DNA of 64,000 nucleotides, taken from NCBI RefSeq assembly GCF_028885415.1, contig NZ_CP118527.1, positions 6,324,001-6,388,000 on the forward strand. The letters run 5' to 3'. Both the position numbers and the translations under genes were made by a program. Source of the DNA: Streptomyces coeruleorubidus (GTDB lineage Bacteria > Actinomycetota > Actinomycetes > Streptomycetales > Streptomycetaceae). The notes beneath the pieces are model-generated. The model had not been told where the DNA came from, ran no database searches, and saw nothing but the letters and a program-made list of their open reading frames with translations. Positions 1 to 64,000 of the stretch are shown in pieces (position 1 is the first letter of the stretch; each line of letters starts with the position of its first letter).

Positions 1-2001
1 TACGTCGTCGCCGACCTCGCAGCGCAGCACGTCGGTGCGCAGCAGGCGGAGGGTGACCGGGCGGGAGGCGTAGCGCACGGCGTTGGTGACGACCTCGCTG
101 ACGAGCAACTCGACGGAGTCGCTGAGCTCCTCCATGCCCCAGCGCGACAGCGCGCGCCTGGCCAGGCGGCGGGCCCGGCCGGGTGCCGCGTCCTCCGGTT
201 CCAGGAACCAGTACGCCACGTCGCTCGGCGCGATGCCGTCGAAGCGGGCGGCCAGCAGCGCGATGTCGTCGTCCCGGTCGCCCGGGCCGAGCATGTCGAG
301 CACCTCGTCGCACAGCGCTTCCAGGGGCGGCGGATGGTCCGGCCCGGTGAGCTGCGCGGTCGCGGCGAGCTTCTCCCGCAGCTGCTCGATGCCGGTCCAC
401 ACGTCCCGCAGCCGGGACTCGACCAGGCCGTCGGTGTACAGCAGCAGGGTCGCGCCGGCGGGCGCGTCCAGCTCCACGGCCTCGAAGTCGACGCCGCCGA
501 CCCCGATGGGGGCACCGGCCGGCACGCGCAGCACCTCGGCCCGGCCGCCCAGGTGGAGCAGGACGGGCGGCGGATGGCCGGCGTTGGCGATGGTGATGCG
601 GTGCGATACCGGGTCGTAGACCGCGTACAGGCAGGTCGCCATGCGGTCCACGCCGAGGCGCTGGGCCTGTTCGTCGAGGTGGTGCAGGACCTCCTGCGGC
701 GGCAGGTCGAGACCGGCGAGGGTCTGGGCGGTGGTGCGCAGCTGGCCCATGATGGCGGCCGAGGTCATGGAGTGGCCCATGACGTCGCCGACGACCAGGG
801 CGACCCGGCTGCCCGGCAGCGGGATGGCGTCGTACCAGTCGCCGCCGACCCGGGCGGTCTCCGCGGCCGGCAGGTAACGCGAGGCGAGCCGCACGCCCGT
901 GGGGCGGGGCAGCGTCTCGGGCAGCATCGTGCGCTGGAGCTCGTCCGCGATGTAGGCCTCGCGGCCGTACAGCACGGCCTTGTCGATGCCCAGGGCGCTG
1001 TGCGTGGCGAGCTGCGCGGCCACCAGCAGGTCGTCCGGCTCGAAGGCGATGCGCTCGGGACGGCGCAGGAACAGGGCGGCACCGATGACCCGGCGCCGGC
1101 CGCGCAGCGGGGCGAGGATCGCGCGCTGTCCGTCGGGCACGGCGAACTCGCCGTCGTCCCCGAGCAGTTCGGGCAGCGCGGCGCGGGCCGCGGGGGCGTC
1201 GGTGAAAACCGGGCGCACGCCCCGCAGCACCTCGGCCAGCGCGCTGCCGGGCCGCACCTCGCACAGCTCGGCGCCGACCGTGTCCAGCTCGTTCGGCTCG
1301 GGCTGCGCGGCCGGCAGGAAGCCGTTCTCGGTGTCGCGCTCCGCCGGTATCCGGTCGGTGCGGCGCAGCCGCAGCACCAGCGGGCCGGTGGGCCGCTCGT
1401 CGCCGACGGGCAGCGGGTCGCGCAGATAGACCAGGATCGCGTCGGAGAACGTGGGCACGGTGGCCCGACACAGGCCCATCACGATCTCGTCGAGATCGAT
1501 GCCGCGGGCGATCCGCCGGGTGGCGGCACCCACGAAGCGCAGCCGGTCGCCGTCCCGCCGCATCGGCGTGGGCCGGCCGGGCGGCAGGCTCTGGCCGCTG
1601 CGGCGCTCCTGCCCGTCGGGACCGGGCGTCGGCCGGTCCTGTCCGTCGGCCGGCTGGACCGGAATGCCCTCGGGGGCGGGCCGAGGCCGAGGAGTGTCGC
1701 GCTCGGCGGTCTGCTCGGTGCCCGGCTGGGAATGCTCGGAGGCGGGGTCGCTCACGGTGTCCTTGCCCTTGCCGAACGGCGTGGAGGTGCCCGGCTCCGA
1801 CGTGCCTGGCGTGGTGTGCGCCGTCGTGAGCGGAGCGCTGACGTCGCCGCCGCAGCGGCCCTGTACCGGTAAGGCGCCGGCGTCCGGCGCATGCGCCGGT
1901 GTCGAGGTATGCACGAGCGCCCCGCGGGGGTCCGCGGGGTCGACGCCCGGCTGCGGGCGCTCGAAGGAGGTCGGCTGCTCCGTCACGCGTGTCGAATCCA
2001 T
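1..2001 (-). CDS. SpoIIE-family PP2C phosphatase with GAF and HATPase domains (cut by left window edge)
   Basis: The reading frame is open on the minus strand from an ATG at 2001 to the window edge, so the C-terminus is missing (667 codons seen). Residues 1-145 are a Pro/Ser/Thr-rich, probably disordered tail. About 150-320 read as a GAF sensor (RRIARGIDLDEIV). About 345-560 are a SpoIIE/PP2C phosphatase with GGDWYD near 385, GDVMGH and NAGHPPP metal/core motifs. The remainder starts a histidine-kinase-like ATPase of the anti-sigma type (SELLVSEVVTNAVRYA). Such proteins dephosphorylate anti-anti-sigma factors or act as anti-sigma kinases in stress and developmental sigma control. The start has no strong Shine-Dalgarno, so a downstream start is possible. 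Synteny suggests the SCO5040-type protein. Confidence 0.85.
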   Translation of the reverse strand, partial: MDSTRVTEQPTSFERPQPGVDPADPRGALVHTSTPAHAPDAGALPVQGRCGGDVSAPLTTAHTTPGTSEPGTSTPFGKGKDTVSDPASEHSQPGTEQTAERDTPRPRPAPEGIPVQPADGQDRPTPGPDGQERRSGQSLPPGRPTPMRRDGDRLRFVGAATRRIARGIDLDEIVMGLCRATVPTFSDAILVYLRDPLPVGDERPTGPLVLRLRRTDRIPAERDTENGFLPAAQPEPNELDTVGAELCEVRPGSALAEVLRGVRPVFTDAPAARAALPELLGDDGEFAVPDGQRAILAPLRGRRRVIGAALFLRRPERIAFEPDDLLVAAQLATHSALGIDKAVLYGREAYIADELQRTMLPETLPRPTGVRLASRYLPAAETARVGGDWYDAIPLPGSRVALVVGDVMGHSMTSAAIMGQLRTTAQTLAGLDLPPQEVLHHLDEQAQRLGVDRMATCLYAVYDPVSHRITIANAGHPPPVLLHLGGRAEVLRVPAGAPIGVGGVDFEAVELDAPAGATLLLYTDGLVESRLRDVWTGIEQLREKLAATAQLTGPDHPPPLEALCDEVLDMLGPGDRDDDIALLAARFDGIAPSDVAYWFLEPEDAAPGRARRLARRALSRWGMEELSDSVELLVSEVVTNAVRYASRPVTLRLLRTDVLRCEVGDDV

Positions 2002-2050
2002 CCGTCCGGGGCTGCACGCCAGAGGTGCAGTTGGTCCCGCCGAAACTCCG

Positions 2051-2076
2051 ATACCCGGAATACGTGTCCCAGGAAC
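2051..2076 (-). promoter_or_regulatory. possible SigB-type promoter of the SpoIIE-like gene
   Basis: Read on the minus strand, GTTC (2076-2073), a 16-nt spacer and GGGTAT (2056-2051) resemble the Streptomyces SigB-family consensus GTTT-N14-16-GGGTAT. It lies about 50 nt upstream of the ATG at 2001. The rest of the 2002-2302 gap shows no gene. This is a motif match by eye only. Confidence 0.25.
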
Positions 2077-2302
2077 GGAATTCCCGCGTGGTCAGAGGTT
2101 GTTCCTGTGCCACCGGCGGACCGTCTGCGGTCCTGGGGGCCTGTGGCGCAGGCCCTGCCGGTGTTGCCCTCGTACCCCTCGCTCACGTCCTGCCGCCCCT
2201 CGGTGACGATCTGTCAAGCCCAGCGCGTGCTCCGTCAGTTACCGCCGCGCGCCCTTGCGGAGGACGATCCTACGTTTCTTGCCCGGGGGCGCAGCAAGGG
2301 TC

Positions 2303-2995
2303 TCATGAGGACACATGCGCGGGCGTACGATCCCAGTCCTCCGGCAGTGACGGTACCGTCCAGGACGGATCCGGGCGCCAGTGCTGCCAGCCTTCCGAGA
2401 ACGGCGGCCCCCAGGCGCGGATCACCTCCACGGCGGCGCGCCCGGCCGCCCGCACCTTTTCGGCCTGCCGGTCGTCCATCAGCCCGTCCCGCAGAGCCTG
2501 GGCGAACTCGTCCTCGTCGCGCCATTGCCAAGTGCGGTCCGGGTGCACGGAGATGTCCAGGAAGTGGTCGACGGAGTCCACACCGCCCTCCCAACGGGTC
2601 AGCGGCTCCTCCAGGTTCACGTACCAGTTCTTGAACCGCCAGCCCGGCTCCCAGAACAGCCACACCGACCAGGGCTCGCCGGGCCGGGCCAGCTTCAGCA
2701 CGCCCGTGCCGAACCAGCGGTCGCGCTGCACGGTCCGCGGCTTGGTGTAGCGGGACTCCAGCGGCTCCAGGTGCACGGGGGTGCCGTCGGCGAGCACGGG
2801 CCGCACGCACTGAGTGCCGGGCGCCAGCCACACGGCGAGCAGCTCCGCGTCGTCCCGTACGACGGTGACGGGACGCGCGATGTGGAAACGCGCGCCGCCG
2901 TTCTCCCGGTACCGCCACAGGATCTCGCTCCCGGGCTCCCAGAAGCCTGCCGCACCACCCGTTTCCACGCGTCTCACCGCTCCACCGTCTGCCAT
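2303..2995 (-). CDS. DUF402 family protein
   Basis: A 230-residue soluble protein without signal peptide. It carries the DUF402 pattern: an FHIARPVTVVRDD strand, WLAPGTQ, a Trp-rich WFGTGVLKLARPGEPWSVWLFWEPGWRFKNWYVNLEEP segment given here only by its key WYVNLEEP motif, and the acidic VDSVDHFLDI and DEDEFAQAL patches that bind divalent metal in the family. Characterised DUF402 proteins are nucleoside di/triphosphate phosphatases; the substrate here is unknown. It sits alone between the SpoIIE-like gene and fumC, all on the minus strand, as in other Streptomyces. Confidence 0.85.
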   Translation of the reverse strand: MADGGAVRRVETGGAAGFWEPGSEILWRYRENGGARFHIARPVTVVRDDAELLAVWLAPGTQCVRPVLADGTPVHLEPLESRYTKPRTVQRDRWFGTGVLKLARPGEPWSVWLFWEPGWRFKNWYVNLEEPLTRWEGGVDSVDHFLDISVHPDRTWQWRDEDEFAQALRDGLMDDRQAEKVRAAGRAAVEVIRAWGPPFSEGWQHWRPDPSWTVPSLPEDWDRTPAHVSS

Positions 2996-3078
2996 GCACA
3001 GATATTAGGTGCCATAGGCATACGACGCTGCGGCGCGTGTCACGGTTCACGCGCCGGGCGTACCCGCTCGACGAACCG

Positions 3079-4467
3079 TCACGGGTGCGTCATCCGCAGG
3101 ACATCCAGGGCCTCGTCGAGCTGCTCCAGGGTGAGGTCCCCGCGCTCCACGTACCCGCCGTCCAGCACGACCTGACGGATGGTCTTCAGCTCGGCCAGCG
3201 CCTTCTTGGCGACCTTGGCGGCCTCCTCGTAGCCGATGTACTTGTTGAGCGGCGTGACGACGGAGGGCGAGGACTCGGCGTACTCCCGCGCCCGTTCGCG
3301 GTTGGCGGTGATGCCGTCGACGGTCCGGTCGGCGAGCAGCCGCGTGGCGCCTGCGAGCAGCCGGATCGACTCCAGCACGTTCTTCGCGATAACGGGCAGC
3401 ATGACGTTGAGCTCGAAGTTCCCGGCGGCGCCGGCGGTGGCGACGGTGGCGTCGTTGCCGACGACTTGCGCGCACACCATGAGCACGGCCTCCGGAATGA
3501 CCGGATTCACCTTGCCTGGCATGATCGAGGAGCCGGGCTGGAGGTCGGGCAGGGCGATCTCGGCGAGGCCGGTGCGCGGCCCGGAGGACATCCACCGCAG
3601 GTCGTTGGCGATCTTCGTCAGCCCGACCGCGATGGTCCGCAGCTGCCCGCTGGTCTCGACGATGCCGTCCCGGGCGCCCTGCGCCTCGAAGTGGTTCCGG
3701 GCCTCGGTGAGGGGAAGCCCGGTCGCGTGGGCGACCTCCTCGATCACGGCGGCGGAGAAACCGGGCGGGGTGTTGATACCCGTGCCGACGGCCGTACCGC
3801 CGAGGGGCAGTTCGGCGAGCCGGGGCAGGGACGCCTCCAGCCGCTCGATCCCGTACCGCACCTGTGCGGCGTACCCGCCGAACTCCTGCCCCAGCGTCAC
3901 GGGCGTGGCGTCCATGAGGTGAGTCCGCCCCGACTTCACGACATCGGAGAACTCCTCGGCCTTGCGCTCCAGGGAGGCGGCGAGGTGGTCCAGGGCGGGA
4001 ATCAGATCACGGGTGACGGCGGCGGTGGCGGCGATGTGAATGGAGGACGGAAACACGTCGTTGGACGACTGGGAGGCGTTGACGTGGTCGTTCGGGTGAA
4101 CGCTCTTGCCCAGCCGCTCGGTGGCGAGGGTGGCGATGACCTCGTTGGTGTTCATGTTGGACGAGGTCCCGGACCCGGTCTGGAACACGTCGACGGGAAA
4201 ATGCGCGTCCCACTTCCCCTCCGCGACCTCGCCGGCGGCCTCCTGGATCGCCCCGGCGACGTCCTCGTCGAGCACCCCGAGCCGCGCGTTCACCTTCGCC
4301 GCGGCCCCCTTGATGCGGGCCAGGGCCTCGATGTGCGCCCGCTCGATCCGCTGCCCGGAAATCGGGAAGTTCTCGACAGCACGCTGCGTCTGAGCCCGCC
4401 ACTTGGCGTCGGCGGGGACACGTACTTCGCCCATGGAGTCGTGCTCGATGCGGTATTCGTCGCTCAT
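3079..4467 (-). CDS. fumC: class II fumarate hydratase (fumarase C)
   Basis: It reversibly hydrates fumarate to L-malate in the TCA cycle and is cytoplasmic, homotetrameric and iron-free. The 462-residue length is standard. Diagnostic motifs are GSGTSSNMN near residues 100-108, [14 protein letters not shown] near 130, [11 protein letters not shown] near 180 and the superfamily signature [11 protein letters not shown] near 315. I start it at the ATG at 4467 ([15 protein letters not shown]). The open frame extends upstream to 4593, but that part is low-complexity sequence from the G-rich repeats and has no family similarity. Its neighbour across the IS110 insertion is the unrelated class I fumarase. 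Confidence 0.95.
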
Positions 4468-4585
4468 ACCGGCTATAGCGATCGAGGGGGCGGTGATGTT
4501 CCTGGGTGGGGCGAATGGGGGGCTGACGGTCGATGAGGGACCCGACTGCCCGGGGCGCCGAGCCGCTGGGCCGGGGCGGCCCTGA

Positions 4586-4673
4586 GGTCCCATGAGGCGG
4601 CGGGGCCGGGAGACACGTGAGGGGGCGTGGCCTGAAGGCTCATGGGGGGTTCCGGGGGGCTCCGTGAGGGGGG
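4586..4673. repeat. left part of a degenerate ~43-nt G-rich tandem repeat array
   Basis: Units contain the core GGCCTGAAGGCTCATGGGG followed by CTCCGTGAGGGGG. The array stops abruptly at the IS110 element and resumes at 6153, so the element interrupts what was one array between fumC and fumA. Confidence 0.75.
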
Positions 4674-4690
4674 TGCCTCTATGTCCTTCG

Positions 4691-5893
4691 TCAAGCGAGG
4701 CGTGGGGTTCTGGGTTCGTAGAAGGTGCCGTCGCGGAGCATCGCGAACAGCACGTTGATCCGTTGCCGGGCGAGCCGGAGGAGGGCCTGTGTGTGGGTCT
4801 TTCCTCTGGTCCGGCACTTGTCGTAGTAGGTGCGGGAGGCGGGATCGTGCAGGGCGGCGAACGCGGACAGGAACATCGCCCGTTTGAGCTGCCGGTTGCC
4901 GCCCCGTGGGGCGTGCTCGCCGTGGATCGAGGTGCCCGACGACTTCGTGGTCGGGGCGAGGCCGGCGTAGGAGGCCAGGTGCGCGGCGGTGGGAAAGCTG
5001 GTGCCGTCGCCGACGGTGACCAGCAGCGTGGCGGCGGTCCTGACGCCGACGCCGGGCAGCGACGTCAGGACCTTTGAAAGAGGGTGGTCCTCCAGCAGGG
5101 CTGCGATCTGGGCTTCCGTCGCCCGTCGCTGTTCATGGACGGCGCTGAGCGAGCGGGCCAGCGACGGGATCACGATGTCGAGCGTGCCGGTGCCCGGAAC
5201 GACGACGGTCTGCTCGTCGAGGGCCTCGAAGATGTCGTCGATCAGCCGCTTCGCCATCCGGGGAGCCTTGGGCCGGATCACCTCAACGAGCCTGCGGCGG
5301 CCGGCTTTTCGCAGCGCGGCCGGAGATCCGTAGCGTTCCAGCAGCCAGGTGACGGCCTGATGGTCGAGCCGGGGGCCGAGGACGCGCTCCAGGCTGGGGT
5401 GGAACTGGGTGAGCAGGCCGCGGATGCGGTTGCTGGTGCGGGTGGCCTCAGCCGCGAGGTCCTGGTCGAAGCCGACCAGAACTGTCAGCTCGGCGGTGAT
5501 CTCGTCGCTGACCTCCAGCGAGCGCAGGGTGTGTGGCATCGTGCGGGCCGCGTCGGCGATGACCGCGGCGTCCTTCGCGTCGGTCTTCGCCTCGCCGGGG
5601 TAGAGATCGGCTATCCGGCGCATGGCGAGTCCGGGCAGGTAGGCGACCTTGCAGCCCGCGTCGCGGGCGACCGTCAGGGGCAGGGCGCCGATCGAGGCGG
5701 GCTGGTCCACGATCACCAGGACGGTGCCGAACTTGGTCTTCAGCTTGGTGAAGACGTCCCGCAACTTCGGTTCGGTATTGGGCAGCTGCTTGTCGAAGAC
5801 CTTCTTGCCGGTCGGGGTGAGGCCGTGCCCGTGGTGGGCGCTCTTGCCGACGTCCAGGCCGAGGAAGACGCCTATCTCGTCGCTGTCGTTCAA
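4691..5893 (-). CDS. IS110-family transposase (DEDD recombinase)
   Basis: About 400 residues, the usual IS110 length, and apparently intact. The N-terminal RuvC-like domain shows [18 protein letters not shown] and [12 protein letters not shown], giving the DEDD acidic residues. A coiled middle follows. The C-terminal transposase_20 domain has [16 protein letters not shown] and [15 protein letters not shown] with the conserved serine region, then [13 protein letters not shown] choose the TTG at 5893 because GGGAGG precedes it and IS110 proteins begin shortly before the LDVGK motif. The open frame runs further up to 6025 through the non-coding end. It recombines the circular element into a target guided by an element-encoded RNA in studied relatives. 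Confidence 0.9.
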
Positions 5894-6152
5894 GCCGTCC
5901 TCCCGAACGGGTTGGTGCGGTACTGGCCCGGGCGTTGGCGTCGTGCGCGCATCCACGTTATGCAGACCTGCCGCCTGCGAAGGGCCGGGCATTGCGCCCG
6001 GCCGGGCGGTAGTCGGACCTCTCATCAGCGTCTCCCACGGCGCCTCTCGGGCCCGGTGGCACCACCCCCCAGGTCATCCGTTCGACAGGGGGGACCAGCC
6101 ATACCGGGCCCGGAGGCCAGTGGCCCTCTTGCAGGACCGCGAAGAACATAAC
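5894..6152 (-). ncRNA. predicted IS110 bridge-RNA region
   Basis: These 259 nt separate the element's outer end from the transposase start. In IS110-group elements the long non-coding end upstream of the recombinase gene encodes the bridge RNA, whose loops pair with target and donor DNA. Only position and size support this here; I did not fold it or identify guide loops. No other gene is credible in the interval. Confidence 0.4.
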
Positions 6153-6420
6153 GGGGGGCGCGGCCTGAAGGCCCATGGGAGTATCGGGGGCCCCGTGAGG
6201 GGGGCGGCCTGAAGACCGATGGGGGTTCCGGGGCTCTATGAGGGGGCGGCCTGAAAACCCACGGGGCGCCGAGGACCCCATGAAGGCGCGGGGGCCTGAA
6301 AACCCACGGGGCGCCGAGGACCCCATGAAGGCGCGGGGCCTGAAGACCCATGAGGCCGCGGGGGACCCCCATAAGGGCGCGGGGCGCCGAGACCCACGGC
6401 GGACGTGGGGGCCGATGAGG
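6153..6420. repeat. right part of the ~43-nt G-rich tandem repeat array
   Basis: About six degenerate units share GGCCTGAARACCCAYGGGG, a GC-rich middle and CCCCATGARGGCGCGGG. Two neighbouring copies (about 6249-6291 and 6293-6335) are identical over more than 40 nt. Open frames through this block in several phases are by-products of the periodicity. It lies in the 711-nt gap between the IS110 transposase start and fumA. Confidence 0.8.
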
Positions 6421-6494
6421 GGTGCAGGGGACGCAGTCCCCGCCGGGGCCCGGGGCTCTTGTCCGACCGTGTCGGGCGGTGGGTGGGCAAGGAC

Positions 6495-6600
6495 CGGGGG
6501 TCCAGGGGGCGGAGCCCCCTGGCGGGGCCGAAGGGGCGGAGCCCCTGGGATGGGACGGGTAGGGGCGGCGGGGGCGAAAAACCACCCCCGCCGCACCCCG
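6495..6600. repeat. GC-rich inverted repeats downstream of fumA, including a terminator-like hairpin
   Basis: GGGGGCGGAGCCCCC and GGGGCGGAGCCCC hairpins occur in tandem. They are followed by CGGCGGGGG (6566-6574) pairing with CCCCCGCCG (6585-6593), directly beyond the fumA stop. There is no T tract, so intrinsic termination is only suggested. Confidence 0.5.
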
Positions 6601-6604
6601 GGCA

Positions 6605-8275
<1,671 letters not shown>

Positions 8276-8462
8276 CTCAGCCCATTCCTCACTCGACAGA
8301 CGGCGGCCCGCCTCCTTTGGCGAGCGCCAACCAGCGTAGAACCTGCCTCCGACAGCGAGCTTGTGAGGTAAGGCTCAGTTCGCCGGAGGTAAGGCTCGGT
8401 TCGAACACCCGGCCGCGACACAGGGGGTGTCGCGATCTATCGTGTTTGGGTACGCTGCTGTC

Positions 8463-9149
8463 GTGGACCTTCAGAAGCAGACCGCGCCCGCCGTCTCCGA
8501 GCTCCGCGCCTCCGACGCCGAGCGCGACCGCATCGCCGACATCCTGCACGACGCCCTCGCCGAGGGCCGTCTCGCCGCGGACGAGCACGCCGAGCGCGTC
8601 GAGGGGGTGCTGCGCGCCAAGACGGTCGGCGAACTGGACGTCTTCATACGGGACCTGCCCGCAGCCCACCGCCAGAGCCCCGGCACCTCGCCGGCCCCGG
8701 CCCCGTACCGCCCCACCGCCGGCGCCATCCCGATCGACCCGGACGACAGCGTGGTCGCGATCTTCAGCGGCGCCGTCCGCAAGGGCCGCTGGCGCGCGGG
8801 CCGCCGTATCCACGCGTACGCGATCTTCGGCAGTGTCGAGATAGACCTCAGCGAGGCGCTCTTCGACCACCAGCAGGTCATGATCAAGTCGTTCTCGATC
8901 TTCGGCAGTGTCGAGATCCGCGTCCCGGAGAACGTGTCGCTGCGCGGCATGGGCGGCGGCGTGCTCGGCAGCTTCGAGGTGGACACGCTCGACTCGGGCG
9001 AACCTCAGGCCCCGATCGTCTACGTCGACGGCTGGGCCGTCCTGGGCAGCATCGAGGCGCGACCCCGGCGCGGCAAGGTCGTCGCGGACATCCTCGACCG
9101 GGTGCAGCGCAAGGTCGACAAGAGTTTGCGCAAACACCTGAACCATTGA
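8463..9149 (+). CDS. DUF1707 / LiaF-like envelope-stress domain protein
   Basis: About 228 residues from the GTG at 8463 (VDLQKQTAPAVSELRASDAERDRIADIL). The N-terminus is a DUF1707 domain: the RASDAERDRI hallmark, then LAEGRLAADEHAERV. After a Pro-rich linker comes a beta-helical C-terminal half with repeating IFGSVEI, like the cell-wall-active-antibiotic response domain of LiaF. No membrane segment is visible. An in-frame ATG at 8427 would add MSRSIVFGYAAV. I prefer 8463 because DUF1707 proteins start just before the RASD motif. It diverges from fumA. Function is unknown; an envelope role is inferred from the domain. Confidence 0.85.
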   Translation: MDLQKQTAPAVSELRASDAERDRIADILHDALAEGRLAADEHAERVEGVLRAKTVGELDVFIRDLPAAHRQSPGTSPAPAPYRPTAGAIPIDPDDSVVAIFSGAVRKGRWRAGRRIHAYAIFGSVEIDLSEALFDHQQVMIKSFSIFGSVEIRVPENVSLRGMGGGVLGSFEVDTLDSGEPQAPIVYVDGWAVLGSIEARPRRGKVVADILDRVQRKVDKSLRKHLNH

Positions 9150-9323
9150 CAGTCGCGAATCGATCGGGATCCGGAGCAAATCGGTCCACCGGTGACGCCG
9201 CTCCATGGAACCCGAAAACGGGGGCGAAACCAGCGCTTCGGAACTCAGTGCATAGGCGCGCGCACAGCGGGTAGGCCTTGCTGCATCGTCTCTCGCTCGC
9301 GAAGCCGTCGTCAGGAGTAGACC

Positions 9324-9698
9324 GTGCTGCAACCGCCGCATTCGTCCCTGGTAGCTGCCGTTCCGGCCCCGCGGGTGCCAGCGCGAGACAGGGACCAAGA
9401 CGCCCCGTGGCACACCGAGGCGGTGTGCCGGCGTGACGAGGCGGGGCTGTTCTTCGCCCCATCCAAGGAGCCCACCGCCGCCCGGCTCTCCCGGGAGGAG
9501 GCGGCGAAGCGGGTCTGCGCCCGCTGCCCGGTGATGGTCGAATGCCGCGAGCACGCCCTGCTCCAGCCCGAGCCCTACGGCGTCTGGGGCGGCCTCACCG
9601 CCGCCGAACGCCGCGTGGTCCTGGCCCGGCGCCGCCGCCGCGACCTGGAACTGAAGAAGGCGGCCCGCTCGGCGAGCACGATAGCCGCGGCAGGCTGA
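9324..9698 (+). CDS. wblI: WhiB-like iron-sulfur transcription factor
   Basis: A 124-residue Wbl protein. The four cluster ligands are C35, C65, C68 and C74 (CxxC at 65-68). They are followed by the GVWGG turn at about 86-90 and a basic tail RRVVLARRRRRDLELKK for DNA contact. Wbl proteins bind sigma factors and act as [4Fe-4S] redox/NO-responsive regulators of development. The start is the GTG at 9324 with AGGAG eleven nt upstream. The assignment to wblI rests on gene order next to glpX (SCO5046/5047 in S. coelicolor, from memory). A strong hairpin follows the stop. Confidence 0.85.
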   Translation: MLQPPHSSLVAAVPAPRVPARDRDQDAPWHTEAVCRRDEAGLFFAPSKEPTAARLSREEAAKRVCARCPVMVECREHALLQPEPYGVWGGLTAAERRVVLARRRRRDLELKKAARSASTIAAAG

Positions 9699-9714
9699 CC
9701 GGCACGCACGACGA

Positions 9715-9748
9715 AAAGGGCGCCCCCACCGCACCGGGGGCGCCCTTT
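9715..9748. terminator. bidirectional intrinsic terminator between wblI and glpX
   Basis: AAAGGGCGCCCCC (9715-9727) pairs perfectly with GGGGGCGCCCTTT (9736-9748) around an 8-nt loop. It lies between two convergent genes, with T and A tracts on each side. Confidence 0.85.
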
Positions 9749-9851
9749 CAACGCTGGGCGAGCTGCCCAAGCCAGGGGCGCGGAGAACGACGCGACAAGC
9801 CACACACGACCCGCAGCAGCCCACGCTCCGCAGCCCCCACCCCGATACGCG

Positions 9852-10886
9852 CTACTTTCCCTTGTCGAAGTCGATCGCGCTGTAGGCCCGCAGCTTGCTC
9901 AGCCGGTGCTCGGAATCGATCCTCCGCACCGTCCCCGACCGCGACCGCATCACGATCGAGTCGGTCGTGGCGGTCTCGGCCCGGTAGCGAACCCCCCGCA
10001 GCAGCTCCCCGTCGGTGATCCCGGTCGCCACGAAGAACACGTTCTCCCCGGTGACCAGGTCCTCGGTCGTCAGCACCCGGTCGAGATCGTGCCCCGCGTC
10101 GATCGCCCGCTGCCGCTCCTCGTCGTCCTTGGGCCACAGCTTGCCCTGGATCGTGCCGCCCAGGCACTTCACCGCACAGGCCGAGATGATGCCCTCGGGC
10201 GTACCGCCGATGCCGAGCAGCAGATCGACCCCGGTGCCCTCCCGCAGCGCCAGGATCGAGCCGGCCACATCGCCGTCGGAGATCAGCTTGATGCGCGCAC
10301 CGCTCTCCCGGATCTCGTTGATGATGCCCTCGTGCCGCGGCCGGTCCAGGATCACCACGGTCACGTCCTCGGGCGCGGACCGCTTGGCCTTGGCGACCCG
10401 GCGGATGTTCACCGACACCGGCGCGTTGATGTCGACGAAGTCGGCGGCCTCGGGGCCGGTGACGAGCTTGTCCATGTAGAAGACGGCGGACGGGTCGAAC
10501 ATGGACCCGCGCTCGGCGGCGGCCAGCACCGCGATCGCGTTGGTCATGCCCTTCGCTGTCAGCGTGGTGCCGTCGATCGGGTCGACGGCGATGTCGCACT
10601 CGGGTCCCGTCCCGTCGCCCACGCGCTCCCCGTTGAACAGCATCGGGGCCTCGTCCTTCTCGCCCTCGCCGATGACGACGACGCCGTTCATCGAGACGGT
10701 GGAGACGAGGGTCCGCATGGCACGCACCGCGGCACCGTCGGCGCCGTTCTTGTCACCCCGTCCGACCCAACGGCCCGCGGCCATCGCCGCCGCCTCGGTC
10801 ACCCGGACCAGCTCCAGGGCGAGGTTGCGGTCGGGGGCCTCGGAGGGCACATCGAGTTCGGACGGCAAGTGATGATTCTCGGTCAT
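9852..10886 (-). CDS. glpX: class II fructose-1,6-bisphosphatase
   Basis: Hydrolyses fructose 1,6-bisphosphate to fructose 6-phosphate in gluconeogenesis. The 344-residue length and motifs fit Glp[12 protein letters not shown], the metal-binding [14 protein letters not shown] near the middle and LWPKDDEER. It is divergent from the DUF4245 gene, with a 127-nt shared promoter space (10887-11013). The ATG start gives the usual short charged N-terminal extension of actinobacterial GlpX ([21 protein letters not shown]). Confidence 0.95.
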
Positions 10887-11013
10887 CGGAGCGCACCTTT
10901 CTGTACGACGACGGCCGGATGAGGGTGTTGTCGTCCGACTCTATCTCCGAGCCCGCAAAATGAGCAGGGGACCCCACGGATGAGCGCACCGGAGACCTGC
11001 GACGATAGGGGGC

Positions 11014-11538
11014 GTGGCAGGCACGAACGGCAAGCAGAAGACGGTGCGGGACATGATCCTCTCCATGGGGGTCATCGTCCTCGTGGCGGGCGTCATATAC
11101 CTCTTCATCCCGCACGACGACAGCGCGCCCGACATCAAGCGCGTCGACTACCGGGTCGAACTGCTCACGGCACGCCGCGCCGCCTCGTACCCCGTGGCCG
11201 CGCCCCAGGGTCTGCCCGACGCGTGGAAGGCGACCTCCGTCCGTTTCCAGGGCGACGAGTTCGACGCCTGGCACCTCGGCTTCCACGACCCCGAGGGGGA
11301 GTACGTGGCCGTCGAGCAGTCCACGCAGCGGCGCCCCGTCTTCGTCGACGAGGCGACCCAGGGCGCACGGGAGACCGGGAAGACCGAGAAGATCGACGGC
11401 CGGACCTGGACCCGCTACGAGGGCGGGCGGTACGACGCGCTGGTCCTGGAGGGCACCAAGGGCTCGACGACGGTCGTGACGGGCACCGCGTCGTTCGCGC
11501 AGCTGACGAAGATGGCGGACGCGCTGAAGACGGAGTGA
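11014..11538 (+). CDS. DUF4245 membrane-anchored protein
   Basis: 174 residues. One N-terminal transmembrane segment (about residues 14-32, MILSMGVIVLVAGVIYLFI) is followed by an extracytoplasmic domain with the DUF4245 features YPVAAPQGLPDAWKATSVRF and DEATQ. This is probably a single-pass protein facing outside. Function is unknown; the family always neighbours glpX in actinobacteria. GTG start. The stop is followed by a short 11-nt tandem repeat and a terminator. Confidence 0.85.
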   Translation: MAGTNGKQKTVRDMILSMGVIVLVAGVIYLFIPHDDSAPDIKRVDYRVELLTARRAASYPVAAPQGLPDAWKATSVRFQGDEFDAWHLGFHDPEGEYVAVEQSTQRRPVFVDEATQGARETGKTEKIDGRTWTRYEGGRYDALVLEGTKGSTTVVTGTASFAQLTKMADALKTE

Positions 11539-11544
11539 GACTTC

Positions 11545-11588
11545 GTGCACACGGAGTGCACACGGAGTGCATATGGAGTGCACATGGA
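11545..11588 (+). repeat. four tandem 11-nt repeats (GTGCACACGGA)
   Basis: Units GTGCACACGGA (twice), GTGCATATGGA and GTGCACATGGA occupy 11545-11588 exactly end to end, between the DUF4245 stop and its terminator. Likely slipped-strand expansion; no role is evident. Confidence 0.85.
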
Positions 11589-11589
11589 G

Positions 11590-11617
11590 AAGGCCCCCGG
11601 CGCGTGCCGGGGGCCTT
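11590..11617. terminator. bidirectional terminator hairpin
   Basis: AAGGCCCCCGGC (11590-11601), loop GCGT, GCCGGGGGCCTT (11606-11617), a 12-bp perfect stem followed by a short T run. It separates the convergent DUF4245 and nitroreductase genes. Confidence 0.85.
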
Positions 11618-11632
11618 TCTCGTGTCCGTCGG

Positions 11633-12223
11633 TCAGACGGTCGTGACGACCTGGTCGAACTCCAGGCGCGGGGAGCGCGGGTACCAGGCGTCCGGGCCCG
11701 GCCGGCCGATGTTGACGACCATCAGCGGGGTGTGGTCGTCGTCCAGGAACTCCTTGCGCACGCCTTCGAAGTCGAAGCCGGTCATGGGGCCGGCGGCGAG
11801 ACCGGCGGCGCGGACGCCGACGATGAAGTACGCGGCCTGGAGGGCGGCGTTGAGCGTGGCGGCGTTCTCGCGGACCGGGCGCTCGGCGAAGAAGAGATCC
11901 TTCACTTGCGGCATGGCCGGGAAGAGGTGCGGAAGCTCCTCGTGGAACTCGTTGTCCGCTGAGAGGATCGCCACCAGCGGGGCGGCGGCCGTCTTGGGCC
12001 GGTTGCCCTCGGCCATGTGCCGCACCAGGCGCTCGCGGGCCTCGGGGGAGCGGACCAGGGTGATGCGCAGCGGGGTCTGGTTGAAGGCGGTCGGGCCGTA
12101 CTTGACCAGGTCGTAGATCGCCTGCACCTGCTCGTCGGTCACCGGCTCGTCGGTGAAGGTGTTGGCGGTGCGGGCCTCGCGGAACAGCAGGTCCTGCGCG
12201 GCAGGGTCAAGGGCGAGAGACAT
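11633..12223 (-). CDS. nitroreductase-family protein, RutE/malonic semialdehyde reductase type
   Basis: 196 residues from the ATG at 12223 (MSLALDPAAQDLLFREART), preceded by GAAGG. The flavin-fold nitroreductase core includes RTANTFTDEPVTDE, YGPTAFNQTPLRI (FMN-binding), RLVRHMAEGNRPKT and GLAAGPMTGFD. This subgroup is annotated as NADPH-dependent malonic semialdehyde reductase (RutE-like), but the physiological substrate in Streptomyces is not established. The longer frame to 12292 is rejected because it adds non-family residues. Confidence 0.85.
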   Translation of the reverse strand: MSLALDPAAQDLLFREARTANTFTDEPVTDEQVQAIYDLVKYGPTAFNQTPLRITLVRSPEARERLVRHMAEGNRPKTAAAPLVAILSADNEFHEELPHLFPAMPQVKDLFFAERPVRENAATLNAALQAAYFIVGVRAAGLAAGPMTGFDFEGVRKEFLDDDHTPLMVVNIGRPGPDAWYPRSPRLEFDQVVTTV

Positions 12224-12344
12224 GGATGAACCTTCTGAACCTTCTTGAGCGGGTACGTCTGATGCCTCCGACCGTACGCGAGTAAAGTTCAACGTTCAAC
12301 CAAACCTGGGGTGTCGTGCCTCACCTCACAGTGAACGGCCCGTA

Positions 12345-12590
12345 CTACTCCGCGTCCGCCTCGCCCGCGGTCTCCTCCGCCAGCGCCGCGTCCAGGCGCG
12401 CCCGCGCCCCGTCCAGCCAGCGCCGGCACACCTTGGCCAGCTCCTCGCCGCGCTCCCAGAGCGCGAGGGACTCCTCCAGCGTCGTACCGCCCGCCTCCAG
12501 ACGGCGGACGACCTCGATCAGCTCGTCCCGCGCCTGCTCGTACCCGAGCGCCTCGGTCATGCCCGGTGTCTCATCAACCTCGCTGGTCAT
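12345..12590 (-). CDS. xseB: exodeoxyribonuclease VII small subunit
   Basis: 81 residues with the conserved helical hairpin [19 protein letters not shown] and [30 protein letters not shown]. It partners XseA in exonuclease VII, which degrades single-stranded DNA from both ends into oligonucleotides. It starts 9 nt after the xseA stop, so the two form one operon. The acidic tail ([10 protein letters not shown]) is typical of actinobacteria. Confidence 0.95.
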
Positions 12591-12599
12591 CCACCCACC

Positions 12600-13808
12600 C
12601 TATGTGTCCACTCGTACGGAGAACTCACCCTCGGAGACCCGCGCCCGCAGGGCCTCGCCGGCCGTCACCTCGCCGGGGTCGCGGACGGCGCGCCCGTCCG
12701 CCTTCTGGAGCACGGCGTACCCGCGCTTCAGGGTCGCGGCGGGGGAGAGGGCCACCACGCGCGCGTGCGTGTGCGTCAGCTCCGAGTCGGCCCGGTCGAG
12801 CTGGTGCCGCAGACAGCGCCGGCCCCGGTCGAGCAGGTCCGCCACATGGTCGGCGCGCTCGTCGATCATCCGGTGCGGATCCTCTATCGACGGCCGCGCC
12901 AGCGCGTGGGCCAGCCCGCGCTCCTCCCGCTCCACCAGCGCCGCCACGCACCGCCGCGCCCGGTCCCGCAGGAGCCGCACGCGCTCGTACTCCTCACCGA
13001 CGTCCGGCACGACCTTCTTCGCGGCGTCGGTCGGGGTGGAGGCGCGCAGGTCGGCGACGTGGTCCAGGAGGGGGTTGTCGGGCTCGTGCCCGATCGCGGA
13101 CACCACGGGCGTACGGCACTCGGCCACCGTCCGGATCAACTGCTCGTCGGAGAACGGCAGCAGGTCCTCCACGCTGCCGCCACCGCGCGCGACGATGATC
13201 ACGTCCACGTCCTCGATCGCGTCCAGCTCCTTCACGGCCTGCACGACCTGCGGCACGGCGTGCACGCCCTGCACGGCGACGTTGCGCACCTCGAAGCGCA
13301 CCGCGGGCCAGCGGTGCCGGGCGTTCTCCAGGACGTCCCGCTCGGCGGCCGAGGCCCGTCCGCAGACCAGCCCGACCAGCTGCGGCAGGAAGGGCAGCGG
13401 CTTCTTGCGCTCCGGCGCGAACAACCCCTCGCGCGTGAGGGCCTTCTTCAGCTGCTCCAGCCGCGCCAGCAGCTCACCGACCCCGACGGGCCTTATCTCG
13501 GCGGCCCGCAGCGACAGCTGCCCCCGCGGGGCGTACCACTCGGGCTTCGCCAGGACGACGACCCGGGCGCCCTCGCTCACCACGTCCGCGACGGCGTCGA
13601 ACACCTGCCGGTAGCAGGTGACGCTGACGGAGATGTCGTACGAGGGATCCCGCAGCGTCAGGAACACCACACCGGCGCCCGGCCGCCGCGACAACTGCGT
13701 GATCTGCCCCTCGACCCACACCGCCCCGAGCCGGTCGATCCACCCCCCGATGAGCCGCGACACCTCACCGACGGGGAGCGGGGATTCCGGAGACGTGTTC
13801 ACAGCCAT
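12600..13808 (-). CDS. xseA: exodeoxyribonuclease VII large subunit
   Basis: 402 residues from the ATG at 13808 ([20 protein letters not shown]). An N-terminal OB fold ([22 protein letters not shown]) is followed by the catalytic core with [21 protein letters not shown] and [24 protein letters not shown], then a long coiled-coil and a C-terminal LKRGYAVL repeat. It is the catalytic subunit of ExoVII. The frame continues upstream to 13931 without family similarity. Confidence 0.95.
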
Positions 13809-13987
13809 GCCCGCGAGCGTAGTGGCCACCGCCGACAACACGGCCGACCCGCCCGGCGACGCCGTTTCCCGGACGCCGGACCCGGCCCGGGCGCCGGCCT
13901 GGCCATCCGGCCCAGTGTTCCGCCTTCGCACCCGTCACTCACATCGCGCCCCGTCTGTCTTCCCGGGGACTCCACACGGATGCGATC

Positions 13988-14015
13988 TTCGACCCGCCGG
14001 GCGCGGCCTTACGAT
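13988..14015 (+). promoter_or_regulatory. candidate leaderless promoter of ispH
   Basis: TTCGAC (13988-13993), 16 nt, TACGAT (14010-14015), then 7 nt to the ATG at 14023. A TANNNT -10 box about 7 nt before the start codon is the common arrangement for leaderless transcripts in Streptomyces, and no Shine-Dalgarno is present. Confidence 0.4.
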
Positions 14016-14022
14016 GGGACGC

Positions 14023-15039
14023 ATGTCTGCTTCGCCTGGCCGCCGTGTCCTGCTCGCCGCCCCCCGTGGCTACTGCGCGGGTGTGGACCGCGCCGTGATC
14101 GCCGTCGAGAAAGCGCTGGAGCAGTACGGCGCTCCGGTCTACGTCCGGCACGAGATCGTCCACAACAAGTACGTCGTGCAGACCCTGGAGAAGAAGGGCG
14201 CGATCTTCGTCGACCGGACGGAGGAGGTCCCGCCCGGCAACATCGTCATGTTCTCCGCGCACGGGGTGGCCCCCGTCGTCCACGAGGAGGCCAAGCAGGG
14301 CCGCCTCGCCACCATCGACGCCACCTGCCCGCTGGTCACCAAGGTCCACAAGGAAGCCGTCCGCTTCGCGGGCGAGGACTACGACATCCTCCTGATCGGC
14401 CACGAGGGCCACGAGGAGGTCATCGGCACCTCCGGCGAGGCCCCCGACCACATCCAGCTCGTCGACGGCCCGGGCGATGTCGAGAAGGTCGAGGTCCGCG
14501 ACCCGTCCAAGGTCGTCTGGCTCTCCCAGACCACGCTGTCCGTCGACGAGACCATGGAGACCGTCGACGCCCTGAAGGAGAAGTTCCCGCAGCTCATCTC
14601 CCCGCCCAGCGACGACATCTGCTACGCCACGCAGAACCGCCAGCTGGCCGTGAAGCAGATGGGCGCCGAGTCGGACCTGGTCATCGTGGTCGGCTCCCGC
14701 AACTCCTCCAACTCCAAGCGGCTCGTGGAGGTCGCCGAGATCGCGGGGGCGCGCGCGGCGTACCTCGTGGACTTCGCCGACGAGATCGACGAGGCCTGGC
14801 TGGAGGGTGTCTCCACGGTCGGCGTCACCTCGGGCGCCTCCGTCCCGGAGGTCCTGGTCGAGCAGGTCCTGGAATGGCTCTCCCGGCGCGGCTTCGAGGA
14901 CGTCGAGATCGTCAAGGCGGCCGAGGAGTCCATCACCTTCTCGCTGCCCAAGGAGCTGCGCCGCGACCTGCGCGAGGAGGCGACGGCGCTGGCCGCCGAG
15001 CGCGGCGGTGCCGGAACCGGTGAGGATTCCGGGGAGTGA
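14023..15039 (+). CDS. ispH: 4-hydroxy-3-methylbut-2-enyl diphosphate reductase
   Basis: Last step of the MEP isoprenoid pathway, reducing HMBPP to IPP and DMAPP. The three [4Fe-4S] cysteines lie in [12 protein letters not shown] (C18), [11 protein letters not shown] and [17 protein letters not shown] and SAHGV supply substrate histidines, and GSRNSSNS and TSGASVPE are also conserved. 338 residues from ATG 14023; an in-frame ATG at 14014 would add three residues. It is divergent from xseA. The acidic 15-residue tail is not conserved. Confidence 0.95.
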
Positions 15040-15108
15040 TCGGGGAGTCGCGGGGCGGGGTTCGCCATCCGGCCGGTGACTGACAGTCCCTCGTCGTAAC
15101 GTAGGGCC

Positions 15109-15855
15109 ATGCAGATCTTCGGCGTGGACATCGGCGGTTCCGGGATCAAGGGTGCCCCGGTGGACCTGGACAAGGGCGACCTGGCGCAGGAGCGCCACAA
15201 GGTCCTCACCCCGCAGCCGGCCACGCCCGACGGGGTGGCCGACGGCGTCAAGCAGGTCGTCGACCACTTCGGCTGGACGGGCCCGGTCGGGGTCACGTTC
15301 CCGGGCGTGGTCACCGACGGAGCCACGATCCGGACAGCGGCGAACGTCGACGACAGCTGGATCGACACCGACGCGCGCGTGCTGCTCGGCGAGCGGCTGG
15401 GCGGACTGCCGGTGACGGTGGTGAACGACGCGGACGCGGCGGGCGTCGCCGAGATGAACTTCGGCGCCGGCCGCGGCCGCCGGGGCACGGTGATCGTACT
15501 CACGTTCGGTACGGGCATCGGCAGCGCGGTCTTCGTCGGCGGCGTCCTGGTCCCCAACACCGAGCTGGGCCACCTGGAGCTCGACGGGCACGACGCGGAG
15601 AAGCGGGCCTCCAGCAAGGCCCGGGAGGACCACAACATGACGTGGGAGTACTGGGCGGTGCACCGCGTGCGCAAGTACCTCGCCCACGTCGAGATGCTGT
15701 TCTCGCCGGAGCTGTTCATCATCGGCGGCGGCGTCAGCCGCAAGTCACAGAAGTTCCTGCCGCACATCGAGGGCATCAAGGCGGAGATCGTTCCGGCGCA
15801 GTTGCAGAACAACGCGGGGATCGTTGGGGCGGCGATGCGGGCGGCGGGACACTAG
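15109..15855 (+). CDS. ppgK: polyphosphate glucokinase
   Basis: Phosphorylates glucose to glucose 6-phosphate with inorganic polyphosphate or ATP. It is a 248-residue ROK-family kinase: DIGGSGIKG phosphate loop at residues 7-15, [12 protein letters not shown] with the catalytic Asp, [12 protein letters not shown], and the ELGHLELDG region that replaces the ROK zinc motif. The C-terminal [10 protein letters not shown] is adenosine-binding. TAACGT six nt ahead of the ATG again looks like a leaderless -10. It follows ispH by 69 nt, as in other streptomycetes. Confidence 0.95.
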
Positions 15856-15858
15856 GGC

Positions 15859-15881
15859 ACAGCCGGGCGGGGCCCGGCTGT
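15859..15881. terminator. terminator hairpin between ppgK and the DUF6542 gene
   Basis: ACAGCCGGGC (15859-15868), loop GGG, GCCCGGCTGT (15872-15881), a 10-bp perfect stem just after ppgK. Its right arm touches the stop codon of the convergent DUF6542 gene. No T tract. Confidence 0.6.
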
Positions 15882-16468
15882 CACACCGGAGGACGGGCCC
15901 CGGCCACCGCCCGTCGCCGGCGCACCAGCCGGATCCGCCGGGCGATCACGATCAGCCCGGCGATGAGCGTGCCGCCGTACAGCCACCCGGCCTGCGTGGC
16001 GAGCGCCGTCACCAGCCCCATCAGCTGGCCGTCGGTCCCACCGTCGCCGTCCGCCACCGGCAGCAGCCCCACGGCGAACGCGATCGGCACGACGACGGGC
16101 GCGGTCATCAGATCCCCGCGGCGCACCCAGACGGCGGTCAGCACGCACACCGGCAGGAACAGCACCCCGTACGCCGTCAGCGACGCCCCGAACAGCACCG
16201 CGCAGAGCCCGCCGAGCAGGAACATCACCAGCGCGCAGAACAAGCCGCTGCCCAGTCCGGTCAGCCGGGGGTTCGGCATCCTCGCCGCGGCGGGCGCCGG
16301 CGCGGGGGCCGGCCGACGGACCGCCGCCGGGCGGCGCTGCGGTCCCGGCTGCCGGACCGCTCGCACCGCCCCGCCGCTCGCTCCTCGTCCCGCCTGCGGC
16401 GGCAGGGACGATCTCGGCCGGTCACGTCGCGGTCCGTACTGGGCAGGTCGCGTCCTGTATTGCTCCAC
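15881..16468 (-). CDS. DUF6542-type integral membrane protein
   Basis: 195 residues. An N-terminal Arg/Pro/Ala-rich cytoplasmic tail (1-65) is followed by about four transmembrane helices (FCALVMFLLGGLCAVLFGA, YGVLFLPVCVLTAVW, VVVPIAFAVGLLPVA, GWLYGGTLIAGLIVIA) and a basic C-terminus. No catalytic motif is visible. The family occurs beside ppgK/ychF in streptomycetes; function is unknown. Confidence 0.75.
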   Translation of the reverse strand: MEQYRTRPAQYGPRRDRPRSSLPPQAGRGASGGAVRAVRQPGPQRRPAAVRRPAPAPAPAAARMPNPRLTGLGSGLFCALVMFLLGGLCAVLFGASLTAYGVLFLPVCVLTAVWVRRGDLMTAPVVVPIAFAVGLLPVADGDGGTDGQLMGLVTALATQAGWLYGGTLIAGLIVIARRIRLVRRRRAVAGARPPV

Positions 16469-16638
16469 TGCACCAACTTAGGTCGTTCAATATGCCGAAT
16501 AGGCCATCAGACACGCCGTGGGCCGAGGCTTGTCCAAGCGTTCGATACGCCGCCGGGGCGGTTCCGGGTACGCCGTAGACTGGTGGATCGGCCGGTCCCC
16601 TGGCCCCCTGGCCCTCTCCACTCACGGGAAGTCGCAAC

Positions 16639-17727
<1,089 letters not shown>

Positions 17728-18212
17728 CGAGCGACTCGCATCATCTTCACGGCTTGGGCCTTCAGTGCCAGCACCACATAAATACCTGGACGAGCTGCGC
17801 TGCGGAGCGTGAGAGCCTCAAGCGGAACGGCTTCGGTGCCGGGCCCGTATGCCGGTTGCTCGGTTGCTCGGTTGCTCGGTTGGTCGGAGTCGCATCACTA
17901 CGCCCGCAAGCAGCGGCCGAAGCCGGCCCGGAGGCTCCGTGACGAGTAGCTCATGCTGCTGGGCGGTGGGTCGTGCGCGGTGGGCGAGTGCGGCATACAG
18001 GGTGCGGCCAAGGGTTTGGCCGGCTCCGCCGAGGCCGACACAGCCGTCCCCGGGCGAGGGGCAACGGTCGCTGTGCGCGCTGCGGCGGCTTCCGTGGCGG
18101 GGAAGGGCATCGTCGGCGGGAGGCGGGCCTGCCAGCCCCTGGGCACCGGTCGCCCCGGCGCTGATCCGTCCCCGGCCCGTCCGCGTTCCTGCCGACCGGA
18201 CCGGAGGCCGGA
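17728..18212. other. 485-nt gap without a convincing gene
   Basis: No reading frame here resembles a known protein in either direction. It contains a short direct repeat of CGGTTGCT (about 17853-17883, three and a half copies). It lies exactly between the conserved ychF block and the exopolysaccharide locus, so it may be an insertion scar. Confidence 0.5.
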
Positions 18213-19058
18213 TCACCTGGCGACGAAGACCACTCGGAACATCTTCGGCCACCATTTGCCGGTGAGCAGGAACTCATCGGTGCCGGGGACGGCGGCGATG
18301 CCGTTCAGCACCTCGGCGTGCTGTTGCTCCTTCGAGGTCAACAGACCTGAGGCATCGATCTGAGCGGTCACCGCGCCGGTGCCCGCGTCGACGCGCACGA
18401 TCCGGTGGGAGGGCCAGACATTGGCGTACACACTGTCGCCCACGCATTCCAGCTCGTTGAGCTGCGGCACCGGACGGCCGTGGAGGGTGACGACGAGTTC
18501 ACCGGTCGGGGCCAGCGTCCGCGGGTCCCGGAAGGTCAGCCGGGCGGAACCGTCACTGGTGACCAGCCGCCCGCGCCCCGGCTGGTGGCATACCCCCCAG
18601 CCCTCCTGCGCGTAGGGGAGACGACGCAGCTCGGCCAAAGTTCCGGCGTCCCGTTCGATCGCGATGTGGTTCCGCCAGGTCAACTGCCACAGCGTCGGTC
18701 CGAGGACGGTGATCCCCTCTCCGAACAGCGGTGCCGGCAGGTCGGCGCGGACGGTGGGAGGCCGGCCGGGCGGGCCCCGGCGGATCGACGACTCGCCGGC
18801 CATGCCCGTCCCCTCGTAGAGCGTTCGCCCGGCCATCTCCAGGCCCTGCGTGTAGGCCTTCGGGTCGTGGGGCAGGACGTCGAGGACCCTGACCCCGAGT
18901 TGCTCGACCCGCCCCGCGGCAGACCCGGCCGCGGCCTGCCCTCGCACCGGTGAGCGGCCGTCAGCCTCACACGAGGTAAGGAGTATCGCGCCCGCGAGGG
19001 CCGCGGCCGCGATGGCCCGGAGCGCCAGGAGCGCACGCATCCGCGCGGAACAGGGCAT
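18213..19058 (-). CDS. glutaminyl-peptide cyclotransferase (plant-type) lipoprotein
   Basis: Converts N-terminal Gln of peptides to pyroglutamate in the type II QC family (five-bladed beta-propeller). Family motifs seen are VLPHDPKAYTQGLEM, LYEGTGMAGESSIRR, LWQLTWRN, EGWGVC, LVTSDGSARL, LNELECV, YANVW and NGIAAVPGTDEFLLTGKWWPKMFRV. The start at 19058 (MPCSARMRALLALRA) gives a lipoprotein signal with lipobox LLTSC. The open frame reaches an ATG at 19187, five nt after the stop of the upstream kinase gene and with GGAGAG behind it, so a coupled start with an unusually long N-region is possible. It is the last gene of the leftward operon with the BY-kinase. Confidence 0.8.
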   Translation of the reverse strand: MPCSARMRALLALRAIAAAALAGAILLTSCEADGRSPVRGQAAAGSAAGRVEQLGVRVLDVLPHDPKAYTQGLEMAGRTLYEGTGMAGESSIRRGPPGRPPTVRADLPAPLFGEGITVLGPTLWQLTWRNHIAIERDAGTLAELRRLPYAQEGWGVCHQPGRGRLVTSDGSARLTFRDPRTLAPTGELVVTLHGRPVPQLNELECVGDSVYANVWPSHRIVRVDAGTGAVTAQIDASGLLTSKEQQHAEVLNGIAAVPGTDEFLLTGKWWPKMFRVVFVAR

Positions 19059-19191
19059 CGGCCGGGAGACGCGAACCGCCGCTCCGGATCCCCGGCGCCC
19101 GCGGACGCCGGGCCGGTGGCGCGACGCCTGCCGGATGCCGACGCCCGGATCGGCCACACGGTCCTCTGCGTCGGTGGCATCCCCCATTCGC

Positions 19192-20712
19192 TCAGTGATG
19201 CTCTCCGCCGTCCTTGGCAGCCGCCGGGGCGGTGTCCTTCCCCGCCGGCGCGGTCGGCGCGGGGAAGGTACCGATCGTCGCGGGCCTGTCGCGGCGGATG
19301 CGGCGGCGGAGCCGGATCCGGAGCCAGTCCCGGCGCCCCGACGTCCTGGGCCGGTACTCGTACCCGTAGCCGTACTGCTCGCTGTCGCGCTTGGCGGGCA
19401 TCATGTTGAGGACGCTGCCGAGCACAGTCGTGCCGACGTCGTGCAGGGCGCGCACGGCGTCGGTGAGCTGGCCCCGGGTGCTCTTCGCGTACCGGGCCAC
19501 CAGCAGGTAGCCGTCGACCGCCGAGGCCATCGCCGGTGTGTCCGCCACCGGGAGTACCGGCGCGGTGTCGATCACCACGTGGTCGAACCTGTCGGCGAGC
19601 GAGCGCACCACGGTGCGGAACTGGGCCGAGCCCAGCATCTCCGCCGGGTTCGGCGGCAGCACCCCGCTGGCCAGCACCGAGAAGGAACCCGCCGACTGCA
19701 TCACGTCCCCGGCGTCCGCCTGGCCGATCATCACGGTGGTCAGTCCGGCGTCCTGCACCAGGCCGAGCGTATGGGCCACGCTGGGGCGCCGCAGGTCCGC
19801 GTCGACCAGGCAGACCGAGGAGCCGAACTCGGCCAGGGCGGACGCCAGGTTGATCGAGATGCTCGTCTTCCCCTCGCCGGGCACCGCACTGGTGACCGCG
19901 ATGACCTTGGGTGGGGCGTCGATGTCCACGAATTGGAGGCTGGTGCGCAGCCGTCTGAAGTCCTCAGCCCGCCGACCGAACGCGTCGTCGTCCGTGGCCA
20001 CCGGGTGTCGGGAGACGCGCTGGTCGAGGACGACGCTGCCGAGTACGGCCGGTCCGCCGGCGGCGGCGAGACACCGGGTCAGGTCGCTGCGGCTGCGCAC
20101 CGAGGTGTCCAGTGACTCCCGCGCGGCCGCCAGGCCGGTACCGAGGGTCAGGCCGGCGACGAGCCCGAGTGCGAGGTTGAGCGCCAGGTTCGGGGAAGTC
20201 GGCGCGTTAGGGGTGTTGGCGGGCTCGGTGATGCTCAGCCGGACGGGCGAGAGCCGGGCGCCCTCAGGTCGCTCGATATCGCCGATGATCTCGGCGAAGC
20301 GGTGGGCGATCGCGTTGCTGATCCGGGCCGCCCGGGACGGTTGGGTGTCCGTGACGGTGATCTTGAGAAGTACCGTTTCGAGGGGTACCTCCGTGGTGAT
20401 CTTTCGGGCCAGTTGTGAGGGCGTCATGTCCAGGCGCAGAACCTTGGCGACCGGCTTGGTTACGTAGGGGCTGGTGACCACTTCCGCGTAGGAGCGGACG
20501 CGAGCCTGGGCGAAGCTGTTGCCCTGATTGAGCTTGACCGTGTCGTCCCAGTCCTGAAGAGACACGAAGAGCGTCGAGGTGGCCCGGTACTGCGGTGTGG
20601 TGGCGTTGGTGACGAACACGCCGACCGCTGTTCCCAGCAGGCCCAGCGCCGCGATGGCGCGCCAACGCCTGACCAGGAATCGAAGGTAATCGGACAGATT
20701 CAAGGTATCCAT
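19192..20712 (-). CDS. polysaccharide co-polymerase fused to BY-kinase (Wzz-CpsD type)
   Basis: About 506 residues from ATG 20712 (MDTLNLSDYLRFLVRRW). An N-terminal Wzz domain with a transmembrane helix near 15-35 and a second near 180-200 (LALNLALGLVAGLTLGTGLAA) brackets an external region. The C-terminal bacterial tyrosine kinase has Walker A SAVPGEGKTSISINLA, Walker A-prime CLVDADLRRPS and Walker B HVVIDTAP. A Tyr cluster YGYGYEY near the end is the autophosphorylation site. It controls chain length in Wzx/Wzy polysaccharide export. The phosphatase at 41625 is its probable counterpart. Confidence 0.9.
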   Translation of the reverse strand: MDTLNLSDYLRFLVRRWRAIAALGLLGTAVGVFVTNATTPQYRATSTLFVSLQDWDDTVKLNQGNSFAQARVRSYAEVVTSPYVTKPVAKVLRLDMTPSQLARKITTEVPLETVLLKITVTDTQPSRAARISNAIAHRFAEIIGDIERPEGARLSPVRLSITEPANTPNAPTSPNLALNLALGLVAGLTLGTGLAAARESLDTSVRSRSDLTRCLAAAGGPAVLGSVVLDQRVSRHPVATDDDAFGRRAEDFRRLRTSLQFVDIDAPPKVIAVTSAVPGEGKTSISINLASALAEFGSSVCLVDADLRRPSVAHTLGLVQDAGLTTVMIGQADAGDVMQSAGSFSVLASGVLPPNPAEMLGSAQFRTVVRSLADRFDHVVIDTAPVLPVADTPAMASAVDGYLLVARYAKSTRGQLTDAVRALHDVGTTVLGSVLNMMPAKRDSEQYGYGYEYRPRTSGRRDWLRIRLRRRIRRDRPATIGTFPAPTAPAGKDTAPAAAKDGGEHH

Positions 20713-20747
20713 CCCAGGTGTGCAAGTAGGCAGCAATATGCGGCATT

Positions 20748-20760
20748 CACTAACTTAGTG
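20748..20760. promoter_or_regulatory. palindrome CACTAACTTAGTG upstream of the BY-kinase gene
   Basis: A perfect 13-nt palindrome about 36 nt ahead of the kinase start, unusually AT-rich for this genome, in the 327-nt gap 20713-21039. It is a candidate operator or part of the promoter. The rest of the gap shows no gene. Confidence 0.3.
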
Positions 20761-21039
20761 ATCATATCCGTGACATTCGGTGAAAACATGCAGGAGTGAC
20801 GGCCTACCGCTGAGATGACCGGAGTCGCGTACAGCCATCTTTCGCACGGGTTCCGTCGGCCGTGTTGTGGCGTGCCGAGGGCGATGGAGGGTCAGCCGGT
20901 CCGCGCGGCGGCGGCGATCCTCTCCATCGACTCCTCGACGTGCAGCGCGAAACACCTGAAGCAGGCTCATCCCTACGAAGCGGTACAGGAGCTTAGATAC
21001 GCGACATAACGTCAATATCCATGCCGCCGCGGAGGGGGA

Positions 21040-22956
21040 TCAGCCGACGCACGGACCGTTCGGGAGCACCGTGGCCCGCAGGGGACGCACCAGCGGCTGA
21101 CGCAGCACGAAGGGAGGACGGTCCCCGGGCCGCTCCAGCAAGTGGAGTACGAGGGTGCGCGTGCCGCGCGCGGGCAGCTCGACATCGAGGGTGAAGACCG
21201 GATGGCCCCGCTCGGCGCCGTGGCTGACTTGAGTGGGGCGGCCGTCCAGGGTGGCACCGGACAGGGTGGCCTCCGCACTGGCGTAGTAGGACACCAACAG
21301 GCGGTTGTCACCTGGCCGGGTGTCATAGCGGGGGGCGTCCACCCGCTGGACGACGTACGGCGGCAGTCCCCGCACCGGAGCCCGGTTGGTCAGGCGGACG
21401 GTCACGGTGACCTCGCGTTGGCCGTCTACGCACCGGCCCGGTGCCCACACGAGTTGGCGGTCGAGGTAGTAGTCGAGCTTCGTACCCGCCGCGTTGTTGA
21501 CGACCAGTCCGGCCAGCGGAGCGGATCCTTCGGGCAGCGCTCCGCCGAACGACCGCGCCAGGAGCTCGCGCTGCTCCGCCGAGTGCCCGCTCCACACCTT
21601 GATCCGTCCCTCTCCCAGCTGCCGGTGCAGCGCAGAGAAGAGGGCGGTCCGGCGCGCGGGGTCGGTCGAGGCACCGAGCAGCCGGATGGCCACCGCGCGC
21701 GCCACGTCGAGGAAGTACGCCTTGCGCCGCTTGAAGTCCGGGTGGAGCGCGTAGCTGGCGCGCTCGCTGAGATCCACGACGTTGCGGGCGGTGACGGCGC
21801 TCCCGTCGGGCAGCCGGGCAGGACCGGAGGCGGCGAGCAGCCCGGAGACCGCACCGGGGTCCAGGCCGAAGGCACCGTCCACACGCTGGCCACTGTGCCG
21901 CTGCCACGCCGCGGCCCAGATCCGCGCCGCGTACGGGAAGTGCGGGCTCATGTTGGAGTTCACCCAGGTCCGGGTCGGGGCGCTGGGGCCGTAGAGTCCG
22001 TCGAACTCCGCTCCCAGGTCGACGTCCGCATACGCCTCGCTCAGTTCGATGTCGTTCCCGAAGTACTCGAAGCTCAGTCGGCCCCGTTCCGCCCTGAGCA
22101 CCGCGAAGGCTCCGGGCAGTCCGCCCGTTCCACGAGCCTCGGCGGTGTTCTCGAACACCGCCAGGTACCGCCGCGGTCCGTCCGCTCCGAGCATCGAGGG
22201 CATCAACCTGGCCGCCGCGGCGGCATCGTGGGTGAGAGGGGCGATCCGATCGAGCTGTCGGGCGAGTTGGGTGCGCGCCCGGTCGGTGGCCGGCAGCCAG
22301 GTGCCGTGCGGGAGGGCGTCGACATCGGTGCGTACCCCCGACGCGCTGCGCGAGGCCTGTTCGAGAAGGGGAGCCACACGGCGCAGCGCGGAGAGGTTCA
22401 GGTGCCGGCCGTCGTCCGTCCCGGTCGATTCGAGCTCCGCGACGGTGCGCGACAGGGGAGACAGCACGTCGTGGGTCAGCCGGTCGGAGGCCTCCGCGAT
22501 ACCGCGTACGGTACGGAAGGGGCCGCCGAGAACGGGCAGGTGGGCCGCCGGGAACCAGGCGGGGCCGGTGGTGAGCCGATGCGCCCGGGCGGCATGGCCG
22601 GCGGCACTGCGCACCGCGTCCTGCGCTGTTGCGGTCCGCGTCGCCGGCGGGCCGGCCGCGGTGGCCGGGGCCGCTGTGGGCTGCGCGACGTGCTGCCGCC
22701 GCAGCGCCTCCAGACTCCGCTGGGCGGCCAGCAGTTCGTTGCGGGCGAGCACTCCGGTGACCGCGATCCAGGCGGCACCGGCCAGGAGCAGTCCGGCCGC
22801 GGCGTACAGCGGCATCCTGACGCGACGGTCGCGCAGCCGACGGACGATGACGACGGGCAGCACCCGCTCCTTCCACCGGCGCGGAATCCGCCAGGCCCGC
22901 TCCGCTCTGGGCGGGGGGTCCTGCACACGCGACGTACCACGACGAGTCTCGGACAT
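21040..22956 (-). CDS. DUF4012 membrane protein
   Basis: 638 residues. A basic cytoplasmic N-terminus and one transmembrane helix (about 48-70, MPLYAAAGLLLAGAAWIAVTGV) precede a large extracytoplasmic DUF4012 domain. Hallmarks are RRYLAVFENTAEARGTGGLPGAF, YFGNDIELSE, WVNSNMSPHFPYAARIWAAAW and GAFGLDPGAVSGLL (each given in part). DUF4012 proteins recur in actinobacterial polysaccharide loci and may relate to LytR-CpsA-Psr wall-attachment chemistry, but no activity is proven. It sits between the sugar transferase and the BY-kinase, all leftward. Confidence 0.85.
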   Translation of the reverse strand: MSETRRGTSRVQDPPPRAERAWRIPRRWKERVLPVVIVRRLRDRRVRMPLYAAAGLLLAGAAWIAVTGVLARNELLAAQRSLEALRRQHVAQPTAAPATAAGPPATRTATAQDAVRSAAGHAARAHRLTTGPAWFPAAHLPVLGGPFRTVRGIAEASDRLTHDVLSPLSRTVAELESTGTDDGRHLNLSALRRVAPLLEQASRSASGVRTDVDALPHGTWLPATDRARTQLARQLDRIAPLTHDAAAAARLMPSMLGADGPRRYLAVFENTAEARGTGGLPGAFAVLRAERGRLSFEYFGNDIELSEAYADVDLGAEFDGLYGPSAPTRTWVNSNMSPHFPYAARIWAAAWQRHSGQRVDGAFGLDPGAVSGLLAASGPARLPDGSAVTARNVVDLSERASYALHPDFKRRKAYFLDVARAVAIRLLGASTDPARRTALFSALHRQLGEGRIKVWSGHSAEQRELLARSFGGALPEGSAPLAGLVVNNAAGTKLDYYLDRQLVWAPGRCVDGQREVTVTVRLTNRAPVRGLPPYVVQRVDAPRYDTRPGDNRLLVSYYASAEATLSGATLDGRPTQVSHGAERGHPVFTLDVELPARGTRTLVLHLLERPGDRPPFVLRQPLVRPLRATVLPNGPCVG

Positions 22957-23068
22957 CTGGTGTCACTCCCTGGCTGATCTCGTTCGCTGGGTCCCATGGC
23001 CCCCGCAACGCCCCGCGGGGGCGCCGGGCGCGGAGGCGGGTCCCTCCGTGCGACGCGCGGGCGCCGGC

Positions 23069-23728
23069 TCAGTAGGCGCCGTCACCGCGCAGCACGGCGG
23101 GGAGGGTCCGCCAGAGGATCGCCAGGTCCAGCCTGATCGACCAGGTGTCGACGTACTCCAGATCCAGGCGCAGGGCGTCCTCCCAGGCGAGGTCGGACCG
23201 TCCGCTCACCTGCCACAGTCCGGTGATCCCGGGCCGGACCAGCAGACGGCGGCGGGCCTCCCCGGTGAACGCCGAGTCCACGACCGGCAGCGGACGGGGA
23301 CCTACCAGGGACATCTGTCCCCGCAGCACATTGACCAGCTGCGGCAACTCGTCCAGGGAGTAACGGCGCAACCACCGCCCGACCGCGGTCACCCGCGGGT
23401 CCTCGCGGATCTTGAAGAGGTGCCCGTCCGCCTCGTTGCGCCCCTCCATGGCCGCGCGCAACCGCTCCGAACCTAGGCGCATGGTCCGCAACTTGAGGAC
23501 GTGGAACTCCTTGCCCTGCCAGCCGGTGCGGCGCTGGCGGAACAGCAGCGGGCCCGGGGTGTCGAGCTTCACCGCGACGGCGGCGGCGAGGAGCACCGGA
23601 GCCACCAGCAGGAGCAGTACGGCGGCCCCCACACAGTCGATGGACCGCTTGGCCGCCCGGACTCCCCAGTGCGCCCGCCCACACGGAGCCGGCCGGTGAT
23701 GAGCCGCCTTCGCAGTGGATACCGGCAT
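23069..23728 (-). CDS. initiating phosphoglycosyl transferase (bacterial sugar transferase family)
   Basis: 219 residues from ATG 23728. One N-terminal hydrophobic re-entrant helix (CVGAAVLLLLVAPVLLAAAVAV) is followed by the catalytic domain: LDTPGPLLFRQRRTGWQGKEF, FHVLKLRTM, RRYSLDELPQLVNVLRG and MSLVGPRP, then RPGITGLWQVSGRS. It transfers a sugar-1-phosphate to undecaprenyl phosphate, the first step of repeat-unit assembly. It lacks the large WcaJ-type N-terminal domains, so it is the short monotopic form. A start at 23809 is possible but less well placed. Confidence 0.9.
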   Translation of the reverse strand: MPVSTAKAAHHRPAPCGRAHWGVRAAKRSIDCVGAAVLLLLVAPVLLAAAVAVKLDTPGPLLFRQRRTGWQGKEFHVLKLRTMRLGSERLRAAMEGRNEADGHLFKIREDPRVTAVGRWLRRYSLDELPQLVNVLRGQMSLVGPRPLPVVDSAFTGEARRRLLVRPGITGLWQVSGRSDLAWEDALRLDLEYVDTWSIRLDLAILWRTLPAVLRGDGAY

Positions 23729-23813
23729 TCCGCATCCCTTCACCTTCTGCGGCAGAACGGGTGAAACGTGCCCCTGGCTAGGGGTATTGCGAGCCGCATG
23801 ACGTCTCAAAAGG

Positions 23814-23836
23814 TCTATTTCTGACTAATAAATAGA
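23814..23836. promoter_or_regulatory. AT-rich inverted repeat between divergent exopolysaccharide operons
   Basis: TCTATTT (23814-23820) and AAATAGA (23830-23836), a 9-nt spacer, midway between the sugar transferase and the epimerase genes. Being AT-rich in such GC-rich DNA, it marks the divergent promoter and could be an operator. Confidence 0.35.
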
Positions 23837-23921
23837 AACACGACATCGCTCTGAGCTTCGGCAATGACACCGAAGCTCGCCCTCGTCCACCAGCCTGGAC
23901 GGGGCGGCCGAGAGGACCTGC

Positions 23922-24923
23922 ATGCGTGCAGTAGTGACGGGTGGGGCCGGGTTCCTCGGCTCCCATCTGTGCGAGCGGCTGCTTCAGGCGGACCACGAAG
24001 TCGTCTGCGTGGACAACTTCCTGACTTCCAGCCCCGAGAACATCGAGCACCTCATGGGCGCCCGGCACTTCCAGTTCCGCCACTGGGACATCACCCAGGG
24101 CATGGACGAGCCGGGGCCGGTGGACGCCGTCATTCACATGGCTTCACCGGCTTCGCCCGCGGACTACCTGAGACTGCCTCTGGAGACACTCCGAGTGGGC
24201 TCGGCCGGCACCTGGCACGCCTTGGACCTGGCCGCCGCAAAGGGCGCCCGCTTCCTGCTGACCTCCACCTCCGAGTCGTACGGCGACCCCCTGGTCCATC
24301 CTCAGCCGGAGAGCTACTGGGGACATGTGAACCCCGTGGGCCCGCGTTCGGTGTACGACGAGGCGAAGCGCTTCGGTGAGGCACTGACGATGGCGTACCG
24401 CAGGAGTCGCGGTGTGGACGCCAAGATCGTGCGCATCTTCAACACCTTCGGGCCGCGGATGCGCCCGGACGACGGACGGGCGATCCCCACCTTCATCCGC
24501 CAGGCGCTGAGCGGGGACCCGATCACGGTCAGCGGTGACGGCAGCCAGACCAGGTCCCTGTGCTACGTCGACGATGTGGTCGAAGGCCTGCTGCGCATGC
24601 TGGCCGTCGACCACTGCGGACCCGTCAACCTGGGCAATCCCCACGAGGTCTCCATGCTGGAGCTGGCGCAGTGGATCGGCAAACTCACCCGGTCCCGCTC
24701 CGAGATCACGCTCACTCCCCGTCCCCAGGACGACCCCGAGCGACGGCGTCCGGACATCACCCTGGCCCGCGAGCTGCTGAACTGGGAGCCCACGACTCCC
24801 CTGGAGCGCGGCCTGTGCGACACCATCACGGACTTCCGCCGGCGTCTGACCCCCGGGGAGTTCGCCGGGAGCGGCACGCGGCCCGCCGGGTCCACGCCGA
24901 GCTGTGAAGCCGCCCGCTCATGA
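23922..24923 (+). CDS. NAD-dependent epimerase/dehydratase, UDP-glucuronate decarboxylase (UDP-xylose synthase) type
   Basis: 333 residues, extended SDR fold. GGAGFLGSHLCERLL binds NAD(H). SPASPADY and STSESYGDPLVHPQPE precede the catalytic YDEAK (Tyr-x-x-x-Lys). RIFNTFGPRM and SLCYVDDVVEG are typical of UXS, which makes UDP-xylose from UDP-glucuronate. It starts a rightward run of genes overlapping by 4 nt each. The UXS assignment is from motif pattern; a related 4,6-dehydratase or epimerase remains possible. Confidence 0.85.
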   Translation: MRAVVTGGAGFLGSHLCERLLQADHEVVCVDNFLTSSPENIEHLMGARHFQFRHWDITQGMDEPGPVDAVIHMASPASPADYLRLPLETLRVGSAGTWHALDLAAAKGARFLLTSTSESYGDPLVHPQPESYWGHVNPVGPRSVYDEAKRFGEALTMAYRRSRGVDAKIVRIFNTFGPRMRPDDGRAIPTFIRQALSGDPITVSGDGSQTRSLCYVDDVVEGLLRMLAVDHCGPVNLGNPHEVSMLELAQWIGKLTRSRSEITLTPRPQDDPERRRPDITLARELLNWEPTTPLERGLCDTITDFRRRLTPGEFAGSGTRPAGSTPSCEAARS

Positions 24924-25870
24924 CCGCCCCTGCTAGCAGTCGGACGGCATCGGTGGCGGCGGCCCCCGTGGTCGAGTGCCTCGGTGTGCCCATCACCGCG
25001 CACACCCGCGACAGTGCGGCCCGCCATGTCGTGCACCTGGCCGGTCGGATGCGAGAGGCACGCCATGGGCTCACCGACGGAGCCGGCGCCAACGGCATCC
25101 GGCGCGGCAGTGACGTACACCTGTCCAACGCCTACACGCTCGCCCTGGCCGACCGGGATCCCGAGCTGCGCGGCATCCTCCGCTCGGCCTCCCTCAACCT
25201 CCCCGACGGGCAGCCGGTCGTGTGGGCCAACCGACTGCTGCACCCGAGCGCCGCACTGCCGGGCACACGTGTCTACGGCCCCGACCTCCTCATGGATGTC
25301 TTCGCCCTGAGTCAGCACACCGAACTGAACCACTACCTTCTCGGCTCCACCCCCCAGGTGCTCGACGCACTGCACCGGGAGCTGCGGCGGCGCTATCCGG
25401 GGGCGCGGATCGTCGGCACCTGCTCCCCGCCCTTCCGGCCCCTGACCGTCCACGAACGGCGGCAGCATGTGGAGGAGATCCGTTCCGCCGCGGCGGACAT
25501 CGTCTGGGTCGGACTCGGCACCCCCAAGCAGGACCGCTGGGCCGCCGAACTGTGCGACGCACTGCCCGTGGTGGCCGTGGCCGTGGGCGCGGCCTTCGAC
25601 TTCATCGCCGGAAACAAGCCGCAGGCACCGCACTGGATGAGGCACAACGGCCTGGAATGGCTGTTCCGTCTCGGCTGCGAACCACGCCGCCTGTGGCGCC
25701 GGTACCTGTTCGGCAACGCGCGCTTCGTCCACGGGGTGGTGCGCCAGGTGACACGCCCGGTTCGAGCGGACAGCGGTGCGGTGCACGCGGCATCCGATCG
25801 CCTGAATTCGGGCCGACTCGTCGGCCAGGGCCGGGAAAATCCCGACATCGTTCCTAACGTACGCCCATGA
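24920..25870 (+). CDS. WecG/TagA/CpsF family glycosyltransferase (GT26)
   Basis: 316 residues; the start overlaps the previous stop (ATGA). GT26 motifs seen are LSNAYTLALADRDPELRGIL, LPDGQPVVWANRLL, RVYGPDLL, YLLGSTPQVLDAL, DIVWVGLGTPKQDRW and VVAVGAAFDFIAGNKPQAP, ending EWLFRLGCEPRRLWRRYLFGN (partial). The family adds N-acetylmannosamine or related sugars to lipid-linked acceptors at the inner membrane face. The sugar used here cannot be read. Confidence 0.9.
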   Translation: MTAPASSRTASVAAAPVVECLGVPITAHTRDSAARHVVHLAGRMREARHGLTDGAGANGIRRGSDVHLSNAYTLALADRDPELRGILRSASLNLPDGQPVVWANRLLHPSAALPGTRVYGPDLLMDVFALSQHTELNHYLLGSTPQVLDALHRELRRRYPGARIVGTCSPPFRPLTVHERRQHVEEIRSAAADIVWVGLGTPKQDRWAAELCDALPVVAVAVGAAFDFIAGNKPQAPHWMRHNGLEWLFRLGCEPRRLWRRYLFGNARFVHGVVRQVTRPVRADSGAVHAASDRLNSGRLVGQGRENPDIVPNVRP

Positions 25871-26679
25871 CGATCACACCGGTCAAACCCTCGATGGGGG
25901 CCCTGCAAGAGCGCGAGCACGGAGCCGGGCACGACTACGCGGCGGGCTCCCCCCACATTCGCCACCACACGATTCGCGACCGGCTGATCGGAGACCTCCA
26001 CACCCTGGTCCAACAGGTCACCGACCGGAACGGGCAGTGCCGGGTGCTCGAACTGGGAGCCGGGCACGGCACCTTCACCGATCATCTCGTGGCCGCGGGC
26101 GCGCAGGTCACGGTGACGGAGATGAGCGAGCCGAGCGTCCACTTCCTCCGGAGCCGCTTCCACCGCAATCCGCATGTCACCGTGATCCACGACAAGGACG
26201 GCACCGCGGCCTGCCAGGCCGGTCCGCTCGACGCCGTGGTGTGCATCTCCGTGCTGCACCACATCCCGGACTACCTGGGCACCGTCAAGCAGCTCATCGA
26301 GAGCATCGTTCCCGGCGGCGCGTTCCTCAGTGCCCAGGATCCCCTGTGGTACCCGCGCCGGTCGCGGGTGTCGCTGAGCCTGGACCGGAACGCGTACTTC
26401 CTCTGGCGCCTCGGCCAGGGCCGGCTCCGCCGCGGCCTCGCCACCCGCCTGCGCCGGCTACGCGGCGTCTACGACGACGCCAATGAGGCCGACATGGTCG
26501 AGTACCACGTCGTCCGCGACGGTGTCGACGAGGAAGCCCTGCGGGACCTACTCGCACCGGCCTTCGCAACGGTGGAGGTCCGGCCTTACTGGTCCACCCA
26601 GTCGGGGTTGCTTCAGGCCGTCGGAGAGCGCCTTTTCCCGCCGACGACCTTCGGCCTCGTCGCCACGGAACGCGTGTGA
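25867..26679 (+). CDS. class I SAM-dependent methyltransferase
   Basis: 270 residues, coupled by ATGA to the GT26 gene. The SAM-binding motif I is VLELGAGHGTFTDHLVAAGAQVTV, given by its LELGAGHGTF core. Post-I is VTEMSEPSV, and motif II/III region LDAVVCISVLHHIPDY and SIVPGGAFL fit Methyltransf_11/25. It probably decorates the polysaccharide or its precursor. The target is unknown. Confidence 0.85.
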   Translation: MTITPVKPSMGALQEREHGAGHDYAAGSPHIRHHTIRDRLIGDLHTLVQQVTDRNGQCRVLELGAGHGTFTDHLVAAGAQVTVTEMSEPSVHFLRSRFHRNPHVTVIHDKDGTAACQAGPLDAVVCISVLHHIPDYLGTVKQLIESIVPGGAFLSAQDPLWYPRRSRVSLSLDRNAYFLWRLGQGRLRRGLATRLRRLRGVYDDANEADMVEYHVVRDGVDEEALRDLLAPAFATVEVRPYWSTQSGLLQAVGERLFPPTTFGLVATERV

Positions 26680-27359
26680 CGCACATGGCGGCGACACACC
26701 TCACCCGGCGGATCAAGCTGAAGACCGCGGAGGCCGTCGTGCCCTGGCTGACCCGGATTCTCCCGGCTCACGGTCTGGAGCGGTTCGGCAGCACATACGG
26801 AGGGTGGTGGGTTCCCACCGACCTGATCGGCGAGGATTCCGTCGTCTACGCGGCAGGTGTCGGCGAGGACGTCAGTTTCGACCTCGCCCTCATCCGGCGC
26901 TTCGGGTGTGAGGTCTGGGCCATGGACCCCACCCCCCGCTCGGTCGCCTTCGCCGGAGGAGTCACCGAACCTCGATGGCATTTCCTCCCCTTCGGGTTGT
27001 GGAAGGAGGACGCGGTGCTGCACTTCCATCCACCCGCCGATCCCGCGCACGTGTCCCACTCCGCGACCGAGGTCCGTGGTCAGGGGCCTGGATTCGACGC
27101 CCAGTGCCACACATTGACCACCTTTATGAGGAAGCTGGGACACCAGCGGGTCGACCTGCTGAAAATGGACATCGAAGGAGCCGAGGAACAAGTGCTTGAC
27201 CGGATTCTCGCCGAGGGCACACTGCCACGAGTTCTCTGCATCGAATTCGACACTCCGCAAAGCCCCTGGTCCCTGCGCCGACGACTCCGCCGGCTGGAGG
27301 AAGCCGGTTACGTGGTGCGCCACGCGGAGGCCCGCAACTACACCCTCACGCACGGCTGA
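26676..27359 (+). CDS. FkbM-family methyltransferase
   Basis: 227 residues starting at a GTG that overlaps the previous stop (GTGTGA). The SAM-site variant is VVYAAGVGEDVSFDLALIRRFG, summarised by its GVGEDVSFD core, followed by VWAMDPTPRS. The acidic acceptor motif VDLLKMDIEGAEEQVL is characteristic of FkbM domains. Such enzymes O-methylate sugars or natural products. An in-frame ATG three codons downstream is an alternative start. Confidence 0.85.
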   Translation: MTHMAATHLTRRIKLKTAEAVVPWLTRILPAHGLERFGSTYGGWWVPTDLIGEDSVVYAAGVGEDVSFDLALIRRFGCEVWAMDPTPRSVAFAGGVTEPRWHFLPFGLWKEDAVLHFHPPADPAHVSHSATEVRGQGPGFDAQCHTLTTFMRKLGHQRVDLLKMDIEGAEEQVLDRILAEGTLPRVLCIEFDTPQSPWSLRRRLRRLEEAGYVVRHAEARNYTLTHG

Positions 27360-28618
27360 TGGCTCCCGGCAGGGCTTTGCCGCACGGCTCCTCGCCCTTG
27401 CGCGTCGCCGTGGTGCACAGCTTCTACAGCTCGGCCACTCCCAGCGGCGAGAACCAGACCGTGGCCGATCAGCTGGCAGCGCTCGCCAGAGCGGGTCACG
27501 AGGCACACCTCGTGGCCGCGCACACGGACGAACTCGGCCGCTCCCCGTTCTACCCGTTGCGTGCCGCCGTCACCGTGAGCAGCGGGCGAGGCCGTTCCCC
27601 CGTGGCCGACCTGCGGAGGCTGCGCCCGGACGTGGTCCACGTGCACAACCTCTTCCCCAACTTCGGCAGCTCCTGGCTGCGGTGCTGGCAGGGCCCCATC
27701 GTCGCCACGGTGCACAACTACCGGCCGCTGTGCGCCGCCGCCACGCTGTACCGGCACGGAGCGATGTGCACCCGGTGCCCCGACGGCGACCGGTGGGCCG
27801 GCCTGCGGAACGGCTGCTACCGCGGCTCGTCCGTGGCCACCGCGCCACTGGCGTGGGCCGGGCGCCGCGGAGCCGCCGCCCATCCACTGCTGCGTCGCGC
27901 GGACCGTGTCGTGGTGCTGTCCGCGACCAGCCGCCGCATGTACATCCGTGCCGGGATCGAACCGGAACGGCTGGACCTCGTGCCGAATTCCACAACCGAG
28001 GCCGCACTCCCGGCCCCCGCGGAGACGTTCCGGCACCGTACGGGCACCAACGAGGCCGCCTGGGTCTTCGCCGGGCGTCTGAGCCCGGAGAAGGGCCTGA
28101 TGGAGCTGCTGGCCCGCTGGCCGGAGGGAGAGGCGCTGGACGTGGTGGGCGATGGCCCTCTGCTCGACGACTGCCGCCGGGCCGCACCGCGGGCGGTCCG
28201 CTTCCTCGGAGCGCTCGAACACGGCGAACTCCGGCAGCGACTGTCCTCCTGGCGGGGTCTGGTCTTCCCCAGCCGCTGGCTGGAAGGCGCCCCCCTGATC
28301 TATCCCGAGGCACTGGCCGCCGGACTCCCGGTGCTGGCGTTCGCCGGTTCAGCCGTCGCGGACTCGGTGCGGGAACAGGGCACGGGCACGGTGGTGCACT
28401 GGAACGAACCACTGGACGCCGCGCTCCGCCGCGCCGCCGAGTGCTTCCCATCGCTGCGCCCCCACTGCCGGGAGGTGTTCCTGCGTCATTACACGCAACA
28501 GGTCTGGGCGGAGCGCATCGAGGCCGTGTACGCCGCCGCTCTCGCGCACCGTGCCGCCGCCCGGCACGCCCCGGCCCTCGTCGGCCGGGCGAGCACAGCG
28601 AGGGACACGACGTGCTGA
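27359..28618 (+). CDS. GT4-type glycosyltransferase
   Basis: 419 residues; ATG shares one base with the previous TGA. It is GT-B fold. The N-terminal acceptor domain contains VVHSFYSSATPSGENQTV and DVVHVHNLFPNFGSSWL, plus a Cys-rich stretch CTRCPDGDRWAGLRNGCY that often binds metal in this clade. The C-terminal donor domain shows VFAGRLSPEKGLMELL, VVGDGPLL and the EX7E-type EGAPLIYPEALAAGLPVLAF. It probably adds one sugar of the repeat unit. Confidence 0.9.
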   Translation: MAPGRALPHGSSPLRVAVVHSFYSSATPSGENQTVADQLAALARAGHEAHLVAAHTDELGRSPFYPLRAAVTVSSGRGRSPVADLRRLRPDVVHVHNLFPNFGSSWLRCWQGPIVATVHNYRPLCAAATLYRHGAMCTRCPDGDRWAGLRNGCYRGSSVATAPLAWAGRRGAAAHPLLRRADRVVVLSATSRRMYIRAGIEPERLDLVPNSTTEAALPAPAETFRHRTGTNEAAWVFAGRLSPEKGLMELLARWPEGEALDVVGDGPLLDDCRRAAPRAVRFLGALEHGELRQRLSSWRGLVFPSRWLEGAPLIYPEALAAGLPVLAFAGSAVADSVREQGTGTVVHWNEPLDAALRRAAECFPSLRPHCREVFLRHYTQQVWAERIEAVYAAALAHRAAARHAPALVGRASTARDTTC

Positions 28619-29826
28619 AGGCCGGACACCACCCGAGGATCGTGATCGTCCAGCCCTACATCCCCAGCTACCGGACCGCATTCTTCGAACGTCTCAGGAG
28701 TGATCTCCAGGCCGAAGGGTGCGCCCTGGACGTGCTGCACGGTCCTCCGCCCCCCTCTCACGTGGCACGACAGGACGCTTCGCACTGCTCGGGCGCGATC
28801 GAGGTCCCGGTGCGCCGTCTCGGCGTACCCGGAGGCCGGTCACTCGTCTGGCAGCAGGTGCAACGACGAGCGGTCTCCGCCGACGTCGTCGTACTGGAAC
28901 AGGCGTTGCGCAATCTCGAGGCCTATCCACTCCTTCTCCGGCAGCAGTTGGCGCGCATGACCGGTGGTCTCACTCCGCGCGTCGCGCTGTGGGGCCACGG
29001 CCGTACGTACACCAAGCCGGTGAGCCGCATCGAGACCGCCGCCAAGGACGCCCTCACCCGGCGCGCCTCCTGGTTCTTCGCCTACACCGAGGGCGGAGCC
29101 GACCACCTCGCCTCCGGCGGCTTTCCGCGCCGGCGCATCACCGTGGTGCGCAACTGCGTGGACACCGTGGCGCTCGCCGAGGCCCGCGAGCGCGCGGGAA
29201 CGCCCGGGACCCAGGAGTTCGCCGAAGCGGCCGCCCTGCGGTCGCGCCACGGGTTGCTGCCCGGACGGACAGCCCTGTTCGTGGGCGGGCTGGACGCCCC
29301 CAAGCGAATCCCCCTGCTGCTGGAGTCTGCTGGGCGCATCGCCCGCGTCCTGCCGGGATTCCGGCTGCTAGTGGCGGGGGACGGTGCCGATCGGCCCTTG
29401 GTCGAGGCCATGGCCTCCACGGCCAAGAGCCCGGTGGTCCCCTTGGGGCACATGACGGGAAGGCAGGTAGCGCTGCTCGGAGCGGTGTCGGACGTCATGC
29501 TGATGCCGGGCAGGGTGGGGCTGTGCGCGGTGGACTCGTTCGTTCTGCGGACACCTGTCGTCACCACGGACTGGCCATGGCACGCTCCCGAGTTCGAATA
29601 CTTGAGGAACGGGCGCAACGCCGTCATCACGTCCGACGACCCGGCGGTGTACGCGGCGGCGGTGCAAGCACTGCTGACCGACCAGACCCGCCTGGCCTCC
29701 TTCCGAACGCGCTGCCGGGAGGACGCCGCCGCCTACACGACCGACGCCATGGCCGCACGTTTCTGTGAAGGGCTGCTCCAGTTGCTCGGCGAGACGCGAA
29801 AGCACGCGGCGGACAAGCTGCGGTGA
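28612..29826 (+). CDS. glycosyltransferase, GT-B fold (GT4-like)
   Basis: 404 residues from the GTG at 28612, overlapping the previous gene by 7 nt, with AGGGA nine nt upstream. The open frame itself begins far upstream at 27196, but that part is antiphase to the GT4 gene. N-terminal RIVIVQPYIPSYRTAFFERL and VALWGHGR are followed by ALFVGGLDAPKRIPLLLES and LLVAGDGADRP. The acceptor loop near LMPGRVGLCAVDSFVLRTPVVTT lacks the usual EGFG glutamate pattern. It is of the fucosyl/galactosyl-transferase-like kind in capsule loci; the donor is unknown. Confidence 0.85.
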   Translation: MLKAGHHPRIVIVQPYIPSYRTAFFERLRSDLQAEGCALDVLHGPPPPSHVARQDASHCSGAIEVPVRRLGVPGGRSLVWQQVQRRAVSADVVVLEQALRNLEAYPLLLRQQLARMTGGLTPRVALWGHGRTYTKPVSRIETAAKDALTRRASWFFAYTEGGADHLASGGFPRRRITVVRNCVDTVALAEARERAGTPGTQEFAEAAALRSRHGLLPGRTALFVGGLDAPKRIPLLLESAGRIARVLPGFRLLVAGDGADRPLVEAMASTAKSPVVPLGHMTGRQVALLGAVSDVMLMPGRVGLCAVDSFVLRTPVVTTDWPWHAPEFEYLRNGRNAVITSDDPAVYAAAVQALLTDQTRLASFRTRCREDAAAYTTDAMAARFCEGLLQLLGETRKHAADKLR

Positions 29827-29937
29827 GGCAGTGAACCCACCCACAGGCTGCGTGCCGGACGACTGGGCGGGTGATGCATGCCGCATGCTGGGTGTGGCAC
29901 CAAAGCCGCTCCGAGGCAGCGCTGTAGCGTCGCTCGC

Positions 29938-30582
29938 GTGTCCGTTGCGAAAAGCCTTGCCAAGTCGGTCATCGGCACCGTCAACCGCCCCGTGGCCAAG
30001 GCCCGGTTCGCGCATGCGGCCAGGTCATCAGGGCCCCTCCTCAAGATCGAAGTGGGGAGCTACCGGAGTCGTCGGCCCGGCTGGATCTGCACCGATGTCT
30101 GCTGGCACACGCGGTCTTATCTGGATGCCACCAGGACGTGGCCCGTCCGATCCGGCTCGGCGAGTCACATCTACTCCGACAACATGATCGAGCACATCCG
30201 CCTCGAGCCCGCCCGCCGCATGTTCCGTGAAGCCCGGCGCGTTCTGGCACCTGGCGGGCGCATCCGGCTGTCGACACCCGATGTCGAGCACGCTGTGCGG
30301 CTGTACCTGGCACGTGACGACGAGACGCGACGGGAGATGGAGGAGTGTCGGCGGAGGGGGTACCAGGCTGAGCATCCGGTTGACCTGCTGCGCATGACCT
30401 TCCAGGACTGCGGCCATCACGCCGGATTCCTGTGGGACTTCGAGGCGGTGGAGGCGGAGCTCCGGTCAGCTGGTTTCTCCGCCGTCCGCCGTTACGCACC
30501 CGGCCAGAGCGATGACCCTGAACTCCGAGATCTGGAGTCCCGATCTCAATTCGCCTTGATCGTCGAGGCGGCTGTCGACTGA
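29938..30582 (+). CDS. COG4627-type SAM methyltransferase, C-terminus set by an IS insertion
   Basis: 214 residues from GTG 29938, where TAGCGT seven nt upstream suggests a leaderless promoter. The pattern LKIEVGSYRSRRPGWICTDV, HIYSDNMIEHI, FREARRVLAPGGRIRLSTPD and FLWDFEAVEAELRSAGF is that of small predicted methyltransferases acting on sugars. The stop TGA at 30580-30582 lies inside the left inverted repeat of an IS5-like element, so the native C-terminus may have been slightly longer. Confidence 0.75.
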   Translation: MSVAKSLAKSVIGTVNRPVAKARFAHAARSSGPLLKIEVGSYRSRRPGWICTDVCWHTRSYLDATRTWPVRSGSASHIYSDNMIEHIRLEPARRMFREARRVLAPGGRIRLSTPDVEHAVRLYLARDDETRREMEECRRRGYQAEHPVDLLRMTFQDCGHHAGFLWDFEAVEAELRSAGFSAVRRYAPGQSDDPELRDLESRSQFALIVEAAVD

Positions 30583-31358
30583 GCTCTTAAGCGTTGCCGC
30601 TCCAGAGCGAGGACGGCTGCGGCGATTGACGACACGATTCGGGCTGCATCGGGCTTTGCGGAAGATCCGCCACGACTTCAGTCGTGCGACACCGCGCTCG
30701 ACCGGCGCCCGTGCGGCGGACAGCGCGCGGTTGACGGTCTGTTGGGTGGGTGTGAGGCCACGGCCCGGTGGGCGTCTGATGGGCGTCGTCACCCACGGTC
30801 CGGCTCCCATGTAGGCGCGGTCGGCGAGAACTGGAACGCCCTGACGTTCGCAGATCCGGATGATCCGGTGGGTGCGGGCCGCGGTCAGGTCGTGCGTGCG
30901 GCCGGACAGCGCGGGGAGATCCACAGCAGCCGGCCATCCGGATCGGTCACCAGCTGCACGTTCACGCCGTGCCGACGGTGTTTGTGCGAGTAGTCGGCGC
31001 GGCTGTCGCCGACCCGGTCGCATTCCGCCAGGGTGCCGTCGAGCAGCACGTGGTCTCGGTGGGCCTCGCGCAGAGCGCGCAGCAGGCCGGGCGCGCGGTC
31101 GGCGAGAGGTCAATGACAGCCGCGGTGTAGGCGTGGGCGGTGCCGACGGCGATGCCGAATCCCGCGGCGGATCTGCGTGAGGGGGTCGTCTCTGCGGAGG
31201 TACACCAGGCCGACCAGAGCACGTTGGTGCGGCGGGAGTTTGCAGCGACGGTCACCCTCGCGGGTGACGATGAGCACCGTGACCCACTCGACCAGGGCGT
31301 GAGGCAGGTCGAGAGCGGCAGGACAGGAAACCAACGCGGCTCCTTGAAAGAGCTCAGT
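30578..31358 (-). mobile_element. decayed IS5-family insertion sequence
   Basis: Terminal inverted repeats: ACTGAGCTCTTAAG at 30578-30591, and CTTGAAAGAGCTCAGT at 31343-31358, which reads ACTGAGCTCTTTCAAG on the other strand (a two-base gap separates them). The ~781-bp length fits a small IS5-group element. No clear target duplication is seen. The transposase inside is broken by frameshifts. Confidence 0.8.
30595..31335 (-). pseudogene. IS5-family transposase remnant (DDE, frameshifted)
   Basis: Pieces of one transposase occur in different frames. The N-terminal [26 protein letters not shown] and [19 protein letters not shown] lie near 31160-31335. [18 protein letters not shown] is near 31110-31180 in another frame. 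ALSGRTHDLTAARTHRIIRICERQ, VLADRAYMGAGPWVTTPI, LTPTQQTVNRALSAARAPVERG and RLKSWRIF lie at 30640-30930. LALERQR lies near 30600 in yet another frame. At least three frameshifts are needed, so it is non-functional. Confidence 0.85.
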
Positions 31359-31495
31359 GAGCCACATTCCGACAGCGCAACGACGCCGGGAAATCCGCCA
31401 CCCAACGGAAACTCGGCGCGTGCGTCAGGATCATTCCATACGACCGTGCCAGACTGGCCGGGGCTTGGGATTCCATACGCCCCGGAGGAGGAGCT

Positions 31496-32287
31496 GTGAA
31501 AAGCGGAGTGGATTTGCAGCGCGCCGCGATGGCAGAAATCTGCAGCACCCGGGACGACTGGTCCTTCCACGTGACCAGCGATCCGCTGACCCGTTTTCTG
31601 CGCGACCGGCGGATGCAAACCGCGCTGCGCATGCTGCGTGTTCGAGGACTGCTCGATCCAGCGAAACAGAGCGTGCTGATCGTCTGCGGCGGTGTGGGCG
31701 GAGAGGGCGTCTTCCTGAGGCGTTACGGCTTCACGGACATCACGGTCAGTGATCTGTCCGAAGAGGCACTCGCCGTGTGCCGCGGCCTGGAACCGAGACT
31801 TCGAACCATGTCGCTGAACGCAGAGAACATGGCCGACATTCCGGATTCCAGTTACGACCTGGTCCTTGTCCAGGACGGGCTGCACCACTTGCCGCGACCG
31901 GTTCTGGGTTTCACCGAGATGCTCCGGGTGGCCCGGAGAGCCGTCATCGTGATCGAGCCGCACGAAGGTCTGGTGGGAAAGCTCATCGGCACCGAATGGG
32001 AACGGCATGGCGACGTCGTCAACTATGTCTTCCGATGGAATCGCTCGATCCTGGACCAGGCCACCCGCAGCTATCTGTTGTGCAAGCAGACGATCGTGCT
32101 GCCGCGCAGGATGTGGGACCACAACGTGGTGGTCGGAAAGCTGGCACGCCGCTTCCCGGAGCGTTGGCGCCTGCCGGTGGCGAAAGTCGTCTACCAAGTA
32201 CTGCGGCCGGTGAACCGGCTCGGCAACATGATGGTCGCGGTGGTGGTGAAGCCGGGCGGCAACCCGGCACATCGGAGCGGACGGTGA
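31496..32287 (+). CDS. class I SAM-dependent methyltransferase
   Basis: 263 residues from a GTG (VKSGVDLQRAAMAEICSTR), preceded by GAGGAG. Motif I is LIVCGGVGGEGVFLRRYG, a GxGxxG variant. DISDLSEE-like VSDLSEEAL and LVLVQDGLHHLPRPVLG follow, then RRAVIVIEPHEGL. The C-terminal third (VFRWNRSILDQATRSYL, FPERWRLPVAK) is an extra helical region. It probably modifies the exopolysaccharide. It is the first gene right of the decayed IS5 copy. Confidence 0.85.
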   Translation: MKSGVDLQRAAMAEICSTRDDWSFHVTSDPLTRFLRDRRMQTALRMLRVRGLLDPAKQSVLIVCGGVGGEGVFLRRYGFTDITVSDLSEEALAVCRGLEPRLRTMSLNAENMADIPDSSYDLVLVQDGLHHLPRPVLGFTEMLRVARRAVIVIEPHEGLVGKLIGTEWERHGDVVNYVFRWNRSILDQATRSYLLCKQTIVLPRRMWDHNVVVGKLARRFPERWRLPVAKVVYQVLRPVNRLGNMMVAVVVKPGGNPAHRSGR

Positions 32288-32679
32288 ACCTTTCACAGCG
32301 GGCCTGCATCAGGGTCGGTGCCGCTTTGCCTGCCGCGATCTCCTTCCGGACGGATCTGCTGATTCCAAGCCTGAGCATGCCCGAACGGGGGCCGTTCAAC
32401 GGGCAGCTCAGGCGACAGGACCCCGCGCTGCTCTTCTATCTGGATACTCACTGGCAGGAGGACGTACCTCGCTACCAGGAACTGGAGATCATCGAGGCGC
32501 GCTGGAGCAGATCGGCCGTGGTGAGGAAGGCCTTCTACCGGAAGAGCGATTCGGCCGAGGAGACCGTCGCGAAGCGGGGATGCATTGTCCTGGCGAGCCC
32601 TGAGATGGCCCTGGCCGTGGACGCGTTCTCCAGCCTGCGCGCGGGCGAACTCACCCGGCAGACCACCTTGAACGGCTGA
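32284..32679 (+). CDS. hypothetical protein, 131 residues
   Basis: It starts with a GTG that overlaps the previous stop (GTGA), which supports translation. The protein begins VNLSQRACIRVGAALPAAIS and contains DPALLFYLDTHWQEDVPRYQELE and a basic RWSRSAVVRKAFYRK stretch. No domain is recognised, and no signal peptide or membrane segment is clear. It could be the surviving part of a larger enzyme or a small partner of the coupled methyltransferase. Confidence 0.55.
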   Translation: MNLSQRACIRVGAALPAAISFRTDLLIPSLSMPERGPFNGQLRRQDPALLFYLDTHWQEDVPRYQELEIIEARWSRSAVVRKAFYRKSDSAEETVAKRGCIVLASPEMALAVDAFSSLRAGELTRQTTLNG

Positions 32680-32689
32680 ACTCCAGGAC

Positions 32690-34234
32690 ATGTCAGCGGC
32701 TCACCGTGCGACTGTCTCCGCCCAGCATCGATCTTCGGAAACCGCAGCACGGTCAGCCATGATCAGCCTGCGCTGGAACATCGCCGGCTCCGTGGTGGTC
32801 GTGCTGCTTCAACTCGGCTATACGGCCTACACCGCCCGCGTCGTCGATGCCCGTGCCTATGGCGCTTACGCCATCGCGCTGACCGTAGTGCCGTTCTTCG
32901 GCTACTTCGCCAACGCCGGACTGTCCGCCTGCGTGCTCCGGTCAGAGCGCCTGACGCTGCCCTTCGTGCGCGCCGCCCGGCATCTCGGAATGATCTCCGG
33001 CGCCGTGTGCTTCCTCCTGGTGGAAGCGGTGGCCCCGGTCTTCGGCTCCTTCTTCCACATGCCGGACGTCACCGTCATGGCGCGCCTGCTGGCATGCATG
33101 TTCCTCCTGCAGCCGAGCGCCAACGTGACCGTCACGGCCATGCGTCGCGCGGGTGCTGCCCCGGTGGCGGTGCTGGCCGAGTCGCTGGGCCAGGCGGTGG
33201 GTGTGGCAACGGCGACAGGTCTGCTCGTATGTGGCTGGAGCCCCTTCGGGCTGGCTCTCGCACAGCCGGTCGCGGCGGCCGTGTCCCTGTCCGTGGGCAC
33301 GGCCTGGATTGCTCGTCGGCCGCTGCCTCCCGGGCCACCGGTCAGGGCTCGCGACCTTCTCGCCCCTTCGGGATTCATGACGAGCCACAGCCTGGGGCAG
33401 TTCGTCACCAACAACATCCCGCTGTGGGTTTCGGGCCGGCTGCTCGGCCCGGGCGCCGCGGGACCGTACTCCCGAGCGTCCCTGTTCACCGGACTGCTTC
33501 TGACGTTCTTGTACCAAGGGATCAACTGGGCCGTGACTCCGCTGCTCGCCGAGCGGCGCGCCGAAGGTCTCCGTTTCGGCCAGGACGTGGAGCGAACGCT
33601 GTGTGCGGCGTCGGCCGTCGCGTTCATCGGGTTCGGCATCACGGCAGGCATCGGGCCGGCGGCCCTTGGCATGCTGCTGGGGCCGGGCTGGGAGCAGGCC
33701 GTGGCACTGGTGCCTGTACTGTCCGCGGGGGCGGCCATGACCTTGCTGGGCTATTGCGGAGGGTTGATCGACCAGGTACGGGACGCGCCACGGGCCCTGC
33801 TCGGCACGCTGACGGCCACGGTCGTCGCGACCGTGGCGGGAGTTGCCGCGGCCGCGTTCGCGCGAGACCTTCTGCTGGTGGCGGGTGCGGCCGCCGTGGG
33901 ACAAGTGGTGGGCCATCTCGTGCAGTTGGCAGCCTGGCACCGCTCCGGTCTGATGCGTGCCGGCGCCGCCCTGCGTATGCACGGGGTGCACCTCGCCGTC
34001 GGGGCGGCACTGGGCGGCGCTGCCGCGCTCGGCTCTGCGGACCGTCCCGCGGCAGCGGCCTTGGGCCATGGCCTGGTCGCCATGGTGCCGGTCGTGCTGG
34101 TGTGCGTGATTCTGCGCGGCCGGATTCCCGTCTTCAGGGTTGCTGTCGCCACCGGTCTTCTGCGGAGCCGGAGACGGCGCACTTCCCCTCTCCGGTCGTC
34201 TGCAGCCGCGGATCCGTCCGACCGACCGCGTTGA
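32690..34234 (+). CDS. polysaccharide flippase (Wzx-like, MATE/MOP superfamily)
   Basis: 514 residues with about twelve to fourteen hydrophobic helices. The family N-terminus is SLRWNIAGSVVVVLLQLGYTAYTARVVDARAYGAYAIAL (shown only to locate it: residues about 27-63; key motif ARVVDARAYGAYA). PSGFMTSHSLGQFVTNNIPLW lies near the middle. It would flip undecaprenyl-linked repeat units to the outer face. Its stop abuts the convergent FkbM gene stop (TGATCA). Confidence 0.85.
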   Translation: MSAAHRATVSAQHRSSETAARSAMISLRWNIAGSVVVVLLQLGYTAYTARVVDARAYGAYAIALTVVPFFGYFANAGLSACVLRSERLTLPFVRAARHLGMISGAVCFLLVEAVAPVFGSFFHMPDVTVMARLLACMFLLQPSANVTVTAMRRAGAAPVAVLAESLGQAVGVATATGLLVCGWSPFGLALAQPVAAAVSLSVGTAWIARRPLPPGPPVRARDLLAPSGFMTSHSLGQFVTNNIPLWVSGRLLGPGAAGPYSRASLFTGLLLTFLYQGINWAVTPLLAERRAEGLRFGQDVERTLCAASAVAFIGFGITAGIGPAALGMLLGPGWEQAVALVPVLSAGAAMTLLGYCGGLIDQVRDAPRALLGTLTATVVATVAGVAAAAFARDLLLVAGAAAVGQVVGHLVQLAAWHRSGLMRAGAALRMHGVHLAVGAALGGAAALGSADRPAAAALGHGLVAMVPVVLVCVILRGRIPVFRVAVATGLLRSRRRRTSPLRSSAAADPSDRPR

Positions 34235-35011
34235 TCACGGGCGGCCAAGTGCCCCGTCATGCGTGCTGCCGCGTCGTCCCGCCCGAGCGCCTTCACGAAG
34301 GAACACCACGTCGCACTGCAACATCTGCCCGGTCCGGCTGTCGCTGAAGCCGGGCACCAGTGCCGCCAGGGTCATCCCGTACCGGCGCTGCGCGATGCCC
34401 AGTGCGTCTTCCAGGAGCAGACCTCCCTCGTACAGCGGGACACACGAGACTTCCATCTGCAGTCCGGTGCACTGGCCGACGCGGTCCGCGGCTCCTTCCA
34501 GGACGGCTCCTTCATATCCCTGGACGTCGAGTTTCAGGAACACACGCTCGTCGGGCCCGGCCACTTGCGGCCAGACGGCGTCGAGGCGAAACTGCTCGGC
34601 TTCCTGGACGTCCACGTAGCGGGATTCCGGGCAGGCATCTGCGTGCCTGGACAACATGGGCAGCACCGAACTGCTGGCACATCCATTGCCGGCTACGTTG
34701 ACGTTCACGGTGCGATTCCTGTCACCGAGGGCATATGGAAACACCTTCCACAGCGGGTCCGCCGCAGCGCGGCGGCGCAGCGTCCGCAAGGGTTCGTGGA
34801 GCGGCTCGAACGAGACGATCCTTCCCCGGTATCCGAACCGCCGCAGCATCGCTCCGTACTGACCGCGGTTCGCCCCCACATCGAGCACCACATCGATGCG
34901 GCTGCGGTGAATCAGTTGCACGACGCGGTAATCGAGTGAGCACTGCGGAAACCGGTTCACATCAAGGCCGATGCGCTGTGCGGCGAGACGGACGCGATGA
35001 AGGAGAGTCAT
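34235..35011 (-). CDS. FkbM-family methyltransferase
   Basis: 258 residues. The SAM site VVLDVGANRGQYGAMLRRFG, IVSFEPLHEPL, ALGDRNRTVNVNVAGN and the VFLKLDVQGYEGAVLEGA acidic motif are all present. The start overlaps the polymerase stop by 4 nt. It is probably an O-methyltransferase acting on a sugar of the repeat unit. Confidence 0.9.
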   Translation of the reverse strand: MTLLHRVRLAAQRIGLDVNRFPQCSLDYRVVQLIHRSRIDVVLDVGANRGQYGAMLRRFGYRGRIVSFEPLHEPLRTLRRRAAADPLWKVFPYALGDRNRTVNVNVAGNGCASSSVLPMLSRHADACPESRYVDVQEAEQFRLDAVWPQVAGPDERVFLKLDVQGYEGAVLEGAADRVGQCTGLQMEVSCVPLYEGGLLLEDALGIAQRRYGMTLAALVPGFSDSRTGQMLQCDVVFLREGARAGRRGSTHDGALGRP

Positions 35012-36477
35012 TGCCCCATTGTCGGGGTTACATCCGTTTCTTCATGGTATTCACCATATTCCTGATTCACCTCTTTCTTGGCTGTGTCACCCCTCTGCTG
35101 GGTGACAAGCGGTTTCCTCCGCACATCGCTGAACCGGCCTGCCGCGTCGGCACGCAGCTGCCACACACACAGCCCGAGGAGGATCCCCTGCTCGGGGAAC
35201 GGAGAGTACGAGACGAAGAGTACGAGCTGGGAGACGACCACCAGACGCAGGGCCGGCGAGCCGTTCCCGCCGCTGCCGAGCCGCTGCCATACGAGAACGT
35301 ACAAGGCCAGCAGCGTGAGCAGTCCGACCGCGCCCAGGCGAAGCGCGACGTGCAGGTAGTAGTCGTGCGGGGAGACGGAGATCACCACGCCTCCGACCCA
35401 CCGGTCGTAGCCGGAGCCGAACGGACTGCCCAGCAGCCATTCGGTCAGGGTCTTGGATCCGTCCATCAGCTCCTGCCAGCCGAGAACCCGCCAGGAGAAG
35501 GTGCTGTTCGCGCCCTGAGTCTCTGCGAAGGAGTCAGCGAGGACGCTGCCGACCTCGCCGAACATGCCGACGGCGAACGTCAGCGCGGCCACGCACGACG
35601 ACACCACGGCTGCTGCCGCGGAGGCCAGGCGTTGACCTGCTCGGGCAGGAATCAGCGCCCACCACACGACCGCCATCACGATGGTGGCCGCCCAGACGGT
35701 CCGGTGTTGCAGCAGCACCACGAAGACCAGACAGAGCAGCGCCGGCAGGATCTTGCCGCGGCCGCCGTCTGGCCGGCCTTTCCGCCCCCGCCGGTCTCTT
35801 CCCGGGCTGTTCTCCGCGGTTATGGCCGGGGCGGACGAGTTCCCGCCCCATGGGCACAGCAGGAGCACCGCGCTCTGCGCGAGGACCAGAGCCGACCTGG
35901 CCGGCACCGGCCTGGGGTCGTACACCTGCCCTCCTACGGTGGCGGCGTCGACGACCGAATGCAGTCCGGTGTTCAGCCATCCGACCAGGCTCAGTGCGGC
36001 GTACGCGGCGGCTGAGACCAGCCACAGCCGCACGATGGCCCTGGCCCTGCCGGCGCGCAGGGGCGCGGTCGCCACATACAAGGCCGAGGCGAAGACCTGC
36101 CAGAAGTAGACGCGGGCGTCATTGGCGGCGGCGGGCAGACCCCATGCACCGATTCCCCGCTGGATCGACCATGCGATCAGGAACATCACCGCCAGTACGA
36201 GCAGCAACTCGGCCCGGGGCGACACCCCCCGCCGCAGCAGCCGGGCGCCGGCCACCAGCATGGCGCAGGCGGCCAGCAGATCACTTGGGTGGATGTTGAC
36301 GCCGACATTGAAGAGCGGGATCTCACCATCCGCGGCGATCGCCCACACCTGTACGCCCAGGAGGAGGCCGATGGCGGTGTTGCAGTGCTGTGTGAAGATC
36401 CACAACAGGACGGCGAAGACCGCCAGTCCCATGAAGAGGGTCTGAGTGATGTCCGAGGCGACGGCTAGGTCGTGCAC
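35008..36477 (-). CDS. O-antigen polymerase/ligase-like membrane protein (Wzy/WaaL type)
   Basis: 489 residues, about twelve transmembrane helices, GTG start. The large loop holds QGANSTFSWRVLGWQELM, LLGSPFGSGYDRWVGG and the SPHDYYLHVALRLGAVGLL segment, matching the S-x-HN-x-YL-like motif of O-antigen ligases/polymerases. It joins flipped repeat units outside the membrane. A hydrophilic C-terminal tail (QQRGDTAKKEVNQEYGEYHEE) is cytoplasmic. Confidence 0.85.
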   Translation of the reverse strand: MHDLAVASDITQTLFMGLAVFAVLLWIFTQHCNTAIGLLLGVQVWAIAADGEIPLFNVGVNIHPSDLLAACAMLVAGARLLRRGVSPRAELLLVLAVMFLIAWSIQRGIGAWGLPAAANDARVYFWQVFASALYVATAPLRAGRARAIVRLWLVSAAAYAALSLVGWLNTGLHSVVDAATVGGQVYDPRPVPARSALVLAQSAVLLLCPWGGNSSAPAITAENSPGRDRRGRKGRPDGGRGKILPALLCLVFVVLLQHRTVWAATIVMAVVWWALIPARAGQRLASAAAAVVSSCVAALTFAVGMFGEVGSVLADSFAETQGANSTFSWRVLGWQELMDGSKTLTEWLLGSPFGSGYDRWVGGVVISVSPHDYYLHVALRLGAVGLLTLLALYVLVWQRLGSGGNGSPALRLVVVSQLVLFVSYSPFPEQGILLGLCVWQLRADAAGRFSDVRRKPLVTQQRGDTAKKEVNQEYGEYHEETDVTPTMGQ

Positions 36478-36552
36478 CGTTGGTCCGTCCTGGGGAGTGG
36501 TGAGCCGGAGGCGGAAGCACGGGGCAGCACGCCGTGGCTGTGAAGGGGCGCT

Positions 36553-37491
36553 TCAGAGGGGCAGGCGATCGTTCGTCACCGGCTGTGGGGGTGGCGGCGC
36601 GGGCCCGCCGCCGGCCGGAGAACGTCTCGTCCGCACCGCGGTGACCAGTGTCTTCGCATACGGGGAACAGAAGACGAGCGGCGACCAGACCCCGAAATGC
36701 CGACGGCAGAAGCGCCACCATGGCCCGAGGGGCTGTTCCCGCACCGATGTCGCCCGGCGCAGCGCCGTGCCTACCGTGATCCCGGCGGCCCGCGAAGTGC
36801 CGGGAGCGCGCGGCGGATGGTCGTCACAGACACCCACGTGCCCCGGAGCCAGCAGAACCGGGATGCCGGCCTTCCGTGCCCGCAGTCCGTAGTCGCTGTC
36901 GCCCATGCGGTGCGGGAAAGCAGGGTCCAAGTCTCCAAGTGTCCGTCGTGCCGCATGGGTGACCAGAACCGCGTTGCCGTTGCAGGAGTCGCAGGCCAGG
37001 GGCCGGTGGGGGTCCGGTTCAACCCGCTCGAGACGCGGTGGGCGACCGGGGGCGCGACGGAGCCGGTAGCCGCCGTAAGTGGTGCGGCTCCCGTCGGCGG
37101 AGAGCATGGCGCCGACGGCCACGGCCGCCCGTTGGAGCGGGGCGGCGGTGCGCAGCAGCACGGCGAGCGCGTTCGGCGCGAGGACCACGTCGTCGTTGAG
37201 CCACAGCACGTGGGCGCCGGGGTCCGCTCGTGCCGCCGCCATGGCCGTACCCGTACCCCAGTACACATCGGGACCCGCCCTGACCACATCGGTGCCCGGA
37301 AAGGCGGCGCACACAGCGGCGCCGGTTCCGTCGGTGCTTCCGGCGTCGACGAGGTGCACGGTCAGGGCCGTCCCGGGCGGCAGACCGGTCTGCCTGTCCA
37401 ATGACCCCAGGGCCGCCAGAGTGCGCTCCCGGCGATTGTGACAGGTCATCAGAACGGCCACCTTCTGTGGAGCCGGGCTCCCTGTACGCAT
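36553..37491 (-). CDS. GT2-family glycosyltransferase
   Basis: 312 residues from ATG 37491, which overlaps the gmd stop (TGATG). GT-A fold: VAVLMTCHNRRERTLAAL, VHLVDAGSTDGT, VYWGTGTAMAAA and HVLWLNDDVVLAPNAL (DxD region), then NAVLVTHAARRTLGDLD and HRMGDSDYGLRARKAG. It resembles rhamnosyltransferase-like GT2 enzymes. The frame stays open far upstream through the antiphase of gmd, which is not coding. Confidence 0.9.
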   Translation of the reverse strand: MRTGSPAPQKVAVLMTCHNRRERTLAALGSLDRQTGLPPGTALTVHLVDAGSTDGTGAAVCAAFPGTDVVRAGPDVYWGTGTAMAAARADPGAHVLWLNDDVVLAPNALAVLLRTAAPLQRAAVAVGAMLSADGSRTTYGGYRLRRAPGRPPRLERVEPDPHRPLACDSCNGNAVLVTHAARRTLGDLDPAFPHRMGDSDYGLRARKAGIPVLLAPGHVGVCDDHPPRAPGTSRAAGITVGTALRRATSVREQPLGPWWRFCRRHFGVWSPLVFCSPYAKTLVTAVRTRRSPAGGGPAPPPPQPVTNDRLPL

Positions 37492-38534
37492 CACTGCCCG
37501 ACCAACGCCGGCGCCGTAGGAGCGGCGGGTGCACCGACGGAAGCGGCAGGCGCCGGCGACAGGGCCGCGATCTCGGCGTCGACCATGAGGCGGGCCAGTT
37601 CCGGGGCTCGCACCTTCGGGCGCCATCCCAGGAGCCGCTCGGCCTTGGAGGCGTCTCCGACGAGGTCGTCCACCTCGGTCGGTCTCAGGTATCGCTCGTC
37701 GAACCGCACGTGGTCGCGCCAGTCGAGGCCGACATGGGCGAAACACTGCTCGACGAAGTCGCGCACGCTGTAGCTGACGCCGGTGGCGACCACGTAGTCG
37801 TCCGGTTCGTCCTGTTGCAGCATCCGCCACATCGCCTCGACGTATTCCGCCGCGTATCCCCAGTCCCGTCGGGCGTCGAGATTGCCCAGGTAGACGACGT
37901 CCTCGAGGCCGGCCTTGATGCGTGCGGCCGCCGTGGCCACCTTGCGGGTGACGAAGGTCGGGCCACGGCGAGGGGACTCGTGGTTGAACAGGATGCCGTT
38001 GACCGCGTACATCCCGTACGCCTCCCGGTAGTTGCGCGTCGCCCAGTACGCGTACACCTTGGCGACCCCGTACGGGGAGCGCGGGTGGAAGGGGGTGCCC
38101 TCGTGCTGAGGCGGCGGGGAGGCGCCGAACATCTCCGAGCTGGAGGCCTGGTAGAACCGGCAGGGCAGGCCCGTCGTCCTGATGGCCTCGAGCAACCGCG
38201 TGGTGCCCAGCCCGGTGGAGTCCCCGGTGAACTCCGGCTCGTCGAACGACACCCGTACGTGGGACTGGGCGGCCAGGTGGTAGACCTCGTCGGGCCGCAG
38301 CCGCTCGAGCAGTCCCGCGATCCGGGTTCCGTCGGTCAGGTCGCCGTAGTGCAGGAAGAGGCGCGCCTCGGGGTCGTGCGGATCCCGGTAGAGATGCTCG
38401 ATGCGTTGCGTGTTGAAGGTCGAGGCGCGGCGGACGATTCCGTGCACCACGTACCCCTTCTGCAGCAGCAATTCTGCGAGGTAGGAGCCGTCCTGGCCGG
38501 TGATGCCGGTGATGAGCGCGGTCTTGTCCGTCAT
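37491..38534 (-). CDS. gmd: GDP-mannose 4,6-dehydratase
   Basis: 347 residues from ATG 38534 ([23 protein letters not shown]), with AAGGGA upstream. [12 protein letters not shown] is the NADP-binding motif. [23 protein letters not shown]-like [12 protein letters not shown] and QASSSEMFG follow. The catalytic [26 protein letters not shown] and [14 protein letters not shown] complete the signature. It produces GDP-4-keto-6-deoxymannose for fucose synthesis by the divergent fcl. The C-terminal 20 residues are an Ala/Pro tail not usual in GMD. Confidence 0.95.
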
Positions 38535-38602
38535 GCGGATTCCCTTTGCTGGGCTGTGAGGGGTGGAGAACGCACTTGAGCGGGGAGGGTGGCGGGCACG
38601 GC

Positions 38603-39256
38603 TCACTTCCTTGCGACCAGTGACTTGGGAAGTCCGGCGAAGCGTTCGAACCAGATGGTGGAAGCAGGGAAGTAGGACCGCATCTCGGCCGCGGACAGCA
38701 GCTCGACCTCCTGGACGTCGCGGGTGGCCTGCGCATGCCCGGCGCTTGGAACGTGACCGTGCGGCCAGTGCCGGGAGACGGCGACGCGAGCCCGGAACGG
38801 GAGCCATTGCAGCCCTGGGAACAGCCAGTGGGGTTCGACGGGGAAGTAGCGGTAGGGGGTCTGCACCCAGTGGTGGTCCGCGTGGCTGTGCACCGTGTCG
38901 GCGAACTGCTGCCGCCGGTAGTGCCCTCCCACGTGCTCCAGGACGGAGTTCGAGTACACGAGGTCGAATCGCCGGGTGACCATGTGCGTCGGCAGCGAGA
39001 GGCTGCACGCGTCCGCGACGACCGGCGTGATCCCGGACTCGGCATGCCGGGCGGTGCGCGGGTCGAGATTGACGGTCACCACGTGCGCCGGCCGGACAGG
39101 TGCGCCACGCCAGGAGGTCGGGGTGCCGCCGAGGTCGAGAACGTGCATCTCGGCCAGGTCGGGAAAGCATCGCAGCAGTTCGTCCCAGCGCTTGGCGCGA
39201 GCCGAGTGGGCAAGGGAGCCGGGCCTCGTGGGATCGGCGATCTTCGTCTTCAACAT
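38603..39256 (-). CDS. SAM-dependent methyltransferase
   Basis: 217 residues from ATG 39256 ([28 protein letters not shown]), with GAGGAAG upstream. Motif [13 protein letters not shown] is followed by [19 protein letters not shown] and [16 protein letters not shown]; the last strand lies near [12 protein letters not shown]. It sits upstream of gmd in the same direction. The target is probably a sugar or glycolipid. Confidence 0.85.
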
Positions 39257-39405
39257 GCTGCTGCTTCCTCTGGGCCACGTGTCGTGCGGCGCTGCCCGTC
39301 TCGACGGCCACGCGCCTTCTCTTTCGGCCGAGCTGTCAGGACGGACCGGATGCGACCCCGAACTCCGGCACCTCCGGCACCTCCGGAACCTGGGCACTCG
39401 CCAAG

Positions 39406-39435
39406 AATACGGATATCAGCGCTATCGTCCGTATT
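39406..39435. promoter_or_regulatory. inverted repeat AATACGGA-N14-TCCGTATT between divergent genes
   Basis: A perfect 8-bp dyad (39406-39413 and 39428-39435) with an inner GATA/TATC echo. It is located in the divergent promoter space (39257-39492) of the methyltransferase-gmd operon and fcl. It is operator-like, and its sharing by both GDP-fucose genes suggests joint control. Confidence 0.4.
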
Positions 39436-39492
39436 ATGGCGTTGTGTCGCTTTTCAGGGATTGCATGCCTGCGAAGGAGGACGTCGAGGTCC

Positions 39493-40533
39493 ATGGCCGC
39501 CTGTACTGATACCGGTGCCCCAGCCCCGGTCGCCTCGGCGGTGAACGCGCCTGCCGCGGTGCGCGACGACAGGGTGCACCGCCCCCTCGACCGCTCGGCG
39601 CGCGTGTTCGTGGCCGGGGGCTCGGGGCTGGTCGGTTCGGCGGTGCGCAGGGAGCTTCGCCGTGAAGGGTTCACTGATGTGGTCGCGCCCGGCTCGGCGG
39701 AGCTGGACCTGAGGGAGCGGCAGGCGGTGTTCGACTGGTTCGCGGCCGTGCGCCCGGACGTGGTGGTGCTGGCCGCGGCACGAGTGGGCGGGATCAAGGC
39801 GAATACCACCCGGCCCGCCGAGTTCCTCTCCGACAACCTGCGCATTCAGGTCAACATGCTGGACGCGGCCCTGGAGCACGGGGTGGAGCGGCTGCTGTTC
39901 CTGGGTTCCAGTTGCATCTACCCGAAGTTCGCCGAGCAGCCCATCCGCGAGGAGGCGCTGCTGACGGGTCCCTTGGAGCCGACCAACGACGCCTACGCGA
40001 TCGCCAAGATCGCCGGCATTTTGAACGTGCGGGCGGTACGACGCCAGTACGGCCTGCCCTGGATCTCCGCCATGCCGACCAATCTGTACGGGCCGGGCGA
40101 CAACTTCCACCCCGAGCACTCTCATGTGCTGCCGTCCCTGATGCGGCGCTTCCACGAGGCTAAGGAGTCGGGTGCGCGGCGGGTGGTGAACTGGGGCAGT
40201 GGCGCGCCTCGTCGGGAGTTCCTCCATGTGGACGATCTGGCACGGGCGTGCCTGCATCTGATCGAGCACTACGACGGGGACAGTCCGGTCAACGTCGGCA
40301 CCGGCACGGACCTGACCATCCGGGAACTGGCGGAACTCGTCGCGGACGTCGTCGGGTACCGCGGGAGCGTCGAGTGGGACACGAAGCAGCCGGACGGCAC
40401 CCCACGCAAGCTCCTTGACGTGTCCCGGCTCATCGCGCTCGGCTGGGCGCCCCGTATCGGCCTGCGGGAAGGAATCGCCCGGACGTACGCCTGGTACGTG
40501 GACAATCTCGAGTCCGGCACGCTGCGGCACTGA
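39493..40533 (+). CDS. fcl: GDP-L-fucose synthase
   Basis: 346 residues from ATG 39493. After a variable 35-residue leader, VFVAGGSGLVGSAVRREL binds NADP. ARVGGIKANTTRPAEFL, FLGSSCIYPKFAEQPIREEALL, the catalytic NDAYAIAKIAG (Tyr-x-x-x-Lys), MPTNLYGPGDNF and WGSGAPRREFLHVDDLA are diagnostic. It epimerises and reduces the GMD product to GDP-L-fucose. It diverges from the gmd operon. Confidence 0.95.
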   Translation: MAACTDTGAPAPVASAVNAPAAVRDDRVHRPLDRSARVFVAGGSGLVGSAVRRELRREGFTDVVAPGSAELDLRERQAVFDWFAAVRPDVVVLAAARVGGIKANTTRPAEFLSDNLRIQVNMLDAALEHGVERLLFLGSSCIYPKFAEQPIREEALLTGPLEPTNDAYAIAKIAGILNVRAVRRQYGLPWISAMPTNLYGPGDNFHPEHSHVLPSLMRRFHEAKESGARRVVNWGSGAPRREFLHVDDLARACLHLIEHYDGDSPVNVGTGTDLTIRELAELVADVVGYRGSVEWDTKQPDGTPRKLLDVSRLIALGWAPRIGLREGIARTYAWYVDNLESGTLRH

Positions 40534-40729
40534 CAGACTCCGTTCAGGGTATGCCGCTGCCGCGAGCATGTGCCCGTCGCCTACGTCGAGGTTGGGCTTG
40601 TTCAGGCGGTCATGGCGGCAGCGGCCGACAGCGGGTACCCCGACGACGACGTGAGGTCATGCGTCGGGAGATCCGCTGTCGGCCGCCGGTACTGCTGAGG
40701 CTTCGCAGCTGCCCGATGGAGCGGGGCGG

Positions 40730-41233
40730 TCAGTTCTGCTTCCGCCGACGGACGGCCATCATCGTGCCGGCTCCGAGCGCCAGCAGCCCTGCGGCTCCGC
40801 CCAACAGAACGGGCGTCCGGTCCTCACCGGTGTCGGCGAGGTGAGGCTTGTGCGAGTTTACGGTGATCTTGGCCGAGAGCTTCAGTTTCGATTTCTCTCC
40901 CTTGAGAAGGAAGATGTGCTTGCCCGGATCGGTCCATTTGGGGATGGTGACGGTACCCTCCACCGTGCCGTTTGCGTCGGCGGTGAAATGGCCCAGCTTG
41001 ACCGGCTTCGAGAAGAGCAATGCGTCCACCCCCTCGTTCGGAGTGAACCCGGTCCCTGTGAAGGCGAGGTCGTCTCCTGCGTCAACGGTGGTGGCGCTGA
41101 GGGTCAGGCTCGGGGCATCGGGTGGATACGGCTGGGAGTGGGCAGGTTGGGCCCCTACGACTGGGACTGCGGCCAGGACAGCGGAGGCTGCTGTGGCCGC
41201 GAAGGCGGCACGACACTTCGATGACGCCGTCAT
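40730..41233 (-). CDS. secreted LAxTG cell-wall protein (sortase substrate)
   Basis: 167 residues from ATG 41233. A signal peptide (about 1-30) is followed by a beta-sandwich/Ig-like domain (LTLSATTVDAGDDLAFTGTGF, VEGTVTIPKWTDPGKH). The sorting signal is the LADTG motif, a hydrophobic helix VLLGGAAGLLALGAGTMMAV and a basic end RRRKQN. LAxTG is the motif of class E sortases in Streptomyces, so the protein is predicted to be covalently anchored. An ATG at 41251 is an alternative start. Confidence 0.85.
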   Translation of the reverse strand: MTASSKCRAAFAATAASAVLAAVPVVGAQPAHSQPYPPDAPSLTLSATTVDAGDDLAFTGTGFTPNEGVDALLFSKPVKLGHFTADANGTVEGTVTIPKWTDPGKHIFLLKGEKSKLKLSAKITVNSHKPHLADTGEDRTPVLLGGAAGLLALGAGTMMAVRRRKQN

Positions 41234-41624
41234 CGCATTCACACTCCTCAAATGGAATCGGGCGACGGCATGGTCCGGCCCGCGAGTACTGTATGTGCAT
41301 AGATAGCGCCGAATAGCGCATGTTAAGCACTTTCGGGAGGCAAAGCGCTGTATGGCGTATGCAGATCACCGGATTGGCCGCTAGTTCCCGGATGTGAGGA
41401 GCGAAGGCGCCCGATATGTGCCATGCGGTTGGTCCGCCTCGTGGCGGCTGCCCTGACCAGTGATTCCGCGCTCTTTCAGAGGCGCTGGTGTACCGCAGGC
41501 GCCCGGGCCGCGACGCTCACCCGACGGCCGCTGCTTGACCGGATGGCGCGATCCTGAAACTCGGTCCGAGCACCACAGCCGGGAAGAAACGCTCTTTGAA
41601 GTCCTCACCCGGTGGAGATGTCGG
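41234..41624. other. 391-nt divergent gap without a gene
   Basis: Divergent promoter space between the LAxTG protein and the phosphatase. It has an AT-richer stretch near 41280-41340 (GCATAGATAGCGCCGAATAG). No frame resembles a protein. Confidence 0.5.
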
Positions 41625-42248
41625 ATGAATACTGACATCGCGCCGCACGTCTTGGTCTCCTTTTCTTCCCCTCCTGGAGGGTGTGTGCCCCCGTTCCGCG
41701 TACTTGTGGTGTGCACCGGCAACGTCTATCGCTCTCCGCTTGCCGAGTGCCTGCTCAGGCACCAACTGCTCGAGTATCGGCAAATGATCCATCTGAGCAG
41801 TGCCGGCACCCGGGCCGTCGCGGGTATGCCAATGGCGGCTGTTGTCGCCTCCTTCCTCCTCGGACGTGGCGTGCAGCCCTCCGGGATGGGCTCCTGCCGA
41901 CTGACCAAGGAGATGGTCGAAGACGCGGACCTGGTACTGGGCGCTGCGACGGAGCATCGTGAGGCCGCTGTGCGGCTGTCCCCTGTGCGTGCGCTGTCCC
42001 GTGCGTTCACCTTCCGTGAGTTCGCCCGGCTGGTGCGTTCAGAGGACGCCGCAGGCGTGGTGGATCCGGCCGCACGGTTTGTGACCCTCGTCCAGGGGGC
42101 GGCCGCTCGCCGTGGTGCCGTGTCGACACGCATGGGTGACGTAGACGTGAACGACCCTCTTGGCGTACCTCCATCACAAGTGCACGAGTGTCTGGTTCAG
42201 ATCGAGGAGATCGTTGAGCGGATCGCCGCCGCCATGCGGACCAGTTAG
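41625..42248 (+). CDS. low-molecular-weight protein tyrosine phosphatase
   Basis: 207 residues from ATG 41625; a GTG at 41685 with GGAGGG close by is an alternative that removes the odd N-terminal 20 residues. The P-loop CX5R is VCTGNVYRSPLAECLL. A DP motif occurs near the end (DVNDPLG) in place of the usual DPxG acid loop. In capsule loci these Wzb-like enzymes dephosphorylate the BY-kinase; here the partner would be the kinase at 19192-20712. It forms the right end of the exopolysaccharide locus. Confidence 0.85.
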   Translation: MNTDIAPHVLVSFSSPPGGCVPPFRVLVVCTGNVYRSPLAECLLRHQLLEYRQMIHLSSAGTRAVAGMPMAAVVASFLLGRGVQPSGMGSCRLTKEMVEDADLVLGAATEHREAAVRLSPVRALSRAFTFREFARLVRSEDAAGVVDPAARFVTLVQGAAARRGAVSTRMGDVDVNDPLGVPPSQVHECLVQIEEIVERIAAAMRTS

Positions 42249-42278
42249 CATCCGTCTTCGTCAGCTACGAGGTGAGGG

Positions 42279-42510
42279 TCACTCGGCGCTCGTCTGGTTA
42301 CCGGCGCCGTCGTGGGCGTAGCTCTCGGTCCAGCCCCGCGCGGTGACGCCCGTGACCCGTCCCGCGGCGTCCAGATCGAAGTGGCTGCTGCCGTTCAACC
42401 TGTCGTCCGTGCGCAGCAGGCGGCCGGCCTCGTCATAGGCGTTGTGCACGGTGATCAAGTACGCGCCCCGCGCGGTCGTACTCGATGTTCCGGTGGCGGC
42501 CCGGCCTCCC
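42279..42510 (-). pseudogene. RHS/YD-repeat protein fragment
   Basis: One frame reads HNAYDEAGRLLRTDDRLNG, HFDLDAAGRVTGVTARG and WTESYAHDGAGNQTSAE then stop. The preceding repeat RNIEYDRAGRVLDH is in another frame. These are YD repeats of RHS/polymorphic-toxin proteins, so this is a frameshifted scrap of a once large gene, with no start and no upstream body. Confidence 0.75.
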
Positions 42511-42567
42511 TCCGGTGGGGAAGGGAAGGGGAACAGGGCGGGAAGATGGCAGTACACAGTGGCGTGT

Positions 42568-43584
42568 ATGTGTACACACTCCCCGAGAAGCTCGCAGTCG
42601 AGGCTGCTCCTGGTGATGCCGAGTCACCAACTCGTGCGAAGAGGTGCCGAGTTGGGGTTTCGCATCTGGTCGGTATGGGATCCGTCGCAGCTGGAGGCCG
42701 ACTTGGCGCCGCGCGTCGAGGAGGTCTCCGAGGAGCTGCTGCTCACGGATTTCACCGACGAGACCGGGCTGCGCGAGGTCATCGCGCGGACCGCGCGGCG
42801 CCATGACATCGACGCCGTGCTGCACTGCGGACACGGCGACTCCGTCCTGCCGGTGGTCCGGGAGGCATGGCGGCTGGGCCTGTCTCCGAACCCCCCGGCG
42901 GTGTACGAACGGCTCCAGGTCTGCGAAGAGGGCGACCGGGCCCCTGCCGAGGCTCCCCGGGTGAGTGTCGAGACGCTGACCGTGAACGGGACCCACCACG
43001 TCGTGGGGATGACGGCTCAACGCACCACGGGGCCGCCGGACTTCCTCGTGACGGGCTACCTCCATCCGGCGCCGTTGACCGACGACGAACGAAAGATCAT
43101 CGGGGCGGCGGTCGAGGAGCGGCTGACGGCGAGCGGATACCGTTTCGGCCCGGCCCACACGCAGGTGGCGCTGCTGCCCGACGGGCCGCGGATCGTGTCC
43201 TGCCGCGCGCACCTGGGCGCCGACCGCATCCCCCTGCTCGTCGAGATCGCGCGCGGGTTCGACCTGGAGGCAGCGGTCTTCACGGCCCTTTCGGGAGGTC
43301 GCCCCGTCGTGCCGAGCGCCTCCCGGTACGCCGAGGTCGGTTTCTTCCTGCTGCCCGAGGGGCGGCTGGAGACCTACACGGGCACCGAGGACATCGCCGT
43401 GACCCCCTGGGTCCGTGGAGCCCGCTTCCCGTACGCCGTCGGCGACTGGATCGCGCCCATCGGCGACCCGCGTGCCCGTCGCGCCTACGTGGTGGTCGAG
43501 GGGGACACACCGGAACTCACCCGCGATCGCATCGCCAAGGCGCGAGTGGACCTCGTCGCCGATATCCGGCCAGCCACCCGATGA
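42568..43584 (+). pseudogene. ATP-grasp-like protein lacking its ATP-binding centre (degenerate or deleted)
   Basis: The frame is open for 338 codons from ATG 42568. The N-terminal ~110 residues look like a pre-ATP-grasp domain (LLLVMPSHQLVRRGAELGF, DAVLHCGHGDSVLPVVREAWRLGL). The C-terminal part matches carboxylate-amine ligases (VSVETLTVNGTHHVVGMTAQRTTGPP, ASGYRFGPAHTQVALLPDGPRI, LGADRIPLLVEIARGFDLEAAVF). Between VYERLQ and RVSVETL some 90 residues with the ATP-binding strands are missing, and the metal-binding Glu before the LGADR segment reads SC. It may be an in-frame deletion relic or a repurposed protein. Confidence 0.6.
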
Positions 43585-43737
43585 CGCGCGCCGGGTAGTT
43601 ATGTTTTCCTTCTGGGCGAGGCGAAGACACGGGGGGACGGGACGCGGGATCGAGCATGCTTGGTGCATGTGCTCCGAGAGATGATCTACTCTCGCGGCGA
43701 CGTGTGTCCCATCTCATCGCTGACGGGGGAGGGTAAG

Positions 43738-46700
43738 GTGCGGGCCGCGACATCGAAACACATTCAAGACGAAACCAGTTCCGGACTGGAATTCGCCGTT
43801 CTCGGATCTCTGGAAGTCCGCAACGGCAGCGAACCCGTATCGGTCAACGGGGCTCTGCAACGGCGCGTTCTCGTGATGCTGCTCCTGGAGGCCGGGCGCG
43901 TCGTGCCCGTCTCCCGTCTGGTGGCGGCCGCATGGAACGAAGAACCACCGGACAGCGCCGAGCACCAGGTGCGCAAGACGGTTGCCAAACTGCGCAGCCG
44001 CATTCCGCACGGCCCCGACATCATCGTGACCGACGGGCCCGGATACCGCGCGGTCGTCGACACCGACCAACTCGACCTGCTGCGCCACCAGAAGCTGTTG
44101 AGGCAGGCCAGGGAATCACTCGACGCGGGGGAGCCGGAGCGGGCCGCCGCACAATTGCGTGAGGCGCTGGCGCTGTGGCGAGGGCCGGTGCTGTCCGGTT
44201 CCGGCGGCCGTGTGGTCGACGCCGCCTCGACGGCTCTGGAGGAGCAGCGGCTCAGCGCTGCCGAGCAGCTCTACGATCTGTGCATCGACGCGGGCGAGGC
44301 CGCCGAGATCACGGGTGAGCTGCGTGTCCTCGTCGACGAGCATCCGCTGCGCGAGACGCTGCGCAGCCGGCTGATGCTCGCCCTCTACCACTCCGGCCAG
44401 CAAGCCGCCGCCCTCGACGAGTTCGCCCGTGCCCGAGGTCACCTCGCGGACGAACTGGGCATAGACCCCGGCACGGAGCTGACCGGACTGCACGAACGCA
44501 TCCTGCGCCAGGACCCGTCGCTCACTCGTCCGGAACGCTCCGCGTCCCGTGTCCCGCACCAGGTGACCGAGGCTCCGTACGCGCTGCCGTTCGACGTGCC
44601 CGACTTCTCGGGCCGCAGCTCCGAGCTGAAGTGGGTCTGCGACACGGCCAGGTGTGCCCAGGCCGGGGCACCGACGGTCCTGGCCCTCGACGGCATGGGC
44701 GGCGGCGGCAAGACGGCCCTGGCCATCCGCGCCGCCCACGAACTGGCCGAGCAGTATCCGGACGGCAGTCTCTTCATCGACCTGCACGGCTTCACACCGG
44801 GCCAGACGCCGCTCAGCGCGTTCCACGCACAAGGAGACCTGCTCGCCGCCGCCGGCATCCCCAGCGACGAGATACCCACGGTGCCGGCGGGACGTGCCGC
44901 GCGGTGGCAGTCCTACATGCGGGGCCGTCGCATGCTGCTGGTCCTGGACAACGCCGCCGCGTCCGAGCAGGTGCGGGCGCTGATCCCCGCCTCCTGCGAC
45001 AGTCTGGTACTGATCACCAGCCGCCCGCGGCTGACCGGACTGGACGGAGCCGAGTGGCTCTCCGTCGGCGCCCTTCCGGAGCAGGACAGCCACCAGATCC
45101 TGCGGAACACCCTCGGTGCCGAACGCGTCGAGAAGGAGCCGGACGCGGCCCGTGAGCTGCTGCGGCTGTGCGGAGGTCTCCCGCTGGCGGTCAGGATCGC
45201 CGCCGCCCGGCTGGCGAACCGTCCGCACTGGACCGTCCAGCGACTCGTCGAACGGCTGCGGGACCACGACCGGCGCCTGGACGAACTCACCAGCGAGGGC
45301 AGGGGGGTCGCTGGCGCGCTGCTGCTGTCGTACCAGTCCATGCCCGACGACCAGCGAACGGCCTTCCGGCTTCTGGGCCACCACCCCGGACGCTATCTGG
45401 ACGCCGAAGAAGCCGCCGCGCTGTTGGACACCGATGTCCTGACGGCCGAGGACGTGCTGGAAGAACTCGTCGACGTACGGCTGTTGGAGGCCAGGGAACC
45501 GGGGGTGTACGCCCTGCACGACCTGGTGCGCAGCTTCGTGCAACGGGTCGCGCAGGGGCAGCAGGCGCCGGAGGACGGACAAGCGGTGCGGCGACTGCTG
45601 GATCACTACCTGAACACGGCGGAACGCGCGTGCGACACGCTGTTTCCCGGACGGCGCCGCTTCTCGGACCGCGACGAAGGAGGCCGGGCACGCGAGGAGT
45701 TCGACCACAAGGACAAGGCGCTCCAGTGGCTCGACCAGCACCGCGACAGTCTGCTGGCGGCGGTGGACGCCGCGTATCACGGAGGGCTGCTCTGGCACGC
45801 CGCGCGGCTGCCGCGTGAGCTGGGCTTCCACTCCAGCATCCGCGGCTACGACGCCAGCGCGAACGCGGCGCTGGAGAAAGGTGTCAGCGCGTCGCGACAG
45901 CTCGGGGACCAGCCGTTGACCCGGCTGAACCTGATGAATCTGGCCATGGGCAAGTGGCGGCTGGGGCAGTTGCGCGACGCGGTCGCCCGGCTGGAGGAAG
46001 CCGTGGCCCTGTCCCGGCGGATGGAGGACGTGCACAGCGAGGCGGAGTGCCGGGCCCGGCTGGGACAGGCGTGCAACAGCATGGGAGAGCTGGAGCGCGC
46101 GCTGCACCTGTGCCAGGAGGCCAACGAACGTGCGCAGGAGCTCGGCTTCACCCGGCTCGACGGCTCGTCGCTGAGCACGCTGAGCCTGATCCAGGTGCGG
46201 CTCGGGCGGTTCGAGGAGGCGGCTCAGTCGGGGGAGCGGGCGGTGGCCATCTTCGACTCGATCCAGGAGGTACAGCTCTCCGTGGACGCGCTGAGCAATC
46301 TCTCCCAGGCGACCGAGGGCCTGGGCCGCTTCAAGGAGGCGCTCGCTTGGGCCGACGCGGCGCTGGAACGGTGCCAGCGCATGAGCATGCCCTCCGTGTT
46401 GCCGCTCGTGCTCGCCCGCAGAGCCGACGTGCTGGTGCGTATGGGCGAGCTGGAGGAGGCGGCGGACAGCGCAGGCCACGCACTCGCCAAGGCCACCAGG
46501 AGCACCGACGACATCCACCGTGCCACCGTGCACCTCTCGGTGGGGCGCGTGCGGTACGCGCAGGGGGACCTGGACACGGCGAAGGCTCAGCAGCTTCTGG
46601 CCCACGAGATCGCCTGCCGTATGGAGTTGCGCTACGACGAGGCGTGCGCGCTGTGGGGCCTTGCCCGTACCGCCGAGGCCCAGGGACACCCGCAGACGGC

Positions 46701-46767
46701 CCGGCGGCACCGCTCGGCGGCGGACAACCTCTTCTCCCTCATGAAAGTGCCGGAGACCGCACGGTGA
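43738..46767 (+). CDS. AfsR/SARP-family transcriptional regulator with NB-ARC and TPR domains
   Basis: 1009 residues from GTG 43738, with GGAGGG upstream. The N-terminal OmpR-like DNA-binding domain (about 20-95, FAVLGSLEVRNG, HQVRKTVAKLRSRI) is followed by the bacterial transcriptional activator domain (100-250, AAQLREALALWRGPVL, LADELGIDPGTEL). The NB-ARC ATPase has its P-loop GMGGGGKTALAIRAAHEL near 318 and Walker B RRMLLVLDNAA. C-terminal TPRs (about 690-1000) complete an AfsR-like layout. It is the probable activator of the metabolite cluster to its right; AfsR-type proteins respond to serine/threonine kinases. Confidence 0.95.
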   Translation: MRAATSKHIQDETSSGLEFAVLGSLEVRNGSEPVSVNGALQRRVLVMLLLEAGRVVPVSRLVAAAWNEEPPDSAEHQVRKTVAKLRSRIPHGPDIIVTDGPGYRAVVDTDQLDLLRHQKLLRQARESLDAGEPERAAAQLREALALWRGPVLSGSGGRVVDAASTALEEQRLSAAEQLYDLCIDAGEAAEITGELRVLVDEHPLRETLRSRLMLALYHSGQQAAALDEFARARGHLADELGIDPGTELTGLHERILRQDPSLTRPERSASRVPHQVTEAPYALPFDVPDFSGRSSELKWVCDTARCAQAGAPTVLALDGMGGGGKTALAIRAAHELAEQYPDGSLFIDLHGFTPGQTPLSAFHAQGDLLAAAGIPSDEIPTVPAGRAARWQSYMRGRRMLLVLDNAAASEQVRALIPASCDSLVLITSRPRLTGLDGAEWLSVGALPEQDSHQILRNTLGAERVEKEPDAARELLRLCGGLPLAVRIAAARLANRPHWTVQRLVERLRDHDRRLDELTSEGRGVAGALLLSYQSMPDDQRTAFRLLGHHPGRYLDAEEAAALLDTDVLTAEDVLEELVDVRLLEAREPGVYALHDLVRSFVQRVAQGQQAPEDGQAVRRLLDHYLNTAERACDTLFPGRRRFSDRDEGGRAREEFDHKDKALQWLDQHRDSLLAAVDAAYHGGLLWHAARLPRELGFHSSIRGYDASANAALEKGVSASRQLGDQPLTRLNLMNLAMGKWRLGQLRDAVARLEEAVALSRRMEDVHSEAECRARLGQACNSMGELERALHLCQEANERAQELGFTRLDGSSLSTLSLIQVRLGRFEEAAQSGERAVAIFDSIQEVQLSVDALSNLSQATEGLGRFKEALAWADAALERCQRMSMPSVLPLVLARRADVLVRMGELEEAADSAGHALAKATRSTDDIHRATVHLSVGRVRYAQGDLDTAKAQQLLAHEIACRMELRYDEACALWGLARTAEAQGHPQTARRHRSAADNLFSLMKVPETAR

Positions 46768-46892
46768 GTCCTGCGTGCCGGGCGGCCCGCGACGCGGGGA
46801 TCGGGCGGGTGTCCAGAGGGGAACGGGCCGGGAAGGCGAATCGGGAGCATCAGCGGAGTCGAAAAGGCCTCCCTTTCCAAAGGAGCTCACTC

Positions 46893-47066
46893 ATGCGCGT
46901 CATCCCCATCGCCGCCTCCGTCATCGCTCTCGGGGCTTTTCTGGGGGGACTCACTGCCTCCTTTGACGCCGACGCGCCGGAGAGGGTCCAGCAGCGCACC
47001 GTCGCCTCCGCCCCTTCGACGGACGTGGTCGTTCCCGGGCTGCGTGACAACAACGGCAACGGCTGA
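46893..47066 (+). CDS. 57-residue exported peptide
   Basis: Too short for most gene finders but well initiated: AAAGGAGCTCACTC before ATG. It reads MRVIPIAASVIALGAFLGGL, a signal-peptide-like hydrophobic helix, then ASFDADAPERVQQRT and a tail SAPSTDVVVPGLRDNNGNG. It is located between the AfsR-like regulator and the response regulator. No family is recognised. It could be a secreted signal or a small membrane regulator (the AfsR partner AfsS is a similar-sized but different protein). Confidence 0.65.
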   Translation: MRVIPIAASVIALGAFLGGLTASFDADAPERVQQRTVASAPSTDVVVPGLRDNNGNG

Positions 47067-47199
47067 GCAGGTGGGCCGCAACCGCTGGTCGCGGCCCGCT
47101 CAGTAGGTGACTTCCGGGGCGAGCCTCGCGATTTCCGCGCGCCGCGATCCGGTTCGGGACAGCGAGGCTGCTGCCCAATTCTTATCGAGGGGGAACACA

Positions 47200-47913
47200 A
47201 TGACCATTCGAGTGCTCATCTGTGACCAGCTGCCCGTTATCGCGGACGGTCTTAAGACCCTCCTCGACGCGGTGCCGGACATCGACGTGATCGGCACCAC
47301 GCACAACGGTATGGAAGCCATCGTTCTCGTGCGCACCACGCGGCCCGATGTCGTGGTCACGGATCTGAACCTCCAGACCATCTCCGGCCTTGAGATGATC
47401 CGCAGGCTCGGCAAGGAGGACGAGCCGCCCAACGTCGTCGTGTTCACCGCGTCCGACGCCGACAAGACGGTGAGCGACGTGCTGCATGCCGGCGCGAGCT
47501 GCCTGCTCGGCAAGGACGCGAGCCCGCAGGAGCTGATCACCGCGATCCAGGCGGCAGCCGCCGGGCAGACCATGCTCGCGCCGAACATCGCGCAGCGCCT
47601 GGTCACTTGGTTCCGTGCGCAGCCGGAGCCCCAGGAGTCCGCGATGTGCCCGGAGGTGACCGAGCTGACCCCGCGGGAACGGGAAGTGACCCGGATGGTG
47701 GCGCAGGGCATGTCCACCGAGGAGGTGGCCCGCGAACTGATCATCGGCGAGGCCACGGTCCGTACCCATCTCTACCGCGTGCGCACCAAGCTCGGCGTCC
47801 GCGACCGCGCCGAGCTCGTGTCACTGGCCTACCGGACCGGGCTCATCCACTCGGCCGGACAGCCCCTCGGCGACGAGAGGGTCCTGTCGCCGGTGGGCCT
47901 GCGCGCGAGTTGA
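47200..47913 (+). CDS. orphan NarL/LuxR-family response regulator
   Basis: 237 residues from ATG 47200, with GAGGGGG upstream. The receiver domain (1-120) is IRVLICDQLPVIADGL with a phospho-acceptor Asp in VVVTDLNLQTISGLEM and a Lys in LLGKDAS. The usual acidic pair DD near residue 8 is reduced to CD. The C-terminal HTH_LuxR is LTPREREVTRMVAQGMSTEEVARELIIGEATVRTHL (core EVARELIIGEATVRTHL). No histidine kinase is nearby. It ends 4 nt from the convergent acyl-CoA dehydrogenase stop. Confidence 0.9.
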   Translation: MTIRVLICDQLPVIADGLKTLLDAVPDIDVIGTTHNGMEAIVLVRTTRPDVVVTDLNLQTISGLEMIRRLGKEDEPPNVVVFTASDADKTVSDVLHAGASCLLGKDASPQELITAIQAAAAGQTMLAPNIAQRLVTWFRAQPEPQESAMCPEVTELTPREREVTRMVAQGMSTEEVARELIIGEATVRTHLYRVRTKLGVRDRAELVSLAYRTGLIHSAGQPLGDERVLSPVGLRAS

Positions 47914-47917
47914 CCTC

Positions 47918-48991
47918 CTACGTCCGAGCCGTCGCCGCGACCGGAAGCTCCGTGCCGGCCGCGGCGCGCCGGGCCGTTCGCAAGCGGTCGGCGCCGACCA
48001 TCCGCCACAGCGCGGCGGGATCGCCGTACCGGGCGGACTCGGCCGCGGCCAGTCGGAAGTACCGGTGCAGGCCCAGTTCCGCCGTCATCGCGCGAACCCC
48101 GCAGCTCTGCATGCTCAGCCGCACCACGTCGCGCGCGGTCTCGGCGGCCATCGCCAGCGCCATGACCGGCGCGGTGCCGACGGCGTCCGGCTCGGAGTCG
48201 ACCAGCCAGGCCCCCCGGTACACCGCCGCCCTGGTCGCGCGCAACGCCACCATCGCTCGCGCCAACGGGAACGAGACCGCGGGCAGATCACGCAGCCTGG
48301 TGCCGAACTGCCGCCGGAAACCGGCGTATCCCACCGCGATCTGGTGCGCGCCGTCGGCGATGCCCAGCAGGTAGGCAGCCTGTCGCAGCCGCGCACGCGC
48401 GAGGGGGCCGGTGGGCGAGTCGTCCAGAGTCCCGACCACGTCCGCCGCGGTGACCGGCGTGGCATCGAACCGGACGACCGGCGGCCAGCACGCGCTCTCC
48501 GTGATGCGGCCGGTCGCCCCGCGCTCCACCGCGACGAGCACCGACTCGCCGCCTGTCCTGGTGGCCACCAGAAGCGTCCCGGCGTTCACGTCGTCGACCG
48601 TGGCCGCGCCGGTCAGCTCCCAGCCACCGGCTCGCGCGGTCGCGGTGACCCCACTGCCGACCGGCAGCGCTTCCAGTCCGGCCAGTGCCGCGCCCGCCGG
48701 GGCGCCCATGCCGGCCGCCATCGCGTCGGCCCGGTAGGAGTTTCCGCGTGCCGCGCGGCCGAGCTCCTCGCTGACCAGCACCCCGGCCGTCAGGCCCAGG
48801 TCCAGGCCGCCGACGGAGGCCGGCCGTTCGAAGTCGGACGCGCCCAGTTCGTCGAGCACCGTCCGGGTGGGTCCGAAGGCTCCGTCGGCCACCGGCGCGC
48901 CGTGCAGCTCCATCCGGGCGGGGACGCCGGCAAGGCCCGTACGCAACGCCTTGCGCAGCTCGATGACGAGCGGATCGGGGGTGAGGTCCAT
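47918..48991 (-). CDS. acyl-CoA dehydrogenase family protein (probable beta subunit of a pair)
   Basis: 357 residues, ATG directly after the stop of the upstream dehydrogenase. It is a weakly conserved ACAD: LDELGASDFERPASVGGLDLGL, SEELGRAARG, IAVGYAGFRRQFGTRL and a C-terminal helical domain. The FAD/acyl-CoA signatures (YTEPDAGSD type) are lost from the middle domain. In tandem with 48993-50147 it resembles the non-catalytic partner of heteromeric FadE enzymes. It is last in the leftward NRPS operon. Confidence 0.8.
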   Translation of the reverse strand: MDLTPDPLVIELRKALRTGLAGVPARMELHGAPVADGAFGPTRTVLDELGASDFERPASVGGLDLGLTAGVLVSEELGRAARGNSYRADAMAAGMGAPAGAALAGLEALPVGSGVTATARAGGWELTGAATVDDVNAGTLLVATRTGGESVLVAVERGATGRITESACWPPVVRFDATPVTAADVVGTLDDSPTGPLARARLRQAAYLLGIADGAHQIAVGYAGFRRQFGTRLRDLPAVSFPLARAMVALRATRAAVYRGAWLVDSEPDAVGTAPVMALAMAAETARDVVRLSMQSCGVRAMTAELGLHRYFRLAAAESARYGDPAALWRMVGADRLRTARRAAAGTELPVAATART

Positions 48992-48992
48992 G

Positions 48993-50147
48993 TCAGTGCT
49001 CTTCCTGTCCGATGGAGTCGAACGCGGCGGCCATGATCTGGAGCATCACCTCGGAGGTCCCTGCCGACAGCGTGAGCCCCGGCGCCTCTCGGTAGGCGGA
49101 GTCCAGGGTCACAGCCGCCCTGGTGCGGTTCGCCCGCTGCTCGGGGCCGGGGATGTCGGCGGCCCACGCCGCGACGCTCTGGGCGAGTTCGCTGCTGTGG
49201 TACTTGGCGACGGCGGTCGAGACCTGATCGACCTGGTCCGACGCAAGGCCGGTGAGCACCTCCCAGGCGAGGACGTGGTCGGCCGTCAGCGCGCCGTGCC
49301 AGCGGCCGATCTGCTCGAGGTGGGCGTCGTGCGGGGAGTGCGGGTCGCAGTCGATGAGTGCGTCCAGCGCGGCATCGAGCCAGTGCTCCGCCTTGAGGTA
49401 GTAGTCAAGACCGGTGCGTTCGATGGCCAGTGCCTCGTTGAGCAGCGGCCACCCCTCGTCGCGCGGACCGAGGAGGTCGCCGCCCGACACCGGAACCGAG
49501 TCGAGGTCCACCCGGTGGAAGTGCTCGTCGCCGACGCCGGGTATCAGCGACACCGTCACACCAGGTGCGCCCATGTCGACCAGGAACAGACTGATTCCCT
49601 GGTACTTCCCGGCACTCGGCGTCGTACGGGCCGCGCACAGTCCGAGGTCGACGAACCGTGTCTTGAGGCTGAACACCTTCGTGCCGGTGATGCGGTAGCC
49701 GTCACCGTCCGGTTCGGCCACGGCCCGCAGTGCACCGAGATCCGATCCCGCGTCCGGTTCGGTGTAGAGCACCGAGGCGAAACTCTCACCGCGGGCCAGT
49801 GCGGGCAGGTACCGCCGCTTCTGCTCGTCGCTGCCCGCCATCAGCAGGAACTGGCCGACGATCTGGATGGTGTTGACGTGCAGGGTGTCCGGCACTCCCG
49901 CGCGCACCAGTTCCTCGGCGACGATCGCGGCATCGGTGAGCGGACGCCCTTGTCCGCCGAACTCGGCGGGCCAGTGCACGGCGAGCAGTCCCAGCTCTCC
50001 GAGCAGGCGGTAGAGCGGGCGCGCGTCCGGCTCGACACCGTCCGCGCCCGTGGCCTGTGCCGCCGCGGCACGCACCTCGGCGGAGCGCAGCGTCGTGCGC
50101 ACGCCCGCCCGGAACCGCTGTTGTTCCTCGGTGAATCCGAACCGCAT
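48993..50147 (-). CDS. acyl-CoA dehydrogenase family protein (probable flavin-binding partner)
   Basis: 384 residues. HWPAEFGGQGRPLTDAAIVAEEL, SVLYTEPDAGSDLGALRAVAE (FAD/substrate signature), TGTKVFSLKT and ALAIERTGLDYYL are conserved. The C-terminal motif reads LTLSAGTSEVMLQI, so the position of the classical Glu in YEGTxEI is Ala; the base may lie elsewhere as in the isovaleryl/long-chain type. It probably desaturates an acyl or aminoacyl thioester during metabolite assembly. It starts 10 nt after the NRPS stop. Confidence 0.85.
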   Translation of the reverse strand: MRFGFTEEQQRFRAGVRTTLRSAEVRAAAAQATGADGVEPDARPLYRLLGELGLLAVHWPAEFGGQGRPLTDAAIVAEELVRAGVPDTLHVNTIQIVGQFLLMAGSDEQKRRYLPALARGESFASVLYTEPDAGSDLGALRAVAEPDGDGYRITGTKVFSLKTRFVDLGLCAARTTPSAGKYQGISLFLVDMGAPGVTVSLIPGVGDEHFHRVDLDSVPVSGGDLLGPRDEGWPLLNEALAIERTGLDYYLKAEHWLDAALDALIDCDPHSPHDAHLEQIGRWHGALTADHVLAWEVLTGLASDQVDQVSTAVAKYHSSELAQSVAAWAADIPGPEQRANRTRAAVTLDSAYREAPGLTLSAGTSEVMLQIMAAAFDSIGQEEH

Positions 50148-50157
50148 GTACGTCTCC

Positions 50158-53100
50158 TCAAGACGCGAGCGTCTCTTCGATCGCTGCGACGACCCGGCTC
50201 AGCGCCGGTTCTGTGAACAGGGTGTAGTGGTCGCCGGGCACGCTTTCGGCCCGGAACGGACCCGTGCACACCGTCCGCCACTGCTCTTCCATGGCGATGT
50301 GCGGCGAGGCGGTGAGCACGGTGACCGGTCCGCCGTACGGGCCCGGTGGCCGGTACTCCTGCATCGACAGGGCGGAGGACCGGAAGGTCTCGAAGCGGGA
50401 GGTCAACTCCTGCTCGGTGAGCTCCAGTTCGACGCCGAGACCGGTCAGTGTCTCCCTGACGTCGGCCACGCCGGCGGCCGGGTCGTCAAGGACCGCGCGC
50501 ACCGCCTGGCCGTCGCGTCCCGTCAGCCTGGCGACGTCGTGCACGAACCGCTGCCGCACCGTCGGCTCGTCGAGTGGGACGGTGTCCTCGTCGTAGGCGG
50601 CGTCCAGCAGAACGACCGGCGGCCGTTCTCCGGTCTTCTGCTCGATCTGCCGGGCGACCTCGAAGGCGAGCACACCGCCGTAGGACCAGCCGGCCAGGCA
50701 ACACGACGTCGGCAGGCCGCTCTCGATCAGGGCCTGCGCGATCCTGGCGGCGGTCGCTGCCATCGCGTCCCGCGGGGCCACGGCGGCGTCCCGTGGATCG
50801 GCGGCGAAACCGGCCACACCGATGTCCTCGCGCAGTGCCCTGGCCAACGGTATGTAGCAGAACAGCTCACCGCCTGACGGGTGCAGCAGGATCACCTGCG
50901 CCGGGCCCGACGAACGCATCACCACCGGTGCCCGGTCCCCACCCGGCGCGGCAGTCCGGGCGGGGTCCTGCCCGGACAGGCTCGCCAGCGCGTCGAGCGG
51001 ATCGTCGTCATCGCGCTGTGCGGCGCGGACGGTGTCGATGGTGGCGGCCAGGTGTGCGACGGTGGGCGAGACGAAGAAGTCGCCGAGGGCGATCTCCACC
51101 CCGAACCTGCGGTTGATCGCCGACATCAGCTGAACGGCCTGGAGGCTGTTGCCGCCCGCCAGGAAGAAGTCGTCGCGCACGCCGAGCCGGTCGTCGCGCA
51201 GCAGGGGAGCGAGCACGTCGCGCAGCAGCCGCCGTTCCGTCGCGGTGAGCGACTCGTCGCTGTACCCCTCGCCCGCACGGCTCAGGTCCGGCGCGGGCAG
51301 CCGGCGCCAGTCGACCTTGCCGCTGCTGGTGAGCGGCAGCTCGTCGAGGACCACGAAGTACGCCGGGATCATGTACGACGGCAGGAGCGTGCCCAGATGC
51401 TCGCGCACCGCCGGCACCTGCTGTTCGGTGACCCCGGTCAGATAGCCGACGAGGTGCTTGTCCCCGTTGTCGTCGGTCCACGCCTGTACGCTGACCGGAC
51501 CGATTCCGTCGAAGCCGGTCAACGCCGACTCCACCTCGCCCAGTTCGATCCGCAGTCCGCGGATCTTGACCTGCTGGTCGATCCGGCCGAGGAAGACAAG
51601 CCGTCCGTCGGCCAGTCGCTTCACCAGGTCTCCGGTCCGGTACAGCCGTCCACCGGGCGCGGTGCCGAACGGGTCGGTGATGAACTTCTCCGCGGTCAGC
51701 TCCTCCCGGTTGAGGTAGCCGCGCGCCAGCCCGCCACCGCCGATCACCAGTTCACCCGGCACACCGACCGGCACCTGGCGCAGGTCGCGGTCCAGCACGT
51801 GCGCCACGTGGTTGGCCATGGGCAGGCCGATCGGCGGCGAGGCGTCCCAGGTGCCGGGACACTCCTCCACGATCATCGTCACCGTGCACTCGGTCGGCCC
51901 GTAGCCGTTGAACAGCCGCCTGCCCGGGTTCCACCGGTTCACCAGCTCACCGCTGAACGCCTCGCCGCCGACGAACGCGATCCGCAGGTCGGTGAACTTC
52001 TCGGGCGCCAGCAGCGGCATGACGGTCGGGGGCAGGTCGATCACGGTGATGCCGGCCTGTTCCATCAGCGCCTGGAGCCGGTCGATGGACAGCCGTTCGT
52101 CGTCGGTCGCCAGGCACAGGCGCGCTCCGGTCAGCAGCGCCGAGAACGTCTCGAACACGGAGACGTCGAAGGTCACCGAAGCGAACCCGAGCACCCGGTC
52201 GGCCGGTGTCAGGTCGAACAGGTCCCGCGTGGAGTCGATGAAGTTGACCACGCCGCGGTGTTCGAGCAGCACACCCTTCGGCTTGCCGGTGCTGCCGGAG
52301 GTGTAGATGACGTACGCGACGTCGCCGGGCTTCGCCGCGAGCGGCGGATTGTGGCCGGGCATAGTCGCCAGTTCCCCGCGGACGTCGTCCAGCGTCACGA
52401 CGGGCGCGTCGACCTCGCTCACGGTCTTGCCGGCCTCGGCGTGTGCGATCACCGCGCGCACACCCGCGTCGGCGGCGATCTCCGCGACCCGCGCGGGGGG
52501 ATGCGCCGTGTCGAGCGGCACATAGGCCGCGCCGGTCTTCAGCACCGCGAGGATCGCGGTCGTCAGATCCAGGTTCCTGCGCAGACACAGGCCGACCCGC
52601 GTGCCCGGCTCGACGCCGCGCTCGCGCAGCAGTGCGGCGAGCCGGTTCGCACGGGCGTTGAGTTCGGCGTAGCTGGTCTCGACGCCGGAGACGACGACCG
52701 CCACGCTGTCCGGGGACTCCTCGACGCGCGCCTCGAACTCCTGAACGACGGTGGACTCGCGTATCGGGCGCATCGGTCCCTTGCCGACCTCGGCCAGGAA
52801 CTCCTTGTCCGCCGGGCTCAGCACCTCGGCGGCGGACAACGGAGCGTCGGGGGCCGCCGTCAAGGTGGTGAGCAGTCCGTCGTAGTGCCGGGCGAACCTG
52901 GCGATGCTCTCGGCGTCGAACAGGTCGGTGTTGAACTCGATGGCGAGGCGTGCGTCGGCGCCGGGAGCCGCCTGCTCCGTCAGGTTCCAGCTCATGTCGA
53001 ACCGGGAGGTGCCGGTCCGGACGGCCTCCTGTGAGGTGGCGATGCCGGGCAGGCCGGTCGTGGTGGCCGCGTTCTCCACGCCGAACACGATCTGGAAGAT

Positions 53101-54258
53101 CGGTGAGCGTGAGGGGTCGACGACCGGATCCACCGCGTCGACCAGCTTGTCGAACGGCAGCCCGCCCTGCTCGCAGGCCTCGGACGACACACGCCTGACC
53201 CGCTGCACCAACTCGCGGAAGGTCGGGTCGCCGGAGACGTCCGCGCGCAGCACCCGCATGTCGCTGAAGAGCCCGATCACCGATGACACGGCGTCGTGCC
53301 CCCGGTTCGCATCCGGCGAGCCGATCACCAGGTCGTCCAGGCCGCAGTAGCGGTGCAGCAGGGTGAAGAACGCGGCAACGAGGACGTCGAACGGGCTCGC
53401 GCCCTCCTTCCGGGCCAGTTCCCCCGCCCGCTTCAGGCCCTGGTGCCCGACGGTGAAGCTGCCGCTCCCGCCTGCGAAGGTCCGTGTGTCACCACGGGGC
53501 CGGTCGGTCGGGAACTCCAGCACCTCGACGCCCGCCAGCTTGTCCCGCCAGTACGCGGCCAGCCTGTCCAGGTCGCCGCCGCGCAGTCGCCGGCGTTGCC
53601 ACACCGTGTAGTCCGGGTACTGCACGGGAAGGTCGGGCAGCCGCGGTGCGTCGCCGTCGCGCAGCGACCGGTAGCACTCGGCGAGTTCACGGATCAGCAC
53701 GTTGCGCGACCAGGCGTCGCACACGACGTGGGGTACGTCGAGCAGGAAGAGATGGTCGTCCGGCGCCACCCTGACCAGCGCCGCGCGCCACACCGGCGTC
53801 CTGGTCAGGTCGAACGGTGCCGCGCTCCGCCTCTCCACCAGGGCCCGCGCGGCGGCGAGCCGCTGCTCGTGGTCGTCGCCTTCGGCCTCGATCAGCGGCA
53901 GCTCGATGGGGACCTCGGGCACGACCACCTGCATCGGGCCGCCCTCGCGCTCCACGATCACGGTCCGCAGCGCGTCGTGCCGGGCCACGACCGCGGCCAG
54001 CGCCGAGCGCAACACGTGCGCGTCCAGATCGCCCCGCAGGCGCAGGCACAGCGGCATCCCGGCGACAGCACCGTCCGGCGCCGGGCGGTCGAGGAACCTC
54101 AGGCTCTCCTGCGCGTGCGACAGCGGTACCGGCCCCGTGTCACCGCGCGGCGTCGGGCCTCGCCTCGCCGCGGCGTGTGCCTGCTCCCTCAGCCGCGCGA
54201 GGAACCGCGCGCGGCGCTCCGCGGGCAGCGCGGCCAGGCGCTGGGTCATGTCGGTCAC
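50158..54258 (-). CDS. single-module non-ribosomal peptide synthetase, C-A-T-TE
   Basis: 1366 residues; GTG overlaps the upstream stop. The condensation domain (about 40-470) has VPHVVCDAW in place of HHxxxDG: catalytic H177 and D181 kept, first His is Pro, Gly is Ala. The adenylation domain (about 500-1000) has YTSGSTGKPKG, FNGYGPTE, YRTGDL, GRIDQQVKIRG and SGKVDWRRL. The eight-to-ten residue code aligned by eye to GrsA is D-V-F-D-F-G-G-V-T-K, which I cannot assign. Carrier domain: FLAGGNSLQA. Thioesterase: AGWSYGGVLAF with DAAYDED and PGDHYTLF. The TE implies product release here. No MbtH protein is in the window. Confidence 0.95.
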   Translation of the reverse strand: MTDMTQRLAALPAERRARFLARLREQAHAAARRGPTPRGDTGPVPLSHAQESLRFLDRPAPDGAVAGMPLCLRLRGDLDAHVLRSALAAVVARHDALRTVIVEREGGPMQVVVPEVPIELPLIEAEGDDHEQRLAAARALVERRSAAPFDLTRTPVWRAALVRVAPDDHLFLLDVPHVVCDAWSRNVLIRELAECYRSLRDGDAPRLPDLPVQYPDYTVWQRRRLRGGDLDRLAAYWRDKLAGVEVLEFPTDRPRGDTRTFAGGSGSFTVGHQGLKRAGELARKEGASPFDVLVAAFFTLLHRYCGLDDLVIGSPDANRGHDAVSSVIGLFSDMRVLRADVSGDPTFRELVQRVRRVSSEACEQGGLPFDKLVDAVDPVVDPSRSPIFQIVFGVENAATTTGLPGIATSQEAVRTGTSRFDMSWNLTEQAAPGADARLAIEFNTDLFDAESIARFARHYDGLLTTLTAAPDAPLSAAEVLSPADKEFLAEVGKGPMRPIRESTVVQEFEARVEESPDSVAVVVSGVETSYAELNARANRLAALLRERGVEPGTRVGLCLRRNLDLTTAILAVLKTGAAYVPLDTAHPPARVAEIAADAGVRAVIAHAEAGKTVSEVDAPVVTLDDVRGELATMPGHNPPLAAKPGDVAYVIYTSGSTGKPKGVLLEHRGVVNFIDSTRDLFDLTPADRVLGFASVTFDVSVFETFSALLTGARLCLATDDERLSIDRLQALMEQAGITVIDLPPTVMPLLAPEKFTDLRIAFVGGEAFSGELVNRWNPGRRLFNGYGPTECTVTMIVEECPGTWDASPPIGLPMANHVAHVLDRDLRQVPVGVPGELVIGGGGLARGYLNREELTAEKFITDPFGTAPGGRLYRTGDLVKRLADGRLVFLGRIDQQVKIRGLRIELGEVESALTGFDGIGPVSVQAWTDDNGDKHLVGYLTGVTEQQVPAVREHLGTLLPSYMIPAYFVVLDELPLTSSGKVDWRRLPAPDLSRAGEGYSDESLTATERRLLRDVLAPLLRDDRLGVRDDFFLAGGNSLQAVQLMSAINRRFGVEIALGDFFVSPTVAHLAATIDTVRAAQRDDDDPLDALASLSGQDPARTAAPGGDRAPVVMRSSGPAQVILLHPSGGELFCYIPLARALREDIGVAGFAADPRDAAVAPRDAMAATAARIAQALIESGLPTSCCLAGWSYGGVLAFEVARQIEQKTGERPPVVLLDAAYDEDTVPLDEPTVRQRFVHDVARLTGRDGQAVRAVLDDPAAGVADVRETLTGLGVELELTEQELTSRFETFRSSALSMQEYRPPGPYGGPVTVLTASPHIAMEEQWRTVCTGPFRAESVPGDHYTLFTEPALSRVVAAIEETLAS

Positions 54259-55379
54259 CTCAGACTCCTTACGGGCTGCGGAGCGTCGATCACCCGCTCG
54301 TCCGAGCGCACGGGCAGGTGTGCCAACTCCGAGATGGCGATGGTCAGCACGTCGATGCCACGCATGTAGTCCGACAGCACGATGTGCTCGTCGTCGGCGT
54401 GATCGAGACTGCTGTCGCCCGGGCCGTAGGTCGCCATCGGGATGTCCCAGACCTCGGCGAGGGTGTTCATGTCCGAGGTCGCCGTCTTCACCACCAGCCG
54501 TGGCCGGGCGTGCAGTTGCCGGATACCGGACACCAGCGCGCGCACCGCCGGGTCGGCCCGGCCCACCCGGCAGGCCGCCACCGAGTTCAGCACTTCGAGG
54601 TCGCCGGCCGGCAGCCTCTCACGCAGCCCGCGCACCAGCTCGTCGACGTCGAACCCCGGTGGGATGCGGACGCTGAGGTCCGCCGTCGCCGTCGTCAGAT
54701 CGGCGTTGAGCTGGCACAAAGTCGCGCCCGGCTGGTCGAACACGCCATGGCTCGCGTCCGGCCCGAGCAGATCGACCAGCGCGTCCCAGCAGGCGACGGC
54801 CAGTTCGGACGCCTTCGGTGCCGGGTTGCTCGGGTGCGTGGCAGGACACTTGACGGTGTAGCGCAGGTCGAGCTTGCCCTTGTAACCGAGCACGACGCTC
54901 GACCAGCCGCTCGGTTCGCCGATGATCAGCGCGTCCGGCCGGTCATGGGTGGCTCGGATCGCCATCGCCCCACGGGAGCGCGGAGTCTCCTCCTCGACGA
55001 CGCCGATCACCACGATCCGGCCGGGGAAGTCCACCGCGCCTGCCGCGGCACAGATCATCGCCGCGAGCGGTCCCTTGGCGTCCACCGCGCCGCGGCCGTA
55101 GAGCTTGCCGTCCTCGGAGCGGACCGGGAACTGGCCCGAGACGGTGTCCATGTGCCCCAGCAGCATCAGGGTCGGGCCCACGCCGCGCTCGATCACGCCG
55201 ATCACATTGCCCACGCCGTCGATGTGCGCCTGATAGCCCAGGTCCGCCATCGCTTCGGCCAAGTAGTCGGCCAGCGCACGCTCTTGGTAGGAGGAGGAGG
55301 GGATCTCCAGCATCTTGCGCAGCAGTCCGGCGGCGTACGTCTCGGTGACGTTGCCCGACGAAGTGAACGCCCAGTTCAT
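54255..55379 (-). CDS. lysK: LysK-like carrier-protein amino acid hydrolase (M20 family)
   Basis: 374 residues from ATG 55379, overlapping lysX by 4 nt. M20 metallopeptidase: LMLLGHMDTVSGQFPV, YGRGAVDAKGPLAAMI and VIGVVEEETPRSRGA bind two metals, and IIGEPSGWSSVVLGYKGKL and SSLDHADDEHI follow. The close match of GRGAVDAKGPLAAM to Thermus LysK suggests it cleaves the finished amino acid from the C-terminal Glu of the LysW carrier. Its place in a LysX-NRPS operon fits release of the building block. Confidence 0.9.
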   Translation of the reverse strand: MNWAFTSSGNVTETYAAGLLRKMLEIPSSSYQERALADYLAEAMADLGYQAHIDGVGNVIGVIERGVGPTLMLLGHMDTVSGQFPVRSEDGKLYGRGAVDAKGPLAAMICAAAGAVDFPGRIVVIGVVEEETPRSRGAMAIRATHDRPDALIIGEPSGWSSVVLGYKGKLDLRYTVKCPATHPSNPAPKASELAVACWDALVDLLGPDASHGVFDQPGATLCQLNADLTTATADLSVRIPPGFDVDELVRGLRERLPAGDLEVLNSVAACRVGRADPAVRALVSGIRQLHARPRLVVKTATSDMNTLAEVWDIPMATYGPGDSSLDHADDEHIVLSDYMRGIDVLTIAISELAHLPVRSDERVIDAPQPVRSLR

Positions 55380-56254
55380 CGTTGCGCTCGTTCCAGTAGA
55401 TGGTCGACGATGTGGTCCGCGACATCGACCCGGTCGCCGAGTGCGGATTGGAAACCGGTGAACTCGACCCGGTGATTGACCTCCAGGACCAGCAGCCGGC
55501 CGTCGCGGTCCTCGATCAGATCGACACCGGCGATGTCGGCGCCGACGGCGGCGGCCGCGTCCAGGGAGAGCTTGGTGATCTCCGGCGTCACCTCGCACGG
55601 CCGGGTCTGCCCGCCGAGCGCCACATTGGTACGCAGGGACTCGCCGGTCCGGTAGACGGCGCCCAGCACCTGACCACCGACCACGATCACCCTGATGTCC
55701 CGGTCGGGCTTGTCGATCAGCTCCTGCACATACCCGAGGTGCGACTGCGGGCCGGGCAGCGCGGCGGCGTACTCGAGCACACCTTCCGCACTGGCGCGGT
55801 CGGGCAGTTGAACCACCAGCCGGCCCCACGAGCCGACCAGCGGTTTGATCAGCGCCGGGTAGCCGATGGAGTCCAGGGCGGCCAGCGCGGCCTGCGGAGT
55901 GAGGGCGAGCGCGGTGCGCGGTGTCGGCACCCAGGCCGCCTCCAAGGCCATGGTGGTGCGCCACTTGTCGCCGCACACCTCGGTCGCGTCCGCGCTGTTG
56001 ACCACTTCGACTCCCGCCGCGGTGAGACAGCGGGCCGCGTACGCCGCGCGGAACTGGCCGATCTCCCGGTTCAGCGCGAGACTCCAGGGCAGGTCACGCT
56101 GACCGGCGAGGAACCATTGCCGACGGGTGTCGACGTGGTCGAAGGGGACACCGCGCCGGTCGAATGCGTCGAACAGCCTTTTCTCGTCCGCACCGACCCG
56201 GCTGGCGAGTATGGCGATCCTGCAGTCACCTGGGCGCTCTGGTGTCGCTGACAC
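55376..56254 (-). CDS. lysX: LysX-like carrier-protein:amino acid ligase (ATP-grasp)
   Basis: 292 residues, GTG start with GGAGGT upstream. RimK/LysX ATP-grasp fold with LysX-specific blocks EVCGDKWRTTMAL, IKPLVGSWGRLVVQL, YVQELIDKPDRDIRVIVVGG, TNVALGGQTRPCEVTPE and VLEVNHRVEFTGF. It couples the alpha-amino group of glutamate or 2-aminoadipate to the gamma-carboxyl of the carrier's last residue. It is first in the leftward operon, divergent from the sulfotransferase across a regulatory region repeated at 63517-63770. Confidence 0.92.
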   Translation of the reverse strand: MSATPERPGDCRIAILASRVGADEKRLFDAFDRRGVPFDHVDTRRQWFLAGQRDLPWSLALNREIGQFRAAYAARCLTAAGVEVVNSADATEVCGDKWRTTMALEAAWVPTPRTALALTPQAALAALDSIGYPALIKPLVGSWGRLVVQLPDRASAEGVLEYAAALPGPQSHLGYVQELIDKPDRDIRVIVVGGQVLGAVYRTGESLRTNVALGGQTRPCEVTPEITKLSLDAAAAVGADIAGVDLIEDRDGRLLVLEVNHRVEFTGFQSALGDRVDVADHIVDHLLERAQR

Positions 56255-56504
56255 GTGACCTCCGTATGAGAAGCACTGATTGGCCGGACGGCATAACCGG
56301 CCTGCCGCGTGAAAAAGAAACTACGAGCATGCCGGCACCGTGCGCGTCCGCGACAAGTTCATGCCCGGGGACGCATCGTGTTGACTTTCATCCCCGGTGA
56401 CTGCGAAGCCTGCTTACCCGTCCCCGGCGGCCGCTGTGTCACTCTTGACCGGATTCGAATAACCGCCACAAGAGTTCACTGTCGCCCAAGAAGAGGGGGA
56501 AATC
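56255..56504. promoter_or_regulatory. divergent control region, copy A of a cluster-specific duplicated leader
   Basis: This 250-nt space between lysX (left) and the sulfotransferase (right) aligns by eye along most of its length with 63517-63770. The best block is GTCCGCGACAAGTTCAT (56346-56362), identical to the reverse strand of 63661-63677. It is flanked by matching TACGA boxes, a TGAC-TTTC stretch and a later GTGTCAC(T/C)CTTGA block (around 56436-56448). On the left flank TCGTA..TTC..TTC..CGCG..TATG..GTCCG is shared. It is a shared promoter/operator or leader. Confidence 0.7.
56340..56384 (+). CDS. possible leader peptide, 14 codons (VRVRDKFMPGDASC)
   Basis: GTG at 56340, TGA at 56382-56384. 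The counterpart on the minus strand at 63639-63683 reads MRVRDKFIHGDTLR. The stop lies 120 nt before the sulfotransferase start here and 122 nt before the ATP-grasp start there. Several differences in the first ten codons are at third positions, which suggests but does not prove coding. No good Shine-Dalgarno; TACGAG twelve nt upstream could be a -10 box. Confidence 0.35.
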   Translation: MRVRDKFMPGDASC

Positions 56505-57236
56505 GTGGGACACACATCGGAGCGGATACCGGTGCTCGCTTTGTGGAGCGCGCCGCGCTGCCGCTCCACCGCGTTCGCGCGGATGATGACGGAGCGCGAC
56601 GACCGCGTCGTCGTGCACGAGCCGTTCTCCCGGGTGGTCGACTTCGGTGAGGTGGAGGTCGGCGACCGGGTCGCGCACACCGAGCAGGACGTGCTCGCGG
56701 CGCTGCGTGCCATCGCGGCGCACAAGCCGGTGTTCTTCAAGGACACCACGGACTTCCACTACCCGGCGCTGCTCGCCGACGAGGCCTTCCTCTCGGCCGC
56801 GACGCACACCTTCATCATCCGCGACCCGGCCGAGGCCATCGCCTCGCACCACGCGCTCAACCCGGACCTCGGCCGCGACGAGATCGGCTTCGCCCGGTTG
56901 CACGAGATCTTCACCGCCGTACAGGCCGCCACCGGCACCACGCCGGTCGTGATCGACTCCGACGACCTGCTCGACCGGCCGGCCGAGACCGTGCGGGCGT
57001 ACTGCGCGGCGGTGGGCATCCCCTTCGTTCCGGACGCGCTGAGCTGGAAGCCGGGCATGCGGTCGGAATGGCAGTCGACCAGCAAGTGGCACAAGTCGAC
57101 CAGTGAGACCACCGGCTTCACGCGGAGCAAGAGCGGCGGAGCCGAGGCGGTCGCGGCGGACCCGGTGCTGCGGGCCTACCGCGACTACCACCTGCCGTAC
57201 TACGAGAAGCTGCGCGCCGTCGCGCTCCAGCCGTGA
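56505..57236 (+). CDS. sulfotransferase-family protein
   Basis: 243 residues from GTG 56505, with AGAGGGGG upstream. PAPS-binding 5'-phosphosulfate loop is LWSAPRCRSTAFARMM, and the 3'-phosphate motif is THTFIIRDPAEAIASHH. The C-terminal WKPGMRSEW and YYEKLRAVAL are typical of this sulfotransferase subgroup. It would sulfate a hydroxyl. In azinomycin-type pathways a sulfotransferase activates the hydroxyl whose elimination closes an aziridine, and the rest of this cluster fits that chemistry. Confidence 0.85.
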   Translation: MGHTSERIPVLALWSAPRCRSTAFARMMTERDDRVVVHEPFSRVVDFGEVEVGDRVAHTEQDVLAALRAIAAHKPVFFKDTTDFHYPALLADEAFLSAATHTFIIRDPAEAIASHHALNPDLGRDEIGFARLHEIFTAVQAATGTTPVVIDSDDLLDRPAETVRAYCAAVGIPFVPDALSWKPGMRSEWQSTSKWHKSTSETTGFTRSKSGGAEAVAADPVLRAYRDYHLPYYEKLRAVALQP

Positions 57237-57268
57237 AGCCGTGACCGGTCGGCCGGAATAGTCGCCAG

Positions 57269-57295
57269 GATTACCCGGCGCATACCCCGGTAATC
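57269..57295. promoter_or_regulatory. inverted repeat GATTACC-N13-GGTAATC
   Basis: A perfect 7-bp dyad (57269-57275 and 57289-57295) in the 124-nt space between the sulfotransferase and the next gene. It could be an operator for the downstream operon or a weak attenuator. Confidence 0.35.
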
Positions 57296-57360
57296 GCGGG
57301 ACGGACGAACAGCGCGATCCAGCGGTCTAGGTTTGAAATGCAAAACTGCGCTTCAGTGAG

Positions 57361-57957
57361 GTGGATCACTTGACGGGCATTTCGGTGTCCTCCGCCAGAA
57401 CCCGGCTGTGCGATCCGGTCGACATATCCGGCCATCGCAACAACACGGCCATCTCCGCGGCGACGGAGACCAAGGCGGGGGCCTTCAATGTATGGGGAAA
57501 CTCGTTTGCGGCCGAATACCTGCCCGAAGGCAAGAGCCTCGTCCACGTGGACGGTGTTCCCTTCGAGTTTCCTCCGGTCTGCGACGGACCGGACAATGTC
57601 CGCTGTGCCGGACAGTTCATCCGCGTCCCCGAGGGCCGCTACGACTGGATCCATGTCCTGGCGGCGTCCGAACGGCGCTGCGAGGAGACCGTCGAGCTGA
57701 ACTTCGCCGACGGCTCGGTCGACGCGGAACCGCTGCGGATCTCCGACTTCTGGTCGGCGCCCGCGTGGTTCGGTGAGGTCAAGGCGTTCGAGAGCCTCGT
57801 CATGCACTACCCGCACCACGTGCAACGAGGCGTTCCGGCGGTGATGTGGGCGCAGCGCGTGCCGGTCACCCGGCGCGCCGGCCTGACCGGCATCCTGCTG
57901 CCCCGCAACGTCGCGGTGCATGTCTTCGCGGTCACCCTCCAGCGGACGGAGCCCTGA
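57361..57957 (+). CDS. unknown 195-198-residue protein, candidate partner of the sulfotransferase
   Basis: Start at GTG 57361 or, with the better ribosome site GAGGTGG, at TTG 57370. It looks beta-rich: AFNVWGNSFAAEYLPEG, LVHVDGVPFEFPPV, AGQFIRVPEGRYDWIHVLAAS, TVELNFADGS and VPAVMWAQRVPVTR. There is no signal peptide or catalytic motif that I recognise. Its size and position after a sulfotransferase recall AziU3 of the azinomycin pathway, needed for aziridine formation; this is from memory of gene context, not a sequence comparison. Confidence 0.7.
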   Translation: MDHLTGISVSSARTRLCDPVDISGHRNNTAISAATETKAGAFNVWGNSFAAEYLPEGKSLVHVDGVPFEFPPVCDGPDNVRCAGQFIRVPEGRYDWIHVLAASERRCEETVELNFADGSVDAEPLRISDFWSAPAWFGEVKAFESLVMHYPHHVQRGVPAVMWAQRVPVTRRAGLTGILLPRNVAVHVFAVTLQRTEP

Positions 57958-57958
57958 C

Positions 57959-59011
57959 ATGACCGTCGACGTGACGGCACGGACGTACATGATCACCGGA
58001 CCGGAACCCGAGTGGTGGTACCGCGACCTCGTCAGCTGCCTTCAGTCCACGTTCGGTTCACTCCTGATACGGGAGGGCGCCGACCCGCTGTCCGTGCTCG
58101 GCGCGGGCTGGCGGTTCCTGCACCTGCCGGGCGACGTCAGGTCCGAGGAGTTCTACTACCCCTGCCCCCCGGACGAGTCCGGCGGCGCAGACCTCGGTGC
58201 CGCGCTGGCCCCGCACCACGCGCTGCGCGCGCGCTGGTGGCAGCCCGCCGACGAGGACGACGTGTGGCGGGAGGTGCGCGAGACGCTGGCCGACGACCGG
58301 CTCGTCATCGCCGCCGTGGACAACTACCACCTGCCGTTCCGGCCCGCGTACGGGGACGTGCACGCCGCGCACCTCGTGGTGGTCTACGGCCTGGACGAGA
58401 CCCGCGGGGTGGTCTACGTCTCGGACGCGATGCCGCCCGCCTTCCGCGGTGCCGTCCCGATCGAGGAGTTCCTGCGGAGCTGGGGTTCGGCGAACCCGAC
58501 CGACGTCCAGGACGCGTTCTTCAGCGACGCACGGATCGGCAGACGCTGTCTCGACGTCCGCCTCGACGCCCCGCCCGCGCCCCTGACGCCCGAACTGCTC
58601 GGCGGCTTCCTGCGCACCGACGTCGACGGCTTCACCACGGCCGGCTCGGCCCGTACCGGTCTCGCCGGATACGACGAGTTCGCCGCGGAACTCCTCGACC
58701 GGTGCCGGGCCTCGGACGCCGGCGCGCTGCGCGAGCTGTATCCGTTCGGCTGGGGCATGCAGGCGCAGGCGTCACTCCACGGTGAACTGCTGCGCCGCTG
58801 CGGCCGCCAGTGGGACGATCCGGCGCTCGCCGGAGCGGGACGCGCGGTCGAGGCCGTCGCGCACGCGTGGACCGGACTGCGGTTCACCGGTGCGCACGGG
58901 CTCGAGGACCCGCGCGCGGTCGCACCCGACATCGCGCACCACGCGACGCTGCTGCGCGGCGCGTACGCGCGTGCGGTGGACGCCGTCGGCGCGGCGGCGG
59001 CGCGGCTGTGA
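57959..59011 (+). CDS. BtrH N-terminal/DUF4872 family acyltransferase-like protein
   Basis: 350 residues; ATG two nt after the previous stop. The cysteine-protease-like BtrH fold has [20 protein letters not shown] (C27 as nucleophile), [39 protein letters not shown] (candidate His) and [10 protein letters not shown] (Asp). A helical DUF4872-like C-terminus follows. In butirosin synthesis BtrH moves an aminoacyl side chain from a carrier protein to an amine. Here it may transfer from the LysW carrier or the NRPS carrier to an amine acceptor. Confidence 0.85.
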
Positions 59012-59055
59012 CCGCGCAGGCATCGACCACCGTGACCGGAGTGGAGTGGAGAGTG

Positions 59056-60351
59056 ATGAGCAAGCTGGCAGCGTTCGGCGGTACGGCGACCGTACCGAGG
59101 GACCGGCGCCGTGTGCAGTGGCCGTTGGTCGAGGAGGAGGACCGCAAGGCCGTCCTCGACGCGCTCGACGGCGCAAGACTGGTGTCCGATACGGACGGTG
59201 TGAATCCGGTGTCCGTACTGGAGGAGAACTGGGCCCGGCGCTTCGGCTTCGAGCACTGCGTCGCGGTGTCCAACGGCACCGCGGCCCTGGCCCTCGCGCT
59301 GGCCGCGCTCGGCGTCGGACCGGGGGACGAGGTGATCGTGCCCGCGCTCAGCTTCATCGCCACCGGGCTCGCACCGGTGCACCAGATGGCCGTTCCCGTG
59401 TTCGCCGACATCGACCCGGTCACCTTCAACATCGATCCGGACGACGTGGAGCGCCGGATCACGGACCGGACCAAGGCGATCATCCCCGTGCACCTGCACG
59501 GCGCGCCCGCCGACATGGACCGGATCACCGAGATCGCGCGCAAGCACGGCATCGCGGTGATCGAGGACGCCGCACAGGCTCCCGGGGCGACCCACCGCGG
59601 GCGGCCGGTCGGCGGCATCGGCGACGCGGGTGCCTTCAGCCTCCAGGTCAGCAAGAACATTCCGACCTGTGGTGAAGGCGGCCTGCTGGTGACCCGCGAC
59701 GCCGGGCTGGCCGAGGCGATGCGCAGGGGCCGGCAGTTCGGCGAGGTGATCGAGAGCGGTCGCGAGCGCGACTACGTGTCCTACGGTCTGGGCTGGAACT
59801 ACAAGATGAACGCCCTCCAGGCCGCGTTCACCGACGCACAGCTCGCCCGGTTCGACGGGTACGAGCGCGCGCGGCAGCACAACGTCACCGAGTTCCTCGC
59901 GCGGCTCTCGCAGCTGCCCGGCCTGCAAGTGCCGACCGCGCTGCCGGACACCACCCACGCCTGGCACATCCTGCGGTTCCGGTTCGACCCGGCCGCGTTC
60001 GGTCTGGACGGGGTGCGACCGGAGGCTCTGCGCTCGGCTCTGCGGCGACTGCTGCGCGCCGAGGGCGTACCGATGTCGCAGTACCAGCTCATGCCGCTGC
60101 CCGACCAGAAGGTGTTCGTGGACCGCGTCGGCTTCGGCTCGGGCTACCCGTGGTCCGTGACCGGTGCGCCCGCAGCGGTCGCGGGCGAGGACTACCCGGT
60201 GACCCGCGCGGTCATCGCCGACTCCCTGACCATCCAGAAGCGCCACCTCCACCCGGGGGCGGGCGAACTGCTCGGCCTGTACGCGGACGCCTTCGAAAAG
60301 GTGTGGGCGAACAGGGACATGGTGGCCACGCTCGCGAAGGCGGCGTCATGA
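59056..60351 (+). CDS. DegT/DnrJ/EryC1-family PLP aminotransferase
   Basis: 431 residues from ATG 59056 ([16 protein letters not shown]), with GGAGAG upstream; a GTG at 59008 overlapping the previous stop is a possible longer start. [24 protein letters not shown] (cofactor phosphate; core [11 protein letters not shown]), [10 protein letters not shown] and [13 protein letters not shown] with D171 lead to the Schiff-base K200 in [15 protein letters not shown]. It would transaminate the ketone made by the transketolase on the carrier-bound substrate. It overlaps the next gene by 4 nt. Confidence 0.92.
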
Positions 60352-61190
60352 CCGCCACCCAGGTCCTGGAGCGGGACACCCTGGACTCGGTCGCCGCACG
60401 CATCCGCTCGCACGTCGTCGACATGTGCGCGGGGCCCGAGGGCGGCCATCTCGGCGGCGCGTTCTCCTGTGCCGACGTGCTCGCCGCGCTGTACTTCTCG
60501 GTACTGAACGTGGACCCGCAGCGGCCGGACGACCCGGATCGCGACCGCTTCCTGCTCAGCAAGGGCCACGCCGCCGTCGGCCTCTACGCGACGCTGGCCG
60601 AACGGGGCTTCTTCCCGGTCGAGGAACTCACCGGATACGGACGCCCGGGCAGCAGGCTGATGGGCCACCCGGTGCGCGCGGTGCCCGGTGTGGAGATGCC
60701 GACCGGATCGCTCGGCCACGGACTCGCCCTGGGCTGCGGATTCGCGCTGGCCGCCCGGTACGCCGGCCGTGACGCGCGCAGCTTCGTACTGCTCGGCGAC
60801 GGCGAGCTCCAGGAGGGCTCGGTGTGGGAGGCGGCCATCGCGGCCGCGTCGCTGCGCCTGGACCGGCTGGTGGCGGTGGTGGACCGCAACGGACTGCAGC
60901 TGACCGGCTCCACCGAGGGCATCGCACCGATGGAACCCCTGGCCGACCGCTGGCGCAGCTTCGGCTGGGCGGTCCGCGACGTGGACGGGCACGACCCGAG
61001 CCAACTGGCGGACCATCTCGGCGCCACGCCGTGGGAACCGGGCAAGCCGAGCGTGCTGATCGCCCGCACGGTCAAGGGCCAGGGGCTCCCGTTCCTCGCC
61101 GGCCGCAGTGCCAGCCACTACGTGACGCTGTCGCCGCGCAACCACGCACGGGCGGTCCGCGCCCTACGAGCCACGGAGGCCACCGGATGA
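60348..61190 (+). CDS. transketolase, N-terminal subunit
   Basis: 280 residues, ATGA overlap with the aminotransferase. Thiamine-diphosphate domain: [62 protein letters not shown] (TGSLGHGL core) and the [14 protein letters not shown]...DRNGLQ metal motif near 148-180. It forms a split transketolase with the next gene. In carrier-protein pathways to DADH such a pair adds a two-carbon ketol unit to the carrier-bound glutamate semialdehyde. Confidence 0.92.
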
Positions 61191-62155
61191 GCCGCGCGAC
61201 CCGGGAGGCGTACCGGGACAGCCTGCTTCCCCTGCTGAAGCAGCATCCCGAGCTGATGTGCCTGGACTCCGACACCGGTCTGTTCAACGCCGAGTACGCC
61301 GCGACGGCCGGCGACCAGTACCTCAACCTCGGTATCGCCGAGCACAACTTGATGGGCATGGCCGCCGGGATGGCCGCCTGCGGGCGGGTCCCGTTCGTCA
61401 ACACGATGGCCGCCTTCGCCACCTCCCGGGCACTGGAAGCGATCAAGATCGACATCGCCTACAACCGGTTGCCGGTCCGCATCATGGCCACCCACGGCGG
61501 TCTCGCCGCGGGCCACCTCGGTCCGACGCACCAGGCGCTGGAAGACCTCGCCGTGATGCGGGTACTGCCCGGCATGACCGTGGTGGTGCCTGCCGACGCC
61601 GCCGCCACGGAAGCGTTCGTCGAGCAGAGCCTGAACCTGTCCGGACCGCTGTACGTCCGGCTCGGCCGCAAGCCGTCACCGCCGCTTCCCGCAGCCCCGC
61701 CACCGGTCATCGGGCAGGCACAGACGCTGCGGCAGGGCGGCGACGTGGTGCTCGCGAGCTGCGGTCCGTACCCGGTGCTCGCCTGCCTCGCCGCGGCGGA
61801 CGTCCTCGCCGGGCAAGGCATCGAGGCCACCGTGCTGAACATGCACACCCTGCGGCCGTTCGACGCGGAGACGCTGGTGGCCGCGGCCCGGCCGGCCTCG
61901 CTCGTGGTGACGCTGGAAGAGCACTGGCGCAGCGGCGGCCTCGGCGGCGCGGTGACCGAGACCCTGGCGGAGGCGGCGCCCACCCGGGTGCTGCGGCTGG
62001 GCATGCCGGATCAGTTCGTCGACGAGGTGGGCAACCAGGAACATCTCGTCGCGCATTACGACCTCACCGCGGAGCGGGTCGTGAAGACGGTCCGTACCGC
62101 CCTCGACACGGCGGCCCGTTCCGGGCGCCCCGATCGGGAAGTCGTCACCACATAG
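61187..62155 (+). CDS. transketolase, C-terminal subunit
   Basis: 322 residues, ATGA overlap. Pyrimidine-binding domain with LNLGIAEHNLMGMAAGMAACG (catalytic Glu in IAEHN), PFVNTMAAFATSRALEAI, ATHGGLAAGHLGPTHQALEDLAVMR (HLGPTHQALED core). The C-terminal domain includes DVVLASCGPYPVLACLAAADVL and VLNMHTLRPFDAETL, and EEHWRSGGLGGAV. It completes the split enzyme; two hairpins follow. Confidence 0.92.
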   Translation: MSRATREAYRDSLLPLLKQHPELMCLDSDTGLFNAEYAATAGDQYLNLGIAEHNLMGMAAGMAACGRVPFVNTMAAFATSRALEAIKIDIAYNRLPVRIMATHGGLAAGHLGPTHQALEDLAVMRVLPGMTVVVPADAAATEAFVEQSLNLSGPLYVRLGRKPSPPLPAAPPPVIGQAQTLRQGGDVVLASCGPYPVLACLAAADVLAGQGIEATVLNMHTLRPFDAETLVAAARPASLVVTLEEHWRSGGLGGAVTETLAEAAPTRVLRLGMPDQFVDEVGNQEHLVAHYDLTAERVVKTVRTALDTAARSGRPDREVVTT

Positions 62156-62163
62156 CTGACGTC

Positions 62164-62189
62164 ACGGGTCGGGCGATTGCCCGACCCGT
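62164..62189. terminator. terminator hairpin after the transketolase operon
   Basis: ACGGGTCGGGC (62164-62174), loop GATT, GCCCGACCCGT (62179-62189), an 11-bp perfect stem 8 nt after the stop. Confidence 0.75.
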
Positions 62190-62211
62190 ACGTGCATGCC
62201 GAAACCACATC

Positions 62212-62265
62212 GAGCCTCTTTCATCCCCGCGGGAGTCGTTGTTCACGCGGGGATGAAAGAGGCTC
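62212..62265. terminator. 20-bp perfect inverted repeat between convergent genes
   Basis: GAGCCTCTTTCATCCCCGCG (62212-62231), 14-nt loop, then its exact complement at 62246-62265. It is probably a bidirectional terminator for the transketolase operon and the convergent ATP-grasp gene. Confidence 0.75.
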
Positions 62266-62307
62266 ACACGTCTCTGTCGATCGGATCACCTGGGGGCGGT
62301 GCCGGCG

Positions 62308-63516
62308 TCACGTCTGTGGTTGTGCCGTGATGCGGTAATCGAGCGTGCTGAGGACGGTCGCCACGCGGGCACGCAACTGGCTCACGGAATCGGCGGTGAC
62401 CGTGAAACCGAGGAAGAAGTTCTCCTGCTCCAGGCTGCTGACCTGGTAGCCGTTGATGACGTCCGCGTTGACCACACCGGGTAGTTCACGCAAGTCGTCC
62501 TCGCCGGTGCTGATCTCGACGGTGCCGAGCTCGTCGGCCTCCACGTAGACCAGGCCGGTGATCGGCTGGTCGCCGACCGGGTCCACCTGGTCCGGTGGCA
62601 TGGTGAATTCGCCCAGCGACATCGAGATGAACGCCTCGATCGGGTCGATCCCGCCGGGTTCGTGGATCGCCGGGAAATGCATGCCGCGACCAGGTCGTGG
62701 ATTGATCTCCACGAGCTCCGTCCGGCCGTCCTCGGTGCTCCGGCCCTCGACGTGCAGCCAGAGCTGGTCGAGGCGGAGGTCGGCGCAGAGCGTGCTGATC
62801 GCCTCGCTCAGAGCACGCACACCGTCACGCACGTGGTCCTGCTGAGGCGGATGGAGATTGATCCCCGCGTCGTGGTGCCTGCTTTCGTCGAGGTCGGGCT
62901 TCTCGCCGGCCAGGACCGGATGGAAGCGGCCGGCGACGACGGGGCCGTCCACGGTGAACTCGGTGCCGGGCAGGTACTCCTCGACGATCAACCGGGTGTC
63001 GCCGAGGCCGAGTTCGGTCAGATAGCGCTCGTAGGCGAGGAGCTCGGCAGGCTCGTCCACCCGGCGAACCAGCCGCGACGCCCCGGACTGATCCGCGGGC
63101 TTGACGATGGCGGGGAAGAAGTCCACCTCCGCGGGATCCCCGGAGAAGCGCATGCCGGACAGCCCCAGGGTCCGCATGCGCTCTCGGACCAGCGTCTTGC
63201 TGAGCAGCACATTGCGGCCGGCGTCAGCACCCGGAAGACCGTAGTGCGTGGCTATGGCGATCTGCCAGGGCATCAACGCTTCGAGCATGTTGACGACAGC
63301 GATGGGGTCGATGCCACGGCGGTCGAGCCGGGTGGTCAGCGCGGGCAGGTTCTCGCTGTCCCAGTCCATCAGGACGTGGTCATCGCATGTGTCGCGGTTG
63401 CGGTCGTCAGGAAGATCGGAGATCAGTACCGGACGCAAACCGCGGGCTCGCAGCCGTGCGACAGCGGGGGCCACGCCGCCGGCATTCCATTTGGAGAGAA
63501 TAAGTACGGATTTCAA
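62308..63516 (-). CDS. ATP-grasp carboxylate-amine ligase
   Basis: 402 residues from a TTG at 63516, chosen because GGAGG sits seven nt upstream and the protein then begins LKSVLILSKWNAGGVAPAVARL; the frame is open to 63555. ATP-grasp blocks are LLSKTLVRERMRTLGL, FFPAIVKPADQSGASRLVRRV, RLIVEEYLPGTEFTVDG and LVEINPRPGRGMHFPAI (metal Glu/Asn). It is unlike LysX and closer to amino acid/peptide ligases. It may join the carrier-derived amino acid to another residue outside the NRPS. Its leader repeats that of the sulfotransferase. Confidence 0.88.
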   Translation of the reverse strand: MKSVLILSKWNAGGVAPAVARLRARGLRPVLISDLPDDRNRDTCDDHVLMDWDSENLPALTTRLDRRGIDPIAVVNMLEALMPWQIAIATHYGLPGADAGRNVLLSKTLVRERMRTLGLSGMRFSGDPAEVDFFPAIVKPADQSGASRLVRRVDEPAELLAYERYLTELGLGDTRLIVEEYLPGTEFTVDGPVVAGRFHPVLAGEKPDLDESRHHDAGINLHPPQQDHVRDGVRALSEAISTLCADLRLDQLWLHVEGRSTEDGRTELVEINPRPGRGMHFPAIHEPGGIDPIEAFISMSLGEFTMPPDQVDPVGDQPITGLVYVEADELGTVEISTGEDDLRELPGVVNADVINGYQVSSLEQENFFLGFTVTADSVSQLRARVATVLSTLDYRITAQPQT

Positions 63517-63770
63517 GCCGCGACCTCCAGAACTGTATTTCAGGGCTTGCACCAAGAAAAATCCGGACCAGCTTCAAGGGTGACACCGACCAGGGGCGCG
63601 CGGGAGTAAGCGAGATGATCAGCCTCGGGAGAGAAAGGTCAGCGCAATGTGTCGCCGTGAATGAACTTGTCGCGGACCCGCATGACGTGGGCGCGGTCGT
63701 ACCTTCCTATTCGACGCGCCCTCGATATGGCGGTCCGCTCCGGAACAACCGATTGAAAGGAAACCGTCAC
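63517..63770. promoter_or_regulatory. divergent control region, copy B of the duplicated leader
   Basis: A 254-nt space between the ATP-grasp ligase (leftward) and lysW (rightward). Read on the minus strand it parallels 56255-56504. ATGAACTTGTCGCGGAC (63661-63677) is the reverse of the 17-nt block at 56346. The distances to the flanking starts are also alike (87 and 122 nt here, 85 and 120 nt in copy A, counted from the short ORF). Confidence 0.7.
63639..63683 (-). CDS. possible leader peptide, 14 codons (MRVRDKFIHGDTLR)
   Basis: ATG at 63683, TGA at 63641-63639, paralogous to VRVRDKFMPGDASC at 56340-56384. TACGAC lies twelve nt before the start, as TACGAG does in copy A. The frame is also open upstream, and the preceding codons still resemble copy A (YDRAHV against YEHAGT), so the true start, if any, is unsure. 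Confidence 0.35.
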   Translation of the reverse strand: MRVRDKFIHGDTLR

Positions 63771-63944
63771 ATGACCACCATGCAGGCCTGCCCGGAGTGC
63801 GAGGAGCAGGTACAGATCAGCGATTCGGTGCGACTCAACGAGATTCTGGAGTGCGTGGGCTGCCGAAGCGAACTGGAGATCATGGCGCTGAGCCCCACGG
63901 TGCTCGCCCTCGCGCCGGAGGTCGAGGAGGACTGGGGCGAGTAG
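63771..63944 (+). CDS. lysW: LysW-type amino-group carrier protein
   Basis: 57 residues from ATG 63771, with GAAAGGA upstream. MTTMQACPECEEQVQISD carries the first zinc CxxC; the second is ECVGCRSELEIM. An acidic stretch ends in the family's invariant EDWGE, whose terminal Glu side chain is the attachment point for the amino group of the substrate. Thermus LysW has the same size and ending. It shields the amino group and presents the intermediate to acidic-surface-recognising enzymes. In Streptomyces, such copies outside lysine/arginine loci serve specialised metabolism. Confidence 0.93.
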   Translation: MTTMQACPECEEQVQISDSVRLNEILECVGCRSELEIMALSPTVLALAPEVEEDWGE

Positions 63945-63962
63945 TCGCACCGGGACGATCAC

Positions 63963-63995
63963 GGCGAGAGCGCGACCCGCAACGTCGCGCTCGCC
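63963..63995. terminator. terminator-like hairpin after lysW
   Basis: GGCGAG and CGCGAC (63963-63968, 63971-63976) pair with GTCGCG and CTCGCC (63984-63989, 63990-63995), with a two-base bulge. It lies 18 nt after the lysW stop and suggests lysW ends its transcript. Confidence 0.55.
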
Positions 63996-64000
63996 GCCAC

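Follow-up and report, generated by a model that had tools for sequence, protein, structure and literature searches.

The window analyzed here, a 64,000-nucleotide stretch of the Streptomyces coeruleorubidus genome, appears to hold one half, the left part, of a single gene cluster of ≈54 kb that would span window position 42442 to ≈96131, counted past the window end, beyond which it runs for ≈32 kb. Its features are as follows, with positions past 64,000 on this extended scale and percentages denoting identity to relatives.

42442..43584 (+): LAL_C2-type protein (Pfam LAL_C2; 77% in TBY4, 82% in WAC 01529), the left-most gene conserved in relatives
43660..46767 (+): SARP-type regulator with BTAD, NB-ARC, and TPR domains (Pfam; 80% in TBY4, 88–89% in WAC 01529, the latter from two pieces cut by stretch ends)
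47107..47913 (+): LuxR-type response regulator (Pfam; 93% in WAC 01529, 87% in TBY4)
47918..48991 (−): acyl-CoA dehydrogenase, only the C-terminal domain matched (Pfam), last in the LysX operon, one base from the previous gene
48993..50147 (−): three-domain acyl-CoA dehydrogenase (Pfam)
50158..54258 (−): NRPS, C-A-T-TE, pocket code DVFDFGGVT (Pfam; code and its conservation)
54255..55379 (−): LysK-like hydrolase, which would free the amino acid from the carrier (NF003367, TIGR01902; start set by overlap)
55376..56254 (−): LysX-like ATP-grasp ligase, predicted to place an amino acid on the carrier (TIGR02144, 277.3 bits, cut-off 275.6)
56505..57236 (+): sulfotransferase (Pfam PF19798, E 3e-19; at 41 of 46 AziU3 loci)
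57361..57957 (+): AziU2 homologue (PDB 8gs1_A, E 5.4e-49; 7wuw_A, E 6.3e-49)
57959..59011 (+): AziU3 homologue, predicted aziridine-forming enzyme (PDB 7wuw_C, AziU3, E 4.9e-74; Pfam BtrH_N)
59023..60351, start approximate (+): DegT-type aminotransferase (Pfam, E 8.2e-85)
60348..61190, start approximate (+): transketolase N-terminal half (Pfam Transketolase_N)
61187..62155, start approximate (+): transketolase C-terminal half (Pfam Transket_pyr, Transketolase_C)
62308..63555 (−): ATP-grasp ligase A (Pfam; 79% in WAC 01529)
63780..63944 (+): LysW-type amino-group carrier protein, C terminus EDWGE (PF21344 and sequence; 54 aa from the chosen ATG)
89247-89510, extended scale: small carrier (position, sequence, and 80–90% conservation in relatives)
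91292-92386, extended scale: LysY reductase homologue
92409-93281, extended scale: LysZ kinase homologue

Open reading frames at 61258-62256 (+) and 53817-55475 (+) were dropped, as they have no Pfam match and overlie better-supported genes. Past the window, an 86-aa frame at 72925-73185 (+) is probably no gene, having neither a Pfam match nor a counterpart in WAC 01529 or TBY4; a carrier domain at 73156-73350 (−) runs against it. ATP-grasp ligase A has no counterpart in the stretches examined from TBY4 and S. bambusae.

A preliminary description of the window had named a LysW ending in EDWGE, LysX, LysK, an NRPS, a split transketolase, an aminotransferase, a BtrH-like protein, two dehydrogenases, and a second ATP-grasp ligase, and all of these are present; the extent it gave, 54255..63944, omits nearly all of the NRPS, both dehydrogenases, and the ≈32 kb past the window. 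The LysW protein carries the zinc-ribbon motifs CPEC and CVGC, with EDWGE encoded at 63927-63944, and matches PF21344 with an E value of 1.3e-11 (44.4 bits, cut-off 27); with two NCBIfam LysW models, it stays under the cut-off. The LysK-like protein falls 12 bits under the equivalog cut-off of NF003367 (350.9 versus 363) and lies above that of TIGR01902 (290.9 versus 163.1). The frame listed for it, 54255-55976, is too long for LysK, and a start at the 55379 ATG gives a four-base overlap with the LysX stop codon. The preliminary description had suggested looking beyond 64 kb for LysY and LysZ homologues, and both lie 27–29 kb past the window beside CysD/CysN, which places LysX, LysZ, LysY, and LysK within one cluster.

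By gene spacing, LysX, LysK, the NRPS, and both acyl-CoA dehydrogenases are predicted to make up a single compact five-gene operon. The NRPS, like LysK, overlaps the gene before it by four bases (GTGA), so that, as far as sequence tells, the NRPS is linked to the carrier genes as the preliminary description had proposed. The NRPS code DVFDFGGVT comprises nine positions, the tenth (lysine) position being left out; these are presumably the pocket positions of the A domain, placed from GrsA motif landmarks and without structural alignment. Of the 35 aziridine-gene loci whose A domain could be aligned, 32 have this code. Because it is retained at 14 loci where NRPS identity is only 36–55%, it may be of use as a signature when mining genomes for carrier-made amino acids.

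On the opposite strand, AziU2 immediately precedes AziU3, as it does in all 46 related loci. Because the BtrH-like protein matches AziU3 structures at E 4.9e-74, a butirosin-type BtrH acyltransferase was set aside. The Pfam scan gave no match for the AziU2 homologue, and the sulfotransferase has no PDB relative at E 0.001; the preliminary description was silent on both genes, at 57361 and 56505, respectively. Besides the sulfotransferase, the transketolase halves (43 and 42 loci) and the aminotransferase (43) recur among the 46 AziU3 loci. The pair is widespread, with 46 loci in one scan and presence in 31 of 394 family genomes, and among the best 120 of 368 AziU3 relatives the S. ficellus protein shows 83% identity. 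At the 21 loci where AziU3 exceeds 75% identity (L005-L024, L031), the core genes, running from the acyl-CoA dehydrogenases through LysW, are 62–94% identical wherever they could be seen, except at L020, where the NRPS matches at 36% and a dehydrogenase at only 44%.

Past the window end, between LysW and LysY, lies a hydrazinoacetate-to-hydrazone gene set comprising a lysine N-hydroxylase, flavin oxidase, cupin-MetRS, adenylase, small carrier, acetyltransferase, C45 peptidase, and acyl-CoA dehydrogenase. Lys_Orn_oxgnase, DAO, and cupin-MetRS are consecutive at 83135-87743 (extended scale), the Spb38/Spb39/Spb40-type order. The cupin-MetRS has 661 aa, shorter than its carrier-bearing relatives of about 740–770 aa, and gave no PF00550 match that would denote an azaserine-type C-terminal carrier domain; since the same PF00550 scan overlooks the small 89247 carrier, the shorter length is the stronger sign that this carrier domain is absent. 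The hydrazone genes are open frames and well conserved, the nearest cupin-MetRS relatives among the listed matches (P0122-P0148) being 82–93% identical. An 84% identical protein belongs to Catenulispora acidiphila, the species with the closest homologue of Spb38-40 according to a passage of PMC7347517; though close in its hydrazine synthetase, this species is absent from the best 120 of 368 AziU3 relatives. Only 2 of the 31 AziU3-bearing genomes have a close cupin-MetRS, and because the other 29 lack one, the linkage of azabicycle and hydrazone genes is not obligatory. The cluster also includes AlaDH/PNT-like and saccharopine-dehydrogenase-like genes, neither of them matched in the stretches from TBY4 and S. 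bambusae, and a GntB-like/MetX/sulfhydrylase module.

Azabicycle and hydrazone sets share one region in five genomes, in varying order: this one, WAC 01529, TBY4, S. bambusae (one 73,355-base contig), and Streptomyces sp. CBMA156/G213 (a 41-kb contig). Here, in WAC 01529, and in CBMA156, LysY, LysZ, CysD, and CysN are on the far side of the hydrazone genes, and the two halves therefore interleave; in TBY4 and S. bambusae, LysY and LysZ are instead on the azabicycle side, and a P450/NRPS block separates the two sets in TBY4. One protein of the s56-p1 producer, SoC090715LN-17, was compared, its C45 peptidase (P0276, A0A1L7NQC9), which is 78% identical to the one here; the latter is 61% identical to that of S. 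fragilis and 75% to that of Glycomyces harbinensis. In a tree of 65 of 861 matches (own, P0244-P0304, P0320, WAC 01529, and TBY4), the producer's peptidase groups with its TBY4 and S. bambusae counterparts (91% identity) with support of 100/100. The AziU3 tree, drawn from 26 rows with known hydrazone status, with the 14 more distant of the 31 genomes left out and S. niger labeled cassette-less despite a 61% C45 relative, places the six hydrazone-bearing rows in two groups with two label changes, of which well-supported branches force at least one. By these two trees, the lineage here is distinct from that of s56-p1. As far as the shortened names show, the producer is absent from the best 120 of 368 AziU3 and the best 120 of 939 cupin-MetRS relatives, and we infer AziU2/AziU3 in the s56-p1 cluster from TBY4 and S. 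bambusae.

The cluster thus appears to combine a reactive aziridine ring, made with a small carrier protein, with a rare nitrogen–nitrogen group from genes past the window. Because AmCP chemistry and the hydrazone gene set stand together, we assign the ≈54-kb cluster, with its observed genes, operon, and conserved linkage, to the s56-p1 family, and its product is very probably s56-p1 or a congener. Two independent neighboring clusters, a ficellomycin/vazabitide-like azabicycle and a separate hydrazone/diazo system, would account for the block in TBY4, the azabicycle-side LysY/LysZ of TBY4 and S. bambusae, and the 29 genomes without a close hydrazine synthetase, since azabicycle genes there would function without one. 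The interleaving in three genomes and the shared region in all five, whatever their order, make this improbable, as does s56-p1 itself, which combines AmCP chemistry with a hydrazone (PMC13266690, in part). We likewise give little credence to a plain ficellomycin/vazabitide-type product with hydrazone genes silent or serving something else; the conserved core at 21 loci, L020 excepted, and the closeness to S. ficellus AziU3 favor it, but it was set aside because the hydrazone set is present, open-framed, and conserved, and no amidinotransferase or guanidine-transfer family matched among the cluster genes scanned. That the LysW set is the organism's own lysine/arginine pathway and the NRPS unrelated, the case the preliminary description had held against its reading, would fit the sole PF21344 match in the 9.41-Mb genome and LysX and LysK models drawn from primary lysine biosynthesis, but is next to impossible given a second ArgC (1903734) with an amino-acid kinase close by (1901774), lysA (490.8 bits, cut-off 297.9), the NRPS–LysK overlap, and adjoining AziU2/AziU3. 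The preliminary description's proposal of specialized metabolism is instead supported by LysY/LysZ, AziU2/AziU3, and that overlap.

Under the s56-p1 assignment, every reaction is proposed by analogy with published relatives. LysX would couple glutamate to the last residue of LysW, itself a glutamate, LysZ and LysY would yield a carrier-bound semialdehyde, and the split transketolase and DegT aminotransferase would add two carbons and a second amine to give carrier-bound DADH (2,6-diamino-5,7-dihydroxyheptanoic acid), which LysK would free. The sulfotransferase, supplied by CysD/CysN, would add a sulfate to the carrier-made amino acid, AziU2/AziU3 would then eject that sulfate to close the aziridine, and the NRPS would load the product; as a guess, the two acyl-CoA dehydrogenases may oxidize the NRPS-bound amino acid, enabling a second ring closure. 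In a parallel branch, lysine would be N-hydroxylated, the hydrazine synthetase (cupin-MetRS) would couple it to glycine, and cleavage would give hydrazinoacetate, which would be succinylated, put on the small carrier, then oxidized and desuccinylated to a hydrazonoacetyl unit, the order of the last two steps being disputed in print. Final assembly of these units would fall to the NRPS together with ATP-grasp ligases.

A more specific three-part assembly, in which ATP-grasp ligases join aziridine and hydrazone units to a sulfur amino acid built by the GntB-like, MetX-like, and O-acetylhomoserine-sulfhydrylase-like proteins, is a tentative and rather doubtful proposal. The third unit would be a γ-substituted, cystathionine-like, hydroxylated sulfur amino acid, with GntB-like as diiron hydroxylase and MetX-like as acetyltransferase. 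By arithmetic only, the azabicyclic amino acid (C7H12N2O3), cystathionine, and hydrazonoacetic acid minus two waters give C16H26N6O7S, the published s56-p1 formula (C16H26N6O9S) minus two oxygens; an N-acetylcysteine adduct plus glycine fits more closely, one oxygen short. Steps after hydrazinoacetate are still uncharacterized according to passages of a 2024 review (PMC11705231), and the module is a concrete target for them.

Among known systems, azaserine, triacsin, and dob share with this cluster the lysine N-hydroxylase, oxidase, cupin-MetRS, succinyltransferase, adenylase, carrier, C45 peptidase, and acyl-CoA dehydrogenase. Sections of PMC10445470 and PMC13061610 describe such a hydrazone set in azaserine and dob and saccharopine dehydrogenases in the azaserine and triacsin pathways; unlike in azaserine, the cupin-MetRS here probably has no C-terminal carrier domain. 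Azinomycin shares the AziU2/AziU3 aziridine-synthase pair and, by an excerpt of PMC9570651, the split transketolase, aminotransferase, kinase, and reductase, whereas the hydrazone cassette is added here; Pfam found no naphthoate-type iterative type I PKS among the cluster genes scanned, only a KASIII-like protein. AmCP-made DADH, as predicted here, is common to vazabitide A (PMC9303977, in part) and a close AziU3 to S. ficellus; the hydrazone cassette and GntB/MetX/sulfhydrylase module are extra here. These three relatives, proposed in the preliminary description, suit the azabicycle half, whereas the hydrazone half is of s56-p1 type. Open-licence literature yielded no paper combining azabicyclo, LysW, and sulfotransferase, and no title on the cluster family as such.

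The s56-p1 (spb) cluster of Streptomyces sp. SoC090715LN-17 is BGC0001764 in part of PMC11705231 and printed as BGC0001746 in part of PMC11851569, which counts 12 same-function genes common to its own, the ficellomycin, and the s56-p1 clusters. Passages of PMC9303977 and PMC13266690 describe AmCP-made DADH in s56-p1 and s56-p1 as an AmCP-cluster dipeptide bearing a hydrazone; both the DADH, as predicted, and the Spb38/39/40-type hydrazinoacetate genes are shared here. The spb cluster itself was compared through one protein and descriptions, with TBY4 and S. bambusae as stand-ins; they carry nearly the same gene set, to which this cluster adds ATP-grasp A and the AlaDH/PNT-like and saccharopine-dehydrogenase-like genes, and its gene order differs. 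The combination the preliminary description did not recognize, its BtrH-like protein being an AziU3 homologue, is therefore of an already known kind, and a LysW cluster thought unfamiliar now has a place in a known family whose hydrazone half is a minority trait among aziridine-pair genomes; what is new is another example, in a separate lineage.

The genome of Streptomyces coeruleorubidus is a single contig of 9,411,092 bases, and we analysed the window (bases 6324001-6388000) together with the adjoining 34 kb, extending the window coordinates past 64000. The stretch used for this overlaps the window, and its initial 6,000 bases agree with the window's end. Profile searches located in the window all of the genes on which the preliminary description had built a LysW-type cluster, namely LysX, LysK and LysW together with an NRPS, a split transketolase and an aminotransferase:

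47918-48991, minus, acyl-CoA dehydrogenase, last gene of the LysX operon
48993-50147, minus, acyl-CoA dehydrogenase, LysX operon
50158-54258, minus, NRPS (C-A-T-TE), LysX operon
54255-55379, minus, LysK, LysX operon
55376-56254, minus, LysX, first gene of the operon
56505-57236, plus, sulfotransferase, divergent from the LysX operon
57361-57957, plus, ORF without a Pfam match, AziU2 homologue by PDB matches
57959-59011, plus, BtrH_N protein, AziU3 homologue by PDB match
after the BtrH_N gene, plus, DegT aminotransferase, then transketolase as two halves (Pfam), divergent from the LysX operon
between transketolase and LysW, minus, ATP-grasp ligase
63780-63944, plus, LysW, C-terminus EDWGE, four zinc-ribbon cysteines kept

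Because the junctions read as overlaps between LysX and LysK (ATGA) and between LysK and the NRPS (GTGA), followed by gaps of about 10 bases before the first acyl-CoA dehydrogenase gene and one base between both dehydrogenases, the run from LysX to the second dehydrogenase is one operon.

A PDB search matched the BtrH_N protein to the AziU3 structure 7wuw_C (E 4.9e-74) and the ORF preceding it to AziU2 (8gs1_A, E 5.4e-49; 7wuw_A, E 6.3e-49). AziU3/U2 is described in a 2025 review as functionally an aziridine synthase, acting via sulfate displacement (PMC12559475), and the azinomycin route is described as sulfation of a 2,6-diamino-5,7-dihydroxyheptanoic acid (DADH) derivative, with the sulfate then displaced by the neighbouring amine (PMC9570651). 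The sulfotransferase adjoining the AziU2 and AziU3 homologues, along with CysD and CysN farther on, fits such a route.

The LysZ and LysY homologues, which the preliminary description had proposed to look for beyond 64 kb, were found there among the following genes:

64483-65748, minus, ATP-grasp ligase
65959-67362, plus, ATP-grasp ligase
from 67523, GntB-like desaturase-family protein (NF041365, 316.9 bits, below the cut-off of 380)
from 68580, O-acetylhomoserine sulfhydrylase-like enzyme (TIGR01326, 526.5 bits, cut-off 495.1)
from 69908, C26 peptidase
from 70652, MetX-like protein (NF001209, 383.8 bits, cut-off 331; below the cut-offs of other MetX models)
from 71877, aminotransferase, nearest CobD but below the CobD cut-off
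73156-73350, minus, carrier domain adjoining the KASIII-like gene
from 73434, minus, KASIII-like protein
between the KASIII-like gene and 78042, alpha/beta hydrolase, MFS transporter, SDR
78042-79532, ORF without a family match
from 79871, acyl-CoA dehydrogenase
from 81078, AlaDH/PNT-like gene
from 82099, saccharopine-dehydrogenase-like gene
from 83135, lysine N-hydroxylase ORF
from 84694, DAO-type oxidase
ending 87743, cupin-MetRS
ending 89257, adenylase
89247-89510, small carrier
from 89507, GNAT
90073-91179, C45 peptidase ORF
91292-92386, LysY
92409-93281, LysZ
93838-96131, CysD and CysN

The genes from 64483 to 91179 all lie between LysW and LysY. Judged by sequence, those from the lysine N-hydroxylase to the C45 peptidase, with the acyl-CoA dehydrogenase at 79871, make up the hydrazone set published for the azaserine pathway (PMC10445470) and for dob (PMC13061610). 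The small carrier was missed by a PF00550 scan of the genome; it is a putative carrier by sequence and by position, and five relatives conserve it at 80-90%. The KASIII-like protein, at 15156-16372 (minus) of fetched stretch L002 and followed there by the carrier domain, is kept in all five relatives compared.

A genome search placed ArgC (399.6 bits) close to an amino-acid kinase at about 1.90 Mb, and lysA, the one lysine-synthesis step looked at, at 6744267 (490.8 bits). Arginine and lysine primary metabolism, the latter as represented by lysA, is therefore predicted to be encoded elsewhere in the genome, so that the LysW set is probably not the organism's sole arginine or lysine genes. With the NRPS overlapping LysK and AziU2/AziU3 nearby, this upholds the earlier reading as specialised metabolism.

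Scanning an AziU3 alignment against species genomes yielded 46 loci, several of them truncated where a contig or the 10-kb flank ends. AziU2 lies directly 5' of AziU3 in all 46; the aminotransferase occurs in 43, the transketolase halves in 43 and 42, the sulfotransferase, LysX and LysK in 41 each, LysW in 38, LysY in 37, LysZ in 36, an NRPS match in 35 and the longer acyl-CoA dehydrogenase in 27. Cupin-MetRS was found within the 20-kb stretches of none of the 46, lying further out or on another contig for L007, L014 and L031, as does the C45 gene for L018 and L024.

At nine pocket positions, the A domain of the NRPS has the code DVFDFGGVT. Of the 46 loci, 35 yielded an alignable A domain; 32 of these have one with the exact code, and the other three (L032, L038 and L039) do not. 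Eighteen of the loci with the code are at 61-86% identity and have little weight; in 14 others (L020, L025, L026, L034, L036, L037, L041-L043 and L046-L050) the code is kept at 36-55% identity, and other A domains of similar identity, from some of the same loci, have different codes (e.g. DAWFLGHVV, DVWHLSLVH). Because the code-sharing loci have the aziridine genes in common and not cupin-MetRS within 20 kb, we infer that this domain would take the carrier-made amino acid, although its substrate may instead be a partner common to the loci, such as valine.

Within the family, AziU3 is present in 31 of 394 genomes, and some of those assigned to our organism's genus have AziU3 copies identical to the ones in S. 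adustus and S. roseicoloratus. Close cupin-MetRS homologues occur in two of these (our genome, 100%; Streptomyces sp. CBMA156, 88%), two more have a 37% match only, and the other 27 gave nothing at E 1e-100. When four named genomes were searched with our cupin-MetRS, WAC 01529, CBMA156 and TBY4 matched at 86-89% and S. purpureus at 34% only. The CBMA156 match (G213:C146:11756-13732) was reported with one internal TGA, possibly just the terminal stop. In a search of six more genomes with the s56-p1 producer's C45 peptidase, S. bambusae and S. spiramenti matched at 91% and S. niger at 61%, with no match in the other three. The joint aziridine and hydrazone gene set is found in WAC 01529, TBY4, S. 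bambusae, S. spiramenti (on two contigs) and CBMA156. LysY/LysZ/CysD/CysN lie beyond the hydrazone genes in our cluster, WAC 01529 and CBMA156; TBY4 and S. bambusae have them on the side of the azabicycle genes.

The WAC 01529 cluster (L085-L087) holds two LysY copies, 88% and 90% identical to ours (joined coordinates 19347-20441 and 45245-46333). That of TBY4 (L088-L091, joined 21619-23016 and 40578-56558) has an extra glutamine-synthetase-like gene, P450, MFS and NRPS block, with no counterpart noted in ours, that may decorate the product. Three genes at 39100-42248, adjoining our cluster, were unmatched in the WAC 01529 and TBY4 stretches, the TBY4 stretch ending 1.5 kb past the LAL gene. 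Window positions 19192-41000, with Wzz/tyrosine-kinase-like, flippase-like and Wzy-like proteins, glycosyltransferases and an epimerase, are an apparent exopolysaccharide region, and an ARAGORN tRNA call at 1571-1656, which has no amino acid assigned and an anticodon of four bases (cctg), is probably a false positive.

The MetX-C26-sulfhydrylase-GntB genes look like a transferable unit. They recur at 54-80% identity in two other genomes of the genus (L102:5717-10229, L103:5739-10747), where the 20-kb stretches hold no other cluster genes. In G379 the unit is more than 7 Mb from AziU3, with an NRPS match nearby, and in G242 the two are on different contigs. Since the CBMA156 draft genome has no GntB-like match, the module is not universal. 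Its combination of a gamma-hydroxylase, an O-acetyltransferase and a PLP gamma-replacement enzyme suggests a gamma-substituted amino acid. The formula arithmetic behind our earlier three-part assembly reading (aziridine, hydrazone and sulfur amino acid units) is our own calculation and argues for it weakly.

As described, s56-p1 is a hydrazone dipeptide, C16H26N6O9S, from an amino-group-carrier (AmCP) cluster (PMC13266690); DADH is used in it and in vazabitide A (PMC9303977), and Spb38/39/40 make hydrazinoacetate, the subsequent steps being given as uncharacterised (PMC11705231). Of 129 hydrazone clusters in a genome-mining study, 2 were classed as s56-p1-related (PMC13061610). The acyltransferase A0A1L7NQC9 of Streptomyces sp. 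SoC090715LN-17, the s56-p1 producer, is 78% identical to our C45 peptidase. In a 65-row C45 tree its group (support 100/100) comprises TBY4, S. bambusae, S. griseoluteus and three more, all 90.7-92.3% identical to it. Ours falls outside this group, alongside WAC 01529 and others, in an incompletely resolved fan to which the group also belongs. An AziU3 tree of 26 rows (24 different) likewise has two hydrazone-bearing groups, one of our cluster, WAC 01529 and CBMA156 and one, s56-p1-like, of TBY4, S. bambusae and S. spiramenti; the hydrazone label needs two changes on this tree, and may alternatively have one origin. By its predicted gene content, the cluster is most likely a new member of the s56-p1 kind. 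The gene combination that the preliminary description had not recognised is accordingly less novel than it appeared, its BtrH-like protein being an AziU3 homologue and the set being of the s56-p1 type. Within that type, our cluster stands on a lineage of its own and carries a small number of additional genes.
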